DNA of 64,000 nucleotides, taken from Spirochaeta thermophila DSM 6578. GTDB lineage: Bacteria; Spirochaetota; Spirochaetia; Winmispirales; Winmispiraceae. The position numbers and the translations under genes were made by a program. Below are positions 1-64,000 of the stretch, piece after piece. Each line of letters starts with the position of its first letter. The stretch's first letter is position 1. Location of the stretch: positions 1,922,001 to 1,986,000 of the forward strand of contig NC_017583.1 in the NCBI RefSeq assembly GCF_000184345.1. The letters run 5' to 3'. The notes under the pieces are model-generated. The model was not told the origin of the DNA and ran no database searches. It saw only the letters and a program-made list of their open reading frames with translations.

Positions 1-1029
<1,029 letters not shown>

Positions 1030-1050
1030 GGTGAGCGGTGAACCACGCGG

Positions 1051-1079
1051 AAGGGAGCACGCGGAGTGCTCCCTTTTTC
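1051..1079 (+). terminator. Rho-independent terminator after ilvC
   Basis: A perfect 10-bp stem (AAGGGAGCAC pairing with GTGCTCCCTT, loop GCGGA) is followed by a T-rich tail. It lies 21 bases after the ilvC stop codon. Confidence 0.85.
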
Positions 1080-1137
1080 TTGTCTTTTTGCTCCAAGAGG
1101 AGTACCATGGAGGGGATTCCACCCATAAGGAGGCGTC

Positions 1138-1566
1138 GTGAAACGAACGATACTGCTCCCTGCCCTCCTCTTCGCCCTCTCGGTGGCACTCCCGGCTGAA
1201 GACCTCACCGGTACTTGGAGATTGCAGACCCAGGTCATCCAGGTCATCCGCAACGGCCAGGTACTCGGCTTCGCCAACCCCGAGCAGGAGCGGTCGATCT
1301 CGCGTATACAGATCTCGGGAGACAGCGCGACCATCGTCTTCGGGGAAATATCCTTCTCCTGCGCCTTCAGGCAGGAGGGGCGGTACCTTCTCTTCCGGCT
1401 CCCCGATCAGGAGGCCAACATCGTCATCACCGTCATCCCCTTGAGGAGCGGGGGCTACAAATTCAGTTACTGCCTCGCCCCTCCGAGGGAGGGCACTCCC
1501 GTCTCGGGCGCAGGGAGCTCCACCCTCATCAACTTCATAGGGAACATGGTGGAAGAAGGCTCCTGA
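1138..1566 (+). CDS. Small exported protein of unknown function
   Basis: A 142-residue protein. It begins with GTG, 6-10 bases after the strong ribosome-binding site AAGGAGG. Residues 1-20 form a typical signal peptide (MKRTILLPALLFALSVALPA) with likely cleavage after the second Ala, giving a mature product of about 120 residues in the periplasm. The mature part starts DLTGTWRL and alternates short polar and hydrophobic stretches, which suggests a small beta-barrel or lipocalin-like fold; this is only inferred from the GTW start and strand pattern. I recognise no family. It sits alone between the ilvC terminator and a convergent operon. Confidence 0.7.
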   Translation: MKRTILLPALLFALSVALPAEDLTGTWRLQTQVIQVIRNGQVLGFANPEQERSISRIQISGDSATIVFGEISFSCAFRQEGRYLLFRLPDQEANIVITVIPLRSGGYKFSYCLAPPREGTPVSGAGSSTLINFIGNMVEEGS

Positions 1567-1570
1567 GAGA

Positions 1571-2017
1571 CTAGAAGTTTTCCAGAAGCTCCAGCATCAC
1601 CCCGAGGAGGGAGCGGGTGTCCATGTAGGCATAGCGCCCTCCCGGGTAGTCCCCCTGTTGCACGAGGGGAAAGCCGAGCGCCTCGATCCGTCGGGCCCTC
1701 TGCGGAAGGTCTTTCACGTACACCCCAAGGTGGTGGAGACCCTCGCCCCCCTCATCGAGAAACTCGCGCCAGATACTCGGATGTTCGTCGGGTTCTATGA
1801 GCTCGACAGTGACCTGACCTGCCGGAATGAAGGCGAGCCGCGCCCTCGCGGGTGTGGGGCTTCCCCGGTAGAGGGTGTGGGCCTCTTCCTGCGGCCCGGT
1901 GATCACGGGCTCGGGAGGGTCCACTCCCAGGAGAGCGGCCCACGCACGTGCGCTCTTCTCGATGTCGCGCACGATGAAGGCCACCTGGGCGATCTCGAAC
2001 GTATCGAATATGCTCAT
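1571..2017 (-). CDS. VOC-family protein, methylmalonyl-CoA epimerase-like
   Basis: A 148-residue protein of the vicinal-oxygen-chelate (glyoxalase/epimerase) superfamily, with two beta-alpha-beta-beta-beta modules. Module 1 begins FEIAQVAFIVRDIEKSA and module 2 begins GLHHLGVYVKDL. Candidate metal ligands are the Glu/Gln of VELIEP, the His of LHHLGV and the Glu of LGVMLELLE. The usual first His of methylmalonyl-CoA epimerases is a Gln here (AQVAFIV), so the exact substrate is open. The start ATG overlaps the stop of the upstream lipoprotein gene by 4 bases (ATGA) and has a GAGGAAGGAGGG ribosome-binding site, so it is the last gene of the operon. Confidence 0.82.
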   Translation of the reverse strand: MSIFDTFEIAQVAFIVRDIEKSARAWAALLGVDPPEPVITGPQEEAHTLYRGSPTPARARLAFIPAGQVTVELIEPDEHPSIWREFLDEGGEGLHHLGVYVKDLPQRARRIEALGFPLVQQGDYPGGRYAYMDTRSLLGVMLELLENF

Positions 2018-2868
2018 GACTCCCTCCTTCCTCGTTTCCCCTCGGGGGACAGCGCGCCGAACACCCTCCGAAGCACCCCCACCTTCCCGAGGAGGAGCCA
2101 GTAGAGAAAGGCGAGGACGCCGATCCCGGGGATGCCGAAGACCACCAGTCCTATGAGCACGAGGAGAAGACCGTAGAGGAAACGAACGAATCCCACCCAC
2201 AGGCTCCCCAAGCCCTCCTTAAGCGAAGGATACGAAGGAGGCGCCTTTTCCGGAGGAAGGGTGAAGGTGAAGAGGATACGTGAGAACGAGATGTCCTGTT
2301 CCAGCCTCCGCTTCTGCCCCTCCATCTGCTCGATCTCGGTTCGCACCCGTGCGATCGCCTCCTCCACCTTGAGGATATCCTCCAGGGTCTTCGCCTCACC
2401 GAGGTACCCTCTGTAGCGTTCCTCGAGGAGATACGCGTTCTTGAGTCGGGTCTCCAGGTCGTAGTAGCGCTCGGTCACGTCGATCACACGCTGGCTCGAG
2501 CTCAGCACCCGTCCCCACTCCCCCGCCCGCTCCATCGCCTCCCCGAACCGCCCCTCCGGGACCCTCGCCTCCACCTGCGCTCCACTCTCCCACCGCTCCA
2601 CCCTCGCCACGTACCCACCCCATCCCTCCACCATCTCCCTCACCCCCCCCACCGCCGCATCCACATCCCCCACCTCCAGCTCCACCTCCCCTTCCCGCAC
2701 CAGCTTCCGCTCCACCCCCACCACATCCTCCGCCCCCTCCACCCCCGACGCCGCCATCTTCGCCGGCGCCGCCTCCGCAAACCCCAGCGCCCGCACCTCA
2801 TCCTTCCCCCGCCCCCCGCACCCCGCCAGCACCCCCACCAACACGAACACGCCCAGCATCTTCTTCAT
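2014..2868 (-). CDS. DUF4349-type membrane-anchored lipoprotein
   Basis: A 284-residue protein. The signal peptide ends in a lipobox (LVGVLAGC), so the mature N-terminus is expected to be lipidated. The middle has a beta-rich segment (EGEVELEVGDVDAAVGG), then the motif VIDVTERYYDLETRLKNA and a long coiled coil (LEERYRG to RRLEQDISF). The C-terminus is hydrophobic (about residues 215-262, FVRFLYGLLLVLIGLVVF) and likely spans the membrane. This order matches DUF4349 proteins, whose function is unknown. I chose the ATG of MKKML because GGAGGGT lies just upstream and the lipobox fits. An in-frame extension runs back through the 9-bp tandem repeat. The N-terminal half uses almost only G-ending codons; the C-terminal half does not. 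Confidence 0.8.
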   Translation of the reverse strand: MKKMLGVFVLVGVLAGCGGRGKDEVRALGFAEAAPAKMAASGVEGAEDVVGVERKLVREGEVELEVGDVDAAVGGVREMVEGWGGYVARVERWESGAQVEARVPEGRFGEAMERAGEWGRVLSSSQRVIDVTERYYDLETRLKNAYLLEERYRGYLGEAKTLEDILKVEEAIARVRTEIEQMEGQKRRLEQDISFSRILFTFTLPPEKAPPSYPSLKEGLGSLWVGFVRFLYGLLLVLIGLVVFGIPGIGVLAFLYWLLLGKVGVLRRVFGALSPEGKRGRRES

Positions 2869-2905
2869 ACCCTCCATCCTACTACACCCCAACCCGGAAC
2901 ACAAG

Positions 2906-2986
2906 CCCACCCATCCCACCCATCCCACCCATCCCACCCATCCCACCCATCCCACCCATCCCACCCATCCCACCCATCCCACCCAT
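2906..2986. repeat. Nine exact tandem copies of a 9-bp unit
   Basis: The unit CCCACCCAT (ATGGGTGGG on the minus strand) is repeated nine times without a mismatch between rsmE and the downstream lipoprotein gene. Since 9 is a multiple of 3, all three minus-strand frames stay open through it (MGG, WVG or GWD repeats). One of them is in frame with the lipoprotein gene. Confidence 0.97.
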
Positions 2987-2994
2987 CCCGCCTC

Positions 2995-3702
2995 CTACCC
3001 CCACCACCCCGCCCCCTCCGCCACCCTCCCCAACGCCACGTGGCACGCCACCTCGGTCCTGAGCATCCTCGGCCCCAGTGAGAGCCGCACAAACCCCTCC
3101 CTCTCCAGCACCCTCCGCTCCTCGTCGGTCCACCCCCGCTCAGGTCCCACCGCCACCACATACCGCGCCCCCCGTACCACCCCCTCCCCCTGACCTGCCG
3201 CCTCATCGCACACATAACGCACCCCATCTCCACACATCCTAACCCCCTCCTCCAACGACCGCACCCGTACCACCTCAGGCACCCGCGTCGTCACCCCCTG
3301 CTCCGCGCCCTCGATGAGAGACCGCTCCCATCCCCCCTCCTTCCACAGCGTACTCTCCAGGTACGACCGCTCCGAAAGCCTCGCAGGAAAGACCACCACC
3401 CGCTCCAGCCCCAACGCAGAGAGATCCCGCAGGAGCCTCCTCCCCACGATCGGGCGCACCGCCGCCACCAGGAGCGTCACCGGCAACGGTGGAGGAGGGT
3501 CCCGATCGAACGTACACGAGAGCCGCACCTCCTCCCGCGCCACCTCTTCCACCCGCCCTTCCCCCATCCTCCCCCCCAGCACCCCCACCCGCACCACCTC
3601 CCCCTCCCTCACGCGCAGCACCGACACCAGGTGCTCGTACCTCCGGTCACCGCGTACGAGCCTCGTGCAGTCCTCTTCAGGAAGAAAGAGCACCAGGTTC
3701 AT
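2995..3702 (-). CDS. rsmE: 16S rRNA m3U1498 methyltransferase RsmE
   Basis: A 235-residue SPOUT-class RNA methyltransferase that would modify U1498 of 16S rRNA in the 30S subunit. The N-terminal PUA-like domain (residues 1-70) begins MNLVLFLPEED and contains HLVSVLRVREGE. The C-terminal knotted domain carries AAVRPIVGRRLLRDLSALGLERVV, AVGPERGWTDEE (SAM-binding loop) and LSLGPRMLRTEVA, the RsmE signatures. The ATG lies 8 bases after the stop of the TetR gene, so they are probably co-transcribed. Codon use is extremely biased to G-ending codons. The longer open frame upstream is ignored because RsmE homologues start at this point. Confidence 0.92.
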   Translation of the reverse strand: MNLVLFLPEEDCTRLVRGDRRYEHLVSVLRVREGEVVRVGVLGGRMGEGRVEEVAREEVRLSCTFDRDPPPPLPVTLLVAAVRPIVGRRLLRDLSALGLERVVVFPARLSERSYLESTLWKEGGWERSLIEGAEQGVTTRVPEVVRVRSLEEGVRMCGDGVRYVCDEAAGQGEGVVRGARYVVAVGPERGWTDEERRVLEREGFVRLSLGPRMLRTEVACHVALGRVAEGAGWWG

Positions 3703-3710
3703 CCCACACC

Positions 3711-4262
3711 CTACCTGGTGAGAAACTCCGAGATCTCCCGCAGAAAGAGAGGCCTCACTCCCACCAGCTTCTCGAGCAGGAGCCCGTCGATCACGGCCAT
3801 GAGTACCGCAGCCCGCACCTCCACATCCCCACGCTCGCCCAGAAGCTGCTCGAGCCCCTCCCGGAGGATCTGGCGCCACCTCCCGTATTCCTGGAGGAAC
3901 CGCCGTCGCAGGATCTCGTTCCCCCCGATCGCATCCTGGAGCAGGTAGAGGTGCACCGGCCCCCTCGTATTCCCCCTGAGCAAGAGGTTGAGCACCACAT
4001 GGAGGATCTCCTGCGGCGAGGCCTCATCCTTCGCCTTCGCCACCCAATCGAGGATCTCCTCCGTGATATACCTGATGTGCCGCTCGGTGAGATCGAAGAT
4101 GAGATCGCTCTTCGAGGCATAGTAGTAGTAGAGCGTCCCCTTGCTCATCCCCAGCTCTTTTGCGATATCCGCCAGGCTCGTGTTCGCGACCCCTTTCCTT
4201 CGGATCACCCTCACCGCGGCATTGAGGATCCTGTCCTTGCTGTACTTTGCACTCTTACCCAT
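3711..4262 (-). CDS. TetR/AcrR family transcriptional regulator
   Basis: A 183-residue regulator. The N-terminal helix-turn-helix is clear: [19 protein letters not shown], then [19 protein letters not shown] and KSDLIFDL, typical of TetR DNA-binding domains. The C-terminal all-helical domain would bind an unidentified ligand. I chose the ATG of MGKSAKYSK, which overlaps the end of the histidine kinase gene by 8 bases. An AGGAGG lies 12 bases upstream. An alternative ATG four codons earlier directly abuts the AGGAGG and so is less likely. Its target genes are unknown; position between a sensor kinase and rsmE does not reveal them. Confidence 0.85.
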
Positions 4263-7200
4263 GAGATCTTCCATCCTCCTGCTCTGAAAGAATGATATCA
4301 GGGCCTCTCCCGAGAAGCTCACCCAGAATCCCCAGTTCCTCGTCCAGCTCACGGACGAGACGCCTCGCCTCCTCCACCTCCCCCCTTCCCGCCGCCCCTT
4401 CGAGCCTCCTCGCGAGCGAAGCGGCCCTCACTCCGCCCACGTTTCCGCACACCCCCTTCAGGCTGTGCGCGAGTCTCGAAAGCAGATCCCATTCCCCCCT
4501 CTCCAGTGCAGACGAAAGGGAGGACCGCTTGTCCCCGAGGTCTCTGAGGAACACCTCCCAGAACTCGCGAAGCAGTTCCCTGCTCCCCCCCATCCTGAGG
4601 AGCGACCCCTCCACGTCGAGATGGGGGAGATCCTCCTCGGGGAGATCCTGCACCGGAGGGGAGACCCCTTCCCCCCTTCCGGCGACCTGCTCGAGCGCCC
4701 GAGCGAGATCCTCTATCCCCACCGGCTTGAGGACCACCCCGTCCATACCCACCTCATCCACCCGATCCTGGATCTCCCCCACCGCGTGGGCCGTGAGGGC
4801 GAACACGGGCACCATCCTCGCGCGCCCACCCGCCTCCCCGGCCCTGATCCTCCTCGCACACTCGAACCCGTCCATACCCGGCATCTCCACATCCATGAAC
4901 ACCGCATCCACCTCCTCCCGTCCGAGCAACGCGAGCGCATCCTTTCCGCTCTCGGCCACGAGCACACGATGTCCCAGATGCTCAAGGAGCCGTCTCGCCA
5001 CCAGGGCATTCACCCTGTTGTCCTCCACCACGAGCACCCTCATCGCACGGGACACGCGCGGCACCTGCCCCTTTGCCGGCGGGGCGGCTTCCCCCTCCGC
5101 CTCCTCCAGGACGAGTCTGCAGACGAACGTGCTCCCCCGGCCCACCTCGCTCGAGACCACGACGGTCCCACCCATCATCTCGGCGAGCTGACGAGAGATG
5201 CTCAGCCCCAGACCCGTACCGCCGTACCTGCGCGTGATCGAAGAGTCCGCCTGGGTGAAGGGTTCGAAGATCCGCTCGAGTTTCTCCGGCGGGATCCCTA
5301 TGCCGGTGTCCTCCACCACCAGCTCCACCTCCCAGTCGCGATCGTACATGCGGTGCCCCGTCACCGAGAGGGTCACCCCCCCCTCCTCGGTGAACTTGAG
5401 GGCATTGCTCAGGAGGTTGATGAGGATCTGACGTATCCTCACCGGGTCACCATTCACCTCGGAGGGAAGCCCCTCCGAGAGGTGGAGTTCGAAGGAAAGC
5501 CCCTTGGTCTCTGCCTGAGGCCTGAACATCTCCCAGGTGTGCCGCACCAGATCCGGGAACCTCAAGGGGATGCGCTCGAGTTCGATCCTTCCGGCCTCGA
5601 TCCTCGAGAGATCCAGTATGTCGTTGATGAGGGCGAGCAAGGTGCCCGCCGAATCCTTGATGATGGCGAGCCCTTCCTCCACCTCGGGGGACACCCTGGA
5701 GAGGAGCAGGAGATCGCTCATCCCCGTGATCGCATTGAGAGGGGTGCGAATCTCGTGGCTCATGCTCGCGAGGAAGGCACTCTTCGCCCGGTTCGCCTCC
5801 TCGGCCTGACGACGCGCATCCTCCAAGTGGCGCAACGCATCCTTGTAGGAGGTGATGTCCCGCGTGACCACCGCCACGTGGGTGATCCTTTCCCCTTCCC
5901 TGTAGGGATTGTAGGAAACTTCGAGATCGCGCTCCCCGAGGAGTCCGAAGACGAATCGATCCTCCACCACCACCCTCTCGCCCTCGAACGCCCGCTGGAT
6001 ATAGGGGAGGATCTTTCGCCTGAAGGTCTCTTCTCCCCAGAGTTCCGCCACCCGGTGTCCCACGAAGTCTTCCCGTCCCTTGCCGTGCGCCTTGCAGAAG
6101 GCATCGTTCACCGCCTCGTAACGGAAGTCGCTGCTTATGAGGGACATGAAGTCTGCAGAGGCGTTCACCATGAACTTGTAGCGCTCGAGCTCTTCGGTCG
6201 CCTTCCGCTCCGCCGTCACATCCTCCAGGAGCACCACCACCCCCCTGATCACCCCTTCGTCGTCGAGATGAGGCGTGGCGACCATCGAAAAGATCCTCTC
6301 GCCGTACTTCGTCTGCCTCCGCACCTCCGCTCGCTGCGTCTTCCCCGACGCGAAGACCGGGGGGAGGGGACACTCCTCGCAGGGGAGCACAGGCCCCTTG
6401 CAGATCTCCACACAGCGAACCCCTTCCGTCCCCCAGGAAATCCCGGGGAACCACTCCTCCATCCTGCGGTTCCAGGCACGGACGACGTAATCCCGGTTGA
6501 GGAGCATCACTCCCACCGTGATGTTCTCGAGCACATTGCGGTACTGTCGCTCACGAAGGGCGAGGGTGTTCACCGCCTCCCGCTCCGCCGTGATATCCGA
6601 GAGGTGGAAAAGCGTGCCCTTCCGCCGGTCGAGGGCATCAGTGATCCAGGTGGCATGCACCTCGAAGAGCGTGGAACCCACCTGTATCTCGAACTGCTCC
6701 ATGTGCGCCCTGAGGGAGAGGGGAAAGAGACCTCCGGGAAAGACCGCATCGATCTCCTTCCCTCTCACCTCCCGTGAGGTGTGCCCCACCAGGCGTTCGC
6801 ACGCCTTGTTGATGAAGCGGATCCTGTCCGCGGCATCGAGGACGATCACCGGATCCGGCATGGCGTCGAAGATGAGCTCCCTCGCCGCAGGAAGCACGTC
6901 CACCCGCGCATCGTGGGCGAGGAGGGAGAGGAGCACCATGCACCCGAAGGAGAGCCCCAACAGGTACCAGAGGATGAAGACCTCAGGGAGCATGATGAAG
7001 GGAAAGCCCAGGGGAGCCACCGCAAGGAGGGGGCTGTAGGCACGGAAGAACCACTCGTACCGCTCGTAGCGAAAGAAGATCACGGCGAGAGAGTAGAGGA
7101 TCATGAGTCCCCCCGAGGCGTAGGAGAACCAGCGGGGAGAGAATGTCTCGGGATCCCACACCCATGAAGGGACCGCCCTCATGAGCACCCCGCCGAGGAG

Positions 7201-7491
7201 AAAGACCCCCACGGGAAAGATCCTCACCCAGAAGAGGACGCGTCCCCTGAACCCCGCCGCCCCCGTGGCCACCAGGAACCAGGAGAGAGGGAGGAGGAAG
7301 AGAGGATGGTACCAGATGAGCTGGACATTGGGATCGTCCACGAAGACCGTATGCCCCATCACATAGAGAAGGGCGGTGAAGAACAAGGTGAAGGTGTAGA
7401 GCAGGAGCCACCTCCTCAAGGGAACTTCGAGGAAGAGGGAGAAGAGGAAGAGGAAGAAACTGAAGAAGAGGAGGACCCACTCCAACGCCAT
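4255..7491 (-). CDS. Hybrid sensor histidine kinase (7TM, 3 PAS, HisKA, HATPase, REC, HPt)
   Basis: A 1078-residue multi-step phosphorelay kinase in the inner membrane. Residues 1-195 hold about seven hydrophobic helices (histidine-kinase 7TM-like sensor). Three PAS domains follow at about 203-305, 315-430 and 437-550. The HisKA box SHEIRTPLN places the phospho-His at H579. The ATPase boxes are [23 protein letters not shown] and [11 protein letters not shown]. The receiver domain (817-937) has its phospho-Asp at D867 in MDVEMPG. The HPt domain ends the protein with H1009 in LAHSLKG. The second PAS contains C360, C364, C371 and C374, a Cys group that could sense redox or bind metal. The start lacks a ribosome-binding site and fits a leaderless transcript. 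Confidence 0.93.
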
Positions 7492-7497
7492 AGACTA

Positions 7498-7526
7498 AGG
7501 ATATACGACAACACCGGTTTTCTCAA
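7498..7526 (-). promoter_or_regulatory. Promoter of histidine kinase operon, predicted leaderless
   Basis: On the minus strand TTGAGA and TATCCT are separated by 17 bases. The -10 ends 6 bases before the ATG at 7491, which places +1 on the A of ATG. No Shine-Dalgarno sequence precedes the ATG. Confidence 0.5.
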
Positions 7527-7561
7527 CAAGAAAGCCGCACCTATATCAGGGAGAGACAAAA

Positions 7562-7585
7562 AGAGAGGCCCGTCCGGGCCTCTCT
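7562..7585 (-). terminator. Terminator after tRNA-Tyr
   Basis: A hairpin with a 10-bp or longer stem (AGAGAGGCCC with GGGCCTCTCT). On the minus strand it is followed by TTTTTGTCT, just downstream of the tRNA pair. Confidence 0.8.
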
Positions 7586-7588
7586 CGG

Positions 7589-7671
7589 TGGGGAGAGAAG
7601 GATTCGAACCTTCGAAGGCAAACGCCAGCAGATTTACAGTCTGCCCCCTTTGACCGCTCGGGAATCTCCCC
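7589..7671 (-). tRNA. tRNA-Tyr (GTA)
   Basis: The acceptor arm GGGGAGA/TCTCCCC, the anticodon loop CTGTAAA with GTA, a long variable arm and the T loop GGTTCGAATCC are all visible. The length is 83 bases including the discriminator A. Full CCA is not encoded (CCG follows), so it must be added by an enzyme. Confidence 0.95.
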
Positions 7672-7687
7672 ACATCCATGTCTCAGG

Positions 7688-7760
7688 AGCCAACTGTCGG
7701 ATTCGAACCGACGACCCCGAGATTACAAGTCACGTGCTCTACCAGCTGAGCTAAGTTGGC
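7688..7760 (-). tRNA. tRNA-Thr (TGT)
   Basis: The acceptor arm GCCAACT/AGTTGGC, D arm AGCTCAGCTGGTAGAGC, anticodon TGT in CTTGTAA, and T arm GTCGGTTCGAATCCGAC are visible. CCA is not encoded. It lies 16 bases upstream of tRNA-Tyr in the same transcript. Confidence 0.95.
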
Positions 7761-7778
7761 TCGCTTTACGCGTCCATG

Positions 7779-7807
7779 TATATACTCGAAAATCATCCCC
7801 CTGTCAA
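7779..7807 (-). promoter_or_regulatory. Strong promoter for the tRNA-Thr/tRNA-Tyr pair
   Basis: TTGACA and TATATA with exactly 17 bases between, on the minus strand. The predicted start is about 12 bases before tRNA-Thr. The -35 box overlaps the last codons and stop of the upstream reductase gene. Confidence 0.85.
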
Positions 7808-8541
7808 GGCCCTATCACGGGGATGAGGGCCTTGCGGTCCGCGGGATAGTCCGGGAAGTGCTGCCTGTACCACCTGTGGTGGGAGAGAGCCCGAGGCACG
7901 AGGTTGGCACACGTCCAGAGTGCGAAGGAGATCCCCGCGAGCGACCAGGTGGCGAGGGCCCACCCCGTCCACTCGAGGATCTCACCGAAGTAGTTGGGAC
8001 ACGAGACCCACCGGAAGAGCCACCCCTGAGGGATACGGTAGCTCCCCTCCCCTTCCCTTCTGAGGGCCCTGAGCCGTGCATCGGAGACCACGTGCATCAC
8101 GAACCCCGAGAGGAAGAGGCAGACTCCCAGGAGAAAACGGGGATCCGAGGTCCACGAGGAGGCATAGTCCTTCACGAAGAGAAGCGAGTAGGTGTTGAAC
8201 CCGCTGTTGGCGAGGTTGAACACGAGGGCCATCCCCACCACGGAGAAAGGAACGTCCTTGCGTGCCCTGATGAGGAAGGGGAAGAGGAGGCTCCGATAGG
8301 CATAGTGAAAGACCCAGAGCCCCAGGAAAAAGGCGGCCAGCCCTTCCGGTCTTCCCCACAGAAGCCCGTAGAGCGGGATGAGGAGGGAAGGGAGTTCCAT
8401 CACCATCCACGCCATCCGGGCATTGAGCGGTGTTCCCCACCCCTGGCGCACGTGTCTGCCGTAGGGAGCCGTCACCTGTGAGAGCAGGATCCACACCGCC
8501 ACCGCGAGGGCCATCCAGACAAGGACGAGACGCTCATACAT
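7804..8541 (-). CDS. Steroid 5-alpha-reductase-like membrane protein
   Basis: A 245-residue integral membrane protein with about six hydrophobic segments, similar in layout to 3-oxo-5-alpha-steroid 4-dehydrogenases and the related isoprenylcysteine-methyltransferase fold. The C-terminal signature is present: GSYRIPQGWLFRWVSCPNYF, then GEILEWTGWAL and ALSHHRWYRQHFPDYP, where the family binds NADPH. The natural substrate in a bacterium is unknown; a polyprenyl or other lipid double bond is possible. The ATG overlaps the end of the upstream epimerase gene by 8 bases, so it is translated from the same mRNA as the last gene of the purU operon. Confidence 0.82.
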   Translation of the reverse strand: MYERLVLVWMALAVAVWILLSQVTAPYGRHVRQGWGTPLNARMAWMVMELPSLLIPLYGLLWGRPEGLAAFFLGLWVFHYAYRSLLFPFLIRARKDVPFSVVGMALVFNLANSGFNTYSLLFVKDYASSWTSDPRFLLGVCLFLSGFVMHVVSDARLRALRREGEGSYRIPQGWLFRWVSCPNYFGEILEWTGWALATWSLAGISFALWTCANLVPRALSHHRWYRQHFPDYPADRKALIPVIGP

Positions 8542-9502
8542 AGCCGTACTCCTTGAACCATCGATAGGTATCCTCGAGGGTCTCCTCGAGCGGACGGGCC
8601 ACGTAGCCCAATCCACGGCGCGCCCTTTCGGACGAGACCGGGGTCCGCCAGGAGAGAGCCCCGATCGCCTCCGCAGTGAAGAGCGGCTCACCGGGCAGGA
8701 GAGGCAGGAGGATCCCACCGAGACCCGCTCCGATCCGCGCAAGTCCCGGCGGCACCACCACCCGAGGCGCCCTCACGCCGGCCACCCCGCACCACGCACG
8801 GGCGAGCTCCGCCACCTTCACATACCTGCCCGACAACACGTACCGCTCCCCCCTCCACCCCCGCTCCAACGCCGCCACCACCCCCTCCGCTACATCCCGC
8901 ACGTCCACCCAGTCGAAACCCCCCTCCACCAGCGCCGGCACCCTCCCCCGCGCGAGCGCAATGAAGAACCTTCCCATACGAGAGGGCTTGTAGTCCTTCG
9001 GCCCTATGATCCCGGTGGGACAGACCGCCACCACATCCTGACCCCTCGCGGCCGCCTCCGTCGCCACCCGGAGCCCCTCCGCCTTGCTCCTGTCGTACAC
9101 CGACCCCTCCCCGTCGACCAGGGGCGCCCCCTCGTCCACCATCCCGCCGCACTCCCTGAAGGCGTGGATCGAGCTCACGTGCACCACCCTCCGCACCCCC
9201 ACCCGAGCCGCCGCATCCAGCACGTTCCGCACCCCCTCCACGTTCACCCGCCACACCATCCCCCCGTGCCCACCTGAAATCGACACATAGGCGGCGCAGT
9301 GCACCACCGCATCCACCCCCCCGAAGGCCCGCTCCAGGCTCTCCCTGTCGAGCACATCCGCCTCCACCACCTCGCACCCACACCCCTCCACCGCCCGCCT
9401 GTCCCGCCGCACCACCGCCCGCACCCGGTAACCCCGCGCAAGAAGCACATCCACCACGTTCCCACCCAGGTGTCCCCCCGCCCCTGTCACCGCCACGACC
9501 AT
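8534..9502 (-). CDS. NAD-dependent epimerase/dehydratase family protein (extended SDR)
   Basis: A 322-residue extended short-chain dehydrogenase. The N-terminal Rossmann motif is VTGAGGHLGGNV. HCAAYVSISG, VSSIHAF and YDRSKAEG supply the catalytic Ser and YxxxK. CPTGIIGPKDY and YVLSGRYV match dihydroflavonol-reductase/3-beta-hydroxysteroid-dehydrogenase-like members. Together with the steroid-reductase-like protein encoded next to it, it may modify a sterol-like or isoprenoid lipid (inference). I chose the ATG of MVVAVTGAG, 5 bases after the CYTH gene stop. The N-terminal two thirds uses nearly only GTG, GGG, GAG and CGG-type codons, unlike the last part. Confidence 0.85.
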   Translation of the reverse strand: MVVAVTGAGGHLGGNVVDVLLARGYRVRAVVRRDRRAVEGCGCEVVEADVLDRESLERAFGGVDAVVHCAAYVSISGGHGGMVWRVNVEGVRNVLDAAARVGVRRVVHVSSIHAFRECGGMVDEGAPLVDGEGSVYDRSKAEGLRVATEAAARGQDVVAVCPTGIIGPKDYKPSRMGRFFIALARGRVPALVEGGFDWVDVRDVAEGVVAALERGWRGERYVLSGRYVKVAELARAWCGVAGVRAPRVVVPPGLARIGAGLGGILLPLLPGEPLFTAEAIGALSWRTPVSSERARRGLGYVARPLEETLEDTYRWFKEYGYV

Positions 9503-9507
9503 GCTCC

Positions 9508-10041
9508 TCACCCCTCCACCTCCGAGCGCCCGCACAAGAGCTGGAGATACGTCCTCGCCTCCACCGCATCCAGGAGCCCCCACCGCGCAACCTCACCCCG
9601 CACCCGCCCTACCGCCTCCTCCTCGTCCCCCGCACCCACCGCCTCCACCTCCAGGAACCATCCGAGTCTCCCCACCTCACACAGCTCCACCACCACCCCC
9701 TCCCCGTGGAACCGCCATCCCCGCTTCACCTTCCGTACCAGGAACGAACACCCCAGGTAATCGAGGAGGGACCTCAAGGCCGCCGCATCCTCCACCCCGA
9801 ACTCCACCTCCTCGTTCCGCTCCACCCCGACCTCTATCCGCTTCACCTTGAAGGCGCACGTCCACCGATCTCCCTCCCTTCGCAGGCGTACATGACGAGG
9901 CCGCACCCCCTCCACAGGAGGACCCGTGTAGTACTCATCCTCCTTCTCGAAGGCCTCGCCCTCACCGTAGGCAGCCTCCAGCCGCCCCCTCAGCAGCACG
10001 GGATCCTCCACCCGCGCCTTCATCTCTATTTCTCGCCCCAC
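9508..10041 (-). CDS. CYTH-domain protein (class IV adenylate cyclase/thiamine-triphosphatase-like)
   Basis: A 177-residue protein with the CYTH signature ExExK in REIEMKARV at the N-terminus. Strand-forming motifs of a triphosphate tunnel follow: RHVRLRREGD, CAFKVKR, NEEVEFGVED and WFLEVEAVG. Such proteins hydrolyse or cyclise triphosphates with divalent metal. The layout (EYYTGP followed by RLRREGD) is closest to the CyaB/AC-IV type, but cAMP synthesis cannot be claimed from sequence. It lies 8 bases after the purU stop and 5 bases before the epimerase start, inside the operon. Codon use is strongly G-ending. Confidence 0.82.
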   Translation of the reverse strand: MGREIEMKARVEDPVLLRGRLEAAYGEGEAFEKEDEYYTGPPVEGVRPRHVRLRREGDRWTCAFKVKRIEVGVERNEEVEFGVEDAAALRSLLDYLGCSFLVRKVKRGWRFHGEGVVVELCEVGRLGWFLEVEAVGAGDEEEAVGRVRGEVARWGLLDAVEARTYLQLLCGRSEVEG

Positions 10042-10049
10042 AAGCCCTC

Positions 10050-10913
10050 CTAGTCGAAGATCACCGTCCGGTTCCTGAACACCAGGATCCGGTGGTCGAT
10101 GTGGAGCTTGAGCGCACGCGAGAGCACCAGCTTCTCCACATCCTTCCCCTTCTGCATGAGATCCCGCACCGTATCTCTGTGACTCACCCGCACCACATCC
10201 TGCTCGATGATCGGCCCCTCGTCCAGATCCTCGGTCACGTAGTGGCTCGTCGCCCCGATGATCTTCACCCCCCGCTCATAGGCCTGGTGGTACGGCTTCG
10301 CCCCTGCAAAGGCGGGGAGGAAGCTGTGGTGTATGTTGATGATGCGGTTCCGGAACTCGCCCACGAACCGGGGAGAGAGGATCTGCATGTACCGGGCGAG
10401 CACCACCAGATCCACCCCGTGCTCCTTGAGGAGGGCGATTTCCTTCTCCTCCATCTCCTCCTTGGTCTCCCTGTTCACGGGGAAATAATAGAAGGGAACC
10501 CCGAAGTACTCGGCGATCGGCCGCGTGGTCTCGTGGTTGCTCAGGATCATCACGATATCCGCATCGATCTCGCCCTCCTTGTGCCGCAAGAGCACGTCGT
10601 AGAGGCAGTGATCCTGCTTCGAGACGAAGATCGCCATCCGGGTCCGCTTATCAGAGAACTCGATCCGCCAGTCCATCCGGTACTTGATGGCGATCGGCTC
10701 GAAGGCCTGGGGGATCTTCTCGCGTGGAAGGGCGAAGTCCGAGATGTCCCACTCCACCCTCATGAAAAAGGTATTGGTCTCGGGGTCGTTGTGCTGGTGG
10801 GACTGGAGGATGTTCCCCCCGTAGGTGAAGATGAAGTGCGACACCTCTGCGACGATCCCCTTGGTGTCGGGACAGGAAAAGAGGAGTATTGCGCTCGGTG
10901 GATGTTGTTTCAT
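10050..10913 (-). CDS. purU: Formyltetrahydrofolate deformylase
   Basis: A 287-residue enzyme that hydrolyses 10-formyl-THF to formate and THF, balancing the one-carbon pool. An N-terminal ACT domain (residues 8-85, LLFSCPDTKGIVAEVSHF) precedes the formyltransferase domain (about 90-285). The catalytic triad region is visible in NIHHSFLPAFAGAKPY (His) and GATSHYVTEDLDEGPII (His/Asp). The ATG has no ribosome-binding site and lies 6 bases after a TATAAT box, so the mRNA is predicted to be leaderless. It is the first gene of a four-gene minus-strand operon. Confidence 0.93.
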   Translation of the reverse strand: MKQHPPSAILLFSCPDTKGIVAEVSHFIFTYGGNILQSHQHNDPETNTFFMRVEWDISDFALPREKIPQAFEPIAIKYRMDWRIEFSDKRTRMAIFVSKQDHCLYDVLLRHKEGEIDADIVMILSNHETTRPIAEYFGVPFYYFPVNRETKEEMEEKEIALLKEHGVDLVVLARYMQILSPRFVGEFRNRIINIHHSFLPAFAGAKPYHQAYERGVKIIGATSHYVTEDLDEGPIIEQDVVRVSHRDTVRDLMQKGKDVEKLVLSRALKLHIDHRILVFRNRTVIFD

Positions 10914-10919
10914 GGCCTG

Positions 10920-10948
10920 ATTATAGAAGGCGGAAAGGCACGAAGCAA
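10920..10948 (-). promoter_or_regulatory. purU promoter, predicted leaderless
   Basis: TTGCTT and TATAAT are 17 bases apart on the minus strand. The -10 ends 6 bases before the ATG, so +1 falls on the start codon. Confidence 0.7.
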
Positions 10949-10963
10949 GCCCCACCTTCTCTC

Positions 10964-10992
10964 TGGACACCATCCCCTCCATCCCCTAGTAT
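10964..10992 (+). promoter_or_regulatory. Promoter of carbonic-anhydrase-like/crcB operon, predicted leaderless
   Basis: TGGACA and TAGTAT are 17 bases apart. The -10 ends 6 bases before the ATG at 10999. There is no purine-rich Shine-Dalgarno sequence. It is divergent from the purU promoter with only 15 bases between the two -35 boxes. Confidence 0.6.
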
Positions 10993-10998
10993 GGGCCC

Positions 10999-11376
10999 AT
11001 GAGCCAGTGGATATGTCTTCTCACCTGCATGGACGGCAGGATCCAGCGCCCTGTCCTGGAGTTTCTTCTCCAGAGGCACCCCGGCGCTTTCGTCGACACC
11101 ATCACCGAACCCGGGATGGACGGCCTTCTCGCCACCCATCGGCTCGAAGAGATACCCGGACTCCTCCGGAAGCTGGAGATCTCGCTCGAGACCCACGGTG
11201 CCCGGACCATCTACGTGGCGGGCCACACCGACTGCGCCGGCAACCCGGTGGACGAGGCTGCCCACCTCGCCCACTTTCGTAGGGGCATCCACCTCCTCAC
11301 GGAGCACTTCCCCGGCATCCCCGTCAGCGGCCTATGGGTGGGACCCACCTGGGAGGTCGCCTCCGTGGAGGCATAG
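10999..11376 (+). CDS. Small beta-carbonic-anhydrase-like protein
   Basis: A 125-residue protein with the two zinc-site motifs of beta-carbonic anhydrases: Cys-x-Asp-x-Arg in LLTCMDGRIQ near the start and His-x-x-Cys in AGHTDCAGNP around residue 75. It is much shorter than normal beta-class enzymes (about 200 residues), and the segment between the two motifs is compact. It may be a minimal hydratase or a related metal protein. It is the first gene of an operon with crcB (next start 1 base after its stop) and DUF190. Confidence 0.65.
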   Translation: MSQWICLLTCMDGRIQRPVLEFLLQRHPGAFVDTITEPGMDGLLATHRLEEIPGLLRKLEISLETHGARTIYVAGHTDCAGNPVDEAAHLAHFRRGIHLLTEHFPGIPVSGLWVGPTWEVASVEA

Positions 11377-11377
11377 G

Positions 11378-11779
11378 GTGCATCTTGCCCTCATCATCGC
11401 GGTCGCAATAGGCGGGGCAGGGGGCGCGGTCTCCCGCTTCCTCCTCTCCTCCCTCATCTCCTCTCAGGGCGGCGGCACCTTCCCCTGGGGCACCGTAGTC
11501 GTGAACCTCACGGGAAGCTTCCTCCTCGCCTTCGTGATGGGCCTTTCCGAGCGGCTCTCGCTCTCTCCCGAGACCCGCTCTCTCATCACCGTGGGGTTCC
11601 TGGGCGCCTTCACCACCTTCTCCACACTCACCTACGAGACCCTCACCCTCCTGCGCGAGGGAGACTACCTCCCCGCCCTTCTCTACAGCGGTGGGCAGCT
11701 CGTGTGCGGCCTCGTCGCCGCAGCGGCAGGCTTCCTCACCGCCCGCATCGTGTGGTACGCTCTCTCCGGACGGATATGA
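11378..11779 (+). CDS. crcB: Fluoride ion exporter CrcB/Fluc
   Basis: A 133-residue membrane protein with four predicted helices and the Fluc motifs: GGAVSRFLL, GTVVVNLTGSFLLAF (conserved Asn) and GFLGAFTTFSTLTYE (the TFSTF-like track that lines the fluoride pore). It works as a dual-topology dimer that lets fluoride leave the cytoplasm. The start is GTG with GGAGG seven bases upstream. Longer open frames upstream are out of the conserved region. No fluoride riboswitch is recognisable before the operon. Confidence 0.9.
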   Translation: MHLALIIAVAIGGAGGAVSRFLLSSLISSQGGGTFPWGTVVVNLTGSFLLAFVMGLSERLSLSPETRSLITVGFLGAFTTFSTLTYETLTLLREGDYLPALLYSGGQLVCGLVAAAAGFLTARIVWYALSGRI

Positions 11780-11789
11780 GGAGGTACCG

Positions 11790-12116
11790 ATGGTGGCCAT
11801 ACGGCTCCGCATCTACACATCCGAAGACGAGAAGATAGGCCACATCCCCCTCTACGAGGCCGTGGCCGAACAGGCCCGCACCCTGGGGCTTGCAGGCCTC
11901 ACCGTATTCCGGGGGATATTCGGCTTCGGAAGGGAGAGACACATCCACACCGTGAAGGTCCTCTCCCTCTCGGAGAACCTGCCGGTGGTCCTCGAGCTCA
12001 TCGACACCAAGGAACGCATCGACGCGCTCCTCCCTTTCCTCGACACACATCTCAGAAACGGGATCTACACCCTGGAGGAGGTGGAGCTCTACATACCACA
12101 CTCTGGGAAGGGCTGA
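11790..12116 (+). CDS. DUF190 family protein
   Basis: A 108-residue soluble protein starting MVAIRLRIYTSEDEK, typical of DUF190. The family folds like PII/CutA1-type ferredoxin-like trimers. ARTLGLAGLTVFRGIFGFG and LPVVLELIDTKERIDALL are the conserved blocks. DUF190 genes often lie next to or are fused with crcB, as here (8 bases after the crcB stop, with a GAGGAGG site), so a role in fluoride export or its control is likely, although no biochemical function is established to my knowledge. Confidence 0.85.
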   Translation: MVAIRLRIYTSEDEKIGHIPLYEAVAEQARTLGLAGLTVFRGIFGFGRERHIHTVKVLSLSENLPVVLELIDTKERIDALLPFLDTHLRNGIYTLEEVELYIPHSGKG

Positions 12117-12196
12117 AACACTCTTCCGGATCCCCCGGCCTCGGCACACCATTCCGGCATCCTTGGAGGCGTTTCCATCACACGGTGGGCACGAAA

Positions 12197-12222
12197 GAGG
12201 GGAGGCCCCAGGGCCTCCCCTC
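12197..12222 (-). terminator. Terminator of the repeat/OmpA gene
   Basis: A perfect 11-bp G+C-rich stem (GAGGGGAGGCC with GGCCTCCCCTC, loop CCCTGG or shorter). On the minus strand it is followed by TTTC, 20 bases after the stop of the next gene. Confidence 0.65.
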
Positions 12223-12241
12223 GCATACGCGCATCATCCGA

Positions 12242-14722
12242 TCACTCGCCGGACTTCTCCTTCAGGAGGAACTCCACCCTCCGGTTCACCCACCGCTTCT
12301 TGAGATCGCTGAAAGGCACGATGGGCCGTGAGCCTCCGTAGCCCACGATGGAGAGCCGCGAGGGATCCACCCCCCTGGAGATGAGGGCCTTTCGCACTGC
12401 CTCGGCCCTCGCACGGGAGAGCGGGACGAGGACTTCCTGATGCTCCACCTTCGCCCGCTCCGGATCGAACCAGAGGAGGGAGACCGCGTGTCCCTCGAGC
12501 TGCACGGTATACTGCGGGAACTTCTTGAGCATCGCAGCCACCTCGTCGAGCGTACGCAGGTTCTCCTCACGGATCTCCGACGGCACCTTGTCGGTGTAGT
12601 CGGCGGTGAAGGGCGCGAAGTGGATGTCGGGCACGCTGATGTAGGCCCCGCCGTCCTTGATCACGACGTACACGTCGGTCACCACCAGGGCCGAGGCCTT
12701 CGCCACGTTGCCGCCGAGATCCGTGACCGTGAAGGCCACGGGATAGTCGTGGGCCTGCTCGGCAAGATCACCCGATTCGAAGAAACCGTCCCATACGATC
12801 CGGGCCGGCGGCTCCCCGTCCTCCGAAAATGTCTGCTTCCGATCCTTGTTGGCAATCACCAGCTCCCACGACTCGATACCCGACTCGTCCCTCACCTCGG
12901 GGATGAAGGCGACCACCTCGTCCCTGCCGTCGCCGTCGGGCGAGAAGGGGACGGGCTCCGTCTTCACGGACACCTCAGGAGGCACGGTATCCACCCACAC
13001 CGGAAGGGGCGCACTCTCGAGCACGGTGTCCTTCTCACCGTATGTCGCCGAGGCCACGAGCTCGTATCGCCCGTCGGGCACCTCCATGGTGAGGAGCCGC
13101 TCCGTGGAGATGGTGAAGGGAATGACGATGCCTTCCACTCCGAGCATCTGCTGATCGACCACATAGCGCTCGCCCTGAGGCGTGGTGATGGTGATGACCA
13201 GCCGGTTCACGGGAAGCCCTTCATCTCCGGTCACCGTGATCTCGAGCGAATCCCTCACCCCGTCCCCGTTGGGCGAGAACCCGGGGTGGTCCGCCGCGAG
13301 GTCTATCCGAGGCAGGGCATAGCTCACCGCGATCTCGTTTATCTCTGCCATCCCCAGGTTGCCGGCCTCATCCCGCGCATAGACCCGATAGGTATAGAGG
13401 CCTTCCGGGACCTTCTTGCCGGTCTCATCCGTACCGTCCCACACGAAATCACCCAGACCGCCTTCCCAGGTGTGCGTGAGCACGAGCTGCCCCTGAGGCG
13501 AACGGACCTCCGAGGTCCAGACCACATCCTTGTCGGGCGAGGTCTGCTCCACGACGAACACATCCTGGAACCCGTCGTCGTTGGGAGAGAGCTTCCTGGG
13601 CCCGTACTGGAGGAGCGTCACCGGAGGCTGGGTGTCGATCACCACAGGCACCTCGGTCACCGCGACTGTCCCCGAGAGGTACTCGGTCTCGAGACGCAGG
13701 GTATACTCGCCGTCGGGCAACACGGTATCGTCGAACCGGCCGTTGAACACGTAGGTGGTGGGAAGCTCGAACGAACTCGCCGAAGCGAGCACCCTGCCAT
13801 CCGCGTCCCTCACCTCACCACGCACCCCCACCACCTGGCCCGGCGACCTGTCCACCAGGGTGATCACACAGAAATCCTGTACATCGTCCGCATTGGGAGA
13901 GATGTGATCGGGCTCGGCCTTCACCACCACCTGCTTGGGCGCGGCATCGACCACCACGGGCCCCGCCTTCGTGGAGAAAGCGTTTCCCGCCCTGTCGGTG
14001 GAGGAGAGCACGTAGTAGTACTCCCCGTCGGAGATGATCGTGCCGTCCGAGAGCTTCCCGTCCCAGAAGACGGAAGCGGGCGCACCGTTCTCGAGTACGT
14101 AACGGAACACCTCGGTACCATCCTCCCTCTGGACACTCATCACCCACTGCTCCTCGGTGGTACCCGACTGCTCCACCACGATGGTGTCCTTCCTCCCATC
14201 TCCGTTCGGAGAAAAGATGGGTTCGGGGATCCGCACCTGTGCGGAGGGAGGAGTATTGTCCACCACGACGGAAATGGAGGAGGTGGAGGTCTGTCCCAAA
14301 TGGTCGGTCACGGTCAGCGTGCACGTGTACGAGCCCTCCGGCACGGCACGCCCCTCGGTATCGGTCCCGTTCCACTCGACAGAGGAGGGGATCTCCACCG
14401 AAGGCCGTTTCTTGAGCCCCAACGAGATGAGGAGATTGCTGAAGAAACCGGGTTTCGGCAGGGGCTCGCTCTGTGCGGTGAAGACCACCTTGCCCGCCTC
14501 GTCCTGGATCACGATCCTGTAATCCTGGATCGAGGTATTCGCCGTCACGGAGAGGGGAATGACGATCGCGTCCTGGACCCCGGGAGAAGCCCCGGGGGAG
14601 ATATACACCGCCTCCTCCTCTCCGAGCGAGACGATCGGAGGTCCTTTCTCCTTCTTACCCCCTGCGAACAGCAGTGCGGGGAGAAGGACGAGCATTGCGA
14701 CAACGGTCCACCATCGTTTCAT
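12242..14722 (-). CDS. Large exported protein with FlgD-Ig-like repeats and C-terminal OmpA domain
   Basis: An 826-residue protein with a signal peptide (residues 1-20, VVAMLVLLPALLFAGG). The body carries about six repeats of 100-110 residues, most containing a SPNGDG-like loop with a trailing Asp (for example FSPNGDGRKD, ISPNADDVQD, LSPNDDGFQD, FSPNGDGVRD, FSPDGDGRDE). Each is followed by Ig-like strands with the motif VWDGTDETG or similar, as in FlgD-Ig/CHU_C-like folds; the Asp loops may bind calcium. Residues about 714-826 form an OmpA/MotB-type peptidoglycan-binding domain (LEGHAVSLLW, LSRARAEAVRKAL, VGYGGSRPI, NRRVEFLL). It probably links peptidoglycan to the outer envelope in the periplasm. 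It has its own promoter and terminator. Confidence 0.85.
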   Translation of the reverse strand: MKRWWTVVAMLVLLPALLFAGGKKEKGPPIVSLGEEEAVYISPGASPGVQDAIVIPLSVTANTSIQDYRIVIQDEAGKVVFTAQSEPLPKPGFFSNLLISLGLKKRPSVEIPSSVEWNGTDTEGRAVPEGSYTCTLTVTDHLGQTSTSSISVVVDNTPPSAQVRIPEPIFSPNGDGRKDTIVVEQSGTTEEQWVMSVQREDGTEVFRYVLENGAPASVFWDGKLSDGTIISDGEYYYVLSSTDRAGNAFSTKAGPVVVDAAPKQVVVKAEPDHISPNADDVQDFCVITLVDRSPGQVVGVRGEVRDADGRVLASASSFELPTTYVFNGRFDDTVLPDGEYTLRLETEYLSGTVAVTEVPVVIDTQPPVTLLQYGPRKLSPNDDGFQDVFVVEQTSPDKDVVWTSEVRSPQGQLVLTHTWEGGLGDFVWDGTDETGKKVPEGLYTYRVYARDEAGNLGMAEINEIAVSYALPRIDLAADHPGFSPNGDGVRDSLEITVTGDEGLPVNRLVITITTPQGERYVVDQQMLGVEGIVIPFTISTERLLTMEVPDGRYELVASATYGEKDTVLESAPLPVWVDTVPPEVSVKTEPVPFSPDGDGRDEVVAFIPEVRDESGIESWELVIANKDRKQTFSEDGEPPARIVWDGFFESGDLAEQAHDYPVAFTVTDLGGNVAKASALVVTDVYVVIKDGGAYISVPDIHFAPFTADYTDKVPSEIREENLRTLDEVAAMLKKFPQYTVQLEGHAVSLLWFDPERAKVEHQEVLVPLSRARAEAVRKALISRGVDPSRLSIVGYGGSRPIVPFSDLKKRWVNRRVEFLLKEKSGE

Positions 14723-14742
14723 CTATGTCCCCCTTCCGACAC

Positions 14743-14772
14743 AGTATACCCCCTCATACCGGGTTTGTACAA
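14743..14772 (-). promoter_or_regulatory. Promoter of the repeat/OmpA gene
   Basis: TTGTAC and TATACT with 18 bases between, on the minus strand. A GGAAGGGGG ribosome-binding site lies between it and the ATG at 14722. Confidence 0.65.
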
Positions 14773-14847
14773 CTATATTCCGCTACCAGATCACCTCTAC
14801 CCCATGATACACGACCGACATCCCTCCCCTCCTGCTTCACCTCCCCC

Positions 14848-14876
14848 TTGCCTGCCGATCCCTCCTCCCGTAGAGT
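14848..14876 (+). promoter_or_regulatory. Glycosyltransferase promoter, predicted near-leaderless
   Basis: TTGCCT and TAGAGT are exactly 17 bases apart. The -10 ends 7 bases before the ATG at 14884, predicting a 0-1 base leader. No Shine-Dalgarno sequence is present. Confidence 0.55.
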
Positions 14877-14883
14877 ATGGCGC

Positions 14884-16428
14884 ATGAGGATCGGGATCGT
14901 GCACTACCACCTCCGCCCCGGGGGGGTCACCTCGGTCATCACCGACGGGGTACGGGGCCTTCTGACCCACTGGGAGGACGTGTCCATCCGCCTCATTACA
15001 GGCTCACATGAGGGCACCGACAGGGTGCTCCGATCCATCGGTGCAGCCTCTGACTCGCAGGTGGAGGTGAGGGTGCATCCCCAGGTGGGCTACCACGACC
15101 AGGACGATCCTCTTCCCGACACGACCCGCATAGAGGAGATACGACGTATCCTCACCACCGAGGCGGGCGAGTGTGACCTCCTCTGGGTGCACAACTACCA
15201 CCTGGGCAAGAACCCGGCCTTCACCGAGGCCCTCCTTCGCACCGTCGAGGACCTCCCCTCCCGTCGCTTCCTCCTTCACATCCACGACTTCCCGGAGAGC
15301 GGCCGCTACCAGAACCTCGCTGCGCTCCACCTGGTGACCCGCTCCCCCCTCTACCCCACCGGCCCCAACGTCCGCTACGCCCTCATCAACCGGCGCGACC
15401 TGCGCATCCTCGGGGAAGCCGGCATCCCGGCCGACCGCCTCTTCCTGCTGGAGAACCCCTACCACCCCCTTCCCCCGCCCGCACTCACCGACCCCCGCCC
15501 GGCCCTCCTCGCGCGCCTCGCCCCCCACCTCTCCCCCGCCACCCCCCTCCACCTCTCCCCCATCCGCACCATACGCAGGAAGAACGTCCTGGAAGGGGCC
15601 CTCCTCTCCCGCCTCCTCTCGCCCGACGCCCTCTACGCCGTCTCCCTTCCCGGCACCTCGCAGCAGGAGACGGCCTACTCCGAACTCGTGGAACTCTGTT
15701 ACCGCGAAGGCCTCATCCGGGGTCTCTTCCCCCTCGGCCCCCTTGCCGAGCAGGCAGGCCTCCCCTTTCCGACCACCCTCCACGCCGCCGACCTCCTCGT
15801 GAGCTCCTCGGTCCAGGAAGGCTTCGGATACCTCTTCATCCAGGCCCTCGACGTGGGCAAACCCCTCCTCGCCCGCAGACTCGACATCCTGGAAGGCTTC
15901 GAAGAGATCTTCACCGACTACCCCGCGCTCCTCTACTCCGACGTCCGCATCCCCGCATCCCTCGTGGACACACACCTCATCCCCATTCACGAACTCACCG
16001 GCGCCTACCGTCGCAAGCTCCGCACCATCACCCCCCTCCTCTCCCCCTCGCTGGGAGAGTCCCTCGACGCGCAGCTCAGGGAGGAGTTCGATTCCTCTGC
16101 CATCGACTTCTCCTACCTCCCCGTACCCGCCCAGAAGGCCCTCCTCCACCTCATCACCGAGGCACCCCAGGCCCTGGAATCGATCCGTGCCGCCAACGCC
16201 ACCCTCCTCGAACGAGCCGCCGTGAGCCTCGCCCGCCCCCTCCCCCCCGACACCCGGGACCGTCTCGCCCGATTCTCACTCGAAGCCCACCTCGCGGCCC
16301 TCGCCCGGATACTCGAGAGCTACACCCTTCCCGCAGCCCCCGCTCCTCCCCATCCGGAGGCCATCCCCGATCACGTGCTCCACGCCTTTGCACGCAAGGA
16401 ATACCTCAGGCTCCTCTACGATTTCTGA
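14884..16428 (+). CDS. GT-B fold glycosyltransferase (family 4-like)
   Basis: A 514-residue protein. The N-terminal lobe starts MRIGIVHYHLRPGGVTSVI, typical of GT-B enzymes that act on nucleotide sugars. The C-terminal lobe contains SSSVQEGFGYLFIQALDVGKPLL, the E-x7-E-like donor-binding motif. Residues from about 390 to the end are helical with few family landmarks and may be a specific C-terminal addition. The likely role is transfer of a hexose to a small acceptor or lipid; the acceptor is not predictable. The open frame extends upstream, but the conserved start and the promoter position fix the ATG at 14884. The middle (around 15470-15570) is extremely C-rich. Confidence 0.75.
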   Translation: MRIGIVHYHLRPGGVTSVITDGVRGLLTHWEDVSIRLITGSHEGTDRVLRSIGAASDSQVEVRVHPQVGYHDQDDPLPDTTRIEEIRRILTTEAGECDLLWVHNYHLGKNPAFTEALLRTVEDLPSRRFLLHIHDFPESGRYQNLAALHLVTRSPLYPTGPNVRYALINRRDLRILGEAGIPADRLFLLENPYHPLPPPALTDPRPALLARLAPHLSPATPLHLSPIRTIRRKNVLEGALLSRLLSPDALYAVSLPGTSQQETAYSELVELCYREGLIRGLFPLGPLAEQAGLPFPTTLHAADLLVSSSVQEGFGYLFIQALDVGKPLLARRLDILEGFEEIFTDYPALLYSDVRIPASLVDTHLIPIHELTGAYRRKLRTITPLLSPSLGESLDAQLREEFDSSAIDFSYLPVPAQKALLHLITEAPQALESIRAANATLLERAAVSLARPLPPDTRDRLARFSLEAHLAALARILESYTLPAAPAPPHPEAIPDHVLHAFARKEYLRLLYDF

Positions 16429-16535
16429 GCCCATCCGTCCCCGGGAACCTCCCTGCCGCAGGCTTCCCCTCACAAAAAAGAGATAAAATTTTCCTCAATG
16501 GCACTCCCTCCTCCCCGCTTTTTCCTTCCTTGCAC

Positions 16536-16564
16536 TTGCAATCCCCCCTGAATAAGGCTATAGT
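16536..16564 (+). promoter_or_regulatory. nifJ promoter
   Basis: TTGCAA and TATAGT with a 17-base spacer. The predicted start is near 16571, giving a 30-base leader with AGAGG before the ATG. Confidence 0.75.
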
Positions 16565-16600
16565 GGAGGTAATCCAATCCCATACAAAAGAGGTTGAATC

Positions 16601-19600
16601 ATGGCCGATACGAAGCGCATGATCACCATTGATGGGAACACCGCAGCGGCATACGTTGCGCACGCCACCAATGAGGTGATCGCTATCTATCCCATCACAC
16701 CCTCTTCCCCCATGGGCGAGCTCTCCGACGCCTACTCCGCCGCGGGGAAGAAGAACATCTGGGGGACGGTCCCCACCGTGGTGGAGATGCAGTCCGAGGC
16801 CGGAGCCGCGGGTGCGGTCCACGGCGCCCTCACCACCGGGGCCCTCACCACCACCTTCACCGCCTCCCAGGGCCTGCTCCTCATGATCCCCAACATGTTC
16901 AAGATCGCGGGCGAGCTCACCCCCACGGTCTTCCACATCGCCGCTCGGGCGGTCGCCTGTCAGGCCCTCTCCATCTTCGGAGACCACTCCGACGTGATGG
17001 CGGCCAGGTCTACCGGCTTCGCCATGCTCGCCTCCAACAACGTGCAGGAGGTGATGGACTTCGCCCTCATCGCCCAGGCCGCCAGTCTCGAGTCGCGCAT
17101 CCCCTTCCTGCACTTCTTCGACGGATTCCGCGTCTCCCACGAGATCCAGAAGGTCGAGGAGATCCCCTACGACGTGATGAAGGAGATGCTCCCCCAGGAA
17201 CTCATCGCCGCGCACCGGGCGAGGGCCCTCGATCCCGAACACCCCACCCTCAAGGGCACCAGTCAGAACCCTGACGTCTTCTTCGCGGCCCGGGAGACGG
17301 TGAACAAGTACTACCAGGCCACGCCCGCCGTGGTCCAGAAGGCGATGGATACGTTCGCACGGCTCACCGGCAGGCAGTACCACCTCTTCGACTACGTGGG
17401 AGCACCCGACGCCGAGCGGGTGGTCGTGCTCATGGGCTCCGGCGCCGATACCATGGAGGAGACGGTCGAGTACCTGGTCGCACGCGGAGAGAAGGTGGGA
17501 GTCCTCAAGGTACGCCTCTTCAGGCCCTTCGACGCCCAGGCCTTCGTCGACGCCCTGCCCGCCACGGTGAAGGCCATCGCCGTGCTCGACCGCACCAAGG
17601 AGCCCGGTTCCATCGGCGAACCCCTCTACGAGGACGTGCGCACCGCCATCGGCGAGGTGATGGGATCGGGGAACGCCAAGTTCTCTACCTACCCCGTGGT
17701 GGTCGGCGGACGCTACGGCCTCGGCTCCAAGGAGTTCACCCCCGCCATGTGCAAGGCCGTCCTCGACAACCTCAAGGAGAAGCAGCCCAAGAACCACTTC
17801 ACCGTGGGGATCAAGGACGACGTCACCTTCACGAGCCTCGACTGGGACCCGTCCTTCTCCACCGAGGACGACGAGACCTTCCGTGCGATCTTCTACGGCC
17901 TCGGGTCGGACGGTACCGTGGGAGCCAACAAGAACAGCATCAAGATCATCGGTGAGAGCACCGACAACTACGCCCAGGGCTACTTTGTATACGACTCCAA
18001 GAAGGCCGGAACCGTGACGGTCTCACACCTCAGGTTCGGGAAAAAACCCATCAAGGGCGCCTACCTCATCTCCGACGCCCACTTCCTCGCCTGCCACAAG
18101 TTCAGCTTCCTCGAGAAGTACGACATGCTCGGCAAGCTCAGGAAGGGCGGCACCTTCCTCCTCGCATCCCCCTACGACAAGGACGAGGTGTGGGATCACC
18201 TGCCGGCCGAGGTGCAGAAGCAGATCATCGACAAGGAAGCGAAGTTCTACGTCATCAATGCCCACAAGATCGCGGAAGAGGTGGGCATGCCCGGCAGGAT
18301 CAACGTGATCATGCAGACCGCCTTCTTCAAGATCGCCGGCATCCTCCCCGAGCAGCAGGCCATCCAGCTCATCAAGGAGTCCATCGTCAAGACCTATGGC
18401 AAGAAAGGGAAAGATGTCGTCGACAAGAACCTCAAGGCCGTGGACCGGGCTCTCGAGGCCCTCGAGCAGGTGGACTATCCGAAGCAGGTGACGAGCACCA
18501 TCCACATGAAGCCACCGGTGCCGGAGGATGCTCCCCCGTTCGTGAAAGAGGTGCTCGGCGAGATCATCGCAGGGCGGGGCGACGACCTGCCGGTGTCAAA
18601 GCTCCCGGACGACGGCACCTATCCCACCGGCACCACCAAGTACGAGAAGCGCAACATCGCCGAGAAGGTGCCCGTATGGGATCCGGACGTGTGTATCCAG
18701 TGCGGCGACTGTTCGGCGGTCTGCCCCCATGCGGTCATCAGGCTCAAGGTCTACGAGGAGAAACACCTCGAAGGGGCGCCGGCCGGCTTCAAGTTCACCG
18801 ATGCAAAAGGAAAGGACTTCGCCGGTCTCAAGTTCACCATCCAGATCTCTCCCGAAGACTGCACCGGGTGCGGCGCATGTGTGAACATCTGCCCGGCCTA
18901 CAAGAAAGACGAGCAGGGCAACAAGACCGACCGCAAGGCCATCAACATGGAGGACTACACCGAGGAGATCCGGGAGAAGGAGATGAAGAACTGGGAGTTC
19001 TTCCTCACCCTTCCCTATCCCGACAGGACCAACCTCAACGTGGCCACCACCAAGGGATCCCAGCTCCTCGAGCCCCTCTTCGAGTTCTCGGGCGCATGCG
19101 CCGGATGTGGTGAGACCCCCTACGTGAAGCTCCTCACCCAGCTCTTCGGGGACAGGACCGTGATCGCGAACGCCACGGGGTGTTCCTCCATCTACGGCGG
19201 GAACCTCCCCACCACACCCTACACCACCCGTGCGGACGGGCGGGGGCCGGCATGGTCGAACTCCCTGTTCGAAGATGCGGCCGAGTTCGGCTACGGGATG
19301 CGCCTCACCGCGGAGAAGCTCATGGAATACGGCAAGGAGCTCATCGCCCGCATGCTCGCGGACAAGGCCGACGTCTCCCCTGAACTCCTCGACCGCCTCC
19401 TCCAGAACCCGCAGCGCTCGTATGAAGAGGTGGAGCGCCAGCGTGCCGACGTGGCCGCTCTCAAACAGGCCCTCAAGAAGAGCACCCACCCTGTGGCGAA
19501 GGATCTCCTCGCAGTGGCCGACTACCTCGTGAGGAAGTCGGTGTGGATCCTCGGCGGCGACGGATGGGCCTACGACATCGGCTACGGCGGGCTCGATCAC

Positions 19601-20188
19601 GTCCTCGCCTCGGGGCGCGACGTGAACGTCCTCGTGCTCGACACCGAGGTGTACTCCAACACCGGCGGTCAGATGTCCAAGGCCACCCCGCTCGGCGCCA
19701 TCGCCAAGTTCGCCGCGGGCGGCAAGCCCATCCGCAAGAAGGACCTCGGCCTCATGGCCATGAGCTACGGCTACGTCTACGTGGCCCGGGTCGCCATGGG
19801 CTACAACCGCATCCAGACCATCAAGGCCTTCCTGGAGGCCGAGGCGTATCCCGGTCCCTCCATCATCATCGCCTACAGCCACTGTGTGGCCCACGGCATC
19901 GACATGGCCAAGGGTATGGATCAGCAGAAGGCCGCGGTCCAGAGCGGCATGTGGCCCCTCTACCGCTACAACCCGCTCCTCTCCGAAGAGGGCAAGAACC
20001 CGCTCGTCCTCGACTCCAGGGAACCCAACCTCCCTGTCGAGGAGTATCTCTACAAGGAGATCCGGTTCCGTGCCCTCAAGGAGATGAACCCGGAAAAGGC
20101 GAGCGCCTTCCTCGAAGAGGCGAAGAAGAACGTACAGCAGCAGTACCGCTTCTACAAACACCTGGCGGACATGCCGGTGGAAGGCTGA
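16601..20188 (+). CDS. nifJ: Pyruvate:ferredoxin (flavodoxin) oxidoreductase
   Basis: A 1195-residue single-chain enzyme that turns pyruvate and CoA into acetyl-CoA and CO2 while reducing ferredoxin, a central step of anaerobic sugar fermentation. The N-terminal domain has YPITPSSPMGELSD and the CoA/pyruvate-binding region. Two [4Fe-4S] clusters are carried by CIQCGDCSAVCP (from C698) and CTGCGACVNICP (from C754). The third cluster region is CAGCGETPYV. The thiamine-diphosphate motif is GGDGWAYDIGYGGLDHV, followed by DTEVYSNTGGQ. The length is normal for the homodimeric bacterial form. It has its own promoter and terminator. Confidence 0.97.
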   Translation: MADTKRMITIDGNTAAAYVAHATNEVIAIYPITPSSPMGELSDAYSAAGKKNIWGTVPTVVEMQSEAGAAGAVHGALTTGALTTTFTASQGLLLMIPNMFKIAGELTPTVFHIAARAVACQALSIFGDHSDVMAARSTGFAMLASNNVQEVMDFALIAQAASLESRIPFLHFFDGFRVSHEIQKVEEIPYDVMKEMLPQELIAAHRARALDPEHPTLKGTSQNPDVFFAARETVNKYYQATPAVVQKAMDTFARLTGRQYHLFDYVGAPDAERVVVLMGSGADTMEETVEYLVARGEKVGVLKVRLFRPFDAQAFVDALPATVKAIAVLDRTKEPGSIGEPLYEDVRTAIGEVMGSGNAKFSTYPVVVGGRYGLGSKEFTPAMCKAVLDNLKEKQPKNHFTVGIKDDVTFTSLDWDPSFSTEDDETFRAIFYGLGSDGTVGANKNSIKIIGESTDNYAQGYFVYDSKKAGTVTVSHLRFGKKPIKGAYLISDAHFLACHKFSFLEKYDMLGKLRKGGTFLLASPYDKDEVWDHLPAEVQKQIIDKEAKFYVINAHKIAEEVGMPGRINVIMQTAFFKIAGILPEQQAIQLIKESIVKTYGKKGKDVVDKNLKAVDRALEALEQVDYPKQVTSTIHMKPPVPEDAPPFVKEVLGEIIAGRGDDLPVSKLPDDGTYPTGTTKYEKRNIAEKVPVWDPDVCIQCGDCSAVCPHAVIRLKVYEEKHLEGAPAGFKFTDAKGKDFAGLKFTIQISPEDCTGCGACVNICPAYKKDEQGNKTDRKAINMEDYTEEIREKEMKNWEFFLTLPYPDRTNLNVATTKGSQLLEPLFEFSGACAGCGETPYVKLLTQLFGDRTVIANATGCSSIYGGNLPTTPYTTRADGRGPAWSNSLFEDAAEFGYGMRLTAEKLMEYGKELIARMLADKADVSPELLDRLLQNPQRSYEEVERQRADVAALKQALKKSTHPVAKDLLAVADYLVRKSVWILGGDGWAYDIGYGGLDHVLASGRDVNVLVLDTEVYSNTGGQMSKATPLGAIAKFAAGGKPIRKKDLGLMAMSYGYVYVARVAMGYNRIQTIKAFLEAEAYPGPSIIIAYSHCVAHGIDMAKGMDQQKAAVQSGMWPLYRYNPLLSEEGKNPLVLDSREPNLPVEEYLYKEIRFRALKEMNPEKASAFLEEAKKNVQQQYRFYKHLADMPVEG

Positions 20189-20208
20189 CGCCTCCAAGGC
20201 GACTCATG

Positions 20209-20235
20209 AGCCCACCCCCGGGGGGTGGGCTTTTT
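20209..20235 (+). terminator. nifJ terminator
   Basis: An uninterrupted G+C-rich hairpin (AGCCCACCCCC with GGGGGTGGGCT) runs into TTTTTC, 20 bases after the nifJ stop. Confidence 0.85.
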
Positions 20236-20287
20236 CATGATTTCTGCTACACTGTGGGAAATGCATGTCACACAAGGGAGGCGAGAG

Positions 20288-20806
20288 ATGGACTTCGTAC
20301 CGGTCTCACTCGAACACCTTTCGTTCAACCCCTTCACCAGTACGGCCGAACGATGGTTCCTCCTCACGGCAGGCAGCCGGGACACATGGAACACCATGAC
20401 GTGCAGCTGGGGAACCTTCGGCACGCTCTGGCACAAATCCGTCTGCATGGTCTTCGTCCGACCCACGAGATACACACATCGCCTCATGGAAGAGAGCGAG
20501 ACCTTCACCCTCTCCTTCCTCCCCGAGGAGCACAGACCCATCCTCCAGTTCTGCGGGAGCCACTCCGGACGGGACGTGGACAAGGCAGCGGCCACCGGTC
20601 TCGTACCGGTCGAGCTCTCCGCCGGCATCGGATTCGCCCAGGCCGATCTCGTCATCGAATGCAGGAAGATCGCCCGCTGGCCCATGCTCCCCGAGGGATT
20701 CCTCGACGCCGAGGCCATCGAGGTGTTCTACCCCAAGAAGGACTACCATACCATCTACGTGGGAGAGATCCTGGAGATCTGGGAAAAGCGCCAGGAGGAG
20801 GCCTGA
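20288..20806 (+). CDS. Flavin reductase / flavoredoxin-like FMN-binding protein
   Basis: A 172-residue protein of the flavin-reductase-like split-barrel family. It starts MDFVPVSLEHLSFNPF. NTMTCSWGTFGTLWHKSVCMVFVRPTRYTH is the FMN-binding region in which these proteins place a Thr/Ser-rich loop. The later segment HSGRDVDKAAATGL is the usual alpha-helical lid. Members such as flavoredoxin move electrons between flavins and other partners. The ATG has GGGAGGCGAG upstream. The open frame extends upstream, but the ribosome-binding site supports this start. It lies directly after the nifJ terminator, and a redox link to pyruvate oxidation is only suggestive. Confidence 0.82.
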   Translation: MDFVPVSLEHLSFNPFTSTAERWFLLTAGSRDTWNTMTCSWGTFGTLWHKSVCMVFVRPTRYTHRLMEESETFTLSFLPEEHRPILQFCGSHSGRDVDKAAATGLVPVELSAGIGFAQADLVIECRKIARWPMLPEGFLDAEAIEVFYPKKDYHTIYVGEILEIWEKRQEEA

Positions 20807-20867
20807 GCCTCTCAAAAAGAGAAGGCCACCTCTCTGGAAGGCGGCCTTCTGTACCCGGAACACACGC

Positions 20868-20896
20868 CATGCGGAGCAACGCTCCGCATGTTTTTT
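20868..20896 (+). terminator. Terminator after the flavin reductase gene
   Basis: A perfect 10-bp stem (CATGCGGAGC with GCTCCGCATG, loop AAC) followed by TTTTTT. Confidence 0.9.
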
Positions 20897-20940
20897 ATGC
20901 AATATACGTGCCAAACTTCAAAACATTGTGCTGCAATGAC

Positions 20941-21020
20941 TTGAATTCCACCCCTCTCTCACGATATGGCTATATGGGTCGTAATGACACATTCCGGGCG
21001 ACCCCGCCATGTCATTTTTA
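20941..21020 (+). promoter_or_regulatory. Possible promoter and attenuator-like hairpin before the PilZ gene
   Basis: TTGAAT and TATGGC lie 18 bases apart at 20941-20970. A hairpin follows (AATGACA at 20983 pairing with TGTCATT at 21010, with a G+C core) and then TTTA. It could be a short attenuated leader or a small RNA. No gene is seen between 20807 and 21092. Confidence 0.3.
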
Positions 21021-21092
21021 CCCGCACTATTTCCGCCCTTCCTCTGGTTTTTTCACCGGGGAGCGATTATATTTTAGGAGGTGGAGGTCACG

Positions 21093-21443
21093 ATGGAAGA
21101 ACGGAGAAAAACCCCGCGTGTACGCATCACCAAAGAGATCACAGTCTCTCCGCTCGAGAGGGAGGTATTCCTCGAGGTGAAGGCCCTCGACCTGGGTGAA
21201 GGCGGCATGCGTCTCTTGAGTCCGGAGGAGTTCCCCGTCGGAACCACCCTGTTCTTCACCATGGAGGTGGAAACCGACGACGGGATCGTGGATATTCAGG
21301 GAGAAGGGAACGTCATACACGTGAAGCAGGCCCCTGCCGAAGGATACGAGATAGGCCTCACCTTCTCCTACCTGCCCGATCTGGAGAGGGAGAAGCTTCA
21401 GGAGCTCATGCTCCTCCAGCGATACAGCGCACCCTCCCCATAA
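21093..21443 (+). CDS. PilZ-domain protein with altered c-di-GMP motif
   Basis: A 116-residue single-domain protein. The N-terminal RRKTPRVRI fits the PilZ RxxxR box. The second box reads DLGEGGMRL where the consensus is [D/N]xSxxG, so the Ser is replaced by Gly. The rest alternates strands as in a six-stranded PilZ barrel and ends with a helix (LEREKLQELMLLQRY). c-di-GMP binding is plausible but weakened by the Ser change. GGAGG five bases before the ATG at 21093 supports this start. A GTG four codons earlier is possible. Confidence 0.78.
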   Translation: MEERRKTPRVRITKEITVSPLEREVFLEVKALDLGEGGMRLLSPEEFPVGTTLFFTMEVETDDGIVDIQGEGNVIHVKQAPAEGYEIGLTFSYLPDLEREKLQELMLLQRYSAPSP

Positions 21444-21506
21444 CCCTTTACACATCCTGCGAAATCTGGCATAGGTTGACCGACCCCTGCGAGAGGAGTG
21501 CTCACG

Positions 21507-22154
21507 GTGTACAAACTGTCGGCTTCGATACTCAACGCCAACTTCGCCCGACTGGGAGACGAGATACGCGAGGTGGAGGACCTCATAGACGAGCTCCACC
21601 TCGACGTGATGGACGGACACTATGTCGACAACATCTCCTTCGGTCTTCCCGTCATAGGGACGCTGAGGAAGGAGTTCTCCTCCCTCGTCTTCGATACCCA
21701 CCTCATGATCAGCCATCCCGAACGATACTGGGAGGAATTCATAGAGGCGGGGAGCGACATCCTCGTGTTCCACTTGGAGGCCACCCCGAAGGCCTTCCTC
21801 ATCCTCCAGCGCATCAAGGAGAAGGGAAGACTGGCCGGCATTTCTCTCAACCCCGCCACCGATGTACGCCTCCTGGAGCCTGTGAAGGACCTCCTCGACA
21901 GGGTGCTCATCATGACCGTGGAACCCGGGTTCGGAGGCCAGCGGTTCCTTACTCCCATGCTCAGAAAGATCGAACAGGCCCGGGAGATCCTCGGTGACAG
22001 GGTCGACATAGAGGTGGACGGGGGTATCAACCCGACGACCATCGTCGAGGCCAGATCCGCGGGAGCCACCACCTTCGTGGTGGGATCGTCGATCTTCCAG
22101 TCCGAGGACAAGCGGGGAGAGATCCTCCGTCTCCGCGAGGCCCTCGCCACCTGA
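21507..22154 (+). CDS. rpe: Ribulose-phosphate 3-epimerase
   Basis: A 215-residue TIM-barrel enzyme interconverting ribulose 5-phosphate and xylulose 5-phosphate. Diagnostic motifs are LSASILNANF, HLDVMDGHYVDNISFG (metal ligands), VEPGFGGQRF and EVDGGINPTT (phosphate loop). GTG at 21507 is preferred because GAGAGG lies about 10 bases upstream; GTG at 21498 would overlap that site. It is convergent with rpiA, the other pentose-phosphate isomerisation gene, and the two stop codons abut as TGATCA. Confidence 0.95.
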   Translation: MYKLSASILNANFARLGDEIREVEDLIDELHLDVMDGHYVDNISFGLPVIGTLRKEFSSLVFDTHLMISHPERYWEEFIEAGSDILVFHLEATPKAFLILQRIKEKGRLAGISLNPATDVRLLEPVKDLLDRVLIMTVEPGFGGQRFLTPMLRKIEQAREILGDRVDIEVDGGINPTTIVEARSAGATTFVVGSSIFQSEDKRGEILRLREALAT

Positions 22155-22859
22155 TCATTCCCCGAGGGTACGAACCTCTCCGGAAGGGAGCCCCACACAG
22201 ACGGTGGGCCTGATTCGCGTGAAGAATCCGGTCTCGTACACCCCGGGGATGAGCCCGAGTCGTATCTCCATCTCCTCGGGATCCACGGGGGAAGGGAATC
22301 GGACGTCCACCAGGAGGTTGCCGTTGTCGGTCACGACCGGCCCCTGTTTCCCTGATCCGTGTCGGATCGTCCACTCCGCGCCCAGCGCCTCGAGGGCCTT
22401 GAGCACACAGGCCCTCGCTTCGGGGACCACCTCCACAGGAATGGGAAACCCCGTACCGATGTGGGGTACGAGCTTGCACTCCTCCACCACCACCACGAAC
22501 CTCCGGGCATTGTAGGCCACCAGCTTCTCCCTGAAGAGGGCGCCGCCGCCTCCCTTCACCAGGTGGAGGGCGGGATCCACCTCGTCGGCCCCGTCGATGG
22601 CGAGGTCCACCTCCCCCCCTATCTCGGGGTCGTTGAGGGACCTCACCGGGATACCGAGCCGGTGCGCCTCCATCTCGCTCGCGAAGCTCGTCGCAACCCC
22701 CACGATGCCCGAGAGACGCCCCTCTCTCATGTGCTCCCCTATCCTCCGTATCGCCCACACCGCGGTCGAGCCCGTACCCAGCCCTACTCTCATGCCATCC
22801 TTCACATGGGTGTCCACCGCGTGGAATGCCACACGACGCTTCATCTCTTCTCTATCCAC
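22155..22859 (-). CDS. rpiA: Ribose-5-phosphate isomerase A
   Basis: A 234-residue cytoplasmic enzyme that interconverts ribose 5-phosphate and ribulose 5-phosphate. It has GLGTGSTAVWAI (phosphate loop), AIDGADEVD (catalytic Asp region) and VKGGGGALFREKLV (catalytic Lys/Glu), all standard for RpiA. The start is taken as GTG at 22859; an ATG five codons later (MKRRVAFHA) is also possible since neither has an ideally spaced ribosome-binding site. TATACT at 22890-22895 on the minus strand is a likely -10. Confidence 0.94.
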   Translation of the reverse strand: MDREEMKRRVAFHAVDTHVKDGMRVGLGTGSTAVWAIRRIGEHMREGRLSGIVGVATSFASEMEAHRLGIPVRSLNDPEIGGEVDLAIDGADEVDPALHLVKGGGGALFREKLVAYNARRFVVVVEECKLVPHIGTGFPIPVEVVPEARACVLKALEALGAEWTIRHGSGKQGPVVTDNGNLLVDVRFPSPVDPEEMEIRLGLIPGVYETGFFTRIRPTVCVGLPSGEVRTLGE

Positions 22860-22949
22860 GACCTTCCCCCGAGTGAAATCTCAGAAGGCAGTATACGGGA
22901 ATCTTCCCACCCCATCCAGTCCCGATACCTCCAGAGAGAAACGCCTCGA

Positions 22950-22976
22950 TTGACAACTTCATGGGCTTCTTATAGT
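22950..22976 (+). promoter_or_regulatory. metE promoter
   Basis: TTGACA and TATAGT separated by 15 bases, slightly short. The leader of about 40 bases contains GGAAAGGAG before the ATG and has no room for a SAM riboswitch. Confidence 0.6.
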
Positions 22977-23022
22977 CTGACCCGGACAAAGAGTAAAGAG
23001 GCTCACGAGGAAAGGAGACGCC

Positions 23023-25290
23023 ATGGAGACACACGTCATCGGATTTCCCCGCATAGGTGCCCGCAGGGAACTCAAGAAAGCAGTGGAGGCATACTGGAAA
23101 GGCGCTGCAGACCGGTCTTCGCTCGAAGACACGGGGAAGCGGCTCATGGAATATGCATGGAAGACCCAGAAGGAGGCGGGACTCTCACTGGTGACAGTGG
23201 GTGACTTCTCCTACTACGACCATATCCTCGACATGGCCCTCGCGCTCTCCCTCATCCCCTCGCGATTCAGGAAAGAGGACTACCCCCACGACCTCGACCT
23301 CTCCTTCGCCCTCGCGCGGGGCGACAGGGAGCGCAACATCCCGGCCCTCGACATGACCAAGTGGTTCGATACCAACTACCACTACATCGTACCTGAACTG
23401 GAAGACTCCTCGTCGATCCGACTCGCGGAACACACCCGGATCGAGGAACAGGTGCATCTCGCCCGGAGTCTCGGCTACCGGGTGAAGGCCACCCTCCCCG
23501 GCCCCCTCACCTTCCTCTCCCTCGCCCGCGAGACCGGGGAGCGCCCCAGATGGTCCTTCGCCGACGAGGTGGGTAAGGCCTATGCGACGCTGCTCTCCCG
23601 TCTCGCCCCGCACTGCGAGTGGATACAGATGGAGGAGCCGATCCTCGCCACCGACCTCTCCTCCCCCCAGAAGCAGGCATGGGCCTCGATCTACGCCCAG
23701 CTCTCCGACCACACGGAGAGGATCCTGGTGGCCTGCTACTTCGGGCCAGTGGGAGAGAACATCGAGCTCCTCCTCTCCTCCGGCGTACGGGGCATCCACC
23801 TCGACCTCACACGCGAGGGGGTCGAGGTCCTCTCCCGGATTCCCGAAGACAGGGTCGTCTCCCTCGGGGTGATAGACGGACGGAACGTCTGGCGTACCGA
23901 CCTGGAGGCGGCGGCCCGGATAGTCGAACCGGAGGTGGCCCGAAGAGGAGAGGACAAGACGATGCTCTCCTCTTCCTGCTCGCTCCTCCATGTGCCCATC
24001 GACCTCGAGCTCGAGACAACACTCCCCGACTACATCAAGGAATGGCTCGCCTTCGCCGTGCAAAAGTGCAGGGAACTGAGTCTCCTCGCTCGTCACCTCA
24101 CGAACGGAGAGACAGGTCCGGAATGGGAGAGCGCACGAAAGGCAGCCGAGGCGAGGAGACGGCATCCCGAGGTCATGATCCCCCGCGTGAGGGAACGCGT
24201 GGCATCCGTCACAGGTGCACAGCTCGCCCGCTCCCTTCCCTTTGCCGATCGCAAGGCCCTCCAGCAGGAGAAGCTGGGCCTTCCACTCTTTCCCACCACC
24301 ACCATCGGCTCCTTCCCCCAGACCCCCGAGATCCGCAAGGTGAGAGCCCGGTTCAAGAGGGGGGAGATCTCGCGGGAGGAGTACGAGACCTATATGGAGG
24401 GCGAGATAGAGAGGGTCATCCGGGAACAGGAGGCCCTCGGCCTGGACGTCCTGGTGCACGGAGAGCCGGAACGGAACGATATGGTGGAGTACTTCGCAGA
24501 ACTCCTGCCGGGCTACTGCACCACGACCAATGGGTGGGTGCAGAGCTATGGGACTCGATGCGTGAAGCCCCCCATCATCTACGGCGACGTCCACCGCTCC
24601 GAGCCCATGACCATTCGGTGGATCACCTACGCCCAGTCGCTCACCTCCCGGCCGGTGAAAGGCATGCTCACGGGGCCGGTCACCATGCTCAAGTGGAGTT
24701 TCGTCCGGGACGACATCCCCGCCCGGGACGTCGCGTTCCAGATCGCCCTCGCACTCAGGGACGAGGTGGCGGACCTCGAAGCTCAGGGCATCACCGTCAT
24801 CCAGATAGACGAGCCCGCCATCAGGGAGGGGCTCCCCCTGAGGAGGACGCAGTGGGAGGAGTATCTCACCTGGGCCACCGACGCCTTCCGCCTCGCGAGC
24901 TCGGGGGCGGCCCCCGGCACACAGATCCACACCCACATGTGTTACAGCGATTTCGAGGACATCATCGAGTGGATCGCCCGGCTCGACGCCGACGTCATCA
25001 GCATAGAGGCCTCGCGGAGCGACATGCAGCTCCTCGAGGCGTTCCACCGCTTCGAATACCCCAACGACATCGGACCGGGTGTATACGACGTGCACAGTCC
25101 CAGGATCCCCGGCATCGAGGAGATGTACCGCCTCCTCAAGAAGGCCCTCGAGGTGATCGCCCCCGGGCAGCTCTGGGTGAACCCGGATTGCGGACTCAAG
25201 ACCCGTGCCTGGGAGGAGGTGCGTCCCTCCCTCACCAACATGGTGGAAGCCGCTCGGAGACTCAGGAAGGAGTACGACGGGGGGAAATGA
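23023..25290 (+). CDS. metE: Cobalamin-independent methionine synthase
   Basis: A 755-residue enzyme that moves a methyl group from 5-methyl-tetrahydropteroyl-triglutamate to homocysteine. The N-terminal barrel begins HVIGFPRIGARRELKKAVE. The catalytic barrel starts near residue 420 (TTTIGSFPQTPEIRK). Zinc ligands are visible as H638 and C640 in HTHMC and C723 in NPDCGLKTR, matching H641/C643/C726 of the E. coli enzyme. VHGEPERNDMVEYF and QIDEPAIREGLP are further signatures. The length is normal. It has its own promoter and a good ribosome-binding site. Confidence 0.97.
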   Translation: METHVIGFPRIGARRELKKAVEAYWKGAADRSSLEDTGKRLMEYAWKTQKEAGLSLVTVGDFSYYDHILDMALALSLIPSRFRKEDYPHDLDLSFALARGDRERNIPALDMTKWFDTNYHYIVPELEDSSSIRLAEHTRIEEQVHLARSLGYRVKATLPGPLTFLSLARETGERPRWSFADEVGKAYATLLSRLAPHCEWIQMEEPILATDLSSPQKQAWASIYAQLSDHTERILVACYFGPVGENIELLLSSGVRGIHLDLTREGVEVLSRIPEDRVVSLGVIDGRNVWRTDLEAAARIVEPEVARRGEDKTMLSSSCSLLHVPIDLELETTLPDYIKEWLAFAVQKCRELSLLARHLTNGETGPEWESARKAAEARRRHPEVMIPRVRERVASVTGAQLARSLPFADRKALQQEKLGLPLFPTTTIGSFPQTPEIRKVRARFKRGEISREEYETYMEGEIERVIREQEALGLDVLVHGEPERNDMVEYFAELLPGYCTTTNGWVQSYGTRCVKPPIIYGDVHRSEPMTIRWITYAQSLTSRPVKGMLTGPVTMLKWSFVRDDIPARDVAFQIALALRDEVADLEAQGITVIQIDEPAIREGLPLRRTQWEEYLTWATDAFRLASSGAAPGTQIHTHMCYSDFEDIIEWIARLDADVISIEASRSDMQLLEAFHRFEYPNDIGPGVYDVHSPRIPGIEEMYRLLKKALEVIAPGQLWVNPDCGLKTRAWEEVRPSLTNMVEAARRLRKEYDGGK

Positions 25291-25300
25291 AAAACTTTCC

Positions 25301-25329
25301 TTGACAAATAACCCAAGCCCTTATATGGT
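25301..25329 (+). promoter_or_regulatory. Promoter of the DbpA-domain gene
   Basis: TTGACA and TATGGT with exactly 17 bases between, starting 11 bases after the metE stop. Confidence 0.8.
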
Positions 25330-25361
25330 AAAAGCATATACTCAACGGTGAGGGATTCCAA

Positions 25362-26840
25362 GTGGGACGACAGACAAAGAGCACGCTGCAGAACGGTATC
25401 CCTGCGATCTTCCAGAATCCTGAGGTCGAGGCCCTTCTTGCGAAAGGGAAGGATGTGATCATCCAGGTGGAAGAGGGGGAATTCCCCTACCCCGCCTACT
25501 TCTTCAGAGGGTTCCCCAAGGTGGTGGAACGTGAAGGTCTCTACCTCACCTCCACGGAACAGCGCATCATCGATCTCATCCGCGAGGCAGGGATGCACCC
25601 TGCCTCGCTTCCCGAGCTCCTCTTCCTGGGGGGGAGGACCACCCCGAGGCGGGAGGCCCAAGCGCTGGCCTTCCCCTCCCACGCCATCTGCTGCACCGCC
25701 ACACGCCTCATAGACCACATACGGAGGGACAATCTCTCCCTCCAGCACATCAGGCGAGTCGTGATGGAATATCCGCGGGATGGAGAAACCGCGGAGATAT
25801 TCAAGGCCGATGTGGAGTTCGTTCTCTCGAAGGTGCCTTCACACCCGCAGTGCATCGTCCTCTCCTCCGACCCGCAACGCGCAATCGCCGACCTCAAGGA
25901 GGTCCTCTCCCATCCGCAGATCGTGCCTCTCTCCAGCTGGAAAAAGAGCCGAACCGAAAAGGCGTGGTTCCCCCTGGAGGCCCCCGAACGGATGGCCGAG
26001 GCCGTCGCCGACCTCATCCTGAGTCATGACCTCAAGAAAGTGATCTGCTACGTGCCCGAGGCGCTCACCGAGAAGCTGAGACGGACATTCATCAGAACGC
26101 ACATCTCCTTCTCTTCCATACTCCGGGATTCCTCGCCCGGGGCAGAGGATCGCGCACTCAAGAAGTTCAAGACCCTCGACGCCGAGGTGCTCCTCCTGGA
26201 AGCCCCTCGCCCCTTCCCCTCCCTCTACACGGCGAAGGCCGTGATCTTTGCCGGCGTCCCGGGCCCGGACATCTTCCTTCAGGGAAAACGGTGTCTGAGC
26301 GAGCACATACCTCTCACACATCTGTTCCTCCTCGCCCCGCAGACCGAGGAGGAGAGGATCCATGAACTCGAAAGCCGGGTGGGCTCGATCGCACGGCGGG
26401 AACCGCCTGACGAGGAGGCCGTGGCGCAGGGATTCCTCGAGCGCGTCCTGGAATGTGTCGACGGGCAGAGTCCTCACGTCATCGAACCATACAGGAAGGC
26501 CTTCAGGAAAGCGGTGCCCTTCTTCCGCAGGGCGGACGTGGCCGCCTATCTCGTGCGGAACATCCTTTCCGACTCTGCGCGGAGCCTGCTGCCCATGCAG
26601 GACATATTCTTCAGTATGGGGAAGAACCGCAAGATCTTCCCGGAAGATCTCAAGGAACTCGTGCTCTCGGTGGAAGGTCTCACGGAAGAGGATATCGGAG
26701 AGATTCGGGTTCTCGACAACTATTCCTTCGTGGAAGTGAGCGAGCCGTTCGCGGAGAAGGTCATCTCCACCCTCAACGGTACGGACTTCAAGGGAAAACG
26801 ACTCACGGTCAACTACGGTAAACGGAGGAGTGGGAGGTGA
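25362..26840 (+). CDS. Degenerate DEAD-box helicase-like protein with DbpA RNA-binding domain
   Basis: A 492-residue protein with the length and order of a DEAD-box helicase but without its catalytic motifs. Residues 10-48 align to the Q-motif and Walker A region, where GKDVIIQVEEGEFPYPAYFF replaces the usual GxDVIxQAxTGxGKTxAF. GG is kept at 90-91 and CTATRLIDHIRR (111-122) matches motif Ib. VVMEYPRDGE (133-142) stands where VLDEAD is expected, and SSD (168-170) stands for SAT. A second RecA-like part covers about 195-345. Residues 413-487 form a clear DbpA C-terminal domain (IFFSMGKNRKIFPEDLKELV, YSFVEVSEPFAEKVI), which in DbpA binds 23S rRNA hairpin 92. It probably binds rRNA without ATP hydrolysis. 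Start GTG with GAGGG upstream. Confidence 0.75.
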   Translation: MGRQTKSTLQNGIPAIFQNPEVEALLAKGKDVIIQVEEGEFPYPAYFFRGFPKVVEREGLYLTSTEQRIIDLIREAGMHPASLPELLFLGGRTTPRREAQALAFPSHAICCTATRLIDHIRRDNLSLQHIRRVVMEYPRDGETAEIFKADVEFVLSKVPSHPQCIVLSSDPQRAIADLKEVLSHPQIVPLSSWKKSRTEKAWFPLEAPERMAEAVADLILSHDLKKVICYVPEALTEKLRRTFIRTHISFSSILRDSSPGAEDRALKKFKTLDAEVLLLEAPRPFPSLYTAKAVIFAGVPGPDIFLQGKRCLSEHIPLTHLFLLAPQTEEERIHELESRVGSIARREPPDEEAVAQGFLERVLECVDGQSPHVIEPYRKAFRKAVPFFRRADVAAYLVRNILSDSARSLLPMQDIFFSMGKNRKIFPEDLKELVLSVEGLTEEDIGEIRVLDNYSFVEVSEPFAEKVISTLNGTDFKGKRLTVNYGKRRSGR

Positions 26841-27860
26841 TCACCCTCCCATGAGGTAGTCCACGCCCATCAGGATGAGGGTCCCCTCGATCACCACGGA
26901 GAGCACGAGCGAGAGCGCCGCCAGCAGGAGGAGCCCCCAACCTTTCCACCACATCCTCGAAGGGCGGGTGTACGGGGGGGTGGTGTAGCCGTGGAGCAAG
27001 GGATCGGCAGCCCCCGTCTCCACCTCCCTGACCTCCAAGACGAAGGAAGCCCCCTCCTCTCTCATCCTGTAGCGTCTGTCGCCGACCTCCCATGACGTCC
27101 CTTCCTCGGGTCTCCTTCGGCACGCCTTCCATGGGAGGGTCGCCTGCTCATAGGTCACGAGCGCCTTCTTCCCCATCTTCCACAACTTTCTATGGAGGTA
27201 GTATCCGAACACGGCAGGAGGAAAGAAGACGGAGACAGGGAGGAAAGCTGCCGTGAGGGAGAGGAGTCCCTCCAGATAGTGGGTCTGGATGGACACGCTG
27301 CCGAAAAGGAGCAGGAGCAGCATCCCCACCCCCATGAAAGGCAGCGTGAGAGGGTTCCAGAACTCGTTCACGCTCCGCGCAGAGGAGATGACCGAGTGGA
27401 CGAGGTTGTGGAGGGGTACACTGTAGAGTACGAGCACGGGTTGCGACTGGGGATCGAGGACGATCTTGCCGTTCTCCTCCCTCACCCTCCCCGCCAGGTA
27501 GACACTCGCCCCCGAAGGAAGGTGATGCACGTCCTCCGCATGGAGCACCTCCATCCCCCCCAGACGGTCCTCCTCCACCCCGGGAAGGAGATGCAGGAGT
27601 ACACGCGAAAGGTCCACCCAGACGAGGAGTCCATTGCACCTGACCCACAGGTAGTGGTCACGGACCAGGGAATCCACCGTACCGAGAAACCGCCACTCCC
27701 GCCCTGTCAGAGGTTTGCCGGGACTCCAGAGAGGAAAGAGGAGGGAGCCGTAGAACCGTCTCCGCCATCGGAACCACCGGTACCACTGGAAGACCCCTCC
27801 TCCGCCGGGAATGAGTATGTAGCAGAGGAGAAAGATCGCTGTGAGGATCGTCATGCTCAT
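26841..27860 (-). CDS. Multi-pass membrane protein of unknown function
   Basis: A 339-residue protein with four likely membrane segments: residues 3-20 (ILTAIFLLCYILIPGG), two around 175-230 (FMGVGMLLLLLFGSV and FLPVSVFFPPAVFGYYL), and one near the C-terminus (GWGLLLLAALSLVLSVVIEG). A soluble region of about 150 residues follows the first segment (starting YRWFRWRRRFYG) and contains VDSLVRDHYLWVRCNGLLVW and a strand-rich part. A second soluble loop of about 70 residues precedes the last segment. I recognise no family. The stop abuts the stop of the convergent DbpA-domain gene (TGATCA). Start ATG at 27860 is chosen because the upstream extension is polar and has no start signal. Confidence 0.65.
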   Translation of the reverse strand: MSMTILTAIFLLCYILIPGGGGVFQWYRWFRWRRRFYGSLLFPLWSPGKPLTGREWRFLGTVDSLVRDHYLWVRCNGLLVWVDLSRVLLHLLPGVEEDRLGGMEVLHAEDVHHLPSGASVYLAGRVREENGKIVLDPQSQPVLVLYSVPLHNLVHSVISSARSVNEFWNPLTLPFMGVGMLLLLLFGSVSIQTHYLEGLLSLTAAFLPVSVFFPPAVFGYYLHRKLWKMGKKALVTYEQATLPWKACRRRPEEGTSWEVGDRRYRMREEGASFVLEVREVETGAADPLLHGYTTPPYTRPSRMWWKGWGLLLLAALSLVLSVVIEGTLILMGVDYLMGG

Positions 27861-27863
27861 CTC

Positions 27864-27893
27864 TGGACCGAGCCCCCGGTTCCCTACTATGAT
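27864..27893 (+). promoter_or_regulatory. MBL hydrolase promoter, predicted leaderless
   Basis: TGGACC and TATGAT with 18 bases between. The -10 ends 6 bases before the ATG at 27900. No Shine-Dalgarno sequence is present. Confidence 0.5.
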
Positions 27894-27899
27894 CGCATC

Positions 27900-28577
27900 A
27901 TGGTGCAAAAACTCGTGGTAGGTCAACTGGCGACCAATGCCTACGTGTACGTGTCCCAGGTCACGGGGAAGGCCCTCCTCATCGACCCAGGGGCGGATGC
28001 CTCACGGATCGTCCACTGGCTGGAAGGCCTCGGGATCCTCCCCTCCGCCATGCTGTGCACCCACGGACACATCGATCACGTGGGAGCCATCGGGCACCTC
28101 CTCGATCGCCTTCACCACGATCGGACCATCCCCGTCTTCCTCCACGAGGCCGATCTCCCCCTCCTCGAGGGAGCCTTCGACCTGCAGCGTGCCTGGCTCC
28201 AGTCCGTCGGGATACCCACAGCCGATTTCGACCGCCCACCCGTCTCTTCGATCCATCCCCTCACCGATGGGAGAGAACTCGAACCCTGGGGCCTCCGTCT
28301 CCTCCACACCCCTGGACACAGCCCCGGCAGTATCTGCCTGTACGCCCCCGAGGAGGGGATGCTCTTCTCAGGGGATACGCTCTTCCGGGAAGGGGTGGGA
28401 AGGACCGATCTTCCGGGAGGCTCGTGGGAGGAGCTGGAGAGGAGTATCATCGAACGGCTCTATCCACTTGCCGATGCGATACGGGTGTATCCGGGCCACG
28501 GTCCGGAGACGACGTTGGGCCATGAGAAGAGATGGAACGCCTTCGTACGGGAAGAGGGCCTCACGCCGAGAGGTTGA
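27900..28577 (+). CDS. Metallo-beta-lactamase-fold hydrolase, glyoxalase II-like
   Basis: A 225-residue MBL-fold enzyme. Metal motifs: THGHIDHVGA (HxHxDH), LHTPGHSPGSICL (His), FSGDTLF (bridging Asp) and VYPGHGPETT (His). The order and the GRTDLPGGSWEEL segment after the Asp are those of glyoxalase II-like thioester hydrolases of unspecified substrate. The substrate could be a glutathione-independent thioester. It overlaps the end of the convergent gene at 28561-28577 by 17 bases. The start lies at a predicted transcription start point. Confidence 0.88.
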   Translation: MVQKLVVGQLATNAYVYVSQVTGKALLIDPGADASRIVHWLEGLGILPSAMLCTHGHIDHVGAIGHLLDRLHHDRTIPVFLHEADLPLLEGAFDLQRAWLQSVGIPTADFDRPPVSSIHPLTDGRELEPWGLRLLHTPGHSPGSICLYAPEEGMLFSGDTLFREGVGRTDLPGGSWEELERSIIERLYPLADAIRVYPGHGPETTLGHEKRWNAFVREEGLTPRG

Positions 28578-28965
28578 GGACAACCCCGGTGGTGAGTGTC
28601 TTGATACCCGGCGGTGGAACCGGGGCCTGTGCGTGGCTCACAGAGACGTCGTGGAGGCGCTCCTCGAGCGACAGGATGAGATCGTCCACCTCCTCGGCGG
28701 AGAGATCCTCCTTGATGACGGGAGGCACCTCGTTCTGCCGTTGGGAAAGCTTTATGAACCGTTCGATGAGGAGATCGAGGACCTGAAGCTTGCTCACCGG
28801 GACGCCTTCAACCCCTCCGGTCGAGGGAACTCCGATCACATGCTGCAGGCGGAGTACCACGGGCCCGGGGAGATCCACCGGCACGTACACAGGGAGCGAT
28901 GCCCGAGTGTTTCTCATGAACTCCATGTAGGAGATGGTTTCGTATCCCACGCGAGAGGCTATCAT
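28561..28965 (-). CDS. Conserved-looking protein of unknown function
   Basis: A 134-residue soluble protein with no signal peptide or membrane helix. It has a strand-rich first half (MRNTRASLPVYVPVDLPGPVV), a central helix (VSKLQVLDLLIERFIKLSQR), an acidic helix (LSAEEVDDLILSLEERLHD) and a Pro-rich C-terminal part (QAPVPPPGIKTL). The GGGAGGAACC site before the ATG and normal codon use support that it is a real gene. I recognise no family. Its 3' end overlaps the convergent MBL gene by 17 bases. Confidence 0.65.
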   Translation of the reverse strand: MIASRVGYETISYMEFMRNTRASLPVYVPVDLPGPVVLRLQHVIGVPSTGGVEGVPVSKLQVLDLLIERFIKLSQRQNEVPPVIKEDLSAEEVDDLILSLEERLHDVSVSHAQAPVPPPGIKTLTTGVVLNLSA

Positions 28966-29059
28966 GGTTCCTCCCTGCTCTTATTATCGGCAGAGGGGAA
29001 CAGACTTGAATATTTTTATCCGAGAAATCCGCGAAACATCAGAGCCTCAGGGGAGGCCT

Positions 29060-29419
29060 CTACAGTCGCTGCTTTCGCTCCAGTTCCTTCTGACAGTCCA
29101 GACAGTAGAGGGCGTAAGGAATGGCCTCCAGACGTTCCCGCGGGATGGGCTTTCCGTCCTTGAGGCAGTACCCATACTTTCCGTTCTCTATACGGGCAAG
29201 GGCCGCATCGATCTGGTTGAGACGCCTTAACTCATGACCCTCGAGGGAATTGAGGATCCTCCTGTCCAGATCGTTCGCCGCGATGTCCACCAGATCCTTT
29301 TCGTTTTCGTTCGAGATGAGCTCCTCGAGTTCCTCGTTCTCCTGTGCGAGATTCATGAGGATGTCCCTCTTCATCTCAAGGAGTTTCTCCTTCATCTGAT
29401 CAAGAAAGGCTCTATCCAC
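29060..29419 (-). CDS. DksA/TraR-family protein with incomplete zinc finger
   Basis: A 119-residue protein with the DksA layout: an N-terminal coiled coil ([26 protein letters not shown]) carrying acidic residues near its tip ([19 protein letters not shown]) and a C-terminal finger. DksA enters the RNA polymerase secondary channel and works with ppGpp. The finger reads YCLKDGKPI then YCLDCQKE, so the first CxxC pair is Cys-x-x-Asp, and zinc binding by four Cys is not possible. GTG at 29419 has GGAGG about nine bases upstream. It is divergent from infA. Confidence 0.85.
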
Positions 29420-29493
29420 CAAGGGCCTCCTCCACTCTTTTTGGCGCCTTAAAGTGCAGGAAAAACACCAAAATGTCAAGTGGAGCGCGGGAG

Positions 29494-29522
29494 TTGACAG
29501 CACTAAGTGCTTGCTATATAGT
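29494..29522 (+). promoter_or_regulatory. infA promoter
   Basis: A consensus sigma-70 promoter: TTGACA, 17 bases, TATAGT, giving a leader of about 28 bases that contains GAGGAGG. Confidence 0.9.
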
Positions 29523-29556
29523 AGGTTTAATTACAATTCCATACCGAGGAGGCTCT

Positions 29557-29775
29557 GTGGCCAAAGAAGATGCGATCGAAGTGGAAGGGATCGTCAAAGA
29601 AGCGCTGCCCAATACCATGTTTCGAGTGGAGCTCGAGAACGGACATCTGATTCTCGCCCATCTTTCGGGAAAGATGAGAAAGTATTTCATCCGTATCGTC
29701 CCCGGTGACAGGGTGAAAGTCGCCCTCTCTCCTTATGACCTCACCCGGGGAAGGATCATCTACCGGGAACGCTGA
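29557..29775 (+). CDS. infA: Translation initiation factor IF-1
   Basis: A 72-residue OB-fold protein, the exact usual length. It begins with GTG as [19 protein letters not shown] and carries [22 protein letters not shown] and [19 protein letters not shown], which are the IF-1 signatures. It binds the A site of the 30S subunit during initiation. GAGGAGG lies 6 bases before the GTG. Its last 16 bases overlap the end of the convergent Smr gene. Confidence 0.97.
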
Positions 29776-30206
29776 CGAAGGAACGCCACCACGGCTCCAG
29801 CCCCGCCCCATCTGCGGGGGGCTGTCTCTATCCTGCCGACGAAGGGACACGACTCGAGCGTCCTGTATACCACTTTTTTGAGGATGGGCTCCCTTTCGGA
29901 GTGGAGGCCCTTCCCGTGCACGATGAGGAGCACCCTGTACCCCTTCCCCTGGGCCTCTCCGAGGAAGGCTTTGAGGCGTATCTCCGCCTCTTCCCTGGTG
30001 AAACCGTGCAGGTCGAGGACGGCCTGAGGCGTGGAAGGGCGCTTCCTGGAACGGGAGTCGGGGGATCGCCTTTCCCCACCTTTCTTTTCCTTCACCACGC
30101 GCTCGTCAGGGAGATAACGATCGAGGTATCTGTGCAGGAGGTCGCCTCCCGTCTTCCTCTCACGCTCTTCCCATTCCCTGAGAATGTCACCGAACGATTC
30201 CGCCAC
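29760..30206 (-). CDS. Smr-domain protein
   Basis: A 148-residue protein. The C-terminal Smr domain (about residues 65-148) has the two family motifs [15 protein letters not shown] and [11 protein letters not shown]. Stand-alone Smr domains are nucleases that cut RNA or DNA, some at stalled ribosomes. The N-terminal 65 residues are charged and probably flexible ([18 protein letters not shown]). GTG at 30206 is preferred because GGGAGGTGATC lies just before it, 2 bases after the BatD-like stop. It ends the Bat operon and is unlikely to be part of the aerotolerance complex itself. Confidence 0.85.
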
Positions 30207-30208
30207 GA

Positions 30209-32215
30209 TCACCTCCCGATGTACCACTGAAGCGTATCCCGCCTCACCCAGCCGCTCGTTCCCATCCCCGTGTGGACACGGACATAGTCCTGATACAGGT
30301 AGTCGGTCCTCACCGCCGTACCCGCAGGACAGATCTGCAATCGACGCCCTTCCTCCTCGGGAACCGCCTGGAGAGGGGTCTCGCTCACCACCACGGCCTG
30401 CGGCTCACGGAAGACCACGGCCCGGTAAAAGACGTACCCTCCCGCCACGATCGTAGCCGAGAGGGAGAGGAGCAGGGTTATAAGGAGCACAGGCGAGCGC
30501 CACCGGATGTACGCGGCGAAGAACAGACCCGACAAGGTGCATCCTGTGATCAGGCCCAACCAGGGGATGCCGGGCGGAAATGCGACGGGAAGTGCAGCTT
30601 GATACTGAAGGCCTATCTCCTCCTCCATATGTGAGAGGGCCTTCCGAAGGATGAGAACCATGGGCGCCTGCACACACGCACGCCTCAGGTGATAGACGAC
30701 TCTCCCGTCCTCGCCAAGGGCATAAGCCGCCATAGCCGCGTCGTAGTGAATTCCCGGGGCCAGTTCCTCTTCGTCCAGGGCCTCCTGGAAGGCCTCGTAG
30801 GCCTTGCCGTAGTCCTCTCGTTCGAGGAAGGCGAGCCCCTCCTGGAGCTCCTGCTCCGGAAGCGGAAAATCGGGGGGGACGAGGAGTATCCACAGCAGGA
30901 GTCCGGCCCATGAGGCGGTGCACACGACCAGGGCGTACCCTCCGAACCGCTTCGACGGAACGAGGAGGGAGAACAGGGCCAACACCATGGGGATGATGAG
31001 GAAGAGTACCCGAAGATCCTCCGCGATCCACCTCCCCTGCAAGGACCGCACCTCGTCCAGGGAGAGGAAGGTGAGGGCTGGTGTGACGTTCTCCTCCCTC
31101 ACCTCCACGGCGAGCGAGGTCCCCCCGGCGCTCCTCACCCCGTTCTGTCCGGGGGGGACATAGCGGAAAGGAGGGATGCGGACGGTGAGCCTGCCCTCCT
31201 CAACGGCCCTGAACCAATAGGTACGCTGCCGCCATCCACTGTACCCCTCCGTCGACGCCCTGTACTCCTCGTCCTCCTCCTCGCGGACCAGGACGGCGAG
31301 ATCGCCGGGGTCAGGCTGGGGAAACGAGAGAAAGGGGAAGTTCCCCACCCCTTTCACGAGGAGCCGTATCCCGAAGAGTTCCCCCACCTGTACCGTGGAG
31401 ACCGTACGGGTGGCATAGAACTCGAACCGCCCTACCCCATGGAGAGAAGAGGACTGGGGAAGCGGATCGACCCTCACCGTGAGGGCACCTCCGGACTCCT
31501 CCATTCCGCCCAGGATCACCGTCGCAGGGGGCAGCCTGATGGTCCCGGACTCGTAGGGGGTGATCATGAAGGTCTTCACCGGAACGTGGTACAGGGTGTG
31601 CGCCCCCATCGACTCCTCCTCCACAGGAGCGAGCACCGGCACCTCTTCCACGAAGGCTCCCCGGAGCTCGGGAATCTGCACACGATCGGGAAGCACGATC
31701 CTATCGAGATGACGGATATAGAGGGTGATCGGCACGCTCTGTCGGGCGAGGATTCGCTCCGGGGCCTCCCATTCCACATCGTAGGCCACCTTGTCGATAT
31801 CACCTCTGTAGGACACTTCTATGAGGAAGGGATCGGTGTGGTACACCTTTCCTCCCCGTCGCACCTGGAAGGGCCCCCATATTCTCCTTCCGGATCGAAC
31901 CCCCTGGAAGGTATACCGGTACCTCAGCATGGGCTTCCCTTCCGGATCCTTCACGGGCTGTACGAGTGGCCCCACCAGAAGGGAGAGGATCTCCGGGACC
32001 GGCGGAGGGATCACCTCCACGGGCTCCCCGGGCGCATCGAGGGGGACGGAGAGATCGAGCGTGAGCCGCTCGGTCCTCTTGATGCGTGCCGCCGACACCT
32101 GGATGGAGGGAACATCGGCCGAGGGTTCCTGGGCCCCTGCAGGGAACAGCACGGCCAGGAGCACTACCAGTCCTGCCACGTGCCTTCCGGAGGTGCGAAC
32201 TCTCTGGCCTTCCAT
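30209..32215 (-). CDS. batD: BatD-like protein with TPR and C-terminal SH3-like domain
   Basis: A 668-residue membrane protein. It has a signal peptide (residues 10-28), an exported region of about 370 residues built of beta-sandwich units (QVSAARIKRTERLTLDLSV, VPITLYIRHLDRIVLPD), two membrane helices (401-419, 425-447), a TPR-like helical segment (455-530), two more helices (550-570, 574-596) and an SH3-like end (608-666, RTDYLYQDYVRVHTGMGTSGWVRRD). BatD proteins work with BatA/BatB in the bacterial aerotolerance system; the TPR plus SH3 tail resembles a BatD-BatE fusion. The ATG has AAGGAG seven bases upstream and lies 52 bases inside the preceding TPR gene. Confidence 0.82.
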   Translation of the reverse strand: MEGQRVRTSGRHVAGLVVLLAVLFPAGAQEPSADVPSIQVSAARIKRTERLTLDLSVPLDAPGEPVEVIPPPVPEILSLLVGPLVQPVKDPEGKPMLRYRYTFQGVRSGRRIWGPFQVRRGGKVYHTDPFLIEVSYRGDIDKVAYDVEWEAPERILARQSVPITLYIRHLDRIVLPDRVQIPELRGAFVEEVPVLAPVEEESMGAHTLYHVPVKTFMITPYESGTIRLPPATVILGGMEESGGALTVRVDPLPQSSSLHGVGRFEFYATRTVSTVQVGELFGIRLLVKGVGNFPFLSFPQPDPGDLAVLVREEEDEEYRASTEGYSGWRQRTYWFRAVEEGRLTVRIPPFRYVPPGQNGVRSAGGTSLAVEVREENVTPALTFLSLDEVRSLQGRWIAEDLRVLFLIIPMVLALFSLLVPSKRFGGYALVVCTASWAGLLLWILLVPPDFPLPEQELQEGLAFLEREDYGKAYEAFQEALDEEELAPGIHYDAAMAAYALGEDGRVVYHLRRACVQAPMVLILRKALSHMEEEIGLQYQAALPVAFPPGIPWLGLITGCTLSGLFFAAYIRWRSPVLLITLLLSLSATIVAGGYVFYRAVVFREPQAVVVSETPLQAVPEEEGRRLQICPAGTAVRTDYLYQDYVRVHTGMGTSGWVRRDTLQWYIGR

Positions 32216-32760
32216 CGTGCCTGCTCCTTCTTCCTGAGATAGTCGAGGAGGTAGATCCCCCTCTCGGGAGGCTCATCCCCCGTGCCCCCCGGCTCCGAGA
32301 CCTGCGGGGCTGCGGAGAACGCGGAGAGCTTGAGATACGCGAGCTCGAGGTTGACACGGACATCCCTATCGTCCGGTTCGAGTCTGAGGGCCTGGAGAAA
32401 GTAGAGGTAGGCGTTCTGATACTCTCCGTGATCGTAGTAGTAGAGACCGAGATTGTAGAACGCAGAAAACCTCGTCTCAGGGTCCCTGGCCGATTCGGCC
32501 TGCTTCCACTTCGCAAAAGCGGTCTCGTCCCCCAAGGCATGGTACACGGTGCCGAGGTTGTAGGCGATGACGCTCCCCTCCTCTCCCTCCAGGTCTGCAA
32601 AAGAGAGATAGGCGACGAGCGCGTCCTGGTAATGTCCCCGGGAATAGGCATAGGCGCCCTGGAGCATCTTCAGATGGAACGAGGCCTGTGTACATCCCGG
32701 GAGGAGCAACAGGACGAGGAAGAGCAGCGGCGGTATGCCCGCACGAATCGAGCCCTTCAT
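32164..32760 (-). CDS. batC: TPR lipoprotein, BatC-like
   Basis: A 198-residue protein with a lipoprotein signal peptide (LLFLVLLLLPGC). Tetratricopeptide repeats cover about residues 35-150 (AYAYSRGHYQDALVAYLSF, VIAYNLGTVYHALGDETAFAKW, AFYNLGLYYYDHGEYQNAYLYFLQAL). In Bat operons such TPR proteins are called BatC and are thought to hold the complex together in the periplasm. The ATG overlaps the batB stop by 4 bases. The C-terminal end (GIYLLDYLRKKEQARWK) is charged and could contact the next protein. Confidence 0.85.
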   Translation of the reverse strand: MKGSIRAGIPPLLFLVLLLLPGCTQASFHLKMLQGAYAYSRGHYQDALVAYLSFADLEGEEGSVIAYNLGTVYHALGDETAFAKWKQAESARDPETRFSAFYNLGLYYYDHGEYQNAYLYFLQALRLEPDDRDVRVNLELAYLKLSAFSAAPQVSEPGGTGDEPPERGIYLLDYLRKKEQARWKAREFAPPEGTWQDW

Positions 32761-33752
32761 GACTCCACCTCCCATCGCCACCCTCTCACGAGAAGCATGA
32801 GGGAGAAGGCCAGAAAGGAGAGTCCCACGAACAAGGGATAGCGTCTTGCCGGGACGAGGCGTATCCCCTCCCGTTCCTCCCTCGCGATGGTCTCCTCGAT
32901 GGTGGAGACCACGTGCTGGAAGGTCTGTCCCTCTGCATTCTCCACCGAGAAGAAGCGGCCACCCGTGATCTCCGCGATCCTCTTGAGAAGGGATGCATCG
33001 AGTCGCGAGATCACCGGCTCGCCCGAGGGCTTCTTGAGGACCTCCTCTCCCTCGAGAGGGACAGGCCCCCCCGACTCGGTCCCTATTCCCACGGTATGGA
33101 CCGCAACCCCCAGATTCCGTGCCAGCTCCAGTACGGGACCGATCTCCCCCGTGAGGGCCTCTCCGTCCGAGAGGAGTATCACCAGCCGCTGCCGGTTGCT
33201 CTGTTCGGGAAAGGCCTCCAGTGCCCGGGAGAGCCCGGATGCCACGTCGGTACCGGGCGACCTCAGGAGTACCGGACTGAGGAGGCCTATCGCGTCCTCG
33301 AGCCCCAGGAGGTCGGGTGTGAGGGGGAGGAGAAGTTCTCCCTTCCCTTTGAAGGCCACCACTCCCCAGCGTGCTCCGGAGATGCGCGAGACGAGCATGA
33401 GGGCGATCTCCTTGGCCACATCCAATCGCGAAGGGGGCACATCGCGAACGAGCATACTCCTCGAGATGTCGAAAAGGACAACGATATCCGCATTCCTTCT
33501 CTTCACCGTCTCCGGCTCCATGCCCCAGAACGGTTCTGCATAGGCCACGAGAAGACCGGCAATCCCCAGAAGGAGGAACACCTGAACGAGGAATTCCCTG
33601 ACGAGGAAACGCGAGACCAGATGCTCCTTCCTGTCCCTCCCCTTGAGGCGCAGGAGTTCCTCCAGCCGCCGGTAGGAACGCCACACGAGAAAGAGGAGGA
33701 CGGGCGCGAGCGCCAGCAGGAACCACAGACGAACCGGAAAGATGAACTTCAC
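32757..33752 (-). CDS. batB: BatB-like von Willebrand factor A protein
   Basis: A 331-residue protein with two N-terminal membrane helices (residues 5-23 and 55-73) and one at the C-terminus (305-325). Between them is a vWA domain (about 85-295) with the MIDAS motif LFDISRSM, the conserved Thr in SPGTDVASGL and LLSDGEA (Asp). The domain faces the periplasm. It begins with GTG overlapping the batA stop by 4 bases (GTGA) after GGGAGGTGCT. BatA and BatB are the paired vWA subunits of the aerotolerance system. Confidence 0.9.
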   Translation of the reverse strand: MKFIFPVRLWFLLALAPVLLFLVWRSYRRLEELLRLKGRDRKEHLVSRFLVREFLVQVFLLLGIAGLLVAYAEPFWGMEPETVKRRNADIVVLFDISRSMLVRDVPPSRLDVAKEIALMLVSRISGARWGVVAFKGKGELLLPLTPDLLGLEDAIGLLSPVLLRSPGTDVASGLSRALEAFPEQSNRQRLVILLSDGEALTGEIGPVLELARNLGVAVHTVGIGTESGGPVPLEGEEVLKKPSGEPVISRLDASLLKRIAEITGGRFFSVENAEGQTFQHVVSTIEETIAREEREGIRLVPARRYPLFVGLSFLAFSLMLLVRGWRWEVES

Positions 33753-34747
33753 AGCACCTCCCCGAGTACCGCGTAGTGGAGGAGAAACCAGAGGGCTGCA
33801 CACAGGAGCGCCATCCGGAGAAGCCCGCCGTGAAGGGAGACGACACGCACCGCAAGCTCCCGCCGCACATCGGCCGTGGCCGTAGCCCCGATGTACTGGA
33901 AGATCCTGTGGAGTGAGGTAGGGGTGTACCCGGAGAAGAACTGTCCGCCCGACATCTCCGCCATCCTCCTCAGAGTCTCTTCGTCGTAACCTTCCTCGAG
34001 CACACCCGCGTACCGGGTACCGGTGCTGGGATCGATCACATCGAGGCTCACGGGGAGGTCGCTTCCCACCCCCACCGTGAACACGGGAATGTCGAGATCC
34101 TTCGCCATCTCGGCCGCCGTCTCGGGCAGGATCTCACCGGTGGTGTTCTTGCCGTCCGTGAGGATCACGACGGCCCTGAAGGATGCGTTCACCCTCGAGA
34201 GATGGAGGAGCGATATCCCCACGCCCATACCGAGGGCCGTGCCGTCACCGAGGGAGAAGAGGCGGACGGCTTCCAGCCTTTCCAGGAAATACTCCACGTC
34301 GATCGTGGGAGGCACCTCCAGCATCGCTTCCTTCCCGAACAGGACGAGGCCGACCGCCATGTGGGGATACGAACGCACGAACTCCCTGATGACATCACGG
34401 GCCACCTGAAACCGTTGCTTCCCCGGAATATCCATGGCACCCATACTCGGGGAGACATCCAGGGCTATGACGATGGTAGGAGGATCCGAGACCACCACCT
34501 GTTTCCGTTCCACCAGGTAGGGGCCCGAGAGGATGAGCACCATCAGGGAAAGCATACCCCACAGGGCCGCATCCCGGAGGAGGGAGACGATTCTGTACCA
34601 CAGCGGCAGGCCGGGGGGGATGTCGGCACCCCAGAAGACGAAGGGGAAACGCACCGCGCTCCCACGCCCCTTTCTTCTCATCCATACGAACAGGCACACG
34701 AGCACGACGAGGAGCCAGAGGGCGCCGGGACGATAAAAACCTATCAT
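33749..34747 (-). CDS. batA: BatA-like von Willebrand factor A protein
   Basis: A 332-residue protein. It has membrane helices at the N-terminus (residues 7-23 and 57-77) and C-terminus (305-328), and a vWA domain between. The MIDAS motif is ALDVSPSMGAMD, followed by VILTDGKNTTGEI and TVGVGSDLPVSLD. BatA differs from BatB by the DVSPSM motif and the EETLRRMAEMSGGQFF segment before the last helix. It overlaps its neighbours by 4 bases at both ends, so the operon is translationally coupled. Confidence 0.9.
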   Translation of the reverse strand: MIGFYRPGALWLLVVLVCLFVWMRRKGRGSAVRFPFVFWGADIPPGLPLWYRIVSLLRDAALWGMLSLMVLILSGPYLVERKQVVVSDPPTIVIALDVSPSMGAMDIPGKQRFQVARDVIREFVRSYPHMAVGLVLFGKEAMLEVPPTIDVEYFLERLEAVRLFSLGDGTALGMGVGISLLHLSRVNASFRAVVILTDGKNTTGEILPETAAEMAKDLDIPVFTVGVGSDLPVSLDVIDPSTGTRYAGVLEEGYDEETLRRMAEMSGGQFFSGYTPTSLHRIFQYIGATATADVRRELAVRVVSLHGGLLRMALLCAALWFLLHYAVLGEVL

Positions 34748-35604
34748 GCACCCCCCTCCTTCTCCTCGGCCTTCCCGGAAAGGAGTGCCCTCACGACCTC
34801 CAGGGAGGCCTTCTCGTGCTCAGGCGAGACCCGTCGGCTCCCGAAGCGGACCCCGTCGGCCTCGCGGAATACCCCGTACACCTGCCGGGCAAACTGCTCG
34901 GAGAGCACCCCGGGGAGCACATCCATGAGCTCCCGGGTGGTGGCCGAAGCGAATCGTGTGCCGTGGAACCTCGAGAGGTATCTCCTCGCGATCTCGATCA
35001 GCCTCGTGTAGAACTCGTCCTGAGGGAGCCCGTGGTACTCCTCCTCCAGTCTCCCCAACTGACGCAGCAGACTCCGGAGGAAGAAACGCTCCTCCACGAA
35101 TCGGCACCATGCCCTCACGAAGCCGAACCCGTTCGAGAGGAAGAGGAAGACAAGGAGCAGGATCCCCAACCCCACACCGCCGAGGAGGGCGAGGAAGAGA
35201 CGGGTTCCTCGGGGGAGAATCGGGTCCTTGTAGGGGGCGGGCTGGGTGAACCCGCGCTCATAGTAGGAGGAGACCACCACCTCCTGCGGCTCCAGCGTGA
35301 ATGCCCCGCAGGGGAGGGACGGGACGAGGTGACTCCCCGGCTGGAAACTCATGAAATAGAAGGAGATCTGCACCCCACCCCGGACGGGCTTGAGCTCGAT
35401 ATCCTCCACCACCCCCCATTCGAGGGTGGGGACCTCCGGTCGCACGAGATCCTGCACATCCACCCCTTCGACCACCACACGCATCTCCACCCTGTCCCCC
35501 ACGAAGAATTCCGAGGGGAGGAAGGTGACGCTCCGCACGCGGGGAGCCGCGTACACCGCGGCCGACGTCACTGCAAGGAGAAGGGCACAGACCGCCCGCC
35601 TCAC
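34744..35604 (-). CDS. Bat-operon exported/membrane protein (DUF4381-like position)
   Basis: A 286-residue protein with a signal peptide (AVCALLLAVTSAAVYA), a beta-rich exported part (residues 22-125, VTFLPSEFFVGDRVEMRVVVEG), one membrane helix (about 138-160, ALLGGVGLGILLLVFLFLS) and a cytoplasmic helical part (RLEEEYHGLPQDEFYTRLIEIARRYL). Bat operons often carry a DUF4381 protein at this place, and this helical part resembles it, but the exported domain is an addition. Start GTG with GAGGAGG upstream, overlapping the DUF58 gene stop by 4 bases. Confidence 0.75.
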   Translation of the reverse strand: MRRAVCALLLAVTSAAVYAAPRVRSVTFLPSEFFVGDRVEMRVVVEGVDVQDLVRPEVPTLEWGVVEDIELKPVRGGVQISFYFMSFQPGSHLVPSLPCGAFTLEPQEVVVSSYYERGFTQPAPYKDPILPRGTRLFLALLGGVGLGILLLVFLFLSNGFGFVRAWCRFVEERFFLRSLLRQLGRLEEEYHGLPQDEFYTRLIEIARRYLSRFHGTRFASATTRELMDVLPGVLSEQFARQVYGVFREADGVRFGSRRVSPEHEKASLEVVRALLSGKAEEKEGGA

Positions 35605-36470
35605 CTGCGCCTCCTCGAGAAAAAGCGTTTGAGCTGGACCACGGGATCCTCTGAGGTACTCATATCGAGGAGGGGGATCCTCCCACGCGCGCACTCCTCG
35701 GTGAGGAGGCGATCGAAGAATTCCCAGTACCTGCGGTACCACTGGCGGAACTTCCCGCTCCGACCGAAGGCGGGGAGGACCGTACCCGTCTCGGGGTCCA
35801 GGAGCTCCACGTACCCGGTGGGAGGGAACTCCCTGTCGAGGGCATCTCCGATCCTCACGAGGAAGAGGTCGTGATGCGCACGGAGGAGGAGCAGATCGTC
35901 GAGGAAGCCGGCACTCCTGAAATCGGAGAGCACCACGCACATGCTCCGCCGTGGAAGCAGGTCGCGGGCCGTCCTGAGGGCCAGGGCGAGATCGGAGCCC
36001 CGTCCCCGAGGTCTCATGTCCCGGAACCTTCTGAGGAGGGCGAGCACGTGGGTCTTCCCCTTGCGAGGGGGGATGACATCTTCCACCTCATCCGTGAAAA
36101 AGAGGGCACCCACCCTGTCGTTGTTCTCGAGAGTTACAAGAGAGAAGATGGAGAACAGAATCTCGAGACAATCGAACTTGCTGTACTGATTCGAGCCGGA
36201 TCGCATGCTCCGGGACACATCCACCACGAGGAAGAGGACGAGTTCCCTCTCCTCACGGAAGACCTTGGTGTGCGGTTCTCCGAAACGGGAGGTCACGTTC
36301 CAATCGATGAGGCGTACATCGTCCCCGGGCACGTACGTCCGCACCTCCTGGAAATCCATCCCCTGTCCCTTGAAGACCGAACGGTAGTTCCCCGCATACA
36401 ACCCTTCGAGGATGATGTCCGAGAAGAGGGAAAGCTGTCTGATCCTGGCCCGGAGTCGGAAAGGGTCCAT
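35601..36470 (-). CDS. DUF58-domain protein of the Bat operon
   Basis: A 289-residue cytoplasmic protein of the MoxR-associated DUF58/vWA type. The key block is DDVRLIDWNVTSRFGEPHTK followed by FLVVDVSRSMRSGS, a vWA-like MIDAS. CVVLSDFRSAGFL is the second conserved region. These proteins pair with MoxR ATPases and are thought to help assemble or insert a metal into a partner. ATG at 36470 has AGAGG upstream and lies 8 bases after the moxR stop. Confidence 0.9.
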   Translation of the reverse strand: MDPFRLRARIRQLSLFSDIILEGLYAGNYRSVFKGQGMDFQEVRTYVPGDDVRLIDWNVTSRFGEPHTKVFREERELVLFLVVDVSRSMRSGSNQYSKFDCLEILFSIFSLVTLENNDRVGALFFTDEVEDVIPPRKGKTHVLALLRRFRDMRPRGRGSDLALALRTARDLLPRRSMCVVLSDFRSAGFLDDLLLLRAHHDLFLVRIGDALDREFPPTGYVELLDPETGTVLPAFGRSGKFRQWYRRYWEFFDRLLTEECARGRIPLLDMSTSEDPVVQLKRFFSRRRR

Positions 36471-36478
36471 ACGTCCTC

Positions 36479-37468
36479 TCAGGGTACCGGCACCTGCTCG
36501 AGGAGGGCCTCTATCACCCTCTCGGCGTCCATGTCCTCTGCCTCGGCCTCGTAGGAGAGGACGACCCTGTGACGGAGGACGGGATACGCCACGTCCTTTA
36601 CATCCTCGGGGATGACGAATCCTCTTCCATCGAGGAGGGCCTTTATCTTCGCACACCGATAGAGGGCGATGGTGGCGCGTGGAGAGGCCCCGAACTCGAT
36701 GAACCGGGCGTACGAGGTCCTCGACTTCGAACGCTGTCGGGTGGCTGCCACGATGGAAACGATATACTCCTCTATGCGGGGATCCACCAACACACTCTGA
36801 GCCACCTCCTGGAGCCGCTTGAGATCGGCCTTGAAGAGGACCTGCTTCACCTTCACGTCCTCTTCGATCCCCTTCCTCCTCAGGATCTCGAGCTCCTCCT
36901 GTGGGGAGGGATACCCTATGAGGATCTTGAGCAGAAACCTGTCGAGCTGCGCCTCGGGAAGGGGATAGGTCCCCTCCTGCTCGATGGGGTTCTGGGTGGC
37001 CAGGACGAAGAACGGATCGGGCAGTGCATAGGAGGTATCACCAATGGTCACCTGCCGCTCCTGCATGGCCTCCAGAAGTGCCGATTGCACCTTGGCGGGT
37101 GCCCTGTTTATCTCATCGGCGAGCACGATGTTGGAGAAGACGGGTCCCCTCCGCACCACGAACTCACCGGTCTGCTGACGGTAGACCATGGTGCCGGTGA
37201 GGTCGGCGGGAAGCAGGTCGGGGGTGAACTGGATACGCTTGAAGCTCGCATCGAGGATCCCCGCAAGCGTCTTCACGGCGAGCGTCTTGGCGAGGCCTGG
37301 AACGCCTTCGAGGAGCACATGGCCTCCTGCGAGGAGCCCCATCATGAGCCCCTCGAACATGGCCTCCTGGCCCACCACGGCTCGGGAGAATTCCTCCCTG
37401 CACTTCGAGAGGAGCTCCTGAGCTCTCCCGACCTTGACCTCGAGATCGCTCTGGGATTCAGCCTTCAT
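36479..37468 (-). CDS. MoxR-family AAA+ ATPase
   Basis: A 329-residue AAA+ chaperone-like ATPase. Walker A is GVPGLAKT (near residue 58), Walker B is NIVLADEINRAP and sensor 1 is FVLATQNPIEQEGTYPLPEAQLDRF, which together are MoxR signatures. The C-terminal lid contains SPRATIALYRCAK. It is the first gene of the Bat cluster and would supply ATP-driven remodelling to the DUF58 and vWA proteins encoded after it. Confidence 0.93.
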   Translation of the reverse strand: MKAESQSDLEVKVGRAQELLSKCREEFSRAVVGQEAMFEGLMMGLLAGGHVLLEGVPGLAKTLAVKTLAGILDASFKRIQFTPDLLPADLTGTMVYRQQTGEFVVRRGPVFSNIVLADEINRAPAKVQSALLEAMQERQVTIGDTSYALPDPFFVLATQNPIEQEGTYPLPEAQLDRFLLKILIGYPSPQEELEILRRKGIEEDVKVKQVLFKADLKRLQEVAQSVLVDPRIEEYIVSIVAATRQRSKSRTSYARFIEFGASPRATIALYRCAKIKALLDGRGFVIPEDVKDVAYPVLRHRVVLSYEAEAEDMDAERVIEALLEQVPVP

Positions 37469-37507
37469 CTGGCCTTCCTTTCATGCTCGAGAATTTCCTC
37501 GTATCCA

Positions 37508-38797
37508 CTACGAGCGGTAGTCCGCATTGATGTGGACATACTCCACGGTGAGATCGGAACCCAACACCACCGCCCGGCCGTCTCCTTCGTCGTATTCCAG
37601 TCGCACGTCCACGAGCCTCTGGTGCGGAGGGAACACCTTGCCCGACGGCTCCACGGCGGTGGCCCTGAGATACGAGGATAGCAGAACTTCCTTCTCCCTA
37701 TCAAGCAAAAACCTCCCCTTCTCGAACACGAGGTGGTCGGCCATCCACACCCGCAGCCCCTCCGGCTGCAGCCGCACCCCCCTCCGCCCCAACCACGCCC
37801 CAGCCGCTGCCAGCACCCTACCCACATTGGGATCGCACCCCGCAATGGCGGTCTTGAACAACGGGGAATTGACCACCGCCTTCCCCACCCCCCGCGCCGT
37901 CTCATCATCCCAGCCCCTCACCTCCACGCGCACCACGTGTCCTGTCCCCTCGCCGTTCCGCACCACCTGCTCCGCCAGAAACCCGCACACCCGTTCCAAC
38001 GCCTCCCGGAACACCCCCTCCTCCACACGCCCCTTCCGCGCCGTGGACACCAGGAACACGCTGTCGCTCGTACTCTGGTCGCCGTCCACCGAAATGCAGT
38101 TGAACGTCCGGTCGACCACCTCCCCCAACACCCCGTCCAGTACATCCTGATCCACCTCCACATCGGTGAACAGGAAGACCAGCATCGTCGCAAGATGGGG
38201 CTCGATCATCCCCGCCCCCTTCGCCATTCCCCACACCATCCCCTCCCCCACCTGCACCCCACACAGCTTGGGGTACGCATCCGTGGTCATGATCGCCCGC
38301 GCGAGCGCAAGCCCATCCGCACTCCCCACCCCCCTCACAAGCCCCTCCACCTCCTCACACATCCGCTCAACCGGCAGCTCCCACCCGATGATCCCGGTGG
38401 ACGACGGCACGAGGAGCCCGGGATCGATCCCCACCGCCTCACCCACCCGCTCGCGCACCCGGAGCGCGTACTCCTCGCCGTGCGCAGTCCCCACGTTGGC
38501 GATACGGTTGTTGATCACGAACCCCTGGATCGGCCTCCCCTGCATCGCCCGCCCTATCCGCACCGGCACCCCAGGGAAGGCGCTCGACGTGAACCGCGCC
38601 GCCCACCGCACCGTCGGCTCATCCAGGACCACCAGGGAAAGATCCATGAGCAACTGCCTGTCCGGACGCTCCACCGGCGCGAAGCCGAACCGAACCGTGG
38701 AAGCCCGCACCCCTTCGGGCAGCTGCGCATACCTCCTGCAGAACCCCTCGTACTCCTCCTTTGACGAAAACACCAGATCGCGCCACCATCGATCCAT
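37508..38797 (-). CDS. argJ: Arginine biosynthesis bifunctional protein ArgJ
   Basis: A 429-residue protein of the ornithine acetyltransferase/glutamate N-acetyltransferase family. It recycles the acetyl group from N-acetylornithine to glutamate. It matures by self-cleavage before the nucleophile Thr in ARAIMTTDAYPKLC. Other signatures are VPSSTGIIGWELP, NCISVDGDQSTSDSVFL and IAGCDPNVGRVLAA; the end TVEYVHINADYRS is typical. Start ATG at 38797 is inferred from homologue length; the ribosome-binding site is weak. Codons are almost all G-ending up to about 37720, then switch to ordinary use for the last 70 codons. A 38-base gap separates it from moxR. Confidence 0.92.
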   Translation of the reverse strand: MDRWWRDLVFSSKEEYEGFCRRYAQLPEGVRASTVRFGFAPVERPDRQLLMDLSLVVLDEPTVRWAARFTSSAFPGVPVRIGRAMQGRPIQGFVINNRIANVGTAHGEEYALRVRERVGEAVGIDPGLLVPSSTGIIGWELPVERMCEEVEGLVRGVGSADGLALARAIMTTDAYPKLCGVQVGEGMVWGMAKGAGMIEPHLATMLVFLFTDVEVDQDVLDGVLGEVVDRTFNCISVDGDQSTSDSVFLVSTARKGRVEEGVFREALERVCGFLAEQVVRNGEGTGHVVRVEVRGWDDETARGVGKAVVNSPLFKTAIAGCDPNVGRVLAAAGAWLGRRGVRLQPEGLRVWMADHLVFEKGRFLLDREKEVLLSSYLRATAVEPSGKVFPPHQRLVDVRLEYDEGDGRAVVLGSDLTVEYVHINADYRS

Positions 38798-39020
38798 GGG
38801 GAGCCCCCTTTCACCCAGAAAAAAGGATCCTTCCCATGCTACACAAAAAAGGACGAATGATCTATCAGCACATCCACCCCCACACCACAACAGACATCCT
38901 CACTACCACCCCCACTTCTACAACCCTCTTCCTAGCCCTTATTCATCGACACAGAACGGGATAGAGCGCCCTCTCCCTTCCCTTAGAAGGCACTCTGATC
39001 CCTCTGGACCATCTCCATAC

Positions 39021-39052
39021 AAAAACCCGACCAGGAGCTCACCTGGTCGGGT
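39021..39052 (-). terminator. Terminator of the polysaccharide-utilisation operon
   Basis: A perfect 11-bp stem (ACCCGACCAGG with CCTGGTCGGGT) followed on the minus strand by TTTTTG. It lies 29 bases after the stop of the substrate-binding protein gene. The rest of 38798-39081 shows no gene. Confidence 0.9.
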
Positions 39053-39081
39053 CCAGACATTCCGACACACACGAAGTGCAC

Positions 39082-40395
39082 TTACTCATAGTCCTCAAGA
39101 TTCTTGAGCATGTCCTCAACCTGCTTCTTTAACCGCTCCATCGCCTCCTTGGCAGTGGCCTGCCCAAGCCACACCAGTCCCAGCTCCTGCTTCCACGCCG
39201 CATCAAAAGCAGCATACATAGGATGGATAGGATCGTACATGGGGAAGAGATACTCACCTTCGAGGAAGGCGGCCTTGTTCACCCCAGGAAGCTGTTCAGG
39301 AGTGAGGAAACGAGGATCCTTTTGGAACTCAATCAAGGCAGGTGTCATAATCTGGAGACCAAGCAGCATACTCACACCACGAGCCCCAGGAGCGGCGAGG
39401 AACTTTACAAACTCCCACGCCTCTTCAGGATGCTTACTCTGGCTAGACACCACAAAACAACTTCCATCAGCCCGGTTCACCGACTTACCAGAATCGCCAA
39501 TGGGGAGAGGCGCACAATCGAAATTGATTCCTGCCTTCAGGTACGTATTCACACGCCAGTGACCTACAATCTGCATGGCCGCCTTTCCTGCGGCAAAAAG
39601 ATCACTGATATCAGCCCTCTGTTCATCGGTAGGCATCACGTTGTGAACCAACATGAGGTCAGCAATCCACTGGATGGACTCCACCACCTTGGGATCGGAA
39701 CCTGCGATGAACGTGGTAGGCTTCCGAATATCATCGAAGAGCCCGTGTCCGGTGTGGCTCCAGACGAGGAGCGGCCAGTAATTTCTGAACTGATCCACAC
39801 CAAACTGATCTGGCTGACCATCTCCATCGAAGTCCTTGGTGAGCTTCTTCGCTGTCTCAAGAAAATCGTCCCACGTCCAGCCCTTCTTAGGATAGGGCAC
39901 CCCTGCCTGATCGAAGAGATCCTTATTGTAGAAGACGACGAGCGCAGCAGTATCGATGGGAAGCCCATACACCTTTCCATTGAGCTTATAGAGATTAAGG
40001 ATCTGAGGATTATACGCAGAGAGATCAATCTTATCCCGCTTGATGAAGTCATCGAGCATCCGGATGGCACCCTTGATCGCATACGCATACGCCACATGAG
40101 TGGCAGGATAGAACACATCAGGAGCAAGACCCCCGGCCACCATGGTCTGGAGCTTTGCGTAGTACTCTGTCCCCGATCCTATATTCTCCAGCTCAACAGT
40201 GATGTGAGGATAGAGCTGCTGGAACTCCTCGATCACTGGTTTTGCCACATTGTCCACCCTCGTCTGGTCCCAACGGAGGAACCATCTCAGAGTCACAGGG
40301 CCCTCCGCCTTTGCTGTGGTGCCTTCTTTCTTTGCACAGCCTGGCACCATCAGGAGGAGCATCGCTCCCAGAAACAGAACTAGCACTCTCTTCAT
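39082..40395 (-). CDS. ABC transporter sugar-binding lipoprotein
   Basis: A 437-residue extracytoplasmic solute-binding protein (family 1). The lipoprotein signal peptide ends LLLMVPGCAKK. The mature part has PVTLRWFLRWDQ, FQQLYPHITVELENIGSG, LAPDVFYPATHVAYAYAIKG and GLPIDTAALVVFYNKDLFDQAGVPYP, all typical of oligosaccharide binders of the MalE/UgpB type. In this operon the ligand is probably an unsaturated oligouronide released by a lyase (inference). It is the last gene, separated from the permease gene by 80 bases with a palindrome that may raise its expression relative to the permeases. Confidence 0.9.
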   Translation of the reverse strand: MKRVLVLFLGAMLLLMVPGCAKKEGTTAKAEGPVTLRWFLRWDQTRVDNVAKPVIEEFQQLYPHITVELENIGSGTEYYAKLQTMVAGGLAPDVFYPATHVAYAYAIKGAIRMLDDFIKRDKIDLSAYNPQILNLYKLNGKVYGLPIDTAALVVFYNKDLFDQAGVPYPKKGWTWDDFLETAKKLTKDFDGDGQPDQFGVDQFRNYWPLLVWSHTGHGLFDDIRKPTTFIAGSDPKVVESIQWIADLMLVHNVMPTDEQRADISDLFAAGKAAMQIVGHWRVNTYLKAGINFDCAPLPIGDSGKSVNRADGSCFVVSSQSKHPEEAWEFVKFLAAPGARGVSMLLGLQIMTPALIEFQKDPRFLTPEQLPGVNKAAFLEGEYLFPMYDPIHPMYAAFDAAWKQELGLVWLGQATAKEAMERLKKQVEDMLKNLEDYE

Positions 40396-40424
40396 ACATC
40401 ACCTCCATCTCGGTGTTATTTCTA

Positions 40425-40444
40425 GTTAACCCTCAAGGGTTAAC
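40425..40444. promoter_or_regulatory. Intercistronic inverted repeat before the binding-protein gene
   Basis: GTTAACCC and GGGTTAAC face each other across four bases. It could be an RNA hairpin that protects the 3' mRNA part or a protein-binding site. It does not look like the LacI-type sites upstream. Confidence 0.6.
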
Positions 40445-40475
40445 ATTTGCCCCACTATCTACATGATCTACATGA

Positions 40476-41360
40476 TCAACCCTTTGACCCCCCAGAACCT
40501 GTGAGGGATGCCCCGCTTATGAAGTACTTCTGGGCAATAAAGAACATGATAAGGGGGGGAACCATCGCCACAGTGGCTGCAGCCATAAACAGGTTCCATT
40601 CAGTAAAGAACTCGCTTCTGAAGGCAGCAAGTCCAAGAGACACAGTGTAGTTCTTCTCTGAACTGAGATAGATGAGGGGACCCATAAAATCACGCCACAC
40701 ATTCACAAACTCGAATACCGCTACTGCACCGAGTGCAGGTCTCATCAGCGGCAATATCACACTGGTGAAAATACGAAGAGGAGAAGCCCCATCGATCTTT
40801 GCGGCCTCATCGTACTCGAGGGGGATCCCCATCAGATACTGCCGCATGAGGAAAACCGAAAAGGCACTTCCGAAGAATGTGGGCACTGTCAAAGGAAGAA
40901 AAGTATCGAGCCATCCTAACAACTTGAAAAGAATAAACCTTGGCACAATAAGGAGATTACTTGGAAGCATCATAGTACTGAGCAAGATGAAAAAGAGCAC
41001 ATTCCGTCCAGGGAACCGAAAACGAGCAAATCCATATGCCACCACACTTGAACTCAAGACCATTCCAAAGACCGCAATCCCTGCGATCAAAAAGGTATTT
41101 CTGAAGTAAATATGGAAGGGCCTGACAGTGAGGGCACGAGGGTAATTTTCCCATGCAATGGGACGAGGAATCCACGAAGGGGGAAACTCAAGGACCTGTT
41201 TGTCCGTCTTAAGAGATGTGCTCACCGTCCATGCAAAGGGGAAAAAGATCATCAGAGCCCCAAGAATAAGGAGGATGTAAATCAACACCCGAGAGAAGTA
41301 GTACAATGTCTTTTGTTCCCTTTTTTTCTTTTCCATTAATGTAGCCATAGCTGTTTCCAT
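40476..41360 (-). CDS. ABC sugar transporter permease (MalG type)
   Basis: A 294-residue inner-membrane protein with six predicted helices. The cytoplasmic EAA loop, which docks the ATPase, is EYDEAAKIDGASPLRIF. The end FFIAQKYFISGASLTGSGGSKG is common in MalG-type permeases. The ATG is at 41360, 17 bases after the stop of the partner permease. No ATPase gene lies in the operon, so a shared MsmK/UgpC-type ATPase from elsewhere is needed. Confidence 0.93.
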   Translation of the reverse strand: METAMATLMEKKKREQKTLYYFSRVLIYILLILGALMIFFPFAWTVSTSLKTDKQVLEFPPSWIPRPIAWENYPRALTVRPFHIYFRNTFLIAGIAVFGMVLSSSVVAYGFARFRFPGRNVLFFILLSTMMLPSNLLIVPRFILFKLLGWLDTFLPLTVPTFFGSAFSVFLMRQYLMGIPLEYDEAAKIDGASPLRIFTSVILPLMRPALGAVAVFEFVNVWRDFMGPLIYLSSEKNYTVSLGLAAFRSEFFTEWNLFMAAATVAMVPPLIMFFIAQKYFISGASLTGSGGSKG

Positions 41361-41377
41361 ACTATTCCTCCTCTCTG

Positions 41378-42292
41378 TTATTTCACCTCAGCTTCGTAGT
41401 AGACCCACGCTTTGGAAGAACGGAATATCAAGAGTGTAAGTGCCACTATGATGATGAACACCACCCAGGACATGGCAGCTGCATACCCCATCTGGTACTG
41501 CTGAAACGCTTTCTGGTAGAGGTAGTAGTTGAAAAAGAGGGAAGCGTTATTGGGACCACCTTCCGTCATCACATAGGCCTGCGTAAAAAGTTGAAACGTT
41601 TCAATCATACCCGTAACTAGGTGGAAAAAGATGACTGGCGTGAGCATGGGGAGGGTAATCTTCCAGAACCTCGACCACGCACTCGCGCCGTCTATGATAG
41701 CGGCCTCATACAACTCATTTGAAATACCCTGGAGTCCTGAGAGATACACAATCATGTTTCGACCTGCGGCTGCCCATACCGCCATCACCATAAGCGACGG
41801 CAGTACGAGCACAGGATCCTCCAGCCAGCTTGGCCCCTGAATTCCAAGCACCGTTTGCAGGAACCCATTGAGGACCCCATATCGAGGGTTGTAGATCCAC
41901 ATCCACATCAGTGAGATCGCTACCGGGGGAAGCACCACTGGCATATAGTACACTACCCGCCAGAACCCAAGGAGCCTCACCCGCTGATTCAAGAGCAGAG
42001 CAGTACACAAAGCAGTGAGGATCCCGAGGGGAACCCGTCCGAGGCCATACACAATGGTAACCTTCAATGACTGCCAGAAGAGAGGATCACCCAAAAGCTT
42101 CTGATAATTTCGAAACCCGATCCAGCGTGGAGTTGAGATGAGATCCCAGTTCATAAAGCTGATCACAATCACAGCCACAAGTGGACCAAGCATAAAGCAG
42201 AGGAAACCAACCAACCACGGAGAGATAAACACAAAGCCAGTAACTGCTTCAAGCTTAAAACTATTGAGCTGTGGTTTTTTTAGCAGTCTCAT
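41378..42292 (-). CDS. ABC sugar transporter permease (MalF type)
   Basis: A 304-residue inner-membrane protein with six predicted helices. The EAA loop is ELYEAAIIDGASAWSRFWKI. The N-terminal segment GFVFISPWLVGFLCFMLGPL is typical of MalF/UgpA-type permeases, as is NNASLFFNYYLYQKAFQ near the end. It starts 10 bases after the GH88 gene stop and pairs with the downstream permease to form the import channel. Confidence 0.93.
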   Translation of the reverse strand: MRLLKKPQLNSFKLEAVTGFVFISPWLVGFLCFMLGPLVAVIVISFMNWDLISTPRWIGFRNYQKLLGDPLFWQSLKVTIVYGLGRVPLGILTALCTALLLNQRVRLLGFWRVVYYMPVVLPPVAISLMWMWIYNPRYGVLNGFLQTVLGIQGPSWLEDPVLVLPSLMVMAVWAAAGRNMIVYLSGLQGISNELYEAAIIDGASAWSRFWKITLPMLTPVIFFHLVTGMIETFQLFTQAYVMTEGGPNNASLFFNYYLYQKAFQQYQMGYAAAMSWVVFIIIVALTLLIFRSSKAWVYYEAEVK

Positions 42293-42302
42293 GTCATCCT
42301 CC

Positions 42303-43466
42303 TCAGGCCTTTTTTTCTTTTACTTTAAACAAATGGGAAAGCTCGGGTCTGGAGAGACGAATGAGGGCCTCCAAGAAGTAGTAATCGCCATAGATCAATG
42401 CATGATCTTTATACCCATGAGGAACCGAACGAGAACCGTGGAGCAAAAATGCAGGAATCTCGGTATTCCGGGAAGAATAGTGCTCCCAGAGCGACCAGGT
42501 GATACGAGCAGCCCACTCTCGCCACCTATCCGTAAGAGTGGAGTCCTCTTCCACATCAGCAAGCGCAAGCAGACCACATGCAATCACCGCAGCTGCAGAC
42601 GAATCTCTGTAGGTGTTCGGGATATCAGGGGAATCAAAGTCCCAAAACGGCACAAGATCTTCAGGGAGATGTTCCAGCGTATAGGAAGCGATCTTCCTCG
42701 CTACTCCAAGGAAAGAAGGTAGCGAAGTGGCTTCATAACATGTGGCAAACCCATAGAGCGCCCATGCTTCCCCCCGAGACCAGCATGAATCATGCGCAAA
42801 TCCCTGATAGGTATCGCTCCTTATCCACACCCCTGTATCCACATCAAAATCAGCCACATGAGCAGTCGACCCATCCTTTCTTACCAGTACAAGTCGGCTC
42901 GTGCGGGCGTGTTGCGTCGCTACCTCTGCAAAGAGAGGATCCCCTGTCTGCTCGCTCGCCCAGAAGAGAAGGGCGAGATTCATCATGAGGTCAACGTTCG
43001 TTCTCCCTCTATCTTTGCGGGTTCCATCAAGTTCACCCCATGCCTGGAGGTATTCACCCCTTGGGTTGTATCTCTTCACAAGCGAGGAAGCTGCCTCTAC
43101 TGCATGAGAGTAAAGGTCCGGCTCAGCGAGAACCCTTCCTCCCAGCACGTGGGAGAGATAGAAAATGAACCCAAGGTCATGTGTGGAGGTGGAATGCTTC
43201 AGCCATCGAAGCCGTTTCGACCACTCCAGAGCCGCAGCTTTGAAGTGTTCATCCTGAGAATGGACATATGACAACCATAGAATCCCTGTCCAGAAGCCGT
43301 CCACCCAATGAGCCCGATCACCTCGTTCACGTTCTATTGTCCTCCAAGAAGGTCCATCACACGATTCTGGGAAATCTTCGAGGGTTTCGATGTTTCGTCG
43401 TGTGATCTCCAGTGTGTAGTTAAGAGGCTCCTTCCAATCCACAAAAACCTCCTCTCTCTTTGTCAT
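42303..43466 (-). CDS. Unsaturated glucuronyl hydrolase-like enzyme (GH88)
   Basis: A 387-residue enzyme with an alpha/alpha six-barrel and no signal peptide, so it is cytoplasmic. GH88 motifs: RAHWVDGFWTGILWL, STHDLGF (D97, matching Asp88 of the Bacillus enzyme), RTNVDLMMNLALLFWA (D159, matching Asp149) and SCWSRGEAWALYGFA. It removes the 4,5-unsaturated uronate that lyases leave at the non-reducing end of an oligosaccharide. Its presence suggests that the target may contain sugars besides pure uronate. Its ATG overlaps the upstream lyase stop by 4 bases. Confidence 0.88.
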   Translation of the reverse strand: MTKREEVFVDWKEPLNYTLEITRRNIETLEDFPESCDGPSWRTIERERGDRAHWVDGFWTGILWLSYVHSQDEHFKAAALEWSKRLRWLKHSTSTHDLGFIFYLSHVLGGRVLAEPDLYSHAVEAASSLVKRYNPRGEYLQAWGELDGTRKDRGRTNVDLMMNLALLFWASEQTGDPLFAEVATQHARTSRLVLVRKDGSTAHVADFDVDTGVWIRSDTYQGFAHDSCWSRGEAWALYGFATCYEATSLPSFLGVARKIASYTLEHLPEDLVPFWDFDSPDIPNTYRDSSAAAVIACGLLALADVEEDSTLTDRWREWAARITWSLWEHYSSRNTEIPAFLLHGSRSVPHGYKDHALIYGDYYFLEALIRLSRPELSHLFKVKEKKA

Positions 43467-45712
43467 TTATGTGAGCAATAAAGCTCTAAGTTGAGTTCAC
43501 CTCCAGGAAGTACAAAGCGGACAAGTGAGACATCACGAGAAAAAGAAAACTCCACCTCCTCACCATTCACCACCACCTTCTGAGGAGTCCCAGGACACCT
43601 CACGCTAAGGGAAACCTTACGTAGGCTCGTAATCTGGGCATCCAGATGCGTACTACTGCTCCATCTCCACGCTATGGAGACGGGAGGAGAGGAGATAAGC
43701 AATGGCATTCCTTTCCACCATAGCATGCTCGCGTGTACCGCAAGCCCTCTTGTCGGCACCTCTTCCTCAGAAGAGAGGGCCACACAGGAAGCATCAGTAA
43801 GCAGAAGTCCATCCACAGAGAGACCGACCCCACCCTTCCCTACCCCAATTACCCACTCTCCCCTTTTCCCGGAGAAACTCACGAGCCGACCCCGTTCTGT
43901 AGGAAGCGCCGCAGCATGTCCCTGCAAGGTAAGACTCACAAGAAACTCGGCCTCCTCCACAGGGTCAGGAGGCTCACAAAAGAGGGTATGCAACGTACGG
44001 GTAAGGACCCACTTGGGATTTGCTGAAGTGGGATTTGCGCTCACCTGCTGTTCTTTGAGAATGGATACCACAGAAGACGGATGATGGATGTGAATACCCA
44101 TCGTGCTCTTGCCTACGTGAAGCACGAACCTATCTTCACCTTCTTTAAGGGGGGGTGCATCCATCTGGAGAAGCCACTGATACCGATGGGGTACCTCAGA
44201 CCGAAGATAATCGTGTACCAGTAGCATCTCACCATCGATAAACAGCATGTCTCTCGAGACATTGTGTAATTGCAACGATCGATCGTAGGCGTTTACTGCC
44301 TCTCCTCGCACATAAAAGAGACCATCCAGACCTAACCACTCATCCAATCTCCCTCCCCAGTCAGCCCCCAATCCTTCGAATACGTTGTATCCTCCCTCCT
44401 GATACTGTCCCTTCCCATCGACAAGGAGGGTGGAGTGATACCGGGAATAGCATGTGCGATTGTACCCCTCATCCACCACCAGGTGATCATTGCCTTTCAT
44501 GAGCACAAAGGTATGCTCATCAGGATGGGCATGCCCTGCACTGATCGTATGCCATCCATACTTTCTGAACAGGGCATGTCCATAGTGCCACGGCTTATAC
44601 CCCGAGGGTTGACTGCATTTATACACCAATACGGTCGCATCACGATCCCACCCTGTACGCACAGAAGCAAGACCGAGATCCGCAAATACATGGAAGTGAG
44701 GAAGTGTCTGCACGGGTGTGGGTTCTACCATAGGATCGAACCAGAGAAACTCCAGAAATGCCTCCGGCCCTAATCCAGGCCTCACAAGCCCTTCCTGGGC
44801 CTCTCGATCCCACTCTCCTATCTCATCAAAATATGAGGCGAGCCATTGTGCATATCCATTTCTGAACAAGCTTGCGAGGCGATAGAGTACAGCCTTTGAA
44901 TGTGCGCTCCTTCTATCGTGGCAATCACCAAAGTGGGCTGTGTCCACGAGATTGGGGCCTGAAATGTAGAGCCTGAAGAAGAATGTCTTTGAGAGAAATC
45001 CTGAAAGATCCCTGAGGGCAATACCGACCTGCTCCTCAAAAAGGTGGTCGGCAATGAGGAGCCAAGGTATTCCGTAGCGCCAATAGGTGGCCCCCTCATA
45101 ATCAGAACCATCGTCAGGAAGAAGAGAAAATACGCTCTTAAAATTCTCCAGAGCAGTATCACACCATGTCTCAGCTTCAGGGGCCTCGTTCTTAAGCGCA
45201 TAGCCTGCGGTGGCAAGTCCCGCAAAACAAATCCAGTTATGATTTTGCCAAAAGTGATACGTCCAATCACCTTTTATTTCTGTCGCATACGCAAACATTC
45301 TTCGCCCCTGAAGAAGGAGCTTGGCTTTAAGTCGCGAACGCTCCTCTTCAGAAAGCTCAGCCCCAAGCCAGTTGTACACCAGGCCAAGACCAAACAAAAG
45401 CCAGGCAGCATCAAGGTCATGATCAGGCTTTCTATGCTTCCCCCAGTGAGGATAGTGGATGACAACATCCATCCACTGTCGAAGCGCAGAAAGAAATCGT
45501 TCATCCTCACTCAAAAGATAGGCAAGGGCAAGATTGGCCACCGCAGCCCCGGTATAGGTAATTGAATCATCAGGATGTTCTTCAGGGGGACGAGAGGTGA
45601 GATACCCACTCACATGATCTAGAAGGTGCTGGTACTGACGTTTATGAGTGGAGCGAGCAAGAGAACGCCACTCCTGAAGGCTCTTCCTCTTAAGCAACAA
45701 GTGCTCACTCAT
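43463..45712 (-). CDS. Heparinase II/III-like oligosaccharide lyase (first of two)
   Basis: A 749-residue protein without signal peptide, so it acts on imported oligosaccharides. The N-terminal half is an alpha/alpha toroid and the C-terminal half a beta-sandwich, the layout of PL15, PL17 and PL21 lyases. Candidate catalytic residues are H158 in WQNHNWICF, Y205 in DGSDYEGATYW and the His group in SAGHAHPDEHTFVL (H394, H396, H400). The family makes 4,5-unsaturated uronates by beta-elimination. Oligoalginate is the likely substrate from context, not proven. I chose the ATG of MSEHLLL, which overlaps the upstream lyase by 8 bases and has GAAGGGAG. Confidence 0.8.
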   Translation of the reverse strand: MSEHLLLKRKSLQEWRSLARSTHKRQYQHLLDHVSGYLTSRPPEEHPDDSITYTGAAVANLALAYLLSEDERFLSALRQWMDVVIHYPHWGKHRKPDHDLDAAWLLFGLGLVYNWLGAELSEEERSRLKAKLLLQGRRMFAYATEIKGDWTYHFWQNHNWICFAGLATAGYALKNEAPEAETWCDTALENFKSVFSLLPDDGSDYEGATYWRYGIPWLLIADHLFEEQVGIALRDLSGFLSKTFFFRLYISGPNLVDTAHFGDCHDRRSAHSKAVLYRLASLFRNGYAQWLASYFDEIGEWDREAQEGLVRPGLGPEAFLEFLWFDPMVEPTPVQTLPHFHVFADLGLASVRTGWDRDATVLVYKCSQPSGYKPWHYGHALFRKYGWHTISAGHAHPDEHTFVLMKGNDHLVVDEGYNRTCYSRYHSTLLVDGKGQYQEGGYNVFEGLGADWGGRLDEWLGLDGLFYVRGEAVNAYDRSLQLHNVSRDMLFIDGEMLLVHDYLRSEVPHRYQWLLQMDAPPLKEGEDRFVLHVGKSTMGIHIHHPSSVVSILKEQQVSANPTSANPKWVLTRTLHTLFCEPPDPVEEAEFLVSLTLQGHAAALPTERGRLVSFSGKRGEWVIGVGKGGVGLSVDGLLLTDASCVALSSEEEVPTRGLAVHASMLWWKGMPLLISSPPVSIAWRWSSSTHLDAQITSLRKVSLSVRCPGTPQKVVVNGEEVEFSFSRDVSLVRFVLPGGELNLELYCSHK

Positions 45713-47606
45713 CTCCCTTCTCCTCACCGTATGAAGCCTCAAATCGAACGTCTCGACCTTCACAACAGAGGATAAGAACCTCTCGCTGCCCAAGGTAGTG
45801 AGAGGCGTGAGGAGGTGTTTTTCCCACTAACACCTCAAAGGGCACAGAAGCACCCACCTCTACCTTGTATCGCACACTGTCTCTCACAGTACACGCCGAG
45901 AGAGGCTCATTACTCTTTCCCCTCCGAGCACTCACTTCTACAAATAGATCAGGAGGAGCTGTTCCAAGATGTTCTGAGGGAACCTCAGTCACCCCATCTA
46001 TCTCCCATGTTCCATCCAAGAAGAGTACCCACCACAGAGAGTGTTCCTGTTCAGAAGAGACACTCATCACATCGAGCACAGCAGAGTCATGGAACGCGAT
46101 CGACCTCTTCACAAAAACGCCCTCATACAACTTATCAGAGGCAACAGAAACCCCATCCTCTTCTTCTGAGAACACACAACAGGAACTCAGGATAGCTTGA
46201 GAGGTACCATCCACAACGAGCACGTTATGAGCAAGGGAATGCTGATACCAGTCTTTCCGGGACCTTCCCCCATAGGGGAGCGTCCCTGGATCTGTAGACC
46301 ACGGCCATATAGAGAGGGATAGTCGGTCATGATGAGTATGGGAGCCCCCATCGGGTCCATACACAAGGGTCACTACGTGGGAAGCTCGAGTGGGTCTTAG
46401 GGTGGCAATTCCGCTATCCGGCAACACAGAGGTCCTGAGAGGAGGAGCCTCCTTCCCATCAATTGGGTCTTTTGCATACAGTACCGCAGCCCACTCTCCC
46501 CGGGAGCATCCGCGCCTCCTGTAAGCTGAGGCGAGCAACCACCCGTACCCCGGCTCTCCAAAACGCGAATAGCCTATCTCATACACCTCACACAGCTCAC
46601 GATCCAGAATACTTCCTTTCCAGTATCCACCCCCATCCCAATACGCCCCATCATTTAAAAAGGGAAGGCTTCCATCGGGATACGCAAGAGAAAGGGTTGC
46701 ATCCATCATTGCCCGAATATTCTGCCCCTCAGGAGCCGTGTATCGATAAAGATCTATCCCATTCCCAAGAGCTGCTTCAGCCAGGAGCACATATGCGAGT
46801 ACTACAAAATTGTGGTAGTACACCGATCCTTCATACTCAAAACCATCAGGTCTCACCGCAAGGGAAAGGTGGTGATAAAATCCTCCTTCCCCCTCAATCG
46901 CCCGACGAACGAGCTCATCCGACTCCAACAGGAACCCGACACACCCCAGTGCTGCATTGAGCCAGGCGGTGTAGTTGCTCTCCACCCTACCCTGACGGAT
47001 CAACTCCTCATGGGCAACCTTAAACGTCTCGGCCATAGGCACAAGTAAATGCCCATAAAGGGACCGCTTTTCTGCGGTCCCAATATGAGCATCGAGGAGG
47101 GTAATAGCATGCATCACAGGGATAGCCCAGAGGGCCTCGGTGAGAGCCTGATGAAAGGCCCTCCCCCTCAGCATCCATGCCTGGGCTGCCTCACCAGCAT
47201 TAAACGTAGCATACAATTCTGCATACCGCCTCAGGAGCGTGAGCGCAGCATCAGCAAAACGGGTATCATCAAACACCAACGCACCCAGCGCAAGATCACG
47301 GAGGTCATCACCGAGTTCCCTATGTCTCAAAGCCCTCCAAGCAGCATGCACCTCAGGACCACCCACGTTATGCCCGTGGGGACAGCGATACACTTCTTTC
47401 TGCTCGGTCTCATACACGAGAGGGAGCCAGTGCTCTTCACAGATAAACTGGTGCATCCACCCGCCAGGGGCACTCGGCACCTCAAGGGAGGTCTCCAGCA
47501 CACGCTCACAGCGATCACTAAAACTTTGAATAACGTGTGCTCGCCACCCCTCTGCGTGGCTCTGTGCTGTCACCCATTCCCAGTCCAGATGCCCCAACAG
47601 CTTCAT
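45705..47606 (-). CDS. Heparinase II/III-like oligosaccharide lyase (PL15-like)
   Basis: A 633-residue cytoplasmic protein. The N-terminal region with GGWMHQFICEEHWLPLVYE, YRCPHGH and AAWRALRHRE resembles PL15-type exolytic oligoalginate lyases. It appears to be a degenerate Cys-rich element: many relatives have CP-C-G pairs here. The toroid has ESNYTAWLNAALGC (Asn-Tyr where the other lyase has Asn-His) and DGFEYEGSVYY (Y258). The sandwich has GPDGGSHTHHDRLSL (H423, H425, H426). The start at 47606 is chosen for the AGGAGAAGG just before it; an ATG seven codons earlier overlaps the SDR gene. Confidence 0.8.
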   Translation of the reverse strand: MKLLGHLDWEWVTAQSHAEGWRAHVIQSFSDRCERVLETSLEVPSAPGGWMHQFICEEHWLPLVYETEQKEVYRCPHGHNVGGPEVHAAWRALRHRELGDDLRDLALGALVFDDTRFADAALTLLRRYAELYATFNAGEAAQAWMLRGRAFHQALTEALWAIPVMHAITLLDAHIGTAEKRSLYGHLLVPMAETFKVAHEELIRQGRVESNYTAWLNAALGCVGFLLESDELVRRAIEGEGGFYHHLSLAVRPDGFEYEGSVYYHNFVVLAYVLLAEAALGNGIDLYRYTAPEGQNIRAMMDATLSLAYPDGSLPFLNDGAYWDGGGYWKGSILDRELCEVYEIGYSRFGEPGYGWLLASAYRRRGCSRGEWAAVLYAKDPIDGKEAPPLRTSVLPDSGIATLRPTRASHVVTLVYGPDGGSHTHHDRLSLSIWPWSTDPGTLPYGGRSRKDWYQHSLAHNVLVVDGTSQAILSSCCVFSEEEDGVSVASDKLYEGVFVKRSIAFHDSAVLDVMSVSSEQEHSLWWVLFLDGTWEIDGVTEVPSEHLGTAPPDLFVEVSARRGKSNEPLSACTVRDSVRYKVEVGASVPFEVLVGKTPPHASHYLGQREVLILCCEGRDVRFEASYGEEKGDE

Positions 47607-47614
47607 GCCTTCTC

Positions 47615-48376
47615 CTATACGAACCATGATCCACCATTTATCTCAGCAACCTGTCCCGTGACCCATGAGCCCAAATCAGACACAAAGTAGAGCACAGCAC
47701 CCGCTACATCCCGCGGAGTACCTGCCCGTTTCAGAGGAATCCGCTGGATGATATCCTCATACTTCTCCCGACCTGTAAAGGTCTCATGGAATGGAGTGTC
47801 CACAATAAATCCAGGAGCAAGCGCATTCACCGTAATATTTCGAGGAGCGAGCTCTTTTGCGAGCCCTCTTGTAAAGCCAAGGATTCCTGCCTTTGCAGCA
47901 GCATACGCCACAGCTCCATTTCCTCCACCATTCCTCGCAGCAAGGGAAGCCATATTCACGATACGTCCTCCCTCAGGGATGAAAGGAAGAGCAGCCCTTG
48001 TCACATAGAAATTGCTACTCAGGTTGGTATGGATCACCTTATGCCAGTGCTCATCAGACATCTCTGCTACGTTCACCCTGCCTATGAGATGTCCCGCATT
48101 ATTGACTAAGATATCGATTCTTCCCCCAAGTACCTCAGCCACATCCTTTACCACCTTTGCCACTTCATCACTTTTAGTGGCATCGAGTTGGAACACATAG
48201 ACCTCACCACCCTTCGCCCTGATGTCTGATGCGGTCTTCTCCGCATCTTCGCGATGGGAATAGTACGTAATAGCAACCTTTGCCCCGCACTCTGCGAGCG
48301 CCTTCGCAATCCCTGCTCCAATCCCTACGCCTGCCCCTGTCACAAGCGCTGTTTTGTTCGAAAGATCGAGCTTCAT
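47615..48376 (-). CDS. Short-chain dehydrogenase, probable unsaturated-uronate (DEH) reductase
   Basis: A 253-residue classical SDR. The cofactor motif is VTGAGVGIGAGIA, then NNAGHLIG, the catalytic Ser in VNMASLAA, and YAAAKAGILGFTRGLA (Tyr and Lys). The end GQVAEINGGSWFV is typical. In alginate-using bacteria an SDR reduces the open-chain product of lyases (DEH) to 2-keto-3-deoxygluconate, and the place of this gene between the regulator and two lyases suggests that role. The sequence alone only shows a reductase. GGAGGGTTAG precedes the ATG. Confidence 0.85.
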   Translation of the reverse strand: MKLDLSNKTALVTGAGVGIGAGIAKALAECGAKVAITYYSHREDAEKTASDIRAKGGEVYVFQLDATKSDEVAKVVKDVAEVLGGRIDILVNNAGHLIGRVNVAEMSDEHWHKVIHTNLSSNFYVTRAALPFIPEGGRIVNMASLAARNGGGNGAVAYAAAKAGILGFTRGLAKELAPRNITVNALAPGFIVDTPFHETFTGREKYEDIIQRIPLKRAGTPRDVAGAVLYFVSDLGSWVTGQVAEINGGSWFV

Positions 48377-48393
48377 CTAACCCTCCATATAGT

Positions 48394-49446
48394 TTAATAT
48401 TTAGGCTCAGCCGTAGATCGGCGCACTATTAACTCAGGAGGGAACATGTAATACTGCCCCTCTCTGACCTCTTTACCTTCCAATCTGTTGAGAAGTAACT
48501 CCACTGCTTTTGAGGCAAGGAGAGGAATAGGCTGACGAACAGTTGTAAGGGGAGGCTCTACGATCTCAGCAAGTTCAATATCATCGAACCCCACCACAGA
48601 AAGATCCTGAGGGATAGAAACTCCCAACTCCTTTGCCCCGGCATAAACCCCAAGGGCAAACATATCGTTCACAGTCACAATACCGGTAGGGCGCTCTGAG
48701 CGAGTAAGAAGCTGATAGGCAGCCTGTTTCCCTAACTGGATAGCATTAAAATCACCAAACCCTTCTACCGTCTCCCCTTGCCATATCAGGGAAGGATCCT
48801 CTTCAACGCCTGCATCCCTGAGCGCCTGTTCATACCCCGTGAGACGATCGAGGCGGTTCACCGTGCGAATAGAACCTGAGACAAACGCAATACGCCTGTG
48901 CCCCAAGCCCAACAGGTGTCTGGTCGCTATGTACACTCCCTGTCTGTTATCCACACCAACTCCATCAAACTGTACATGCTCACTATTCGTTAAAGACCTA
49001 TCAAAGGTGACCAGACACAACCCTTCTTTCGCCAAATCAGAGAGATACGAGATATCCGCAAGGGAACTACCAAACACAATCCCCCGTACTCCATATGCAA
49101 CCAACTCTTCAGCAAACTCGCGTTCTCGTTCCGGATCACGACAGCAATTCCCCAACAGCACATGAAACCCTCTTTTAGCAGCCTCCACCTCTACATGGTG
49201 GGCAAATGTTCCATAAAATGGGTTTGCTACCGAGGGAACGACCAGCCCAATAAAAGGGGCACTCCCTGTCTTGAGCTGGCGTGCTACCGGATTTGGACGA
49301 TAATTCAACTCTTCGATAGCCTGTTTAATACGATTTCGTGTTTTATCCTTGATGAGATTCATTCGCCCATTGAGATAATTAGAGACAGTACTCACAGAAA
49401 CCCCTGCTCTTCGAGCCACATCAACGATAGTAACCCGCTCCTTCAC
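48394..49446 (-). CDS. LacI-family transcriptional regulator of the polysaccharide locus
   Basis: A 350-residue repressor. The N-terminal helix-turn-helix with hinge is VTIVDVARRAGVSVSTVSNYLNGR followed by NRIKQAIEELNYRPNPVARQL. The rest is a periplasmic-binding-protein-like ligand domain (IGLVVPSVANPFYGTFAHHVE, FDDIELAEIVEPPLTTVRQP). GTG at 49446 is chosen because GGAGGG lies 4 bases upstream; GTG at 49458 is the alternative. It is the first gene of the operon and divergent from the lyase gene, with LacI-like operators between, so it probably controls both directions and itself in answer to a lyase product. Confidence 0.9.
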   Translation of the reverse strand: MKERVTIVDVARRAGVSVSTVSNYLNGRMNLIKDKTRNRIKQAIEELNYRPNPVARQLKTGSAPFIGLVVPSVANPFYGTFAHHVEVEAAKRGFHVLLGNCCRDPEREREFAEELVAYGVRGIVFGSSLADISYLSDLAKEGLCLVTFDRSLTNSEHVQFDGVGVDNRQGVYIATRHLLGLGHRRIAFVSGSIRTVNRLDRLTGYEQALRDAGVEEDPSLIWQGETVEGFGDFNAIQLGKQAAYQLLTRSERPTGIVTVNDMFALGVYAGAKELGVSIPQDLSVVGFDDIELAEIVEPPLTTVRQPIPLLASKAVELLLNRLEGKEVREGQYYMFPPELIVRRSTAEPKY

Positions 49447-49485
49447 TTTACCCTCCACTTGTTCACTATCATCGCTTTTCGCAAA

Positions 49486-49499
49486 TTAAAACGTTACAA
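49486..49499. promoter_or_regulatory. LacI-type operator candidate 1
   Basis: TTAAAACGTTACAA, sharing the AAACGTT core with the site over the lyase promoter. It lies about 40 bases before the regulator start. Confidence 0.45.
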
Positions 49500-49725
49500 A
49501 TAATGTATCATAGATTTCCCTAGCTGTCAAGCCCTGATATACATCTTCACGTTTCCATTTAATTACTTGTCGTCGTTATTACTCAATTTCATCTATAAAG
49601 AAAACAAATATATTCATTTTTATCCTTTATAAAATAAAAAATAGTTAACCAAAGTATGATATGGTTTATAAATATTAAAACCTAATCGTTCGAACAAAAA
49701 TCTTAAAATCTTGAACAAAAAACAA

Positions 49726-49754
49726 TTGACATTTCATATATCAGATGCTACTAT
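49726..49754 (+). promoter_or_regulatory. PL7 lyase promoter
   Basis: TTGACA and TACTAT with exactly 17 bases between. The predicted start, near 49761, lies inside operator candidate 2. Confidence 0.8.
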
Positions 49755-49775
49755 TGATGAAACGTTTTAATCAAT
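49753..49775. promoter_or_regulatory. LacI-type operator candidate 2, over the lyase transcription start
   Basis: Arms ATTGAT and ATCAAT surround the core AAACGTTT in a near-palindrome. Binding here would block RNA polymerase. Confidence 0.6.
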
Positions 49776-49790
49776 ATGAGGAGGTTTTCT

Positions 49791-50776
49791 ATGAACCGTC
49801 TCCTTTATATATTTCTCCTCCTCTCCACTGGGTTTCTTCTTTCGGCCCAGGGAAGTAAGGAACAGCCTCTCCTGTCCCCGGCTGACATCGCCGACCTCTC
49901 CACATGGAAACTCCAGCTTCCTGTTGCCTCAGAGAGCGGTACCTCTGTGAAAGAGGTGTACCCTGAGGAGTTAAAAAAGGGCTACCAAGACGAATTCTTC
50001 TATCTCGATCCGGACTCAAAAGCCGTGGTCTTTCGCTCCCCCATCAAAGGTTTTACTACCCCTAACACCACGTATACACGATGCGAGCTGAGAGAACTGA
50101 TCGACGGGGTTCACGAAACAACTAACTGGGGCTTTACCGGTACCCATGTGATGACGGTCACCGAATCAGTGGAAAAACTACCCACAAGTGGGCGGATAAT
50201 CGTCGCTCAAATCCACTCCATCTATCCAAATGGGGATAACGGACCTGCAACTATAAAAGTAGTGTATGATGGAACAACAAAAGAAATTGAAACCAGAGTT
50301 AAAGTAGAGGCCTCTCTGTCTGCAGGAGAAAAGAAATTCTACTTTTCCAACGTAGAACTTGGTCAACAATTTGAAGTGACACTTAAGATCATCGATGGGG
50401 TTTTCTACGCGTACATCTCCTCCGAAGGTAGGACAAAGGCATTCAGTTATGACTTACTGGGCACAGATCCCAATTGGACCACTTATCTCAATTACTTTAA
50501 AGTCGGTTGCTATGTCCAAGATGATAAAGAAGATTACGTGGGAGAAGAAGGTATAGTAAAAATTTACGCGCTTACCACCTTTCACTCTGATAAATCAGAG
50601 CCGATTGCTCTTAAAGCCCTTAAAATTGAGCCAGAAGAAGTAAAAGTAGAAGCAGGAAGTATCCTACAACTTTCACCTGTATTCATTCCTATAGAGACCA
50701 CGGAAAAAGATGTAAGGTTTGAAATAGTGAAAGGTCGTGATGTTGCGTCAGTAGATAGAAAAGGAAATGTTATATA
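49791..50776 (+). pseudogene. PL7 alginate lyase gene, 5' fragment (signal peptide and catalytic domain kept)
   Basis: The first piece of a lyase gene broken by two IS elements. It starts at ATG 49791 after GAGGAGG. Residues 1-19 are a signal peptide (YIFLLLSTGFLLSA). The PL7 domain spans about 28-265 with all three signatures: RCELRE (97-102), QIH (140-142) and YFKVGCYVQ (235-243). A Big_2 Ig-like domain begins at 275 (LKIEPEEVKVEAGSILQLSP) and is cut at residue 328. Reading continues four codons into the IS and stops at 50789, giving a 332-residue product. The PL7 domain looks complete, so the fragment could still make a secreted endolyase. Codon use is A+T-rich, unlike the genome. Confidence 0.88.
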
Positions 50777-50844
50777 CTGCGTCCCGTAGGAGTGGACACG
50801 GAGAAATGGTAGAGGTAAGACTGGAATAAGGGAGGAGGACGCAG

Positions 50845-51129
50845 ATGAAGAAGCGGACATGGACCACTGAAGAGAAACTTGCGATCGTCCTGGAAGGACT
50901 CCGAGGCGAACGGCAGATCGCCGAGATCTGCCGGGAACACCAGATCAGCCAGACGATGTACTACCGATGGCGGGACAGGTTTCTGGAAGGGGGCACGAGA
51001 GCCCTTGCAGACGGCAGGAAGGAGAAGGACACCTATCGAGCGAAGATAGAGCAGCTTGAGAAGATCATAGCGAAGCAGGCGATCCAGATCGAGATACTAA
51101 AAAAAACGAAGGAGCTGTTGGGGAGGTAG
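50845..51129 (+). CDS. IS3-family transposase OrfA (copy 1)
   Basis: A 94-residue protein with a helix-turn-helix (KLAIVLEGLRGERQIAEICREHQISQTMYYRWRDRF) that would bind the element ends, followed by a leucine-zipper-like coiled coil (YRAKIEQLEKIIAKQAIQIEILKKTKELL). GGGAGGAGG precedes the ATG. The final part holds eight A residues where ribosomes can slip into the orfB frame. Confidence 0.92.
   Translation: MKKRTWTTEEKLAIVLEGLRGERQIAEICREHQISQTMYYRWRDRFLEGGTRALADGRKEKDTYRAKIEQLEKIIAKQAIQIEILKKTKELLGR
51099..51106 (+). other. Probable -1 ribosomal frameshift site of the IS
   Basis: A run of eight A residues in codons CTA AAA AAA ACG. The -1 frame is open from here into orfB, as is usual for IS3 elements, giving an OrfAB transposase. 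The same run is at 54581-54588 in copy 2. Confidence 0.7.
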
Positions 51130-51134
51130 AGGCA

Positions 51135-52001
51135 GTGGAGCGGCTGGTGGGGGAAGGGTATCGGGTGAAGGATGCGTGTGAGGCGTTTGGCGTGAGTCGG
51201 AGCCGGTACTATGCGAGGAGGAAAAGGGGGCAGAAGGTGGGGAAGAAGCGGGAGGAGAAGGAGAGGGACGATGGGCGGCTTATGGAGAAGATCAGGGATC
51301 TTGTGGGGGAGCATCCGTACTGGGGGTACAGGCGGGTGGCGTGGTGGTTGAGGAGGCGGGAGGGGGAGGAGGTGAGCGAGAAGCGGGTGAGAGGACTTAT
51401 GAAGGGTGCGGGGCTTATGTGTAGACGGGAGAAGAAGAAAGCGAGACGTGGGAGTGGGCGAGGGAAGCCGGTGGCGAGGAGACCGAGGGAGTGGTGGGGG
51501 ATCGACATGACGAAGGTGCTGGTGAAAGGGATAGGATGGGTCTATCTCGTGATCGTACTTGACTGGTACACGAAGAAGCTGGTGGGGTGGAAGGTGTCGG
51601 TGAGGGGGAGGAGTGAGGAGTGGTGTGCGGCGATGGAGATGGCGGTGGAGCGGGAGTTTCCCGAGGGGGTGAGGGGGAGAGGGCTTCGGCTGGTGAGTGA
51701 CAACGGGAGCCAACCGTTGAGCCGGTCGTTCATGAAGGCGATGGAGGTATTGGGGATCGAACAGGTGTTCACGAGCTACAACAATCCGAAGGGGAATGCG
51801 GACACGGAGCGGATGATACGGACGATGAAGGAGGAGCTGTTGTGGCTGCGGGAGTGGGAGCACGTGGGGGAGCTGGAGGAGGCGGTGAGGGGATGGGCGG
51901 AGGAGTACAACCAGCACTATGTCCACAGTGCGCTAGGGTACAGGAGCCCCGAGGAATATGAGGCCCTTTGGGCGCAGATGCAAGGAGAGGAGGTCGCATG
52001 A
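51135..52001 (+). CDS. IS3-family transposase OrfB, DDE integrase domain (copy 1)
   Basis: A 288-residue protein. After a helical HTH_21-like part (IRDLVGEHPYWGYRRVAWWLRRR) comes the retroviral-integrase-like core: WWGIDMTKV (first Asp), RLVSDNGSQPLS (second Asp) and NPKGNADTERMIRTMKEE (Glu). All three catalytic residues are kept. The reading frame is -1 to orfA, so it is probably made as a fusion by frameshifting, although a GTG at 51135 could start it alone. Confidence 0.93.
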   Translation: MERLVGEGYRVKDACEAFGVSRSRYYARRKRGQKVGKKREEKERDDGRLMEKIRDLVGEHPYWGYRRVAWWLRRREGEEVSEKRVRGLMKGAGLMCRREKKKARRGSGRGKPVARRPREWWGIDMTKVLVKGIGWVYLVIVLDWYTKKLVGWKVSVRGRSEEWCAAMEMAVEREFPEGVRGRGLRLVSDNGSQPLSRSFMKAMEVLGIEQVFTSYNNPKGNADTERMIRTMKEELLWLREWEHVGELEEAVRGWAEEYNQHYVHSALGYRSPEEYEALWAQMQGEEVA

Positions 52002-52058
52002 CCCCTTTCGGTACTACCATTTCTCCCTACCCTTTTTGTCTTGACTTAATGGGCGCAG

Positions 52059-53628
52059 TACAGTTACCGGCATTAAAGAAGGAGAAGCCATTGTTCGAAT
52101 TGTAAGCGTCAGTAACCCTGATATTTCTGCAGAGGGCCGAATCATAGTCATCCCTCCAGGGGAAAAAGAAGCAGAAATTCTCTATAGTCAGGACTTTGAA
52201 AACATCACAAAAGATGCACCGGAGTTTGATTTTTCCATAGTAGGTTCTACCACCAGGGTAGAAATTGAAGATGGATCACTTCGCATCAGAGACAATGACC
52301 CACAGGGGAAAGGCATCTTTACACTTTACTTTCCTCCCCAAAGGGATACTACTACTATCTCATTTAAGATCAGACTCGACAGAGTGGATGTGAAGGAAAA
52401 AGGCACAAGCAAAGCTCAAGGCTCTTATGTGTATGTGGTGATGGGAGGGAAAGAGGGACTGCTCTCTTCAAGCGAAGAGATGTTCCGAATAAGAAATGCT
52501 TCCACCTATCGGGCCGGCTCTCTCTCTGAGCACCGATGGGTGCTCTCACACGAGTACAAGACACCTGAACTTAATCCAGAAGCTGCTCGTGTCTCTCTTG
52601 GAGAGTGGACAGAAATCACCATTATCACCACTCCAGACAATGGGACTGCAAGTGCAAATACTACTGACGTCTACATAAATGGGATACAGGTTGCCCGAAG
52701 GTTCCCCAATAATAAGCAAAGTAAATACATCAATCAAATTGAATTCTACTCTGGAACCAAGGATCTTCTCGATTTCAGCGTAGACGATATAGCAATATAC
52801 AAAGGACCACGCCTCCCTGAAGGAGTGGTGCTCCCCCCACCAGAAAAAATCATGCTCTCCCCTCTGCCGCATTATATGGCCGTAGGAGATGCAACCCACA
52901 TTATGCCTCAGGTGCTCCCTGAGGGGACTGACGAGCGTCTTATCTACACATCCCTTACTCCTGACGTGGTTGTAGTAAGTAGAGAAGGACTTGTTACCGC
53001 CACAGGAGAAGGAACGGGCAAGATCGTAATTTCCAGTGAGAGAGACCCCGCTGTCTGGACAGAATACGAGGTCCGTGTGCTTTCAGAAGAGAAGATTGTT
53101 CGAGTACAGGAATTAAGCTTTGCTAAAGAGCAATACGCGGTACGGGTAGGAGAACACCTAAAACTCGAACCTCAGATTCTCCCTGAGGATGCCACAGAAA
53201 AGGGCATCCGTTATGAACTCGTTGAGGGAAAAGGAATTTTCTCTATACGTCCGGAGGGAATAGTGACCGGACTCACGCCTGGGATAGGAACGGTGAGAGC
53301 CATTAGCCTCGATAATGAGGATATCTCTAGCACCTGTACTATCAAAGTGCTGTCCAATCGGCCTGGTGGGAGTATCATCTACGAAAATCACTTTGCTTCT
53401 GAAAATCTCGAGGATGCGTGGACAACCTCTTTTGCTAATAACACAGAATGTACGATAAAAGATGGGGCACTGTATCTTAAGGATAACAATCCCGGTGGAC
53501 AACCAAAGGCGTACATCTCGTTTGAGCCACAAGCAGATACCTTTACCGTAGAGTTCAGGCTCAAAGTAGACTCTGATCAAGTGTATCAAGAGACAAAGGT
53601 CTCTGCGGTCACATGCGGTATCGGTGTA
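52059..53628 (+). pseudogene. Lyase gene, middle fragment (Ig-like and jelly-roll domains)
   Basis: The second piece of the split lyase gene, about 523 codons, in the same orientation as the first. It begins TVTGIKEGEAIVRIV, the rest of the Big_2 domain cut by copy 1. A LamG/concanavalin-like jelly roll follows (ILYSQDFENITKDAPEF to VDDIAIYKGP), then two more Big_2-like domains (KIMLSPLPHYMAVGDATHI; ELSFAKEQYAVRVGEHLKL) and the start of a second jelly roll (IIYENHFASENLEDAWTTSF). No start signal is visible, so it is probably not translated. The domains would have been carbohydrate-binding or spacer modules. Confidence 0.85.
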
Positions 53629-53685
53629 CTGCGCCCATTAAGTCAAGACAAAAAGGGTAGGGAGAAATGGTAGTACCGAAAGGGG

Positions 53686-54552
53686 TCATGCGACCTCCTC
53701 TCCTTGCATCTGCGCCCAAAGGGCCTCATATTCCTCGGGGCTCCTGTACCCTAGCGCACTGTGGACATAGTGCTGGTTGTACTCCTCCGCCCATCCCCTC
53801 ACCGCCTCCTCCAGCTCCCCCACGTGCTCCCACTCCCGCAGCCACAACAGCTCCTCCTTCATCGTCCGTATCATCCGCTCCGTGTCCGCATTCCCCTTCG
53901 GATTGTTGTAGCTCGTGAACACCTGTTCGATCCCCAATACCTCCATCGCCTTCATGAACGACCGGCTCAACGGTTGGCTCCCGTTGTCACTCACCAGCCG
54001 AAGCCCTCTCCCCCTCACCCCCTCGGGAAACTCCCGCTCCACCGCCATCTCCATCGCCACACACCACTCCTCACTCCTCCCCCTCACCGACACCTTCCAC
54101 CCCACCAGCTTCTTCGTGTACCAGTCAAGTACGATCACGAGATAGACCCATCCTATCCCTTTCACCAGCACCTTCGTCATGTCGATCCCCCACCACTCCC
54201 TCGGTCTCCTCGCCACCGGCTTCCCTCGCCCACTCCCACGTCTCGCTTTCTTCTTCTCCCGTCTACACATAAGCCCCGCACCCTTCATAAGTCCTCTCAC
54301 CCGCTTCTCGCTCACCTCCTCCCCCTCCCGCCTCCTCAACCACCACGCCACCCGCCTGTACCCCCAGTACGGATGCTCCCCCACAAGATCCCTGATCTTC
54401 TCCATAAGCCGCCCATCGTCCCTCTCCTTCTCCTCCCGCTTCTTCCCCACCTTCTGCCCCCTTTTCCTCCTCGCATAGTACCGGCTCCGACTCACGCCAA
54501 GTGCCTCACACGCATCCTTCACCCGGTACCCTTCCCCCACCAGCCGCTCCAC
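53686..54552 (-). CDS. IS3-family transposase OrfB (copy 2)
   Basis: A 288-residue protein like the copy 1 OrfB except Phe to Leu in CEALGVSR and Ala to Val in EEWCVAME. The DDE residues are intact, so the element looks active or recently active. Confidence 0.93.
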   Translation of the reverse strand: MERLVGEGYRVKDACEALGVSRSRYYARRKRGQKVGKKREEKERDDGRLMEKIRDLVGEHPYWGYRRVAWWLRRREGEEVSEKRVRGLMKGAGLMCRREKKKARRGSGRGKPVARRPREWWGIDMTKVLVKGIGWVYLVIVLDWYTKKLVGWKVSVRGRSEEWCVAMEMAVEREFPEGVRGRGLRLVSDNGSQPLSRSFMKAMEVLGIEQVFTSYNNPKGNADTERMIRTMKEELLWLREWEHVGELEEAVRGWAEEYNQHYVHSALGYRSPEEYEALWAQMQGEEVA

Positions 54553-54557
54553 TGCCT

Positions 54558-54842
54558 CTATCTCCCCAACAGCTCCTTCGTTTTTTTTAGTATCTCGATC
54601 TGGATCGCCTGCTTCGCTATGATCTTCTCAAGCTGCTCTATCTTCGCTCGATAGGTGTCCTTCTCCTTCCTGCCGTCTGCAAGGGCTCTCGTGCCCCCTT
54701 CCAGAAACCTGTCCCGCCATCGGTAGTACATCGTCTGGCTGATCTGGTGTTCCCGGCAGATCTCGGCGATCTGCCGTTCGCCTCGGAGTCCTTCCAGGAC
54801 GATCGCAAGTTTCTCTTCAGTGGTCCATGTCCGCTTCTTCAT
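54558..54842 (-). CDS. IS3-family transposase OrfA (copy 2)
   Basis: A 94-residue protein identical to the copy 1 OrfA, with the same eight-A slippery run at its 3' end. Confidence 0.92.
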   Translation of the reverse strand: MKKRTWTTEEKLAIVLEGLRGERQIAEICREHQISQTMYYRWRDRFLEGGTRALADGRKEKDTYRAKIEQLEKIIAKQAIQIEILKKTKELLGR

Positions 54843-54910
54843 CTGCGTCCTCCTCCCTTATTCCAGTCTTACCTCTACCATTTCTCCGTGTCCACTCCTA
54901 CGGGACGCAG

Positions 54911-55293
54911 TATACGGGTCGGGGAAAATCACTTCCATGGCAAACGAGGCCTTCCGGTTTAAAACCTCTGGCAAAGTGGAAAATGGGACAGTAGTAGATC
55001 GCTATTTCATCTACAGTAAAGGGGTAGGAGAATCAGGTTACAACAGAATAGCCGGCACATACTCATTGGGGGAATGGTATACCATAGCCTTCACCCTCAC
55101 CCCAGATAATGGCTCGCCGCGAGCGAACACTGTGGATATCTACATCAATGGGGAAAAGGTCATCTCAGGAACTCCCCTTAAAAAGATATCACCCTCTATC
55201 GATAAACTGATCTTTCAAACAGGCACAAAGGATCTCACCACGTATTGGATCGATGACTTCGTCATATGGAGTGGAGACTATACTGATCGTTAG
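54911..55293 (+). pseudogene. Lyase gene, 3' fragment (end of second jelly-roll domain)
   Basis: The last piece of the split lyase gene, about 127 codons to the stop. It completes the second jelly roll: VYGSGKITSMANEAFRF, then SLGEWYTIAFTLTPDNGSPR, VDIYINGEKVIS and YWIDDFVIWSGDY. These closely parallel the first jelly roll (LGEWTEITIITTPDNG, VDIAIYKGP), so the two modules arose by duplication. No start of its own is supported. Confidence 0.85.
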
Positions 55294-55318
55294 AGGAATT
55301 CCCCCTCACATCATTTTT

Positions 55319-55363
55319 AATGAATGGAGGGGAGATGCCTTCCTTATCTCCCCTCCATTCATT
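55319..55363 (+). terminator. Long hairpin after the lyase gene
   Basis: A perfect 18-bp stem from 55319-55336 to 55346-55363 with a 9-base loop. The T run is weak (ATCTTA), so it may be a terminator or an mRNA 3'-end stabiliser. Confidence 0.6.
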
Positions 55364-55451
55364 ATCTTAACCAATATCGGTTGATTTGCCTTCACTATCT
55401 CTTTATACTCACAAAAAAGAGGGGACTCTCTTACGGGAGGAGGGGACAATC

Positions 55452-56282
55452 ATGTACCACACCAACTACCACACCCACACCTCATTCTGCGACGGAAAAG
55501 GCACCCCCGAGGACTACCTCAAGGCCGCAGAATCCCGTGGCCTCCTCGCCCTCGGCTTCTCCAGCCACGCCCCCCTCCCCTACAAGAACGACTGGACCAT
55601 GAAGGAGCAGGACCTCCCCGCCTACAGGGAAGCCGTGGAAACCCTCACACGGACGAGCGAAAAACTCGACATCTACCTCGGACTCGAGATAGACTACCTG
55701 CCCCCTCACCTCACCCCCGCGGACGAGCGGTTCCAGCCCCTCGACTTTACCATCGGTGCGGTCCACGTGGTGGAAGACGCCGCCCGCCACACCTTCCATG
55801 AGATCGACGGCCACCCCAAGGACTACAAGGCATGTATCGAGTTCTTCGGCGGCATACAACCCTTCGTGGAATGGTACTACCGCCAGGTGGCCCAGATGTG
55901 CCGCGAAACCCCGCCCACCATCGTGGCGCACCTCGACCTCATCAAGAAGAACAACCAGCGCAACGAGTTCTTCACCGAAGAGGAACCCTGGTATCGGAAC
56001 GCCGTCGCCTCGTGCCTCGACGTCATCGCCGAGGTCGGCTCCCTTCTCGAAGTGAACACGGGCGGCCTCGCCCGGAAACGCATCACCACGATCTACCCCT
56101 CGCCGTGGATCCTCCGCCTCGCGCGGGAGCGGGAGATCCCCCTGGTGCTCAGTTCCGACGCCCATGACCCCGCCCAGGTGGACTTCGCCTTCGACGAGGC
56201 AGTCGCCCTCATGAAAGAGGCGGGGTACACCAAGGTGTACGCCCTCCTGGGTGGGGAATGGATTGAGCGACCCCTCGAGTGA
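55452..56282 (+). CDS. PHP-family phosphatase, histidinol-phosphatase (HisJ/HisK) type
   Basis: A 276-residue enzyme with the PHP metal motifs: YHTNYHTHTSFCDG (HxH), GFSSHAP, LGLEIDYLP (Glu), GAVHVVED (His), VAHLDLIKKNN (His) and LSSDAHDP (Asp-His). The length and the order match histidinol-phosphate phosphatases of the HisK group, which make histidinol. No other his gene is in the window, so a different phosphate ester cannot be excluded. ATG at 55452 has GGGAGGAGGGG upstream. Confidence 0.88.
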   Translation: MYHTNYHTHTSFCDGKGTPEDYLKAAESRGLLALGFSSHAPLPYKNDWTMKEQDLPAYREAVETLTRTSEKLDIYLGLEIDYLPPHLTPADERFQPLDFTIGAVHVVEDAARHTFHEIDGHPKDYKACIEFFGGIQPFVEWYYRQVAQMCRETPPTIVAHLDLIKKNNQRNEFFTEEEPWYRNAVASCLDVIAEVGSLLEVNTGGLARKRITTIYPSPWILRLAREREIPLVLSSDAHDPAQVDFAFDEAVALMKEAGYTKVYALLGGEWIERPLE

Positions 56283-56345
56283 TGCTCCCCCGATGTAAAG
56301 AGAAAAAAAGCTGATTTTTTGCCCGGAATCCGTTACCTTATAGAT

Positions 56346-56945
56346 ATGACATCGCCGCTCAGGGTCTACCTCGTGCGACACGCCGCCTGCAGCACCCGAG
56401 GTTTCATCGGGATCACCGATCCCCCCCTCTCGGAAGAAGGGCTGCGCCAGCGGGAGGCCCTCGCCCGGTTCTTCGCACCGCTTCGCCTCGAGACGGTCTA
56501 CACCAGCCCCCTCGCCCGGGCGCAGGCAACCGCAGAAGTCCTCGGCACCCCCGAGGAGGTGGAAGCCTTGAGGGAAATCGACTTCGGCCAGTGGGAGGGG
56601 AAACTCCACGAGGAGATCCCCCGTGAAGCCCTCGAGGCGTGGTACCAGAACCCCCACACCACCTCTCCCCCCGGCGGAGAGACCCTCGTCCGGCTCGCAC
56701 AGCGGGTGCTGCCCGCCTTCAAGGAGATCGTCTCCCGACACGGTCCCGGCGGGCGCATCGCCCTGGTCTCCCACGGCGGCCCGCTCCGCGTCATCATCTG
56801 CTCGGTCCTCGGCCTCCATCTCGCCTACCTCTGGCACTTCGACCTCGACCGGGCGAGCGTGAGCGCCGTGGACGTGTATCCCACAGGCTACACCTCACTC
56901 GCCTTCCTCAATCACACCTTTCACCTGGAGGAACCAGCTCGATGA
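56346..56945 (+). CDS. Histidine phosphatase superfamily protein (CobC/phosphoglycerate-mutase-like)
   Basis: A 199-residue enzyme with the phospho-His motif VYLVRHAACSTRG (RHA instead of RHG), DPPLSEEGLRQREAL, VYTSPLARAQATAEVL, EIDFGQWEG and VSHGGPLRVI. These suit alpha-ribazole phosphatase (CobC) or related small-molecule phosphatases; the substrate is open. The ATG lacks a clear ribosome-binding site and is preceded directly by TATAGAT. It is followed by an MBL gene with a 4-base overlap. Confidence 0.85.
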   Translation: MTSPLRVYLVRHAACSTRGFIGITDPPLSEEGLRQREALARFFAPLRLETVYTSPLARAQATAEVLGTPEEVEALREIDFGQWEGKLHEEIPREALEAWYQNPHTTSPPGGETLVRLAQRVLPAFKEIVSRHGPGGRIALVSHGGPLRVIICSVLGLHLAYLWHFDLDRASVSAVDVYPTGYTSLAFLNHTFHLEEPAR

Positions 56946-57808
56946 CTATCACCCCCCTCACCACAACTCCCCCTCCTCTCACCCGCGCGGGGGAACTCGC
57001 CCTCCTCTTCCTCGGGACCGGGACGGCCTTCTCGAAGAGGCTCTATCAGAACAACATCCTGCTCGTGAAGAACGAGCAGCATCTCCTCGTGGACTGCGGT
57101 ACGCGGGGCACCCAGGCCCTCCACGAGCTCGGCCTCTCGGTCGGCGAGATACAGCACTACCTCTTCACCCACTCCCACGCCGACCACATAGGGGGCGCCG
57201 AGGAGATCATGCTGGTGAACCGCTACATGAAACGACGCAGGCCCCACCTGTACATCCCCCGCGCATATCAGCGCCTGCTCTGGAACGAGTCGCTCAGAGG
57301 GGGCTCCGCCTACAGCGAGCGACACCCCTTCAAGCCCCACCTCAACCTGGAAGACTTCTTCGTCATCCACACCCCCCGCCTCCTCTTCAAAAAGCCCAGA
57401 CCCATCTACCAGATCTGGGTGGGAGACATGGACATACTCCTCTTTCGCACCATCCACATACCCGAACAGGCCCGCTCCTGGAAAGAGGCCGCATGGAGCA
57501 CCGGCCTGCTCATCGACCGGCGCATCCTCTTCACCGGCGACACCCGCTTCGACCCGGAGATCATCACCTATTTCCACGAGCACTACCCGCTCGAGGTCAT
57601 CTTCCACGACTGCCAGTTCTTCGACGGAGGAGTCCACGCCTCGTTCGAGGAGCTCTGCACCCTTCCGGACGAGATAAAGGCCAAGACCTTTCTCATGCAC
57701 TACGGCGACGACTGGGAGAGACACCGATCCCGGGTGGAAGAGGCGGGGTTCGCCGGCTTCGCCCGCGAACGCACCCTCTACCTGTTTCCGGCCGATCCGC
57801 CCAGGTAG
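56942..57808 (+). CDS. MBL-fold hydrolase, RNase Z-like
   Basis: A 288-residue metal hydrolase. Motifs: LGTGTAFSKRLYQNN, VDCGTRGTQAL, FTHSHADHIGGAEE (HxHxDH), LFTGDTRFD (Asp), FHDCQFF and LMHYGDD (last His). The first motif and the FHDCQ segment are typical of RNase Z/arylsulfatase-like members, but the RNase Z exosite arm is not evident, so tRNA 3' processing cannot be assumed. The ATG overlaps the upstream stop by 4 bases. Confidence 0.85.
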   Translation: MTITPLTTTPPPLTRAGELALLFLGTGTAFSKRLYQNNILLVKNEQHLLVDCGTRGTQALHELGLSVGEIQHYLFTHSHADHIGGAEEIMLVNRYMKRRRPHLYIPRAYQRLLWNESLRGGSAYSERHPFKPHLNLEDFFVIHTPRLLFKKPRPIYQIWVGDMDILLFRTIHIPEQARSWKEAAWSTGLLIDRRILFTGDTRFDPEIITYFHEHYPLEVIFHDCQFFDGGVHASFEELCTLPDEIKAKTFLMHYGDDWERHRSRVEEAGFAGFARERTLYLFPADPPR

Positions 57809-57812
57809 CCCC

Positions 57813-58853
57813 TCAGGCGAGGACGTAACAGCCCGCAGCGACCCGCTCGATGAGCAGGGGAAACTCCTCCTTCCCGAGCCACCAGGCCTCTCCGTCGAGC
57901 TGCACCGGAAGCCGCACCCGGGAGCGGATCCTCACCCTCTCGGCAGAGAGGAGGCGCACCTCGGGCCGGCCGCCGTGTTCCCCCCGATAGAGCAGGTTCT
58001 TCACCTCGAGCCTCCTGAGAAGCGGGGCGTGCCGGATGAGACAGAGGTTCTCCCTCCCGGGGAGGATAGGCTTCCCGTTCCCGTACGTACGCCCTCCGGA
58101 ACTACCGAAAGCCATGATGAGAAAGAGGTCCTCGAGCACCACCCGCTCCCTGGCGCTCACCACCTCCACCTCCACGGGTCGTTGAGGCACCACGAGCTCG
58201 TAGAACAGGGTGGCCAGATCGCCCACCGTGCTGTACCAGGTTCCCGGCATGCGGCCGCCCCACCTCGCCTTCACCCGGTTGACCACCAGTGAGACGAAGG
58301 CGTCTATCCCCACGCTCACCACATTGGCGCCCCAGCGGGGGGAGGCGGACCGGGCCGTGGTACACGCATACACCGGCACCGGCTTCACCACGTGACTCGA
58401 GAGGATCCGCCGCACCCCCTCCTCGAGACTCCCCACATCGGCCCCATCGTTTCCGCTGCCCAAGGGCAGCCTGAGGAGCCAGACATCGTCACCTGCATGC
58501 TCCCACTCCTGCCGGATACCATGGAGCACCTCGTTGTGGGTACCATCGCCGCCGCAGCTTATGACCAGGAGTCTCCCCCTCCTCCTCCGCACCGCCTTCC
58601 TCACCTGGAAGACCGCATGCCCCGGAAAGTGCGAATAGGCCGCCCGGCAGAATCGGGGCAGCGGCCCCGGCCCGTCGGGAAGGGCCGCGAGGGCCCTCTC
58701 GAGGAGGGGAGCGAGGGCCGAAGGCCGTGCGAGTATCCCGCTCGCAGGGTTGAGAAGGATGAACACCTCCCATCCCGAGGAGAAGAGCCCCGACCGGGCC
58801 GCCGCACTCCCCAGGATGTCCACCAGGAGGTGGTGAAGGGCGTATCGGCTCAT
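57813..58853 (-). CDS. Diacylglycerol kinase catalytic-domain protein
   Basis: A 346-residue lipid-kinase-like protein. The nucleotide motif is VISCGGDGTHNEVLHG, followed by LPLGSGNDGADV, both standard for the DAGK/sphingosine-kinase/NAD-kinase fold. The first strand has VFILLNPASGI. The C-terminal beta-sandwich has ENLCLIRHAPLLRRLEVKNL and a late segment LPVQLDGEAWWLG. The product is probably a phosphorylated lipid; YegS-like enzymes act on phosphatidylglycerol. The ATG at 58853 lies 6 bases after TATACT with no ribosome-binding site, so the mRNA is predicted to be leaderless. A GTG five codons upstream would lie inside the promoter. Confidence 0.86.
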   Translation of the reverse strand: MSRYALHHLLVDILGSAAARSGLFSSGWEVFILLNPASGILARPSALAPLLERALAALPDGPGPLPRFCRAAYSHFPGHAVFQVRKAVRRRRGRLLVISCGGDGTHNEVLHGIRQEWEHAGDDVWLLRLPLGSGNDGADVGSLEEGVRRILSSHVVKPVPVYACTTARSASPRWGANVVSVGIDAFVSLVVNRVKARWGGRMPGTWYSTVGDLATLFYELVVPQRPVEVEVVSARERVVLEDLFLIMAFGSSGGRTYGNGKPILPGRENLCLIRHAPLLRRLEVKNLLYRGEHGGRPEVRLLSAERVRIRSRVRLPVQLDGEAWWLGKEEFPLLIERVAAGCYVLA

Positions 58854-58859
58854 ACGGCG

Positions 58860-58887
58860 AGTATACACGGAATCCCCGTAAATGCAA
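58860..58887 (-). promoter_or_regulatory. Diacylglycerol kinase gene promoter, predicted leaderless
   Basis: TTGCAT and TATACT with 16 bases between, on the minus strand. The -10 ends 6 bases before the ATG, so +1 is the A of the start codon. Confidence 0.65.
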
Positions 58888-58950
58888 GGAAAACCGTGCT
58901 AGACGCAGGGCGAACAGGATGCTAGGCTTGACGGGAGGAAAGGAGGTCCC

Positions 58951-59673
58951 ATGGCAGCACTCCTCACGGTCGACGGACTGAAGAAACGATTCGGGCGGGT
59001 GACGGCCCTCGACGGCCTCTCCTTCTCGATCGACAGGGGCGAGATCTACGCTCTCATAGGCCCCAACGGGGCGGGCAAAACCACCACCCTGCGGATCCTC
59101 TCCACCCTCCTCGTCCCGGACGAGGGAGGATTCACCATCGACGGTATCGATGGGCTCGCACACCCCGACGAGGTACGCTCACGAATCAGCTATCTCGCCG
59201 AGGAATCCCTCGCCTACAAGCACATGACGGGCGAGTCCTACCTCCGATTCATGGCCGGGCTCTACGCCGACAGCATCACCCAGGAAGAGGAATTCTTCGC
59301 CCGTGGGTGCGAGCTCTCTGGTCTGGGCGAACGGCTCAAGGACAAGATCTCCACCTACTCCAAGGGCATGACCCGCAAGCTCCTCATCGCCCGGGCGGTG
59401 ATGATGACTCCCCTCCTCGCCATCCTCGACGAGCCCACCTCCGGCCTCGACGTAGAGAACGCCGTTCAGGTGCGCACCCTCATACGATCGCTCACTGAAG
59501 AGGGCATCACCGTGCTCCTCTCTTCCCACAACATGCTCGAGGTGGAGTTCCTCGCCCGACGGGTGGGCATCATTCACAGGGGACGACTCCTCGCAGAGGG
59601 TACACCGCAGGAACTGAAAGAACGATCAGGCGCAGAGAATCTGGAGCAGGTCTTCATGGAGGTGACCCGATGA
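58951..59673 (+). CDS. ABC transporter ATP-binding protein (NatA-like)
   Basis: A 240-residue ATPase. Walker A is IGPNGAGKTT, the signature is YSKGMTRKL, Walker B is LLAILDEPTSGLD, and the switch His is in LSSHNML. The sequence, with LAEESLAYKHMTGESYLRF, suits exporters of the NatA/ABC-2 type that move Na+ or drugs. The ribosome-binding site is AAGGAGG. The gene overlaps the permease gene by 4 bases. Confidence 0.92.
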   Translation: MAALLTVDGLKKRFGRVTALDGLSFSIDRGEIYALIGPNGAGKTTTLRILSTLLVPDEGGFTIDGIDGLAHPDEVRSRISYLAEESLAYKHMTGESYLRFMAGLYADSITQEEEFFARGCELSGLGERLKDKISTYSKGMTRKLLIARAVMMTPLLAILDEPTSGLDVENAVQVRTLIRSLTEEGITVLLSSHNMLEVEFLARRVGIIHRGRLLAEGTPQELKERSGAENLEQVFMEVTR

Positions 59674-60986
59674 GAAAGTTCGCAGTCCTCCTCAGGAAAG
59701 AGATCCAAGGACTCATCACGCCCCAGGTCGTCCTGTCGGTGGTCGTCATGGTGCTGGTCTTCGTGCTCCTTGGTGCTATCCTCAAGGACCAATTCGCAAA
59801 GATGAGCGAAGAGGCACAGGATCTCAAGCTCACACAGATCCCTTCCACCCCCATTACCAGCACCGGCGAGCTGGTCGCCTACCTCAACGAGCAGGGCATC
59901 CCGGCCTTTGAGGAAGACGACTTCAGCCCCACGCTCTTCGAAAGCCCGGACGCACCTCCCCGTGTGCTCGTCTTCCACTCCGATTTCGTGGAACACCTCC
60001 TCTCCCCGGAAGGAGACCCGCCTGACGTCATCCTCTACCTGTCCCTTCGCAACACCGCCGGCATCCTCCAGATCACCCGACTCGTCCCCCCGGAATCGTT
60101 CCGGACCTCCCTCATGGAAGCCCTCCGGAGCGTCACCCTCACCGGCGGCGGGAGTGAAGCATCCCCCCTCCTCGCGCGGTACCTCGAACCGGCACGTCTG
60201 CGTGAAAAAGTCGTCTACAATGGGAGAATCGCCGCGATCTCGCCCGACACCCTCATAGGCTACCTCATCAATCAGAACACCATCCTGGTACTCCTCCTCT
60301 TCATGGTGAGCCTCTTCGGCGCGCAGTTCGTGGCCACCTCCATCGCCACCGAGAAGGAAAGCAAGACCCTCGAGACCCTCCTTTCTCTCCCCGTGCCACG
60401 GAGCTACATCGCCACCAGCAAGATGGCCGCCGCCGGCATCATGGCCCTTCTCATGGTGGTGATCTACCTGGCAGGTTTCACCTACTACCTCAACTCCTTC
60501 CAGGGGATCCAGAACAGCACTTCTGCGGCCCAGGGCTCTCCCGACGCCCTCTCCGTGAATCTCGCCCTCCAGCACCTCGGGCTGGTGCTTCCCCCCTGGG
60601 ATGAGCTGCTCAGAGGCGTGAGCTACCTCCTCTCACTCCTCAATGTGCTCGGCATCGCCCTCATCCTGGGACTCTTCGCCGAGGATATTCGCGGCGTCCA
60701 GGTGGTCGTCACTCCCATCATGCTCGTGCTCCTCGCACTCTACCTCCTCACCCTCTTCCTGGACGTGCTCTCGCTCCCCCTCCTCGCCCGCCTTGCCCTC
60801 TACCTCTTCCCCTTCACACACGCCTTCATCTCCACCTCGCTCCTCCTCGCCGACGACTACCTCGCAGTGGGCCTGGGCCTCGGCTACCAGGCCCTCACCT
60901 TTGTCCTCATCTTCCTCCTCACCCTGCGGATCTTCCACACCGACCGCGTCCTCACCCTCAAGCTCCCGCGCCTCAGGCGACGGTGA
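59670..60986 (+). CDS. ABC-2 type transporter permease (NatB-like)
   Basis: A 438-residue membrane protein. It has one helix near the N-terminus (residues 16-34), a large extracytoplasmic domain of about 160 residues (containing SDFVEHLLSPEGDPPDVILYL), then five or six helices from about 200 (NTILVLLLFMVSLFGAQFV). ATEKESKTLETLLSLPVPRSYI is the typical ABC-2 coupling region. This is the NatB layout, so Na+ efflux is possible but not proven. It is translated with the upstream ATPase. Confidence 0.9.
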   Translation: MRKFAVLLRKEIQGLITPQVVLSVVVMVLVFVLLGAILKDQFAKMSEEAQDLKLTQIPSTPITSTGELVAYLNEQGIPAFEEDDFSPTLFESPDAPPRVLVFHSDFVEHLLSPEGDPPDVILYLSLRNTAGILQITRLVPPESFRTSLMEALRSVTLTGGGSEASPLLARYLEPARLREKVVYNGRIAAISPDTLIGYLINQNTILVLLLFMVSLFGAQFVATSIATEKESKTLETLLSLPVPRSYIATSKMAAAGIMALLMVVIYLAGFTYYLNSFQGIQNSTSAAQGSPDALSVNLALQHLGLVLPPWDELLRGVSYLLSLLNVLGIALILGLFAEDIRGVQVVVTPIMLVLLALYLLTLFLDVLSLPLLARLALYLFPFTHAFISTSLLLADDYLAVGLGLGYQALTFVLIFLLTLRIFHTDRVLTLKLPRLRRR

Positions 60987-60989
60987 GCC

Positions 60990-61724
60990 ATGGCCGACAG
61001 GCGGCACCACAGCTTCGAGAACCCGCTCGAACTCCTCAGGAGGCGGGACCTCCTCCTCCCCGGCGGGGCCGAACCCTGCCCCTACCTGGAGGGCCGCACC
61101 TGGGCCACCGAGGGCCTCGTCGCCTCGGTCATGGACGGCTCCCTCTACGAAGCCCTCCTCCCCTACGGCCTCCGCCGGAGCGGATCGTACTTCTACCGCA
61201 ACGTGTGTCCGGGCTGCACGGCCTGCATCCCCCTCCGGGTGGATGCCACCCGCTTCCGCCCCTCGAAATCGCAGCGCCGCGTCCTCAAGAAGAACCGAGA
61301 CGTACGCATCATCGTAGGCACCCCCAACTTCGACCCCGAGGTCTACCTCCTCTACCGCACGTACGTCTCTCGGTGGCACAGGCGCCCCGCCCCCGACGAG
61401 GAGGAGTTCCGCCATTTCCTCTGCATAAGCCCGGTGGAGACCCACCTCATGCGCTACTACGTGGACGACCGGCTCGTGGGGGCGGGGTGGGTCGACATCC
61501 TTCCCCACGGGATAAGCAGCGTGTACTTCGCCTTCCACCCGGACGAACGCGCCCGCTCCCTCGGCACCTTCTCCATCATGAAAGAGATCGAGTACGCCCG
61601 ACTCCTGGATAAACGCTGGCTCTACCTCGGCTTCTATGTCGCAGAGAGCCGCAAGATGAACTACAAGGCACGCTTCAGACCCCACCAGCTCGCCCTCGAC
61701 GGCAGGTGGATCCCGAACGAGTGA
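60990..61724 (+). CDS. bpt: Aspartate/glutamate leucyltransferase (Bpt)
   Basis: A 244-residue aminoacyl-tRNA-protein transferase of the Ate/Bpt family. The N-terminal Cys-rich part has EPCPYLEGRTW and FYRNVCPGCTACIPLRV. The C-terminal GNAT-like part has HLMRYYVDDRLVGAGWVDIL, SVYFAFHPDERARSLG and YLGFYVAESRKMNYKARFRP. Bpt adds Leu to proteins with N-terminal Asp or Glu and marks them for ClpAP/ClpS. It starts 3 bases after the transporter stop, so it may be co-transcribed, although a shared function is unlikely. Confidence 0.9.
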   Translation: MADRRHHSFENPLELLRRRDLLLPGGAEPCPYLEGRTWATEGLVASVMDGSLYEALLPYGLRRSGSYFYRNVCPGCTACIPLRVDATRFRPSKSQRRVLKKNRDVRIIVGTPNFDPEVYLLYRTYVSRWHRRPAPDEEEFRHFLCISPVETHLMRYYVDDRLVGAGWVDILPHGISSVYFAFHPDERARSLGTFSIMKEIEYARLLDKRWLYLGFYVAESRKMNYKARFRPHQLALDGRWIPNE

Positions 61725-61808
61725 CTCCTTACCGAAATTTCACCCCCTCCTCATACACCCATAACCGCCGCACCTCATCCTCGGGACGAGCCGCAGAGGA
61801 GGTGAACG

Positions 61809-63044
61809 ATGCACACCGGTGCACAGGCACAGGAGTCCATCGCCCGGAGAGGCCCCAGCCTCTCACCCGTTGCCGACACCCGCATCCTCATGCGCGTCAC
61901 GTCCTCCTACTACCACACCCACGCCATCGCAGCCCTCGCCTCACAGTACTGCTGCGTCTTTCCCGACGCCCTCCTGGAGGACCTCGCCCTCGACCTCTCA
62001 CCGCACCCGGAGGTGGAGGCCGTGGCCGTGGTGGACCGCGCAGGAAGACCACGTGGGATACTCCGTCGGCGGCACGTACACGCCATGCTCAGCCGCCCCT
62101 ATGCCTGGGAGGTCTTCAAACGTTCCTCGGTGCTCGAGGCCATGGAGGAGGCCCCCACGGTCCACCAGGAGACCCACTACCTCTCGGTCTTCGCGGATGC
62201 ACGGGAGCACATCTATGGGGAGGACCCGCGGTACTATGTGCTCGTCGACGACTCGGGACGCTACACCGGCATGGTGAGCACCCGCGACATGCTCGTCTAC
62301 AGCTACCGCCGCATCATGGAAGACCTCTCTCTCGCAAGGACCATCCAGCAACGCATTCACCCGGCCGAACAGGAGATACATCGGCCCGGCCTCTCCTGCC
62401 TCACCTTCACCAGCATGAGCCAGGGAATAGGCGGCGACTACCTCAACATCCGGTCCTACCGACCCGGCACCTGGTTCATCCTCATGGGAGACGTCTCCGG
62501 CAAAGGGATCGCCGCCTCCCTGGTGGCGAGCCTGCTCGACGGCATCTTCCGGACCTACCGAGGCAAGGAGGGAGCGGAAGGCCTCCTCACCCACCTCAAC
62601 GCCCACCTCTACCACCTCTTCGCCCTGGAGAAGTTCCTCACCGCCGTGCTCGTCGTAGCACGGGAGGGATCCCCCACCGTGACCATCTACGACATGGGCC
62701 ACTCCTACCTCTTCCTCATACGGGAGGGAAGGATCAAACGCCTCAAGACCCACCAGAGCAACCTGCCGCTGGGTATCCACCCCGAGCTTTCCCCTGTGGC
62801 GAACACCCTCACTTTGAAGGAAGGCGACGTCCTCTTCGCCCATACGGACGGACTCACCGAGCAGCACAACCCCGAGGGGGCCACCTTTTCCTACGACCGC
62901 ATTACGCGTGCCGTGGACGCGTGGGACGGGAACGAGATTCGCACCCTCAAGGACCTCATCCTCCACGAACACCTCACCTTCAGGGACAGCCATCCGCAGG
63001 AAGACGACATCACGTTCTTCCTGCTTACGATATATCCCCCCTAA
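61809..63044 (+). CDS. CBS-domain and PP2C (SpoIIE-type) serine phosphatase
   Basis: A 411-residue cytoplasmic protein. Residues 20-175 look like a pair of CBS domains (VEAVAVVDRAGRPRGILRRR and DPRYYVLVDDSGRYTGMVSTRDML), which usually bind adenosine nucleotides. Residues 180-411 are a SpoIIE/RsbU-type PP2C phosphatase: LARTIQQRIHP, GGDYLNI, MGDVSGKGIAASL, DMGHSYLFLI, AHTDGLTEQ and PQEDDITFF, which hold the metal-binding Asp residues. It probably dephosphorylates an anti-anti-sigma or STAS-type protein elsewhere. GAGGAGG precedes the ATG. Confidence 0.9.
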   Translation: MHTGAQAQESIARRGPSLSPVADTRILMRVTSSYYHTHAIAALASQYCCVFPDALLEDLALDLSPHPEVEAVAVVDRAGRPRGILRRRHVHAMLSRPYAWEVFKRSSVLEAMEEAPTVHQETHYLSVFADAREHIYGEDPRYYVLVDDSGRYTGMVSTRDMLVYSYRRIMEDLSLARTIQQRIHPAEQEIHRPGLSCLTFTSMSQGIGGDYLNIRSYRPGTWFILMGDVSGKGIAASLVASLLDGIFRTYRGKEGAEGLLTHLNAHLYHLFALEKFLTAVLVVAREGSPTVTIYDMGHSYLFLIREGRIKRLKTHQSNLPLGIHPELSPVANTLTLKEGDVLFAHTDGLTEQHNPEGATFSYDRITRAVDAWDGNEIRTLKDLILHEHLTFRDSHPQEDDITFFLLTIYPP

Positions 63045-63094
63045 AAGGAGGAAGGGCATTCGCCCTCACCAAGGAGGTACGAGAGAAAAAGCCA

Positions 63095-63124
63095 CACCCC
63101 TCCGCAGGGAGGGGTGACTTTTTT
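63095..63124 (+). terminator. Terminator after the PP2C gene
   Basis: A 9-bp stem (CACCCCTCC with GGAGGGGTG) followed by ACTTTTTT. Confidence 0.9.
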
Positions 63125-63141
63125 GCCACACGGATCTCTCA

Positions 63142-63170
63142 TTGCAGAATCCCCATACTCCTGATAGGAT
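63142..63170 (+). promoter_or_regulatory. MNT/HEPN promoter, predicted leaderless
   Basis: TTGCAG and TAGGAT with 17 bases between. The -10 ends 6 bases before the ATG at 63177. AGGA in the -10 could also act as a weak ribosome-binding site if transcription starts farther upstream. Confidence 0.5.
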
Positions 63171-63176
63171 ACATAT

Positions 63177-63542
63177 ATGAGTATTCCTCATCGAGGCAAG
63201 GATATGGGAGAACAAGTTGCCAAAGAAACTATACGTACTGCGAAGGCCGTGATCAAAGAAGAAGTTGAAAAGGCGGGCTTTCATCTGGTACGTATTCTTC
63301 TTTTTGGCTCACGGGCCCGAGGAGATAGCACTTCACACAGCGACTGGGATTTCTACGTGGTGGTCGATACACCGATCGATTTTCCCACGAAACGGCGTGT
63401 AGCCGGGAGCATACAAATGAGACTCGCAGAGCAGCACATCTTCTGTGATATCATCATCCAGAGCCGGGAAGCGTTTACTCACCTTAGCCGTTCAAAGAAT
63501 ACCATTTCTTACCTGGCCCGCACCGAAGGAATAAGGATATGA
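63177..63542 (+). CDS. MNT-type nucleotidyltransferase (antitoxin-like)
   Basis: A 121-residue minimal nucleotidyltransferase with the motif GSRARGDSTSHSDWD (GS-x10-D-x-D), the catalytic metal site of the DNA polymerase beta superfamily. A third acid is in CDIIIQ. MNT proteins of MNT/HEPN pairs add nucleotides to the HEPN partner and block its RNase activity. ATG at 63177 is taken from promoter position; a second ATG at 63204 (MGEQVAKE) is possible. It overlaps the HEPN gene by 4 bases. Confidence 0.9.
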   Translation: MSIPHRGKDMGEQVAKETIRTAKAVIKEEVEKAGFHLVRILLFGSRARGDSTSHSDWDFYVVVDTPIDFPTKRRVAGSIQMRLAEQHIFCDIIIQSREAFTHLSRSKNTISYLARTEGIRI

Positions 63543-63922
63543 GCGAGCAGGTAGAGAAATGGCTCCTTAAAGCAGAGCACGACCTCATCGTAGCGAGAAA
63601 CGAGAGTAAGATAGAGGGGGCTCCTACCGATGTAATATGCTTTCACTGTCAACAAGCAGTGGAAAAGTATCTCAAAGCATTTCTCACCCACCATCAGGTC
63701 GATATGCGCAGAACCCACAACATTGCAGAACTTCTCACTCTCTGTATCGAGAAGGATAGAGACTTTGAAGAATTAAAAAAGCGCCGTATCTACGAGCTCA
63801 CCATCTACGCGGTACAGGTCCGCTATCCCGATGACTTCTACATCCCCTCGCCTGAAGAGACTACAGAGGCACTCACAATGGCCGAATACACCCGGGCCTT
63901 TGTTATGAGGAAGCTCTCGTAG
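63539..63922 (+). CDS. HEPN-domain protein (toxin-like partner of MNT)
   Basis: A 127-residue all-helical HEPN protein: KWLLKAEHDLIVARNE, VICFHCQQAVEKYLKAFL, RRTHNIAELL and ELTIYAVQVRYPDDFYIPS, the usual order in MNT-linked HEPNs. I cannot find a canonical R-x4-6-H RNase motif, only the RYPD box. So its toxic activity is uncertain; RTH in the third helix may be a variant. It starts in the ATGA overlap with the MNT gene. Confidence 0.88.
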   Translation: MSEQVEKWLLKAEHDLIVARNESKIEGAPTDVICFHCQQAVEKYLKAFLTHHQVDMRRTHNIAELLTLCIEKDRDFEELKKRRIYELTIYAVQVRYPDDFYIPSPEETTEALTMAEYTRAFVMRKLS

Positions 63923-63958
63923 CACGCACCCCGCGAGCCCCCCATGCTCCTTAAAGAA

Positions 63959-63986
63959 ACACACCCCTCGATCCCGAGGGGTGTGT
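63959..63986. terminator. Hairpin at window end
   Basis: A perfect 12-bp stem (ACACACCCCTCG with CGAGGGGTGTGT, loop ATCC or shorter). The T-rich side (GTTTCTTT) is on the minus strand, so it may serve a minus-strand gene beyond the window as well as the HEPN transcript. Confidence 0.6.
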
Positions 63987-64000
63987 GCTTCGAGCGAGCG

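Follow-up and report, generated by a model that had tools for sequence, protein, structure and literature searches.

In beta-carbonic anhydrases, the residues of the CxDxR and HxxC motifs serve as the zinc ligands and the catalytic pair, and solved chains can be as short as 166 and 170 residues (3las and 1g5c). Pfam also holds a compact family, PF20393 (Pro_CA_2), under the description "Putative carbonic anhydrase"; among the papers listed by the literature searches, none was on this family or its activity. As for fluoride, passages of a review describe fluoride stress as closely tied to pH homeostasis and name Na+/H+ antiporters, pyrophosphatase, enolase, and others as partners (PMC11139923). 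None of the papers listed by these searches dealt with a link between carbonic anhydrase and fluoride export.

We analyzed a locus that carries all three genes in a 64,000-nucleotide stretch (the window) of the genome of Spirochaeta thermophila DSM 6578, which consists of one contig of 2.56 Mb. We consider it likely that the first gene of the locus encodes a compact carbonic-anhydrase enzyme, was gained in the genus, and heads a crcB-DUF190 unit as a local insertion. The features of the locus are as follows:

10050..10982, minus strand: purU-type formyltetrahydrofolate-deformylase-like gene (PF00551, 161.3 bits; sub-threshold ACT match)
10964..10992, plus strand: promoter-like site, TGGACA, 17 nt, TAGTAT (9 of 12 consensus matches)
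10999..11376, plus strand: carbonic-anhydrase-like gene, PF20393 (Pro_CA_2), 125 aa (121.8 bits)
11367..11371, plus strand: GGAGG, the likely crcB ribosome-binding site, within the 3' end of the first gene and 6 nt before the GTG at 11378
11378..11779, plus strand: crcB, Fluc-type fluoride channel, 133 aa (TIGR00494, 90.7 bits, cut-off 80.45; PF02537, 99 bits)
11790..12116, plus strand: DUF190 protein, P-II-like, 108 aa (PF02641, 117.1 bits)
12242-14722, minus strand: OmpA-family gene, convergent with DUF190; its 826-aa product carries CHU_C and Ig-like domains and an OmpA domain at the C-terminus

The original prediction had described a 125-residue protein with CxDxR and HxxC motifs, followed by crcB at a one-base gap and then by DUF190. 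This order and its coordinates hold, with the GTG start of crcB at 11378 lying 1 base after the TAG stop of the first ORF, and both zinc-type motifs are present in the protein encoded at 10999-11376, as C10-M-D12-G-R14 (CMDGR) and H76-T-D-C79 (HTDC). The TIGR00494 score of the channel exceeds the cut-off and assigns it to the CrcB/Fluc family. The DUF190 protein, for which 2dcl and 1o51 are solved relatives, reaches 18.8 bits against the P-II profile of Pfam, under the cut-off of 25. The start of the purU-like gene is more likely at 10913, since its homologue in the sister genus (locus L093) starts at about the equivalent place. Between the DUF190 gene and the OmpA-family gene lies a perfect 12-bp inverted repeat with a 2-base loop and without a T run (12197-12222), which is perhaps a shared terminator. 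Two adjacent tRNA genes are also located in the window (7589-7760, minus strand).

The 125-residue protein matches PF20393 far above the Pfam cut-off (121.8 bits, 2.5e-35, cut-off 30) and spans profile positions 5-124 of 125, which makes it a member of this family. Its match to PF00484, the profile of the classical beta-carbonic anhydrases, is weak (17.3 bits, below the cut-off of 25.7) and places it outside that family. Comparison of the ORF with that of the second species of the genus (G006) revealed 11, 2, and 27 differences at the three codon positions, respectively, with 26 synonymous and 11 non-synonymous changes among 126 codons; the third-position excess and the family match rule out a spurious ORF at 10999-11376. 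The protein had been set against known beta-carbonic anhydrases said to be almost twice as long. This contrast is too strong, as 125 residues is normal for PF20393 and the solved beta chains include those of 166 and 170 residues. The length is the family's own, because the PF20393 profile itself has 125 positions, and a truncated or degraded beta-carbonic anhydrase is thereby ruled out; the ORFs of the relatives are mostly 121 to 142 aa long among the best 80 of 258. The compact form is a whole and widespread family that is known in Pfam.

Named genomes were scanned, which yielded 309 candidate stretches, 258 of them confirmed as relatives, and the best 80 were retained. These best 80 of 258 come from many bacterial phyla and from archaea, for example Nitrosopumilus. 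In an alignment of 84 sequences, which includes the window protein and its near twin from G006 and in which the row of L003 is cut at its start, C10, D12, R14, and Q16 are invariant in all 83 rows with a letter there, and H76, D78, and C79 are invariant in 84 of 84 rows. The search for relatives used the patterns GH[TCY]DCAGN and the ITEP block. Neither pattern covers the CMDGR block, so the choice of sequences cannot explain its invariance; the invariance of the HxDC block is only partly independent of that choice. All of the residues kept almost without exception in the alignment (C, D, R, Q; D, T, E, P, G; H, D, C, A, G, N, P; and W) are found in the window protein, at positions 10, 12, 14, 16, 33, 36-39, 76, 78-83, and 113. 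The window protein departs from the family at W4, where 79 of 83 rows have F, at C6, where 76 of 83 rows have T, and at A68, where 80 of 84 rows have S.

The AlphaFold model of the protein (pLDDT 95.8, pTM 0.89) predicts a beta-carbonic-anhydrase fold over the whole chain. All 27 Foldseek matches at E <= 0.001 are beta-carbonic anhydrases; other folds follow just below, with a pentameric riboflavin synthase at E 1.5e-3 and a mechanosensitive channel at E 1.6e-3, and both of these are missing from the 50 entries that VIA lists. These 50 entries (Z 11.9-13.7) are, mostly by title, beta-carbonic anhydrases or the related CS2 hydrolase, and they include 1ylk and 7sev, which are titled by gene name only and which we take to be carbonic anhydrases. 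The best VIA-align entry is 6y04_A (Z 13.7, rmsd 3.0, 118 residues), with 3las and 1g5c at Z 13.1 over 110-112 residues. The pairwise alignment with 1g5c places CMDGR on CMDSR and GHTDC on GHTDC at a weak E of 0.023, and the match to solved beta-carbonic anhydrases is still weak with a profile (E 0.0087). The active-site surroundings may differ from those of the solved enzymes, because in many of these about 23-35 residues, by the entries' own numbering, precede the matched part.

The family match, the invariant putative zinc-site residues, and the predicted fold bear out the original view of the protein as carbonic-anhydrase-like. The 125-residue protein, a member of PF20393, would thus be a compact zinc protein of the beta-carbonic-anhydrase fold. 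Its C10, H76, and C79 would bind a zinc ion, next to which the D12-R14 pair would be placed, and this site would most likely catalyze the interconversion of CO2 and bicarbonate. Zinc binding, the zinc geometry, and catalysis are proposed from the predicted fold and the conserved residues, by analogy with the described enzymes. The same fold could also serve a zinc hydrolase that acts on a different substrate, for instance COS or CS2, given that a CS2 hydrolase matches it about as well as many carbonic anhydrases do (3ten, Z 12.4; 3teo, Z 12.3) and that the TEPG and HxDCAGNP blocks are unlike the sequences of 1g5c and 3las in their matched parts. We regard such a substrate as unlikely, as carbonic anhydrases make up the great majority of the listed structural matches and the gene of one relative (L038, 5983-7828) sits 13 nt upstream of a gene for PEP carboxylase (PF14010), a bicarbonate user. 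Testing one PF20393 member would show the function of the family.

The carbonic-anhydrase-like gene had further been predicted to start an operon. The site TGGACA-17-TAGTAT is the only promoter-like site in 10000-12400 (shuffle mean 0.2, sd 0.4), with its -10 hexamer stopping 6 nt short of the start codon (ATG, 10999), which suggests that a transcript from 10999 may be leaderless. The hexamers, which match by consensus only, and the spacer are identical in G006, where the same gene order and the same one-base gap are also found. Comparison of the two species revealed 2 differences in the 85 bases from the likely purU-like start to the ATG (10914-10998) and agreement at 203 of 211 bases in 10850-11060, with 92% agreement over the whole locus. 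Co-transcription of the carbonic-anhydrase-like gene, crcB, and DUF190 is plausible because of the single upstream promoter-like site, the tight spacing, and the order and one-base gap kept in the second species, and the sequence suggests that a transcript from the promoter-like site runs on into crcB. The carbonic-anhydrase-like gene would now head a three-gene transcription unit from a promoter right upstream. The spacing, the promoter-like site, and the conserved order favor the predicted operon, in which co-transcription itself is read from the sequence.

The gene neighborhood was then compared with those of other genomes: among the loci compared, only those of two species in this genus have the three genes in this order. 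The neighborhood is not unique to this strain, since the second species has the order, and the zinc-site residues of the protein are intact. The family of the window organism was represented by three genomes, those of the two species of the genus and that of the sister genus G138, from which PF20393 is absent. The crcB locus of the sister genus (L093) contains a purU-like gene (PF00551), crcB (PF02537), DUF190 (PF02641), and an OmpA-family gene (PF00691), as in the window, and thus represents the same locus frame without the carbonic-anhydrase-like gene. An ankyrin-repeat ORF (888-1292, minus strand; Ank_2, 129.1 bits) lies in L093 between the purU-like gene and crcB, the slot that the carbonic-anhydrase-like gene occupies in the window. 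This slot is perhaps a variable insertion site.

Single-sequence and profile searches found crcB or DUF190 near PF20393 relatives at none of the 80 named-genome loci (best 80 of 258), 70 of which are flanked by at least 1 kb on either side, the other 10 having less than 1 kb on one side or both. The single-sequence crcB search, applied as a control to Pfam-defined spirochaete loci, recovered crcB in 30 of 30; the crcB profile was trained on 30 spirochaete sequences including that of the window. Among the spirochaetes, by which we mean the phylum from which the searched genomes were drawn, crcB was matched in 76 of 198 genomes, and 30 places of at most about 3.3 kb were taken as loci. The carbonic-anhydrase-like gene was found at none of the 29 other spirochaete crcB loci, a set that does not include G006. 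At 18 of these 29, crcB is accompanied by DUF190 within the locus of roughly 3 kb, and a search of the class matched DUF190 in 19 of 118 genomes. The role of DUF190 with the channel seems more general than the carbonic-anhydrase link.

No single theme emerged for a conserved partner of PF20393 across the 80 loci (best 80 of 258). By a rough longest-ORF call, 42 of them lack a same-strand neighbor within 60 nt, whereas 28 have one upstream and 18 have one downstream. In loci mostly from Nitrosopumilus, a methyladenine-glycosylase-like gene is located just upstream of PF20393 in 8, and the gene of a 430-aa membrane-like protein is located downstream in 8 (as the next gene in 7 and the fourth in 1). 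One protein of each type was scanned against Pfam, and the copy of the 430-aa protein at 711-2003 of L071 gave no match at E <= 0.001. These Nitrosopumilus-type neighbors are lineage-bound only. In another relative (L046, 4007-7615), the PF20393 gene lies between two Na+/H+ exchanger genes (PF00999). The neighborhoods of L038 and L046, whose proteins fall in the same part of the tree as the window protein, are in keeping with a carbonic anhydrase; as two loci picked out of 80, they prove nothing.

PF20393 scored over the cut-off in 4 of 247 spirochaete genomes; in a fifth (G115) it reached 22.1 bits, below the cut-off, at a place that passes PF00484 with 42.9 bits. The other two spirochaete lineages with PF20393 (L002 and L003, the latter beginning at a contig end) have different neighbors. 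In the tree, the window protein is separated from both and falls in a mixed-phylum set of 9 rows (support 99/94) with companions from a methanogen, Omnitrophota, a Syntrophomonadaceae bacterium, Thermosulfurimonas, and Bacteroidota/Chlorobiota. This placement, in a tree with few columns, a long window branch (1.74), and a flagged letter make-up of the window protein, fits lateral gain. The carbonic-anhydrase-like gene was probably acquired laterally in the genus, where we infer gain rather than loss from only three genomes compared in the family, and would have come to lie between the purU-like gene and the crcB-DUF190 pair native to the locus. A search for the beta class found no PF00484 carbonic anhydrase in the window's genome, G006, or G138. 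Replacement of a lost beta-carbonic anhydrase is not supported, as G138 has neither PF00484 nor PF20393, and plasmid carriage was rejected with no protein match in 72,556 plasmid records.

The original prediction also proposed a functional link to fluoride exit. The three genes would then form a working fluoride module in which HF dissociates after entry and makes the cell more acid, the carbonic anhydrase speeds bicarbonate buffering, CrcB releases fluoride, and DUF190 modulates the channel. The one-base gap and the shared promoter-like site are consistent with such a module, as are the close agreement upstream of the ATG relative to the whole locus and the position of L046 between two exchanger genes. 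The module is nevertheless improbable in our judgment, because neither crcB nor DUF190 lies near any of the 80 relatives and the gene is found at none of the 29 other spirochaete crcB loci. Moreover, neither the fluoride review (PMC11139923) nor a paper on the fluoride operon of Enterobacter cloacae (PMC5533749) uses the word "carbonic" in its main text. No fluoride riboswitch was detected in the window at the Rfam gathering threshold, in 10850-12240 up to E 10, or in 20 of the 29 other spirochaete crcB loci, and the three-gene locus was not found to belong to a fluoride-riboswitch regulon. This absence is weak evidence, since only about 15% of Flucs are under riboswitches according to a passage of the review (PMC11139923).

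With no such association at the 80 relatives or the 29 crcB loci, and with a sister-genus locus that lacks the gene, the proposed link to fluoride exit is not upheld. The position of the carbonic-anhydrase-like gene next to crcB is best explained by a local insertion, which would share expression with its neighbors, and not by a conserved fluoride mechanism, because the order is seen only in two species of one genus. There is a slim chance that, in this genus, the fluoride channel is co-regulated with a carbonic-anhydrase-like enzyme and a P-II-like regulator in one unit that ties bicarbonate/proton supply to fluoride exit, a tie that was not met in the literature searched. The fluoride link, if true, would be a lineage-specific add-on. 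It is very improbable that the 125-residue protein holds zinc without being catalytic and serves as a partner, for instance as a sensor that works together with the P-II-like DUF190 protein: the DUF190 protein has weak, sub-threshold P-II similarity and a passage of a genome paper proposes DUF190 proteins, distant kin of GlnK, as possible transport modulators (PMC3543383), but crcB-DUF190 occurs without the carbonic-anhydrase-like gene, PF20393 occurs without DUF190 nearby, and the putative zinc site with its D-R pair is invariant.

The preferred reading, a compact carbonic-anhydrase enzyme inserted ahead of crcB-DUF190, can be set against three known systems. Compared with the CrcB/Fluc-DUF190 pair, the locus shares a DUF190-crcB link that is common to 18 of the 29 other spirochaete loci, whereas those loci, unlike the window, are without the carbonic-anhydrase-like gene. 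Compared with the beta-carbonic anhydrases 1g5c and 3las, the window protein is alike in its predicted fold, and its CxDxR and HxxC residues align with those of 1g5c; it differs in falling below the PF00484 cut-off and in being shorter, with the matched parts of those chains starting at residues 25-30, and its TEPG and AGNP blocks are specific to PF20393 and differ from both. Compared with the other members of PF20393, the window protein stands apart in its crcB-DUF190 neighborhood, its long tree branch, and its residues W4, C6, and A68, and it is alike in length and in the CMDGR, TEPG, HxDCAGNP, and GLW blocks.

Follow-up and report, generated by a model that had tools for sequence, protein, structure and literature searches.

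Within the 64,000-nucleotide window of the Spirochaeta thermophila DSM 6578 genome analyzed here, a gene for a secreted, multidomain PL7 alginate lyase lies in three same-strand pieces separated by two copies of an IS3-family insertion sequence (coordinates are those of the window unless another locus is named). The 5' fragment (49791-50789, + strand) encodes a signal peptide, a complete PL7 domain (Alginate_lyase2), and the start of a Big_2 domain, and it runs to a stop codon inside the insertion sequence, giving 332 amino acids. The middle fragment (52067-53624, + strand) contains the rest of this first Big_2 domain, a jelly roll, two more Big_2 domains, and the start of a second jelly roll, and the 3' fragment (54918-55293, + strand) completes the second jelly roll and includes the native stop codon; all three fragments read without breaks. 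Copy 1 of the insertion sequence (50773-52062, + strand; orfA, 50845-51129; orfB, 51135-52001) and copy 2 (53625-54914, - strand; orfA, 54842-54558; orfB, 54552-53686) are each 1290 bp long. Upstream of the PL7 gene, the promoter-like hexamers TTGACA-17-TACTAT (49726-49754, + strand) match the consensus, with such matches no more numerous in the region than expected by chance, and a pattern scan located an operator-like palindrome, ATTGATGAAACGTTTTAATCAAT, immediately ahead of the ribosome-binding site (49753-49775, + strand), which may be the operator of the divergent LacI-type regulator.

Each copy is bordered by its own target duplication, GTTA for copy 1 (left, 50769-50772; right, 52063-52066) and CGG for copy 2 (left, 53622-53624; right, 54915-54917). 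Removal of 1290 plus 4 bases and of 1290 plus 3 bases joins the pieces into one open frame of 971 codons, in the order signal peptide, PL7, Big_2, jelly roll, two Big_2 domains, and jelly roll, with the protein reading ...RKGNV/TGIKEG... and ...VTCGIG/SGKITS... at the two junctions (slashes). An earlier note on this DNA had recognized the three pieces, in the same orientation, as one multidomain PL7 gene, and the 971-residue frame, colinear with the two homologues described below, bears this out. It had also seen that the same element is present in opposite directions, but the length given, 1282 bp, was too short, the outer TATA... and ...TACA having been taken as flank plus TA. The outer bases TATACTGCG (left) and GCAGTACA (right) recur in full copies at unrelated genome sites and thus belong to the element; an element of 1282 bp flanked by a TA duplication was rejected because full copies share these bases. 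Removing copy 2 together with one TA does restore the frame, as had been stated, but the real duplication is CGG, and 1284 and the correct 1293 are both multiples of three. The one-base shift reported at copy 1 disappears when the correct 1294 bases are removed; since the 4-bp duplication explains the shift, a later one-base change at this junction was also rejected.

A scan of the genome collection with the fragment alone yielded no relatives; a scan with a two-row alignment yielded two. The only full-length match among 60 related genomes is in a genome of the same family (G002; L021 9553-12558), where a single open frame without stops is 57% identical over residues 19-972 and has the same domain order over its full length; it differs in containing no insertion sequence and in lying apart from the alginate operon, on another contig. 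An uninterrupted homologue, which the earlier note had proposed to seek in a second strain, exists in this same-family genome, and the sister genome (G001) lacks the whole region. A second homologue shares this architecture, with 43% identity over residues 28-970, and comes from a Lachnospiraceae metagenome-assembled genome (MAG; contig label, Lachnoclostridium phytofermentans MAG). Its first jelly roll contains a single in-frame TAA (L035 3393-3395), which may mark another broken gene of this kind or a sequencing mistake, and one more jelly roll is present at the end of the gene. The alignment is gap-free across the junctions in both relatives, the G002 protein reading ...KDGIITAIKEG... and ...VTCGIGSEKVTS..., so that the three pieces constitute one gene with no later change at either junction. 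The pieces are joined in both relatives, not carried as the separate genes that the earlier note had named as a refutation, and the split is thus the derived state. To judge from these alignments, the three annotated gene fragments represent one ancestral gene. The literature searched yielded no case of a PL7 gene broken by an insertion sequence.

The S. thermophila genome (G000) is a single contig of 2,560,222 bases, and the sister genome comprises 2,472,645 bases. The sister matches the window at approximately 95% identity on both sides of positions 38793-55440, and this segment, an alginate-use island, is missing from it. The genes upstream of the PL7 gene lie on the opposite strand and specify LacI, SDR, PL17-like lyase, heparinase-like, and GH88-like proteins and an ABC transporter; together with the PL7 gene they make up the island. 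In G002, these eight genes occur in the same order with 49 to 84% identity. A PL17 sequence has been reported from S. thermophila (PMC9530828), in keeping with the PL17-like gene at 45705-47627. The GC content of the island is 0.40 to 0.51, compared with 0.62 to 0.64 in the surroundings, which suggests that it was gained rather than lost, and we infer that it was horizontally acquired.

The genome contains nine full-length copies of the insertion sequence. OrfB matches the IS3 transposase model NF033516 with 217 bits (cutoff, 160), and family matches (rve, HTH_21, and HTH_Tnp_1) place a helix-turn-helix (HTH) in OrfA and the integrase/DDE core in OrfB. Duplications are 4 bp long in six of the nine full copies, 3 bp in one (copy 2), and absent in two; their sequences (GTTA, GGTA, CCG, ATGG, CTAA, GCGG, and CCCC) follow no consensus. 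The terminal inverted repeats expected of the family end in 5'-TG...CA-3'; the right terminus here, ...TACA, agrees with this, and the left terminus, TATACTGCG, begins with TA in all full copies. A run of A residues at the orfA/orfB overlap (near 51100 in copy 1) varies in length: with A8, present in three full copies including both in the PL7 gene, orfB is in the -1 frame relative to orfA at CTAAAAAAAACG; with A7, present in five, orfB is in the +1 frame; and with A6, present in one (L006), orfA and orfB are fused in a 384-amino-acid frame. Copies within one genome would thus need different recoding or slippage to produce transposase. The last 36 to 38 bp of the right end also stand alone at four places in the genome (L037 967-1003 and 2779-2814, L038 1692-1728, and L039 6132-6169), at least three of which adjoin a transposase-like frame resembling the IS256/Mutator type, as if an IS256/Mutator-like element repeatedly came to lie at one position in the IS3 terminus.

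Copies 1 and 2 are near-perfect inverted copies that differ at five positions, and the nearest relative of each is found elsewhere in the genome: copy 1 differs from the copy at L002 at three positions and copy 2 from that at L003 at two. Barring gene conversion, they derive from different donors, in agreement with the independence of the two hits proposed earlier. The five differences and the different nearest copies disfavor duplication of one insertion into the other, and a net inversion of the 1562-bp middle piece by recombination between the inverted copies was rejected, as both copies still have matching duplications of their own. No full copy of the element occurs in the sister genome, which has just 125 bp at 90% identity, so the element probably increased in number within this lineage and inserted here recently; the absence of breaks in the reading of the three fragments is in line with this. 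On these comparisons, the two insertions are independent and recent. Judged by reading the translations, the copies at L003, L005, L006, and L008 lie within or beside transposase genes that belong to other families and that at L002 lies near a restriction-subunit-like frame. By the same reading, the copy at L007 (1501-2790) interrupts a gene for a phytoene-desaturase-like FAD oxidoreductase near its N-terminal glycine-rich motif, and the rejoined frame is open.

We are confident that an intact 971-codon modular PL7 gene on a presumably acquired island was hit twice by the IS3-family element, probably under relaxed constraint. A horizontally acquired alginate-use island would have brought in the intact gene for the secreted, modular lyase, into which the multicopy element then inserted twice, from two different donor copies, duplicating 3 to 4 bp of the target. 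Copy 1 brings translation to an end within the first Big_2 domain, and what follows of the gene is a remnant with neither start signals nor a signal peptide of its own; the likely outcome is loss of the noncatalytic C-terminal two thirds, with a minimal PL7 enzyme possibly still secreted. In simulations, uniform insertion placed two of nine copies in one 2.9-kb gene in 2% of runs, and the chance of a double hit rises to between 5 and 19% if insertion-tolerant DNA makes up 10 to 40% of the genome (0.25 to 1 Mb), so neither target preference nor selection needs to be invoked. Selection against the full-length enzyme, which the earlier note had listed among the possibilities suggested by the two hits, is not supported by them; relaxed selection, which it had also named, is the plainest reading of the state of this gene on a strain-specific, low-GC island, and the double hit would reflect relaxed constraint on an accessory gene. 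The case is one of ordinary genome decay, in which an accessory gene is disrupted by a multiplying insertion sequence, and is of a familiar kind.

Copy 1 cut downstream of the catalytic domain, a point that the earlier note had not made, leaving the start codon, signal peptide, and whole PL7 domain, and the 5' fragment matches PF08787 with 168.7 bits (cutoff, 29.7) over profile positions 2-225 of 225. R97, Q140, H142, and Y241 align with the catalytic Arg, Gln, His, and Tyr residues of A1-II', two of which are named by the H191 and Y284 mutants among the structure matches; they lie in the motifs RxELRE, QIH, and YFKxGxYxQ and are invariant in four homologues. A predicted model of the fragment has a mean pLDDT of 63.7 (moderate confidence), with residues 271-332, the Big_2 stub, below 50, and its best PDB matches are all PL7 lyases (TM score of 0.79 by target length). 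A minimal secreted lyase could therefore still be made from the 332 residues; the truncated product could be unstable or degraded, given the low-confidence tail of the model. Removal of both CBM32 modules from another PL7 enzyme raised catalytic efficiency 4.25-fold, and truncation of AlyQ lowered it (PMC9102848); the former result indicates that such modules can be dispensable for the function of a PL7 domain. It is conceivable, though we lean against it, that copy 1 trimmed the enzyme rather than killing it, leaving in place of a large modular lyase a single-domain PL7 enzyme that is secreted and whose binding, range, or diffusion is altered. The insertion sequence would then have acted as a remover of domains and not as a breaker of genes, a role that we put forward tentatively.

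It is rather improbable that the insertions were favored for having abolished an extracellular enzyme that is shared and costly, the cell retaining uptake and oligoalginate breakdown and living on oligomers released by its neighbors. Such scavenging has been proposed for vibrios that possess oligoalginate lyases (Oal) only, and these Oal-only vibrios grow on oligomers only (PMC5036157). The intact downstream pathway (PL17-like lyase, SDR, ABC transporter, and GH88-like protein), in an order kept in G002, is compatible with such a life-style, as is a profile search of the whole genome, which found no further PF08787 (PL7) or PF14592 (PL6-type) lyase. However, the catalytic domain and all catalytic residues persist in frame with a start codon and signal peptide, and the other full copies lie mostly inside other mobile elements, as neutral accumulation predicts. 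The strain would either degrade alginate by means of a trimmed enzyme or be a user of oligomers, and the sequence accommodates both.

A preference of the element for the PL7 gene or for sites near its own copies, suggested by the earlier note on the strength of the two hits, is improbable: the 2% figure for uniform insertion speaks for it, but the duplications share no sequence, copies 1 and 2 are not mutual nearest relatives, and the double hit is less unusual when tolerant DNA is limited. Misplacement of repeat copies into one gene during assembly is conceivable where both interruptions are long, near-identical repeats but is very improbable in a single-contig genome in which the copies have distinct single-nucleotide differences, each is flanked by its own duplication, and the frames join exactly, features that misassembly is not expected to yield.

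The locus warns that gene lists by themselves do not suffice to call this strain an alginate degrader or nondegrader. The trimmed enzyme, if active, would provide a natural test of the role of the Ig-like and jelly-roll modules in PL7 enzymes and a naturally truncated candidate enzyme from a probable thermophile.

The remaining catalytic fragment can be compared with A1-II' of Sphingomonas sp. A1 (PDB 2cws and 2z42), which it matches over residues 26-267 (E value of 1.3e-45) and with which it shares the PL7 fold and the conserved Arg, Gln, His, and Tyr residues; the A1-II' structures consist of a single domain, whereas the gene described here also encoded Ig-like and jelly-roll modules, approximately 700 residues in all, that are now cut off. 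The element that severed them belongs to the IS3 family and is possibly IS150-like in subgroup. It resembles family members such as IS150 and IS1447, the latter with 3- to 4-bp duplications and first annotated in the IS150 subgroup (PMC6211511), in the HTH of OrfA, the integrase core of OrfB, the A-run at their overlap, and duplications of 3 to 4 bp. It differs from these in a left end that reads TATA rather than TG and in an A-run that varies among A8, A7, and A6 within one genome, so that the frame relation of orfA to orfB differs from copy to copy.
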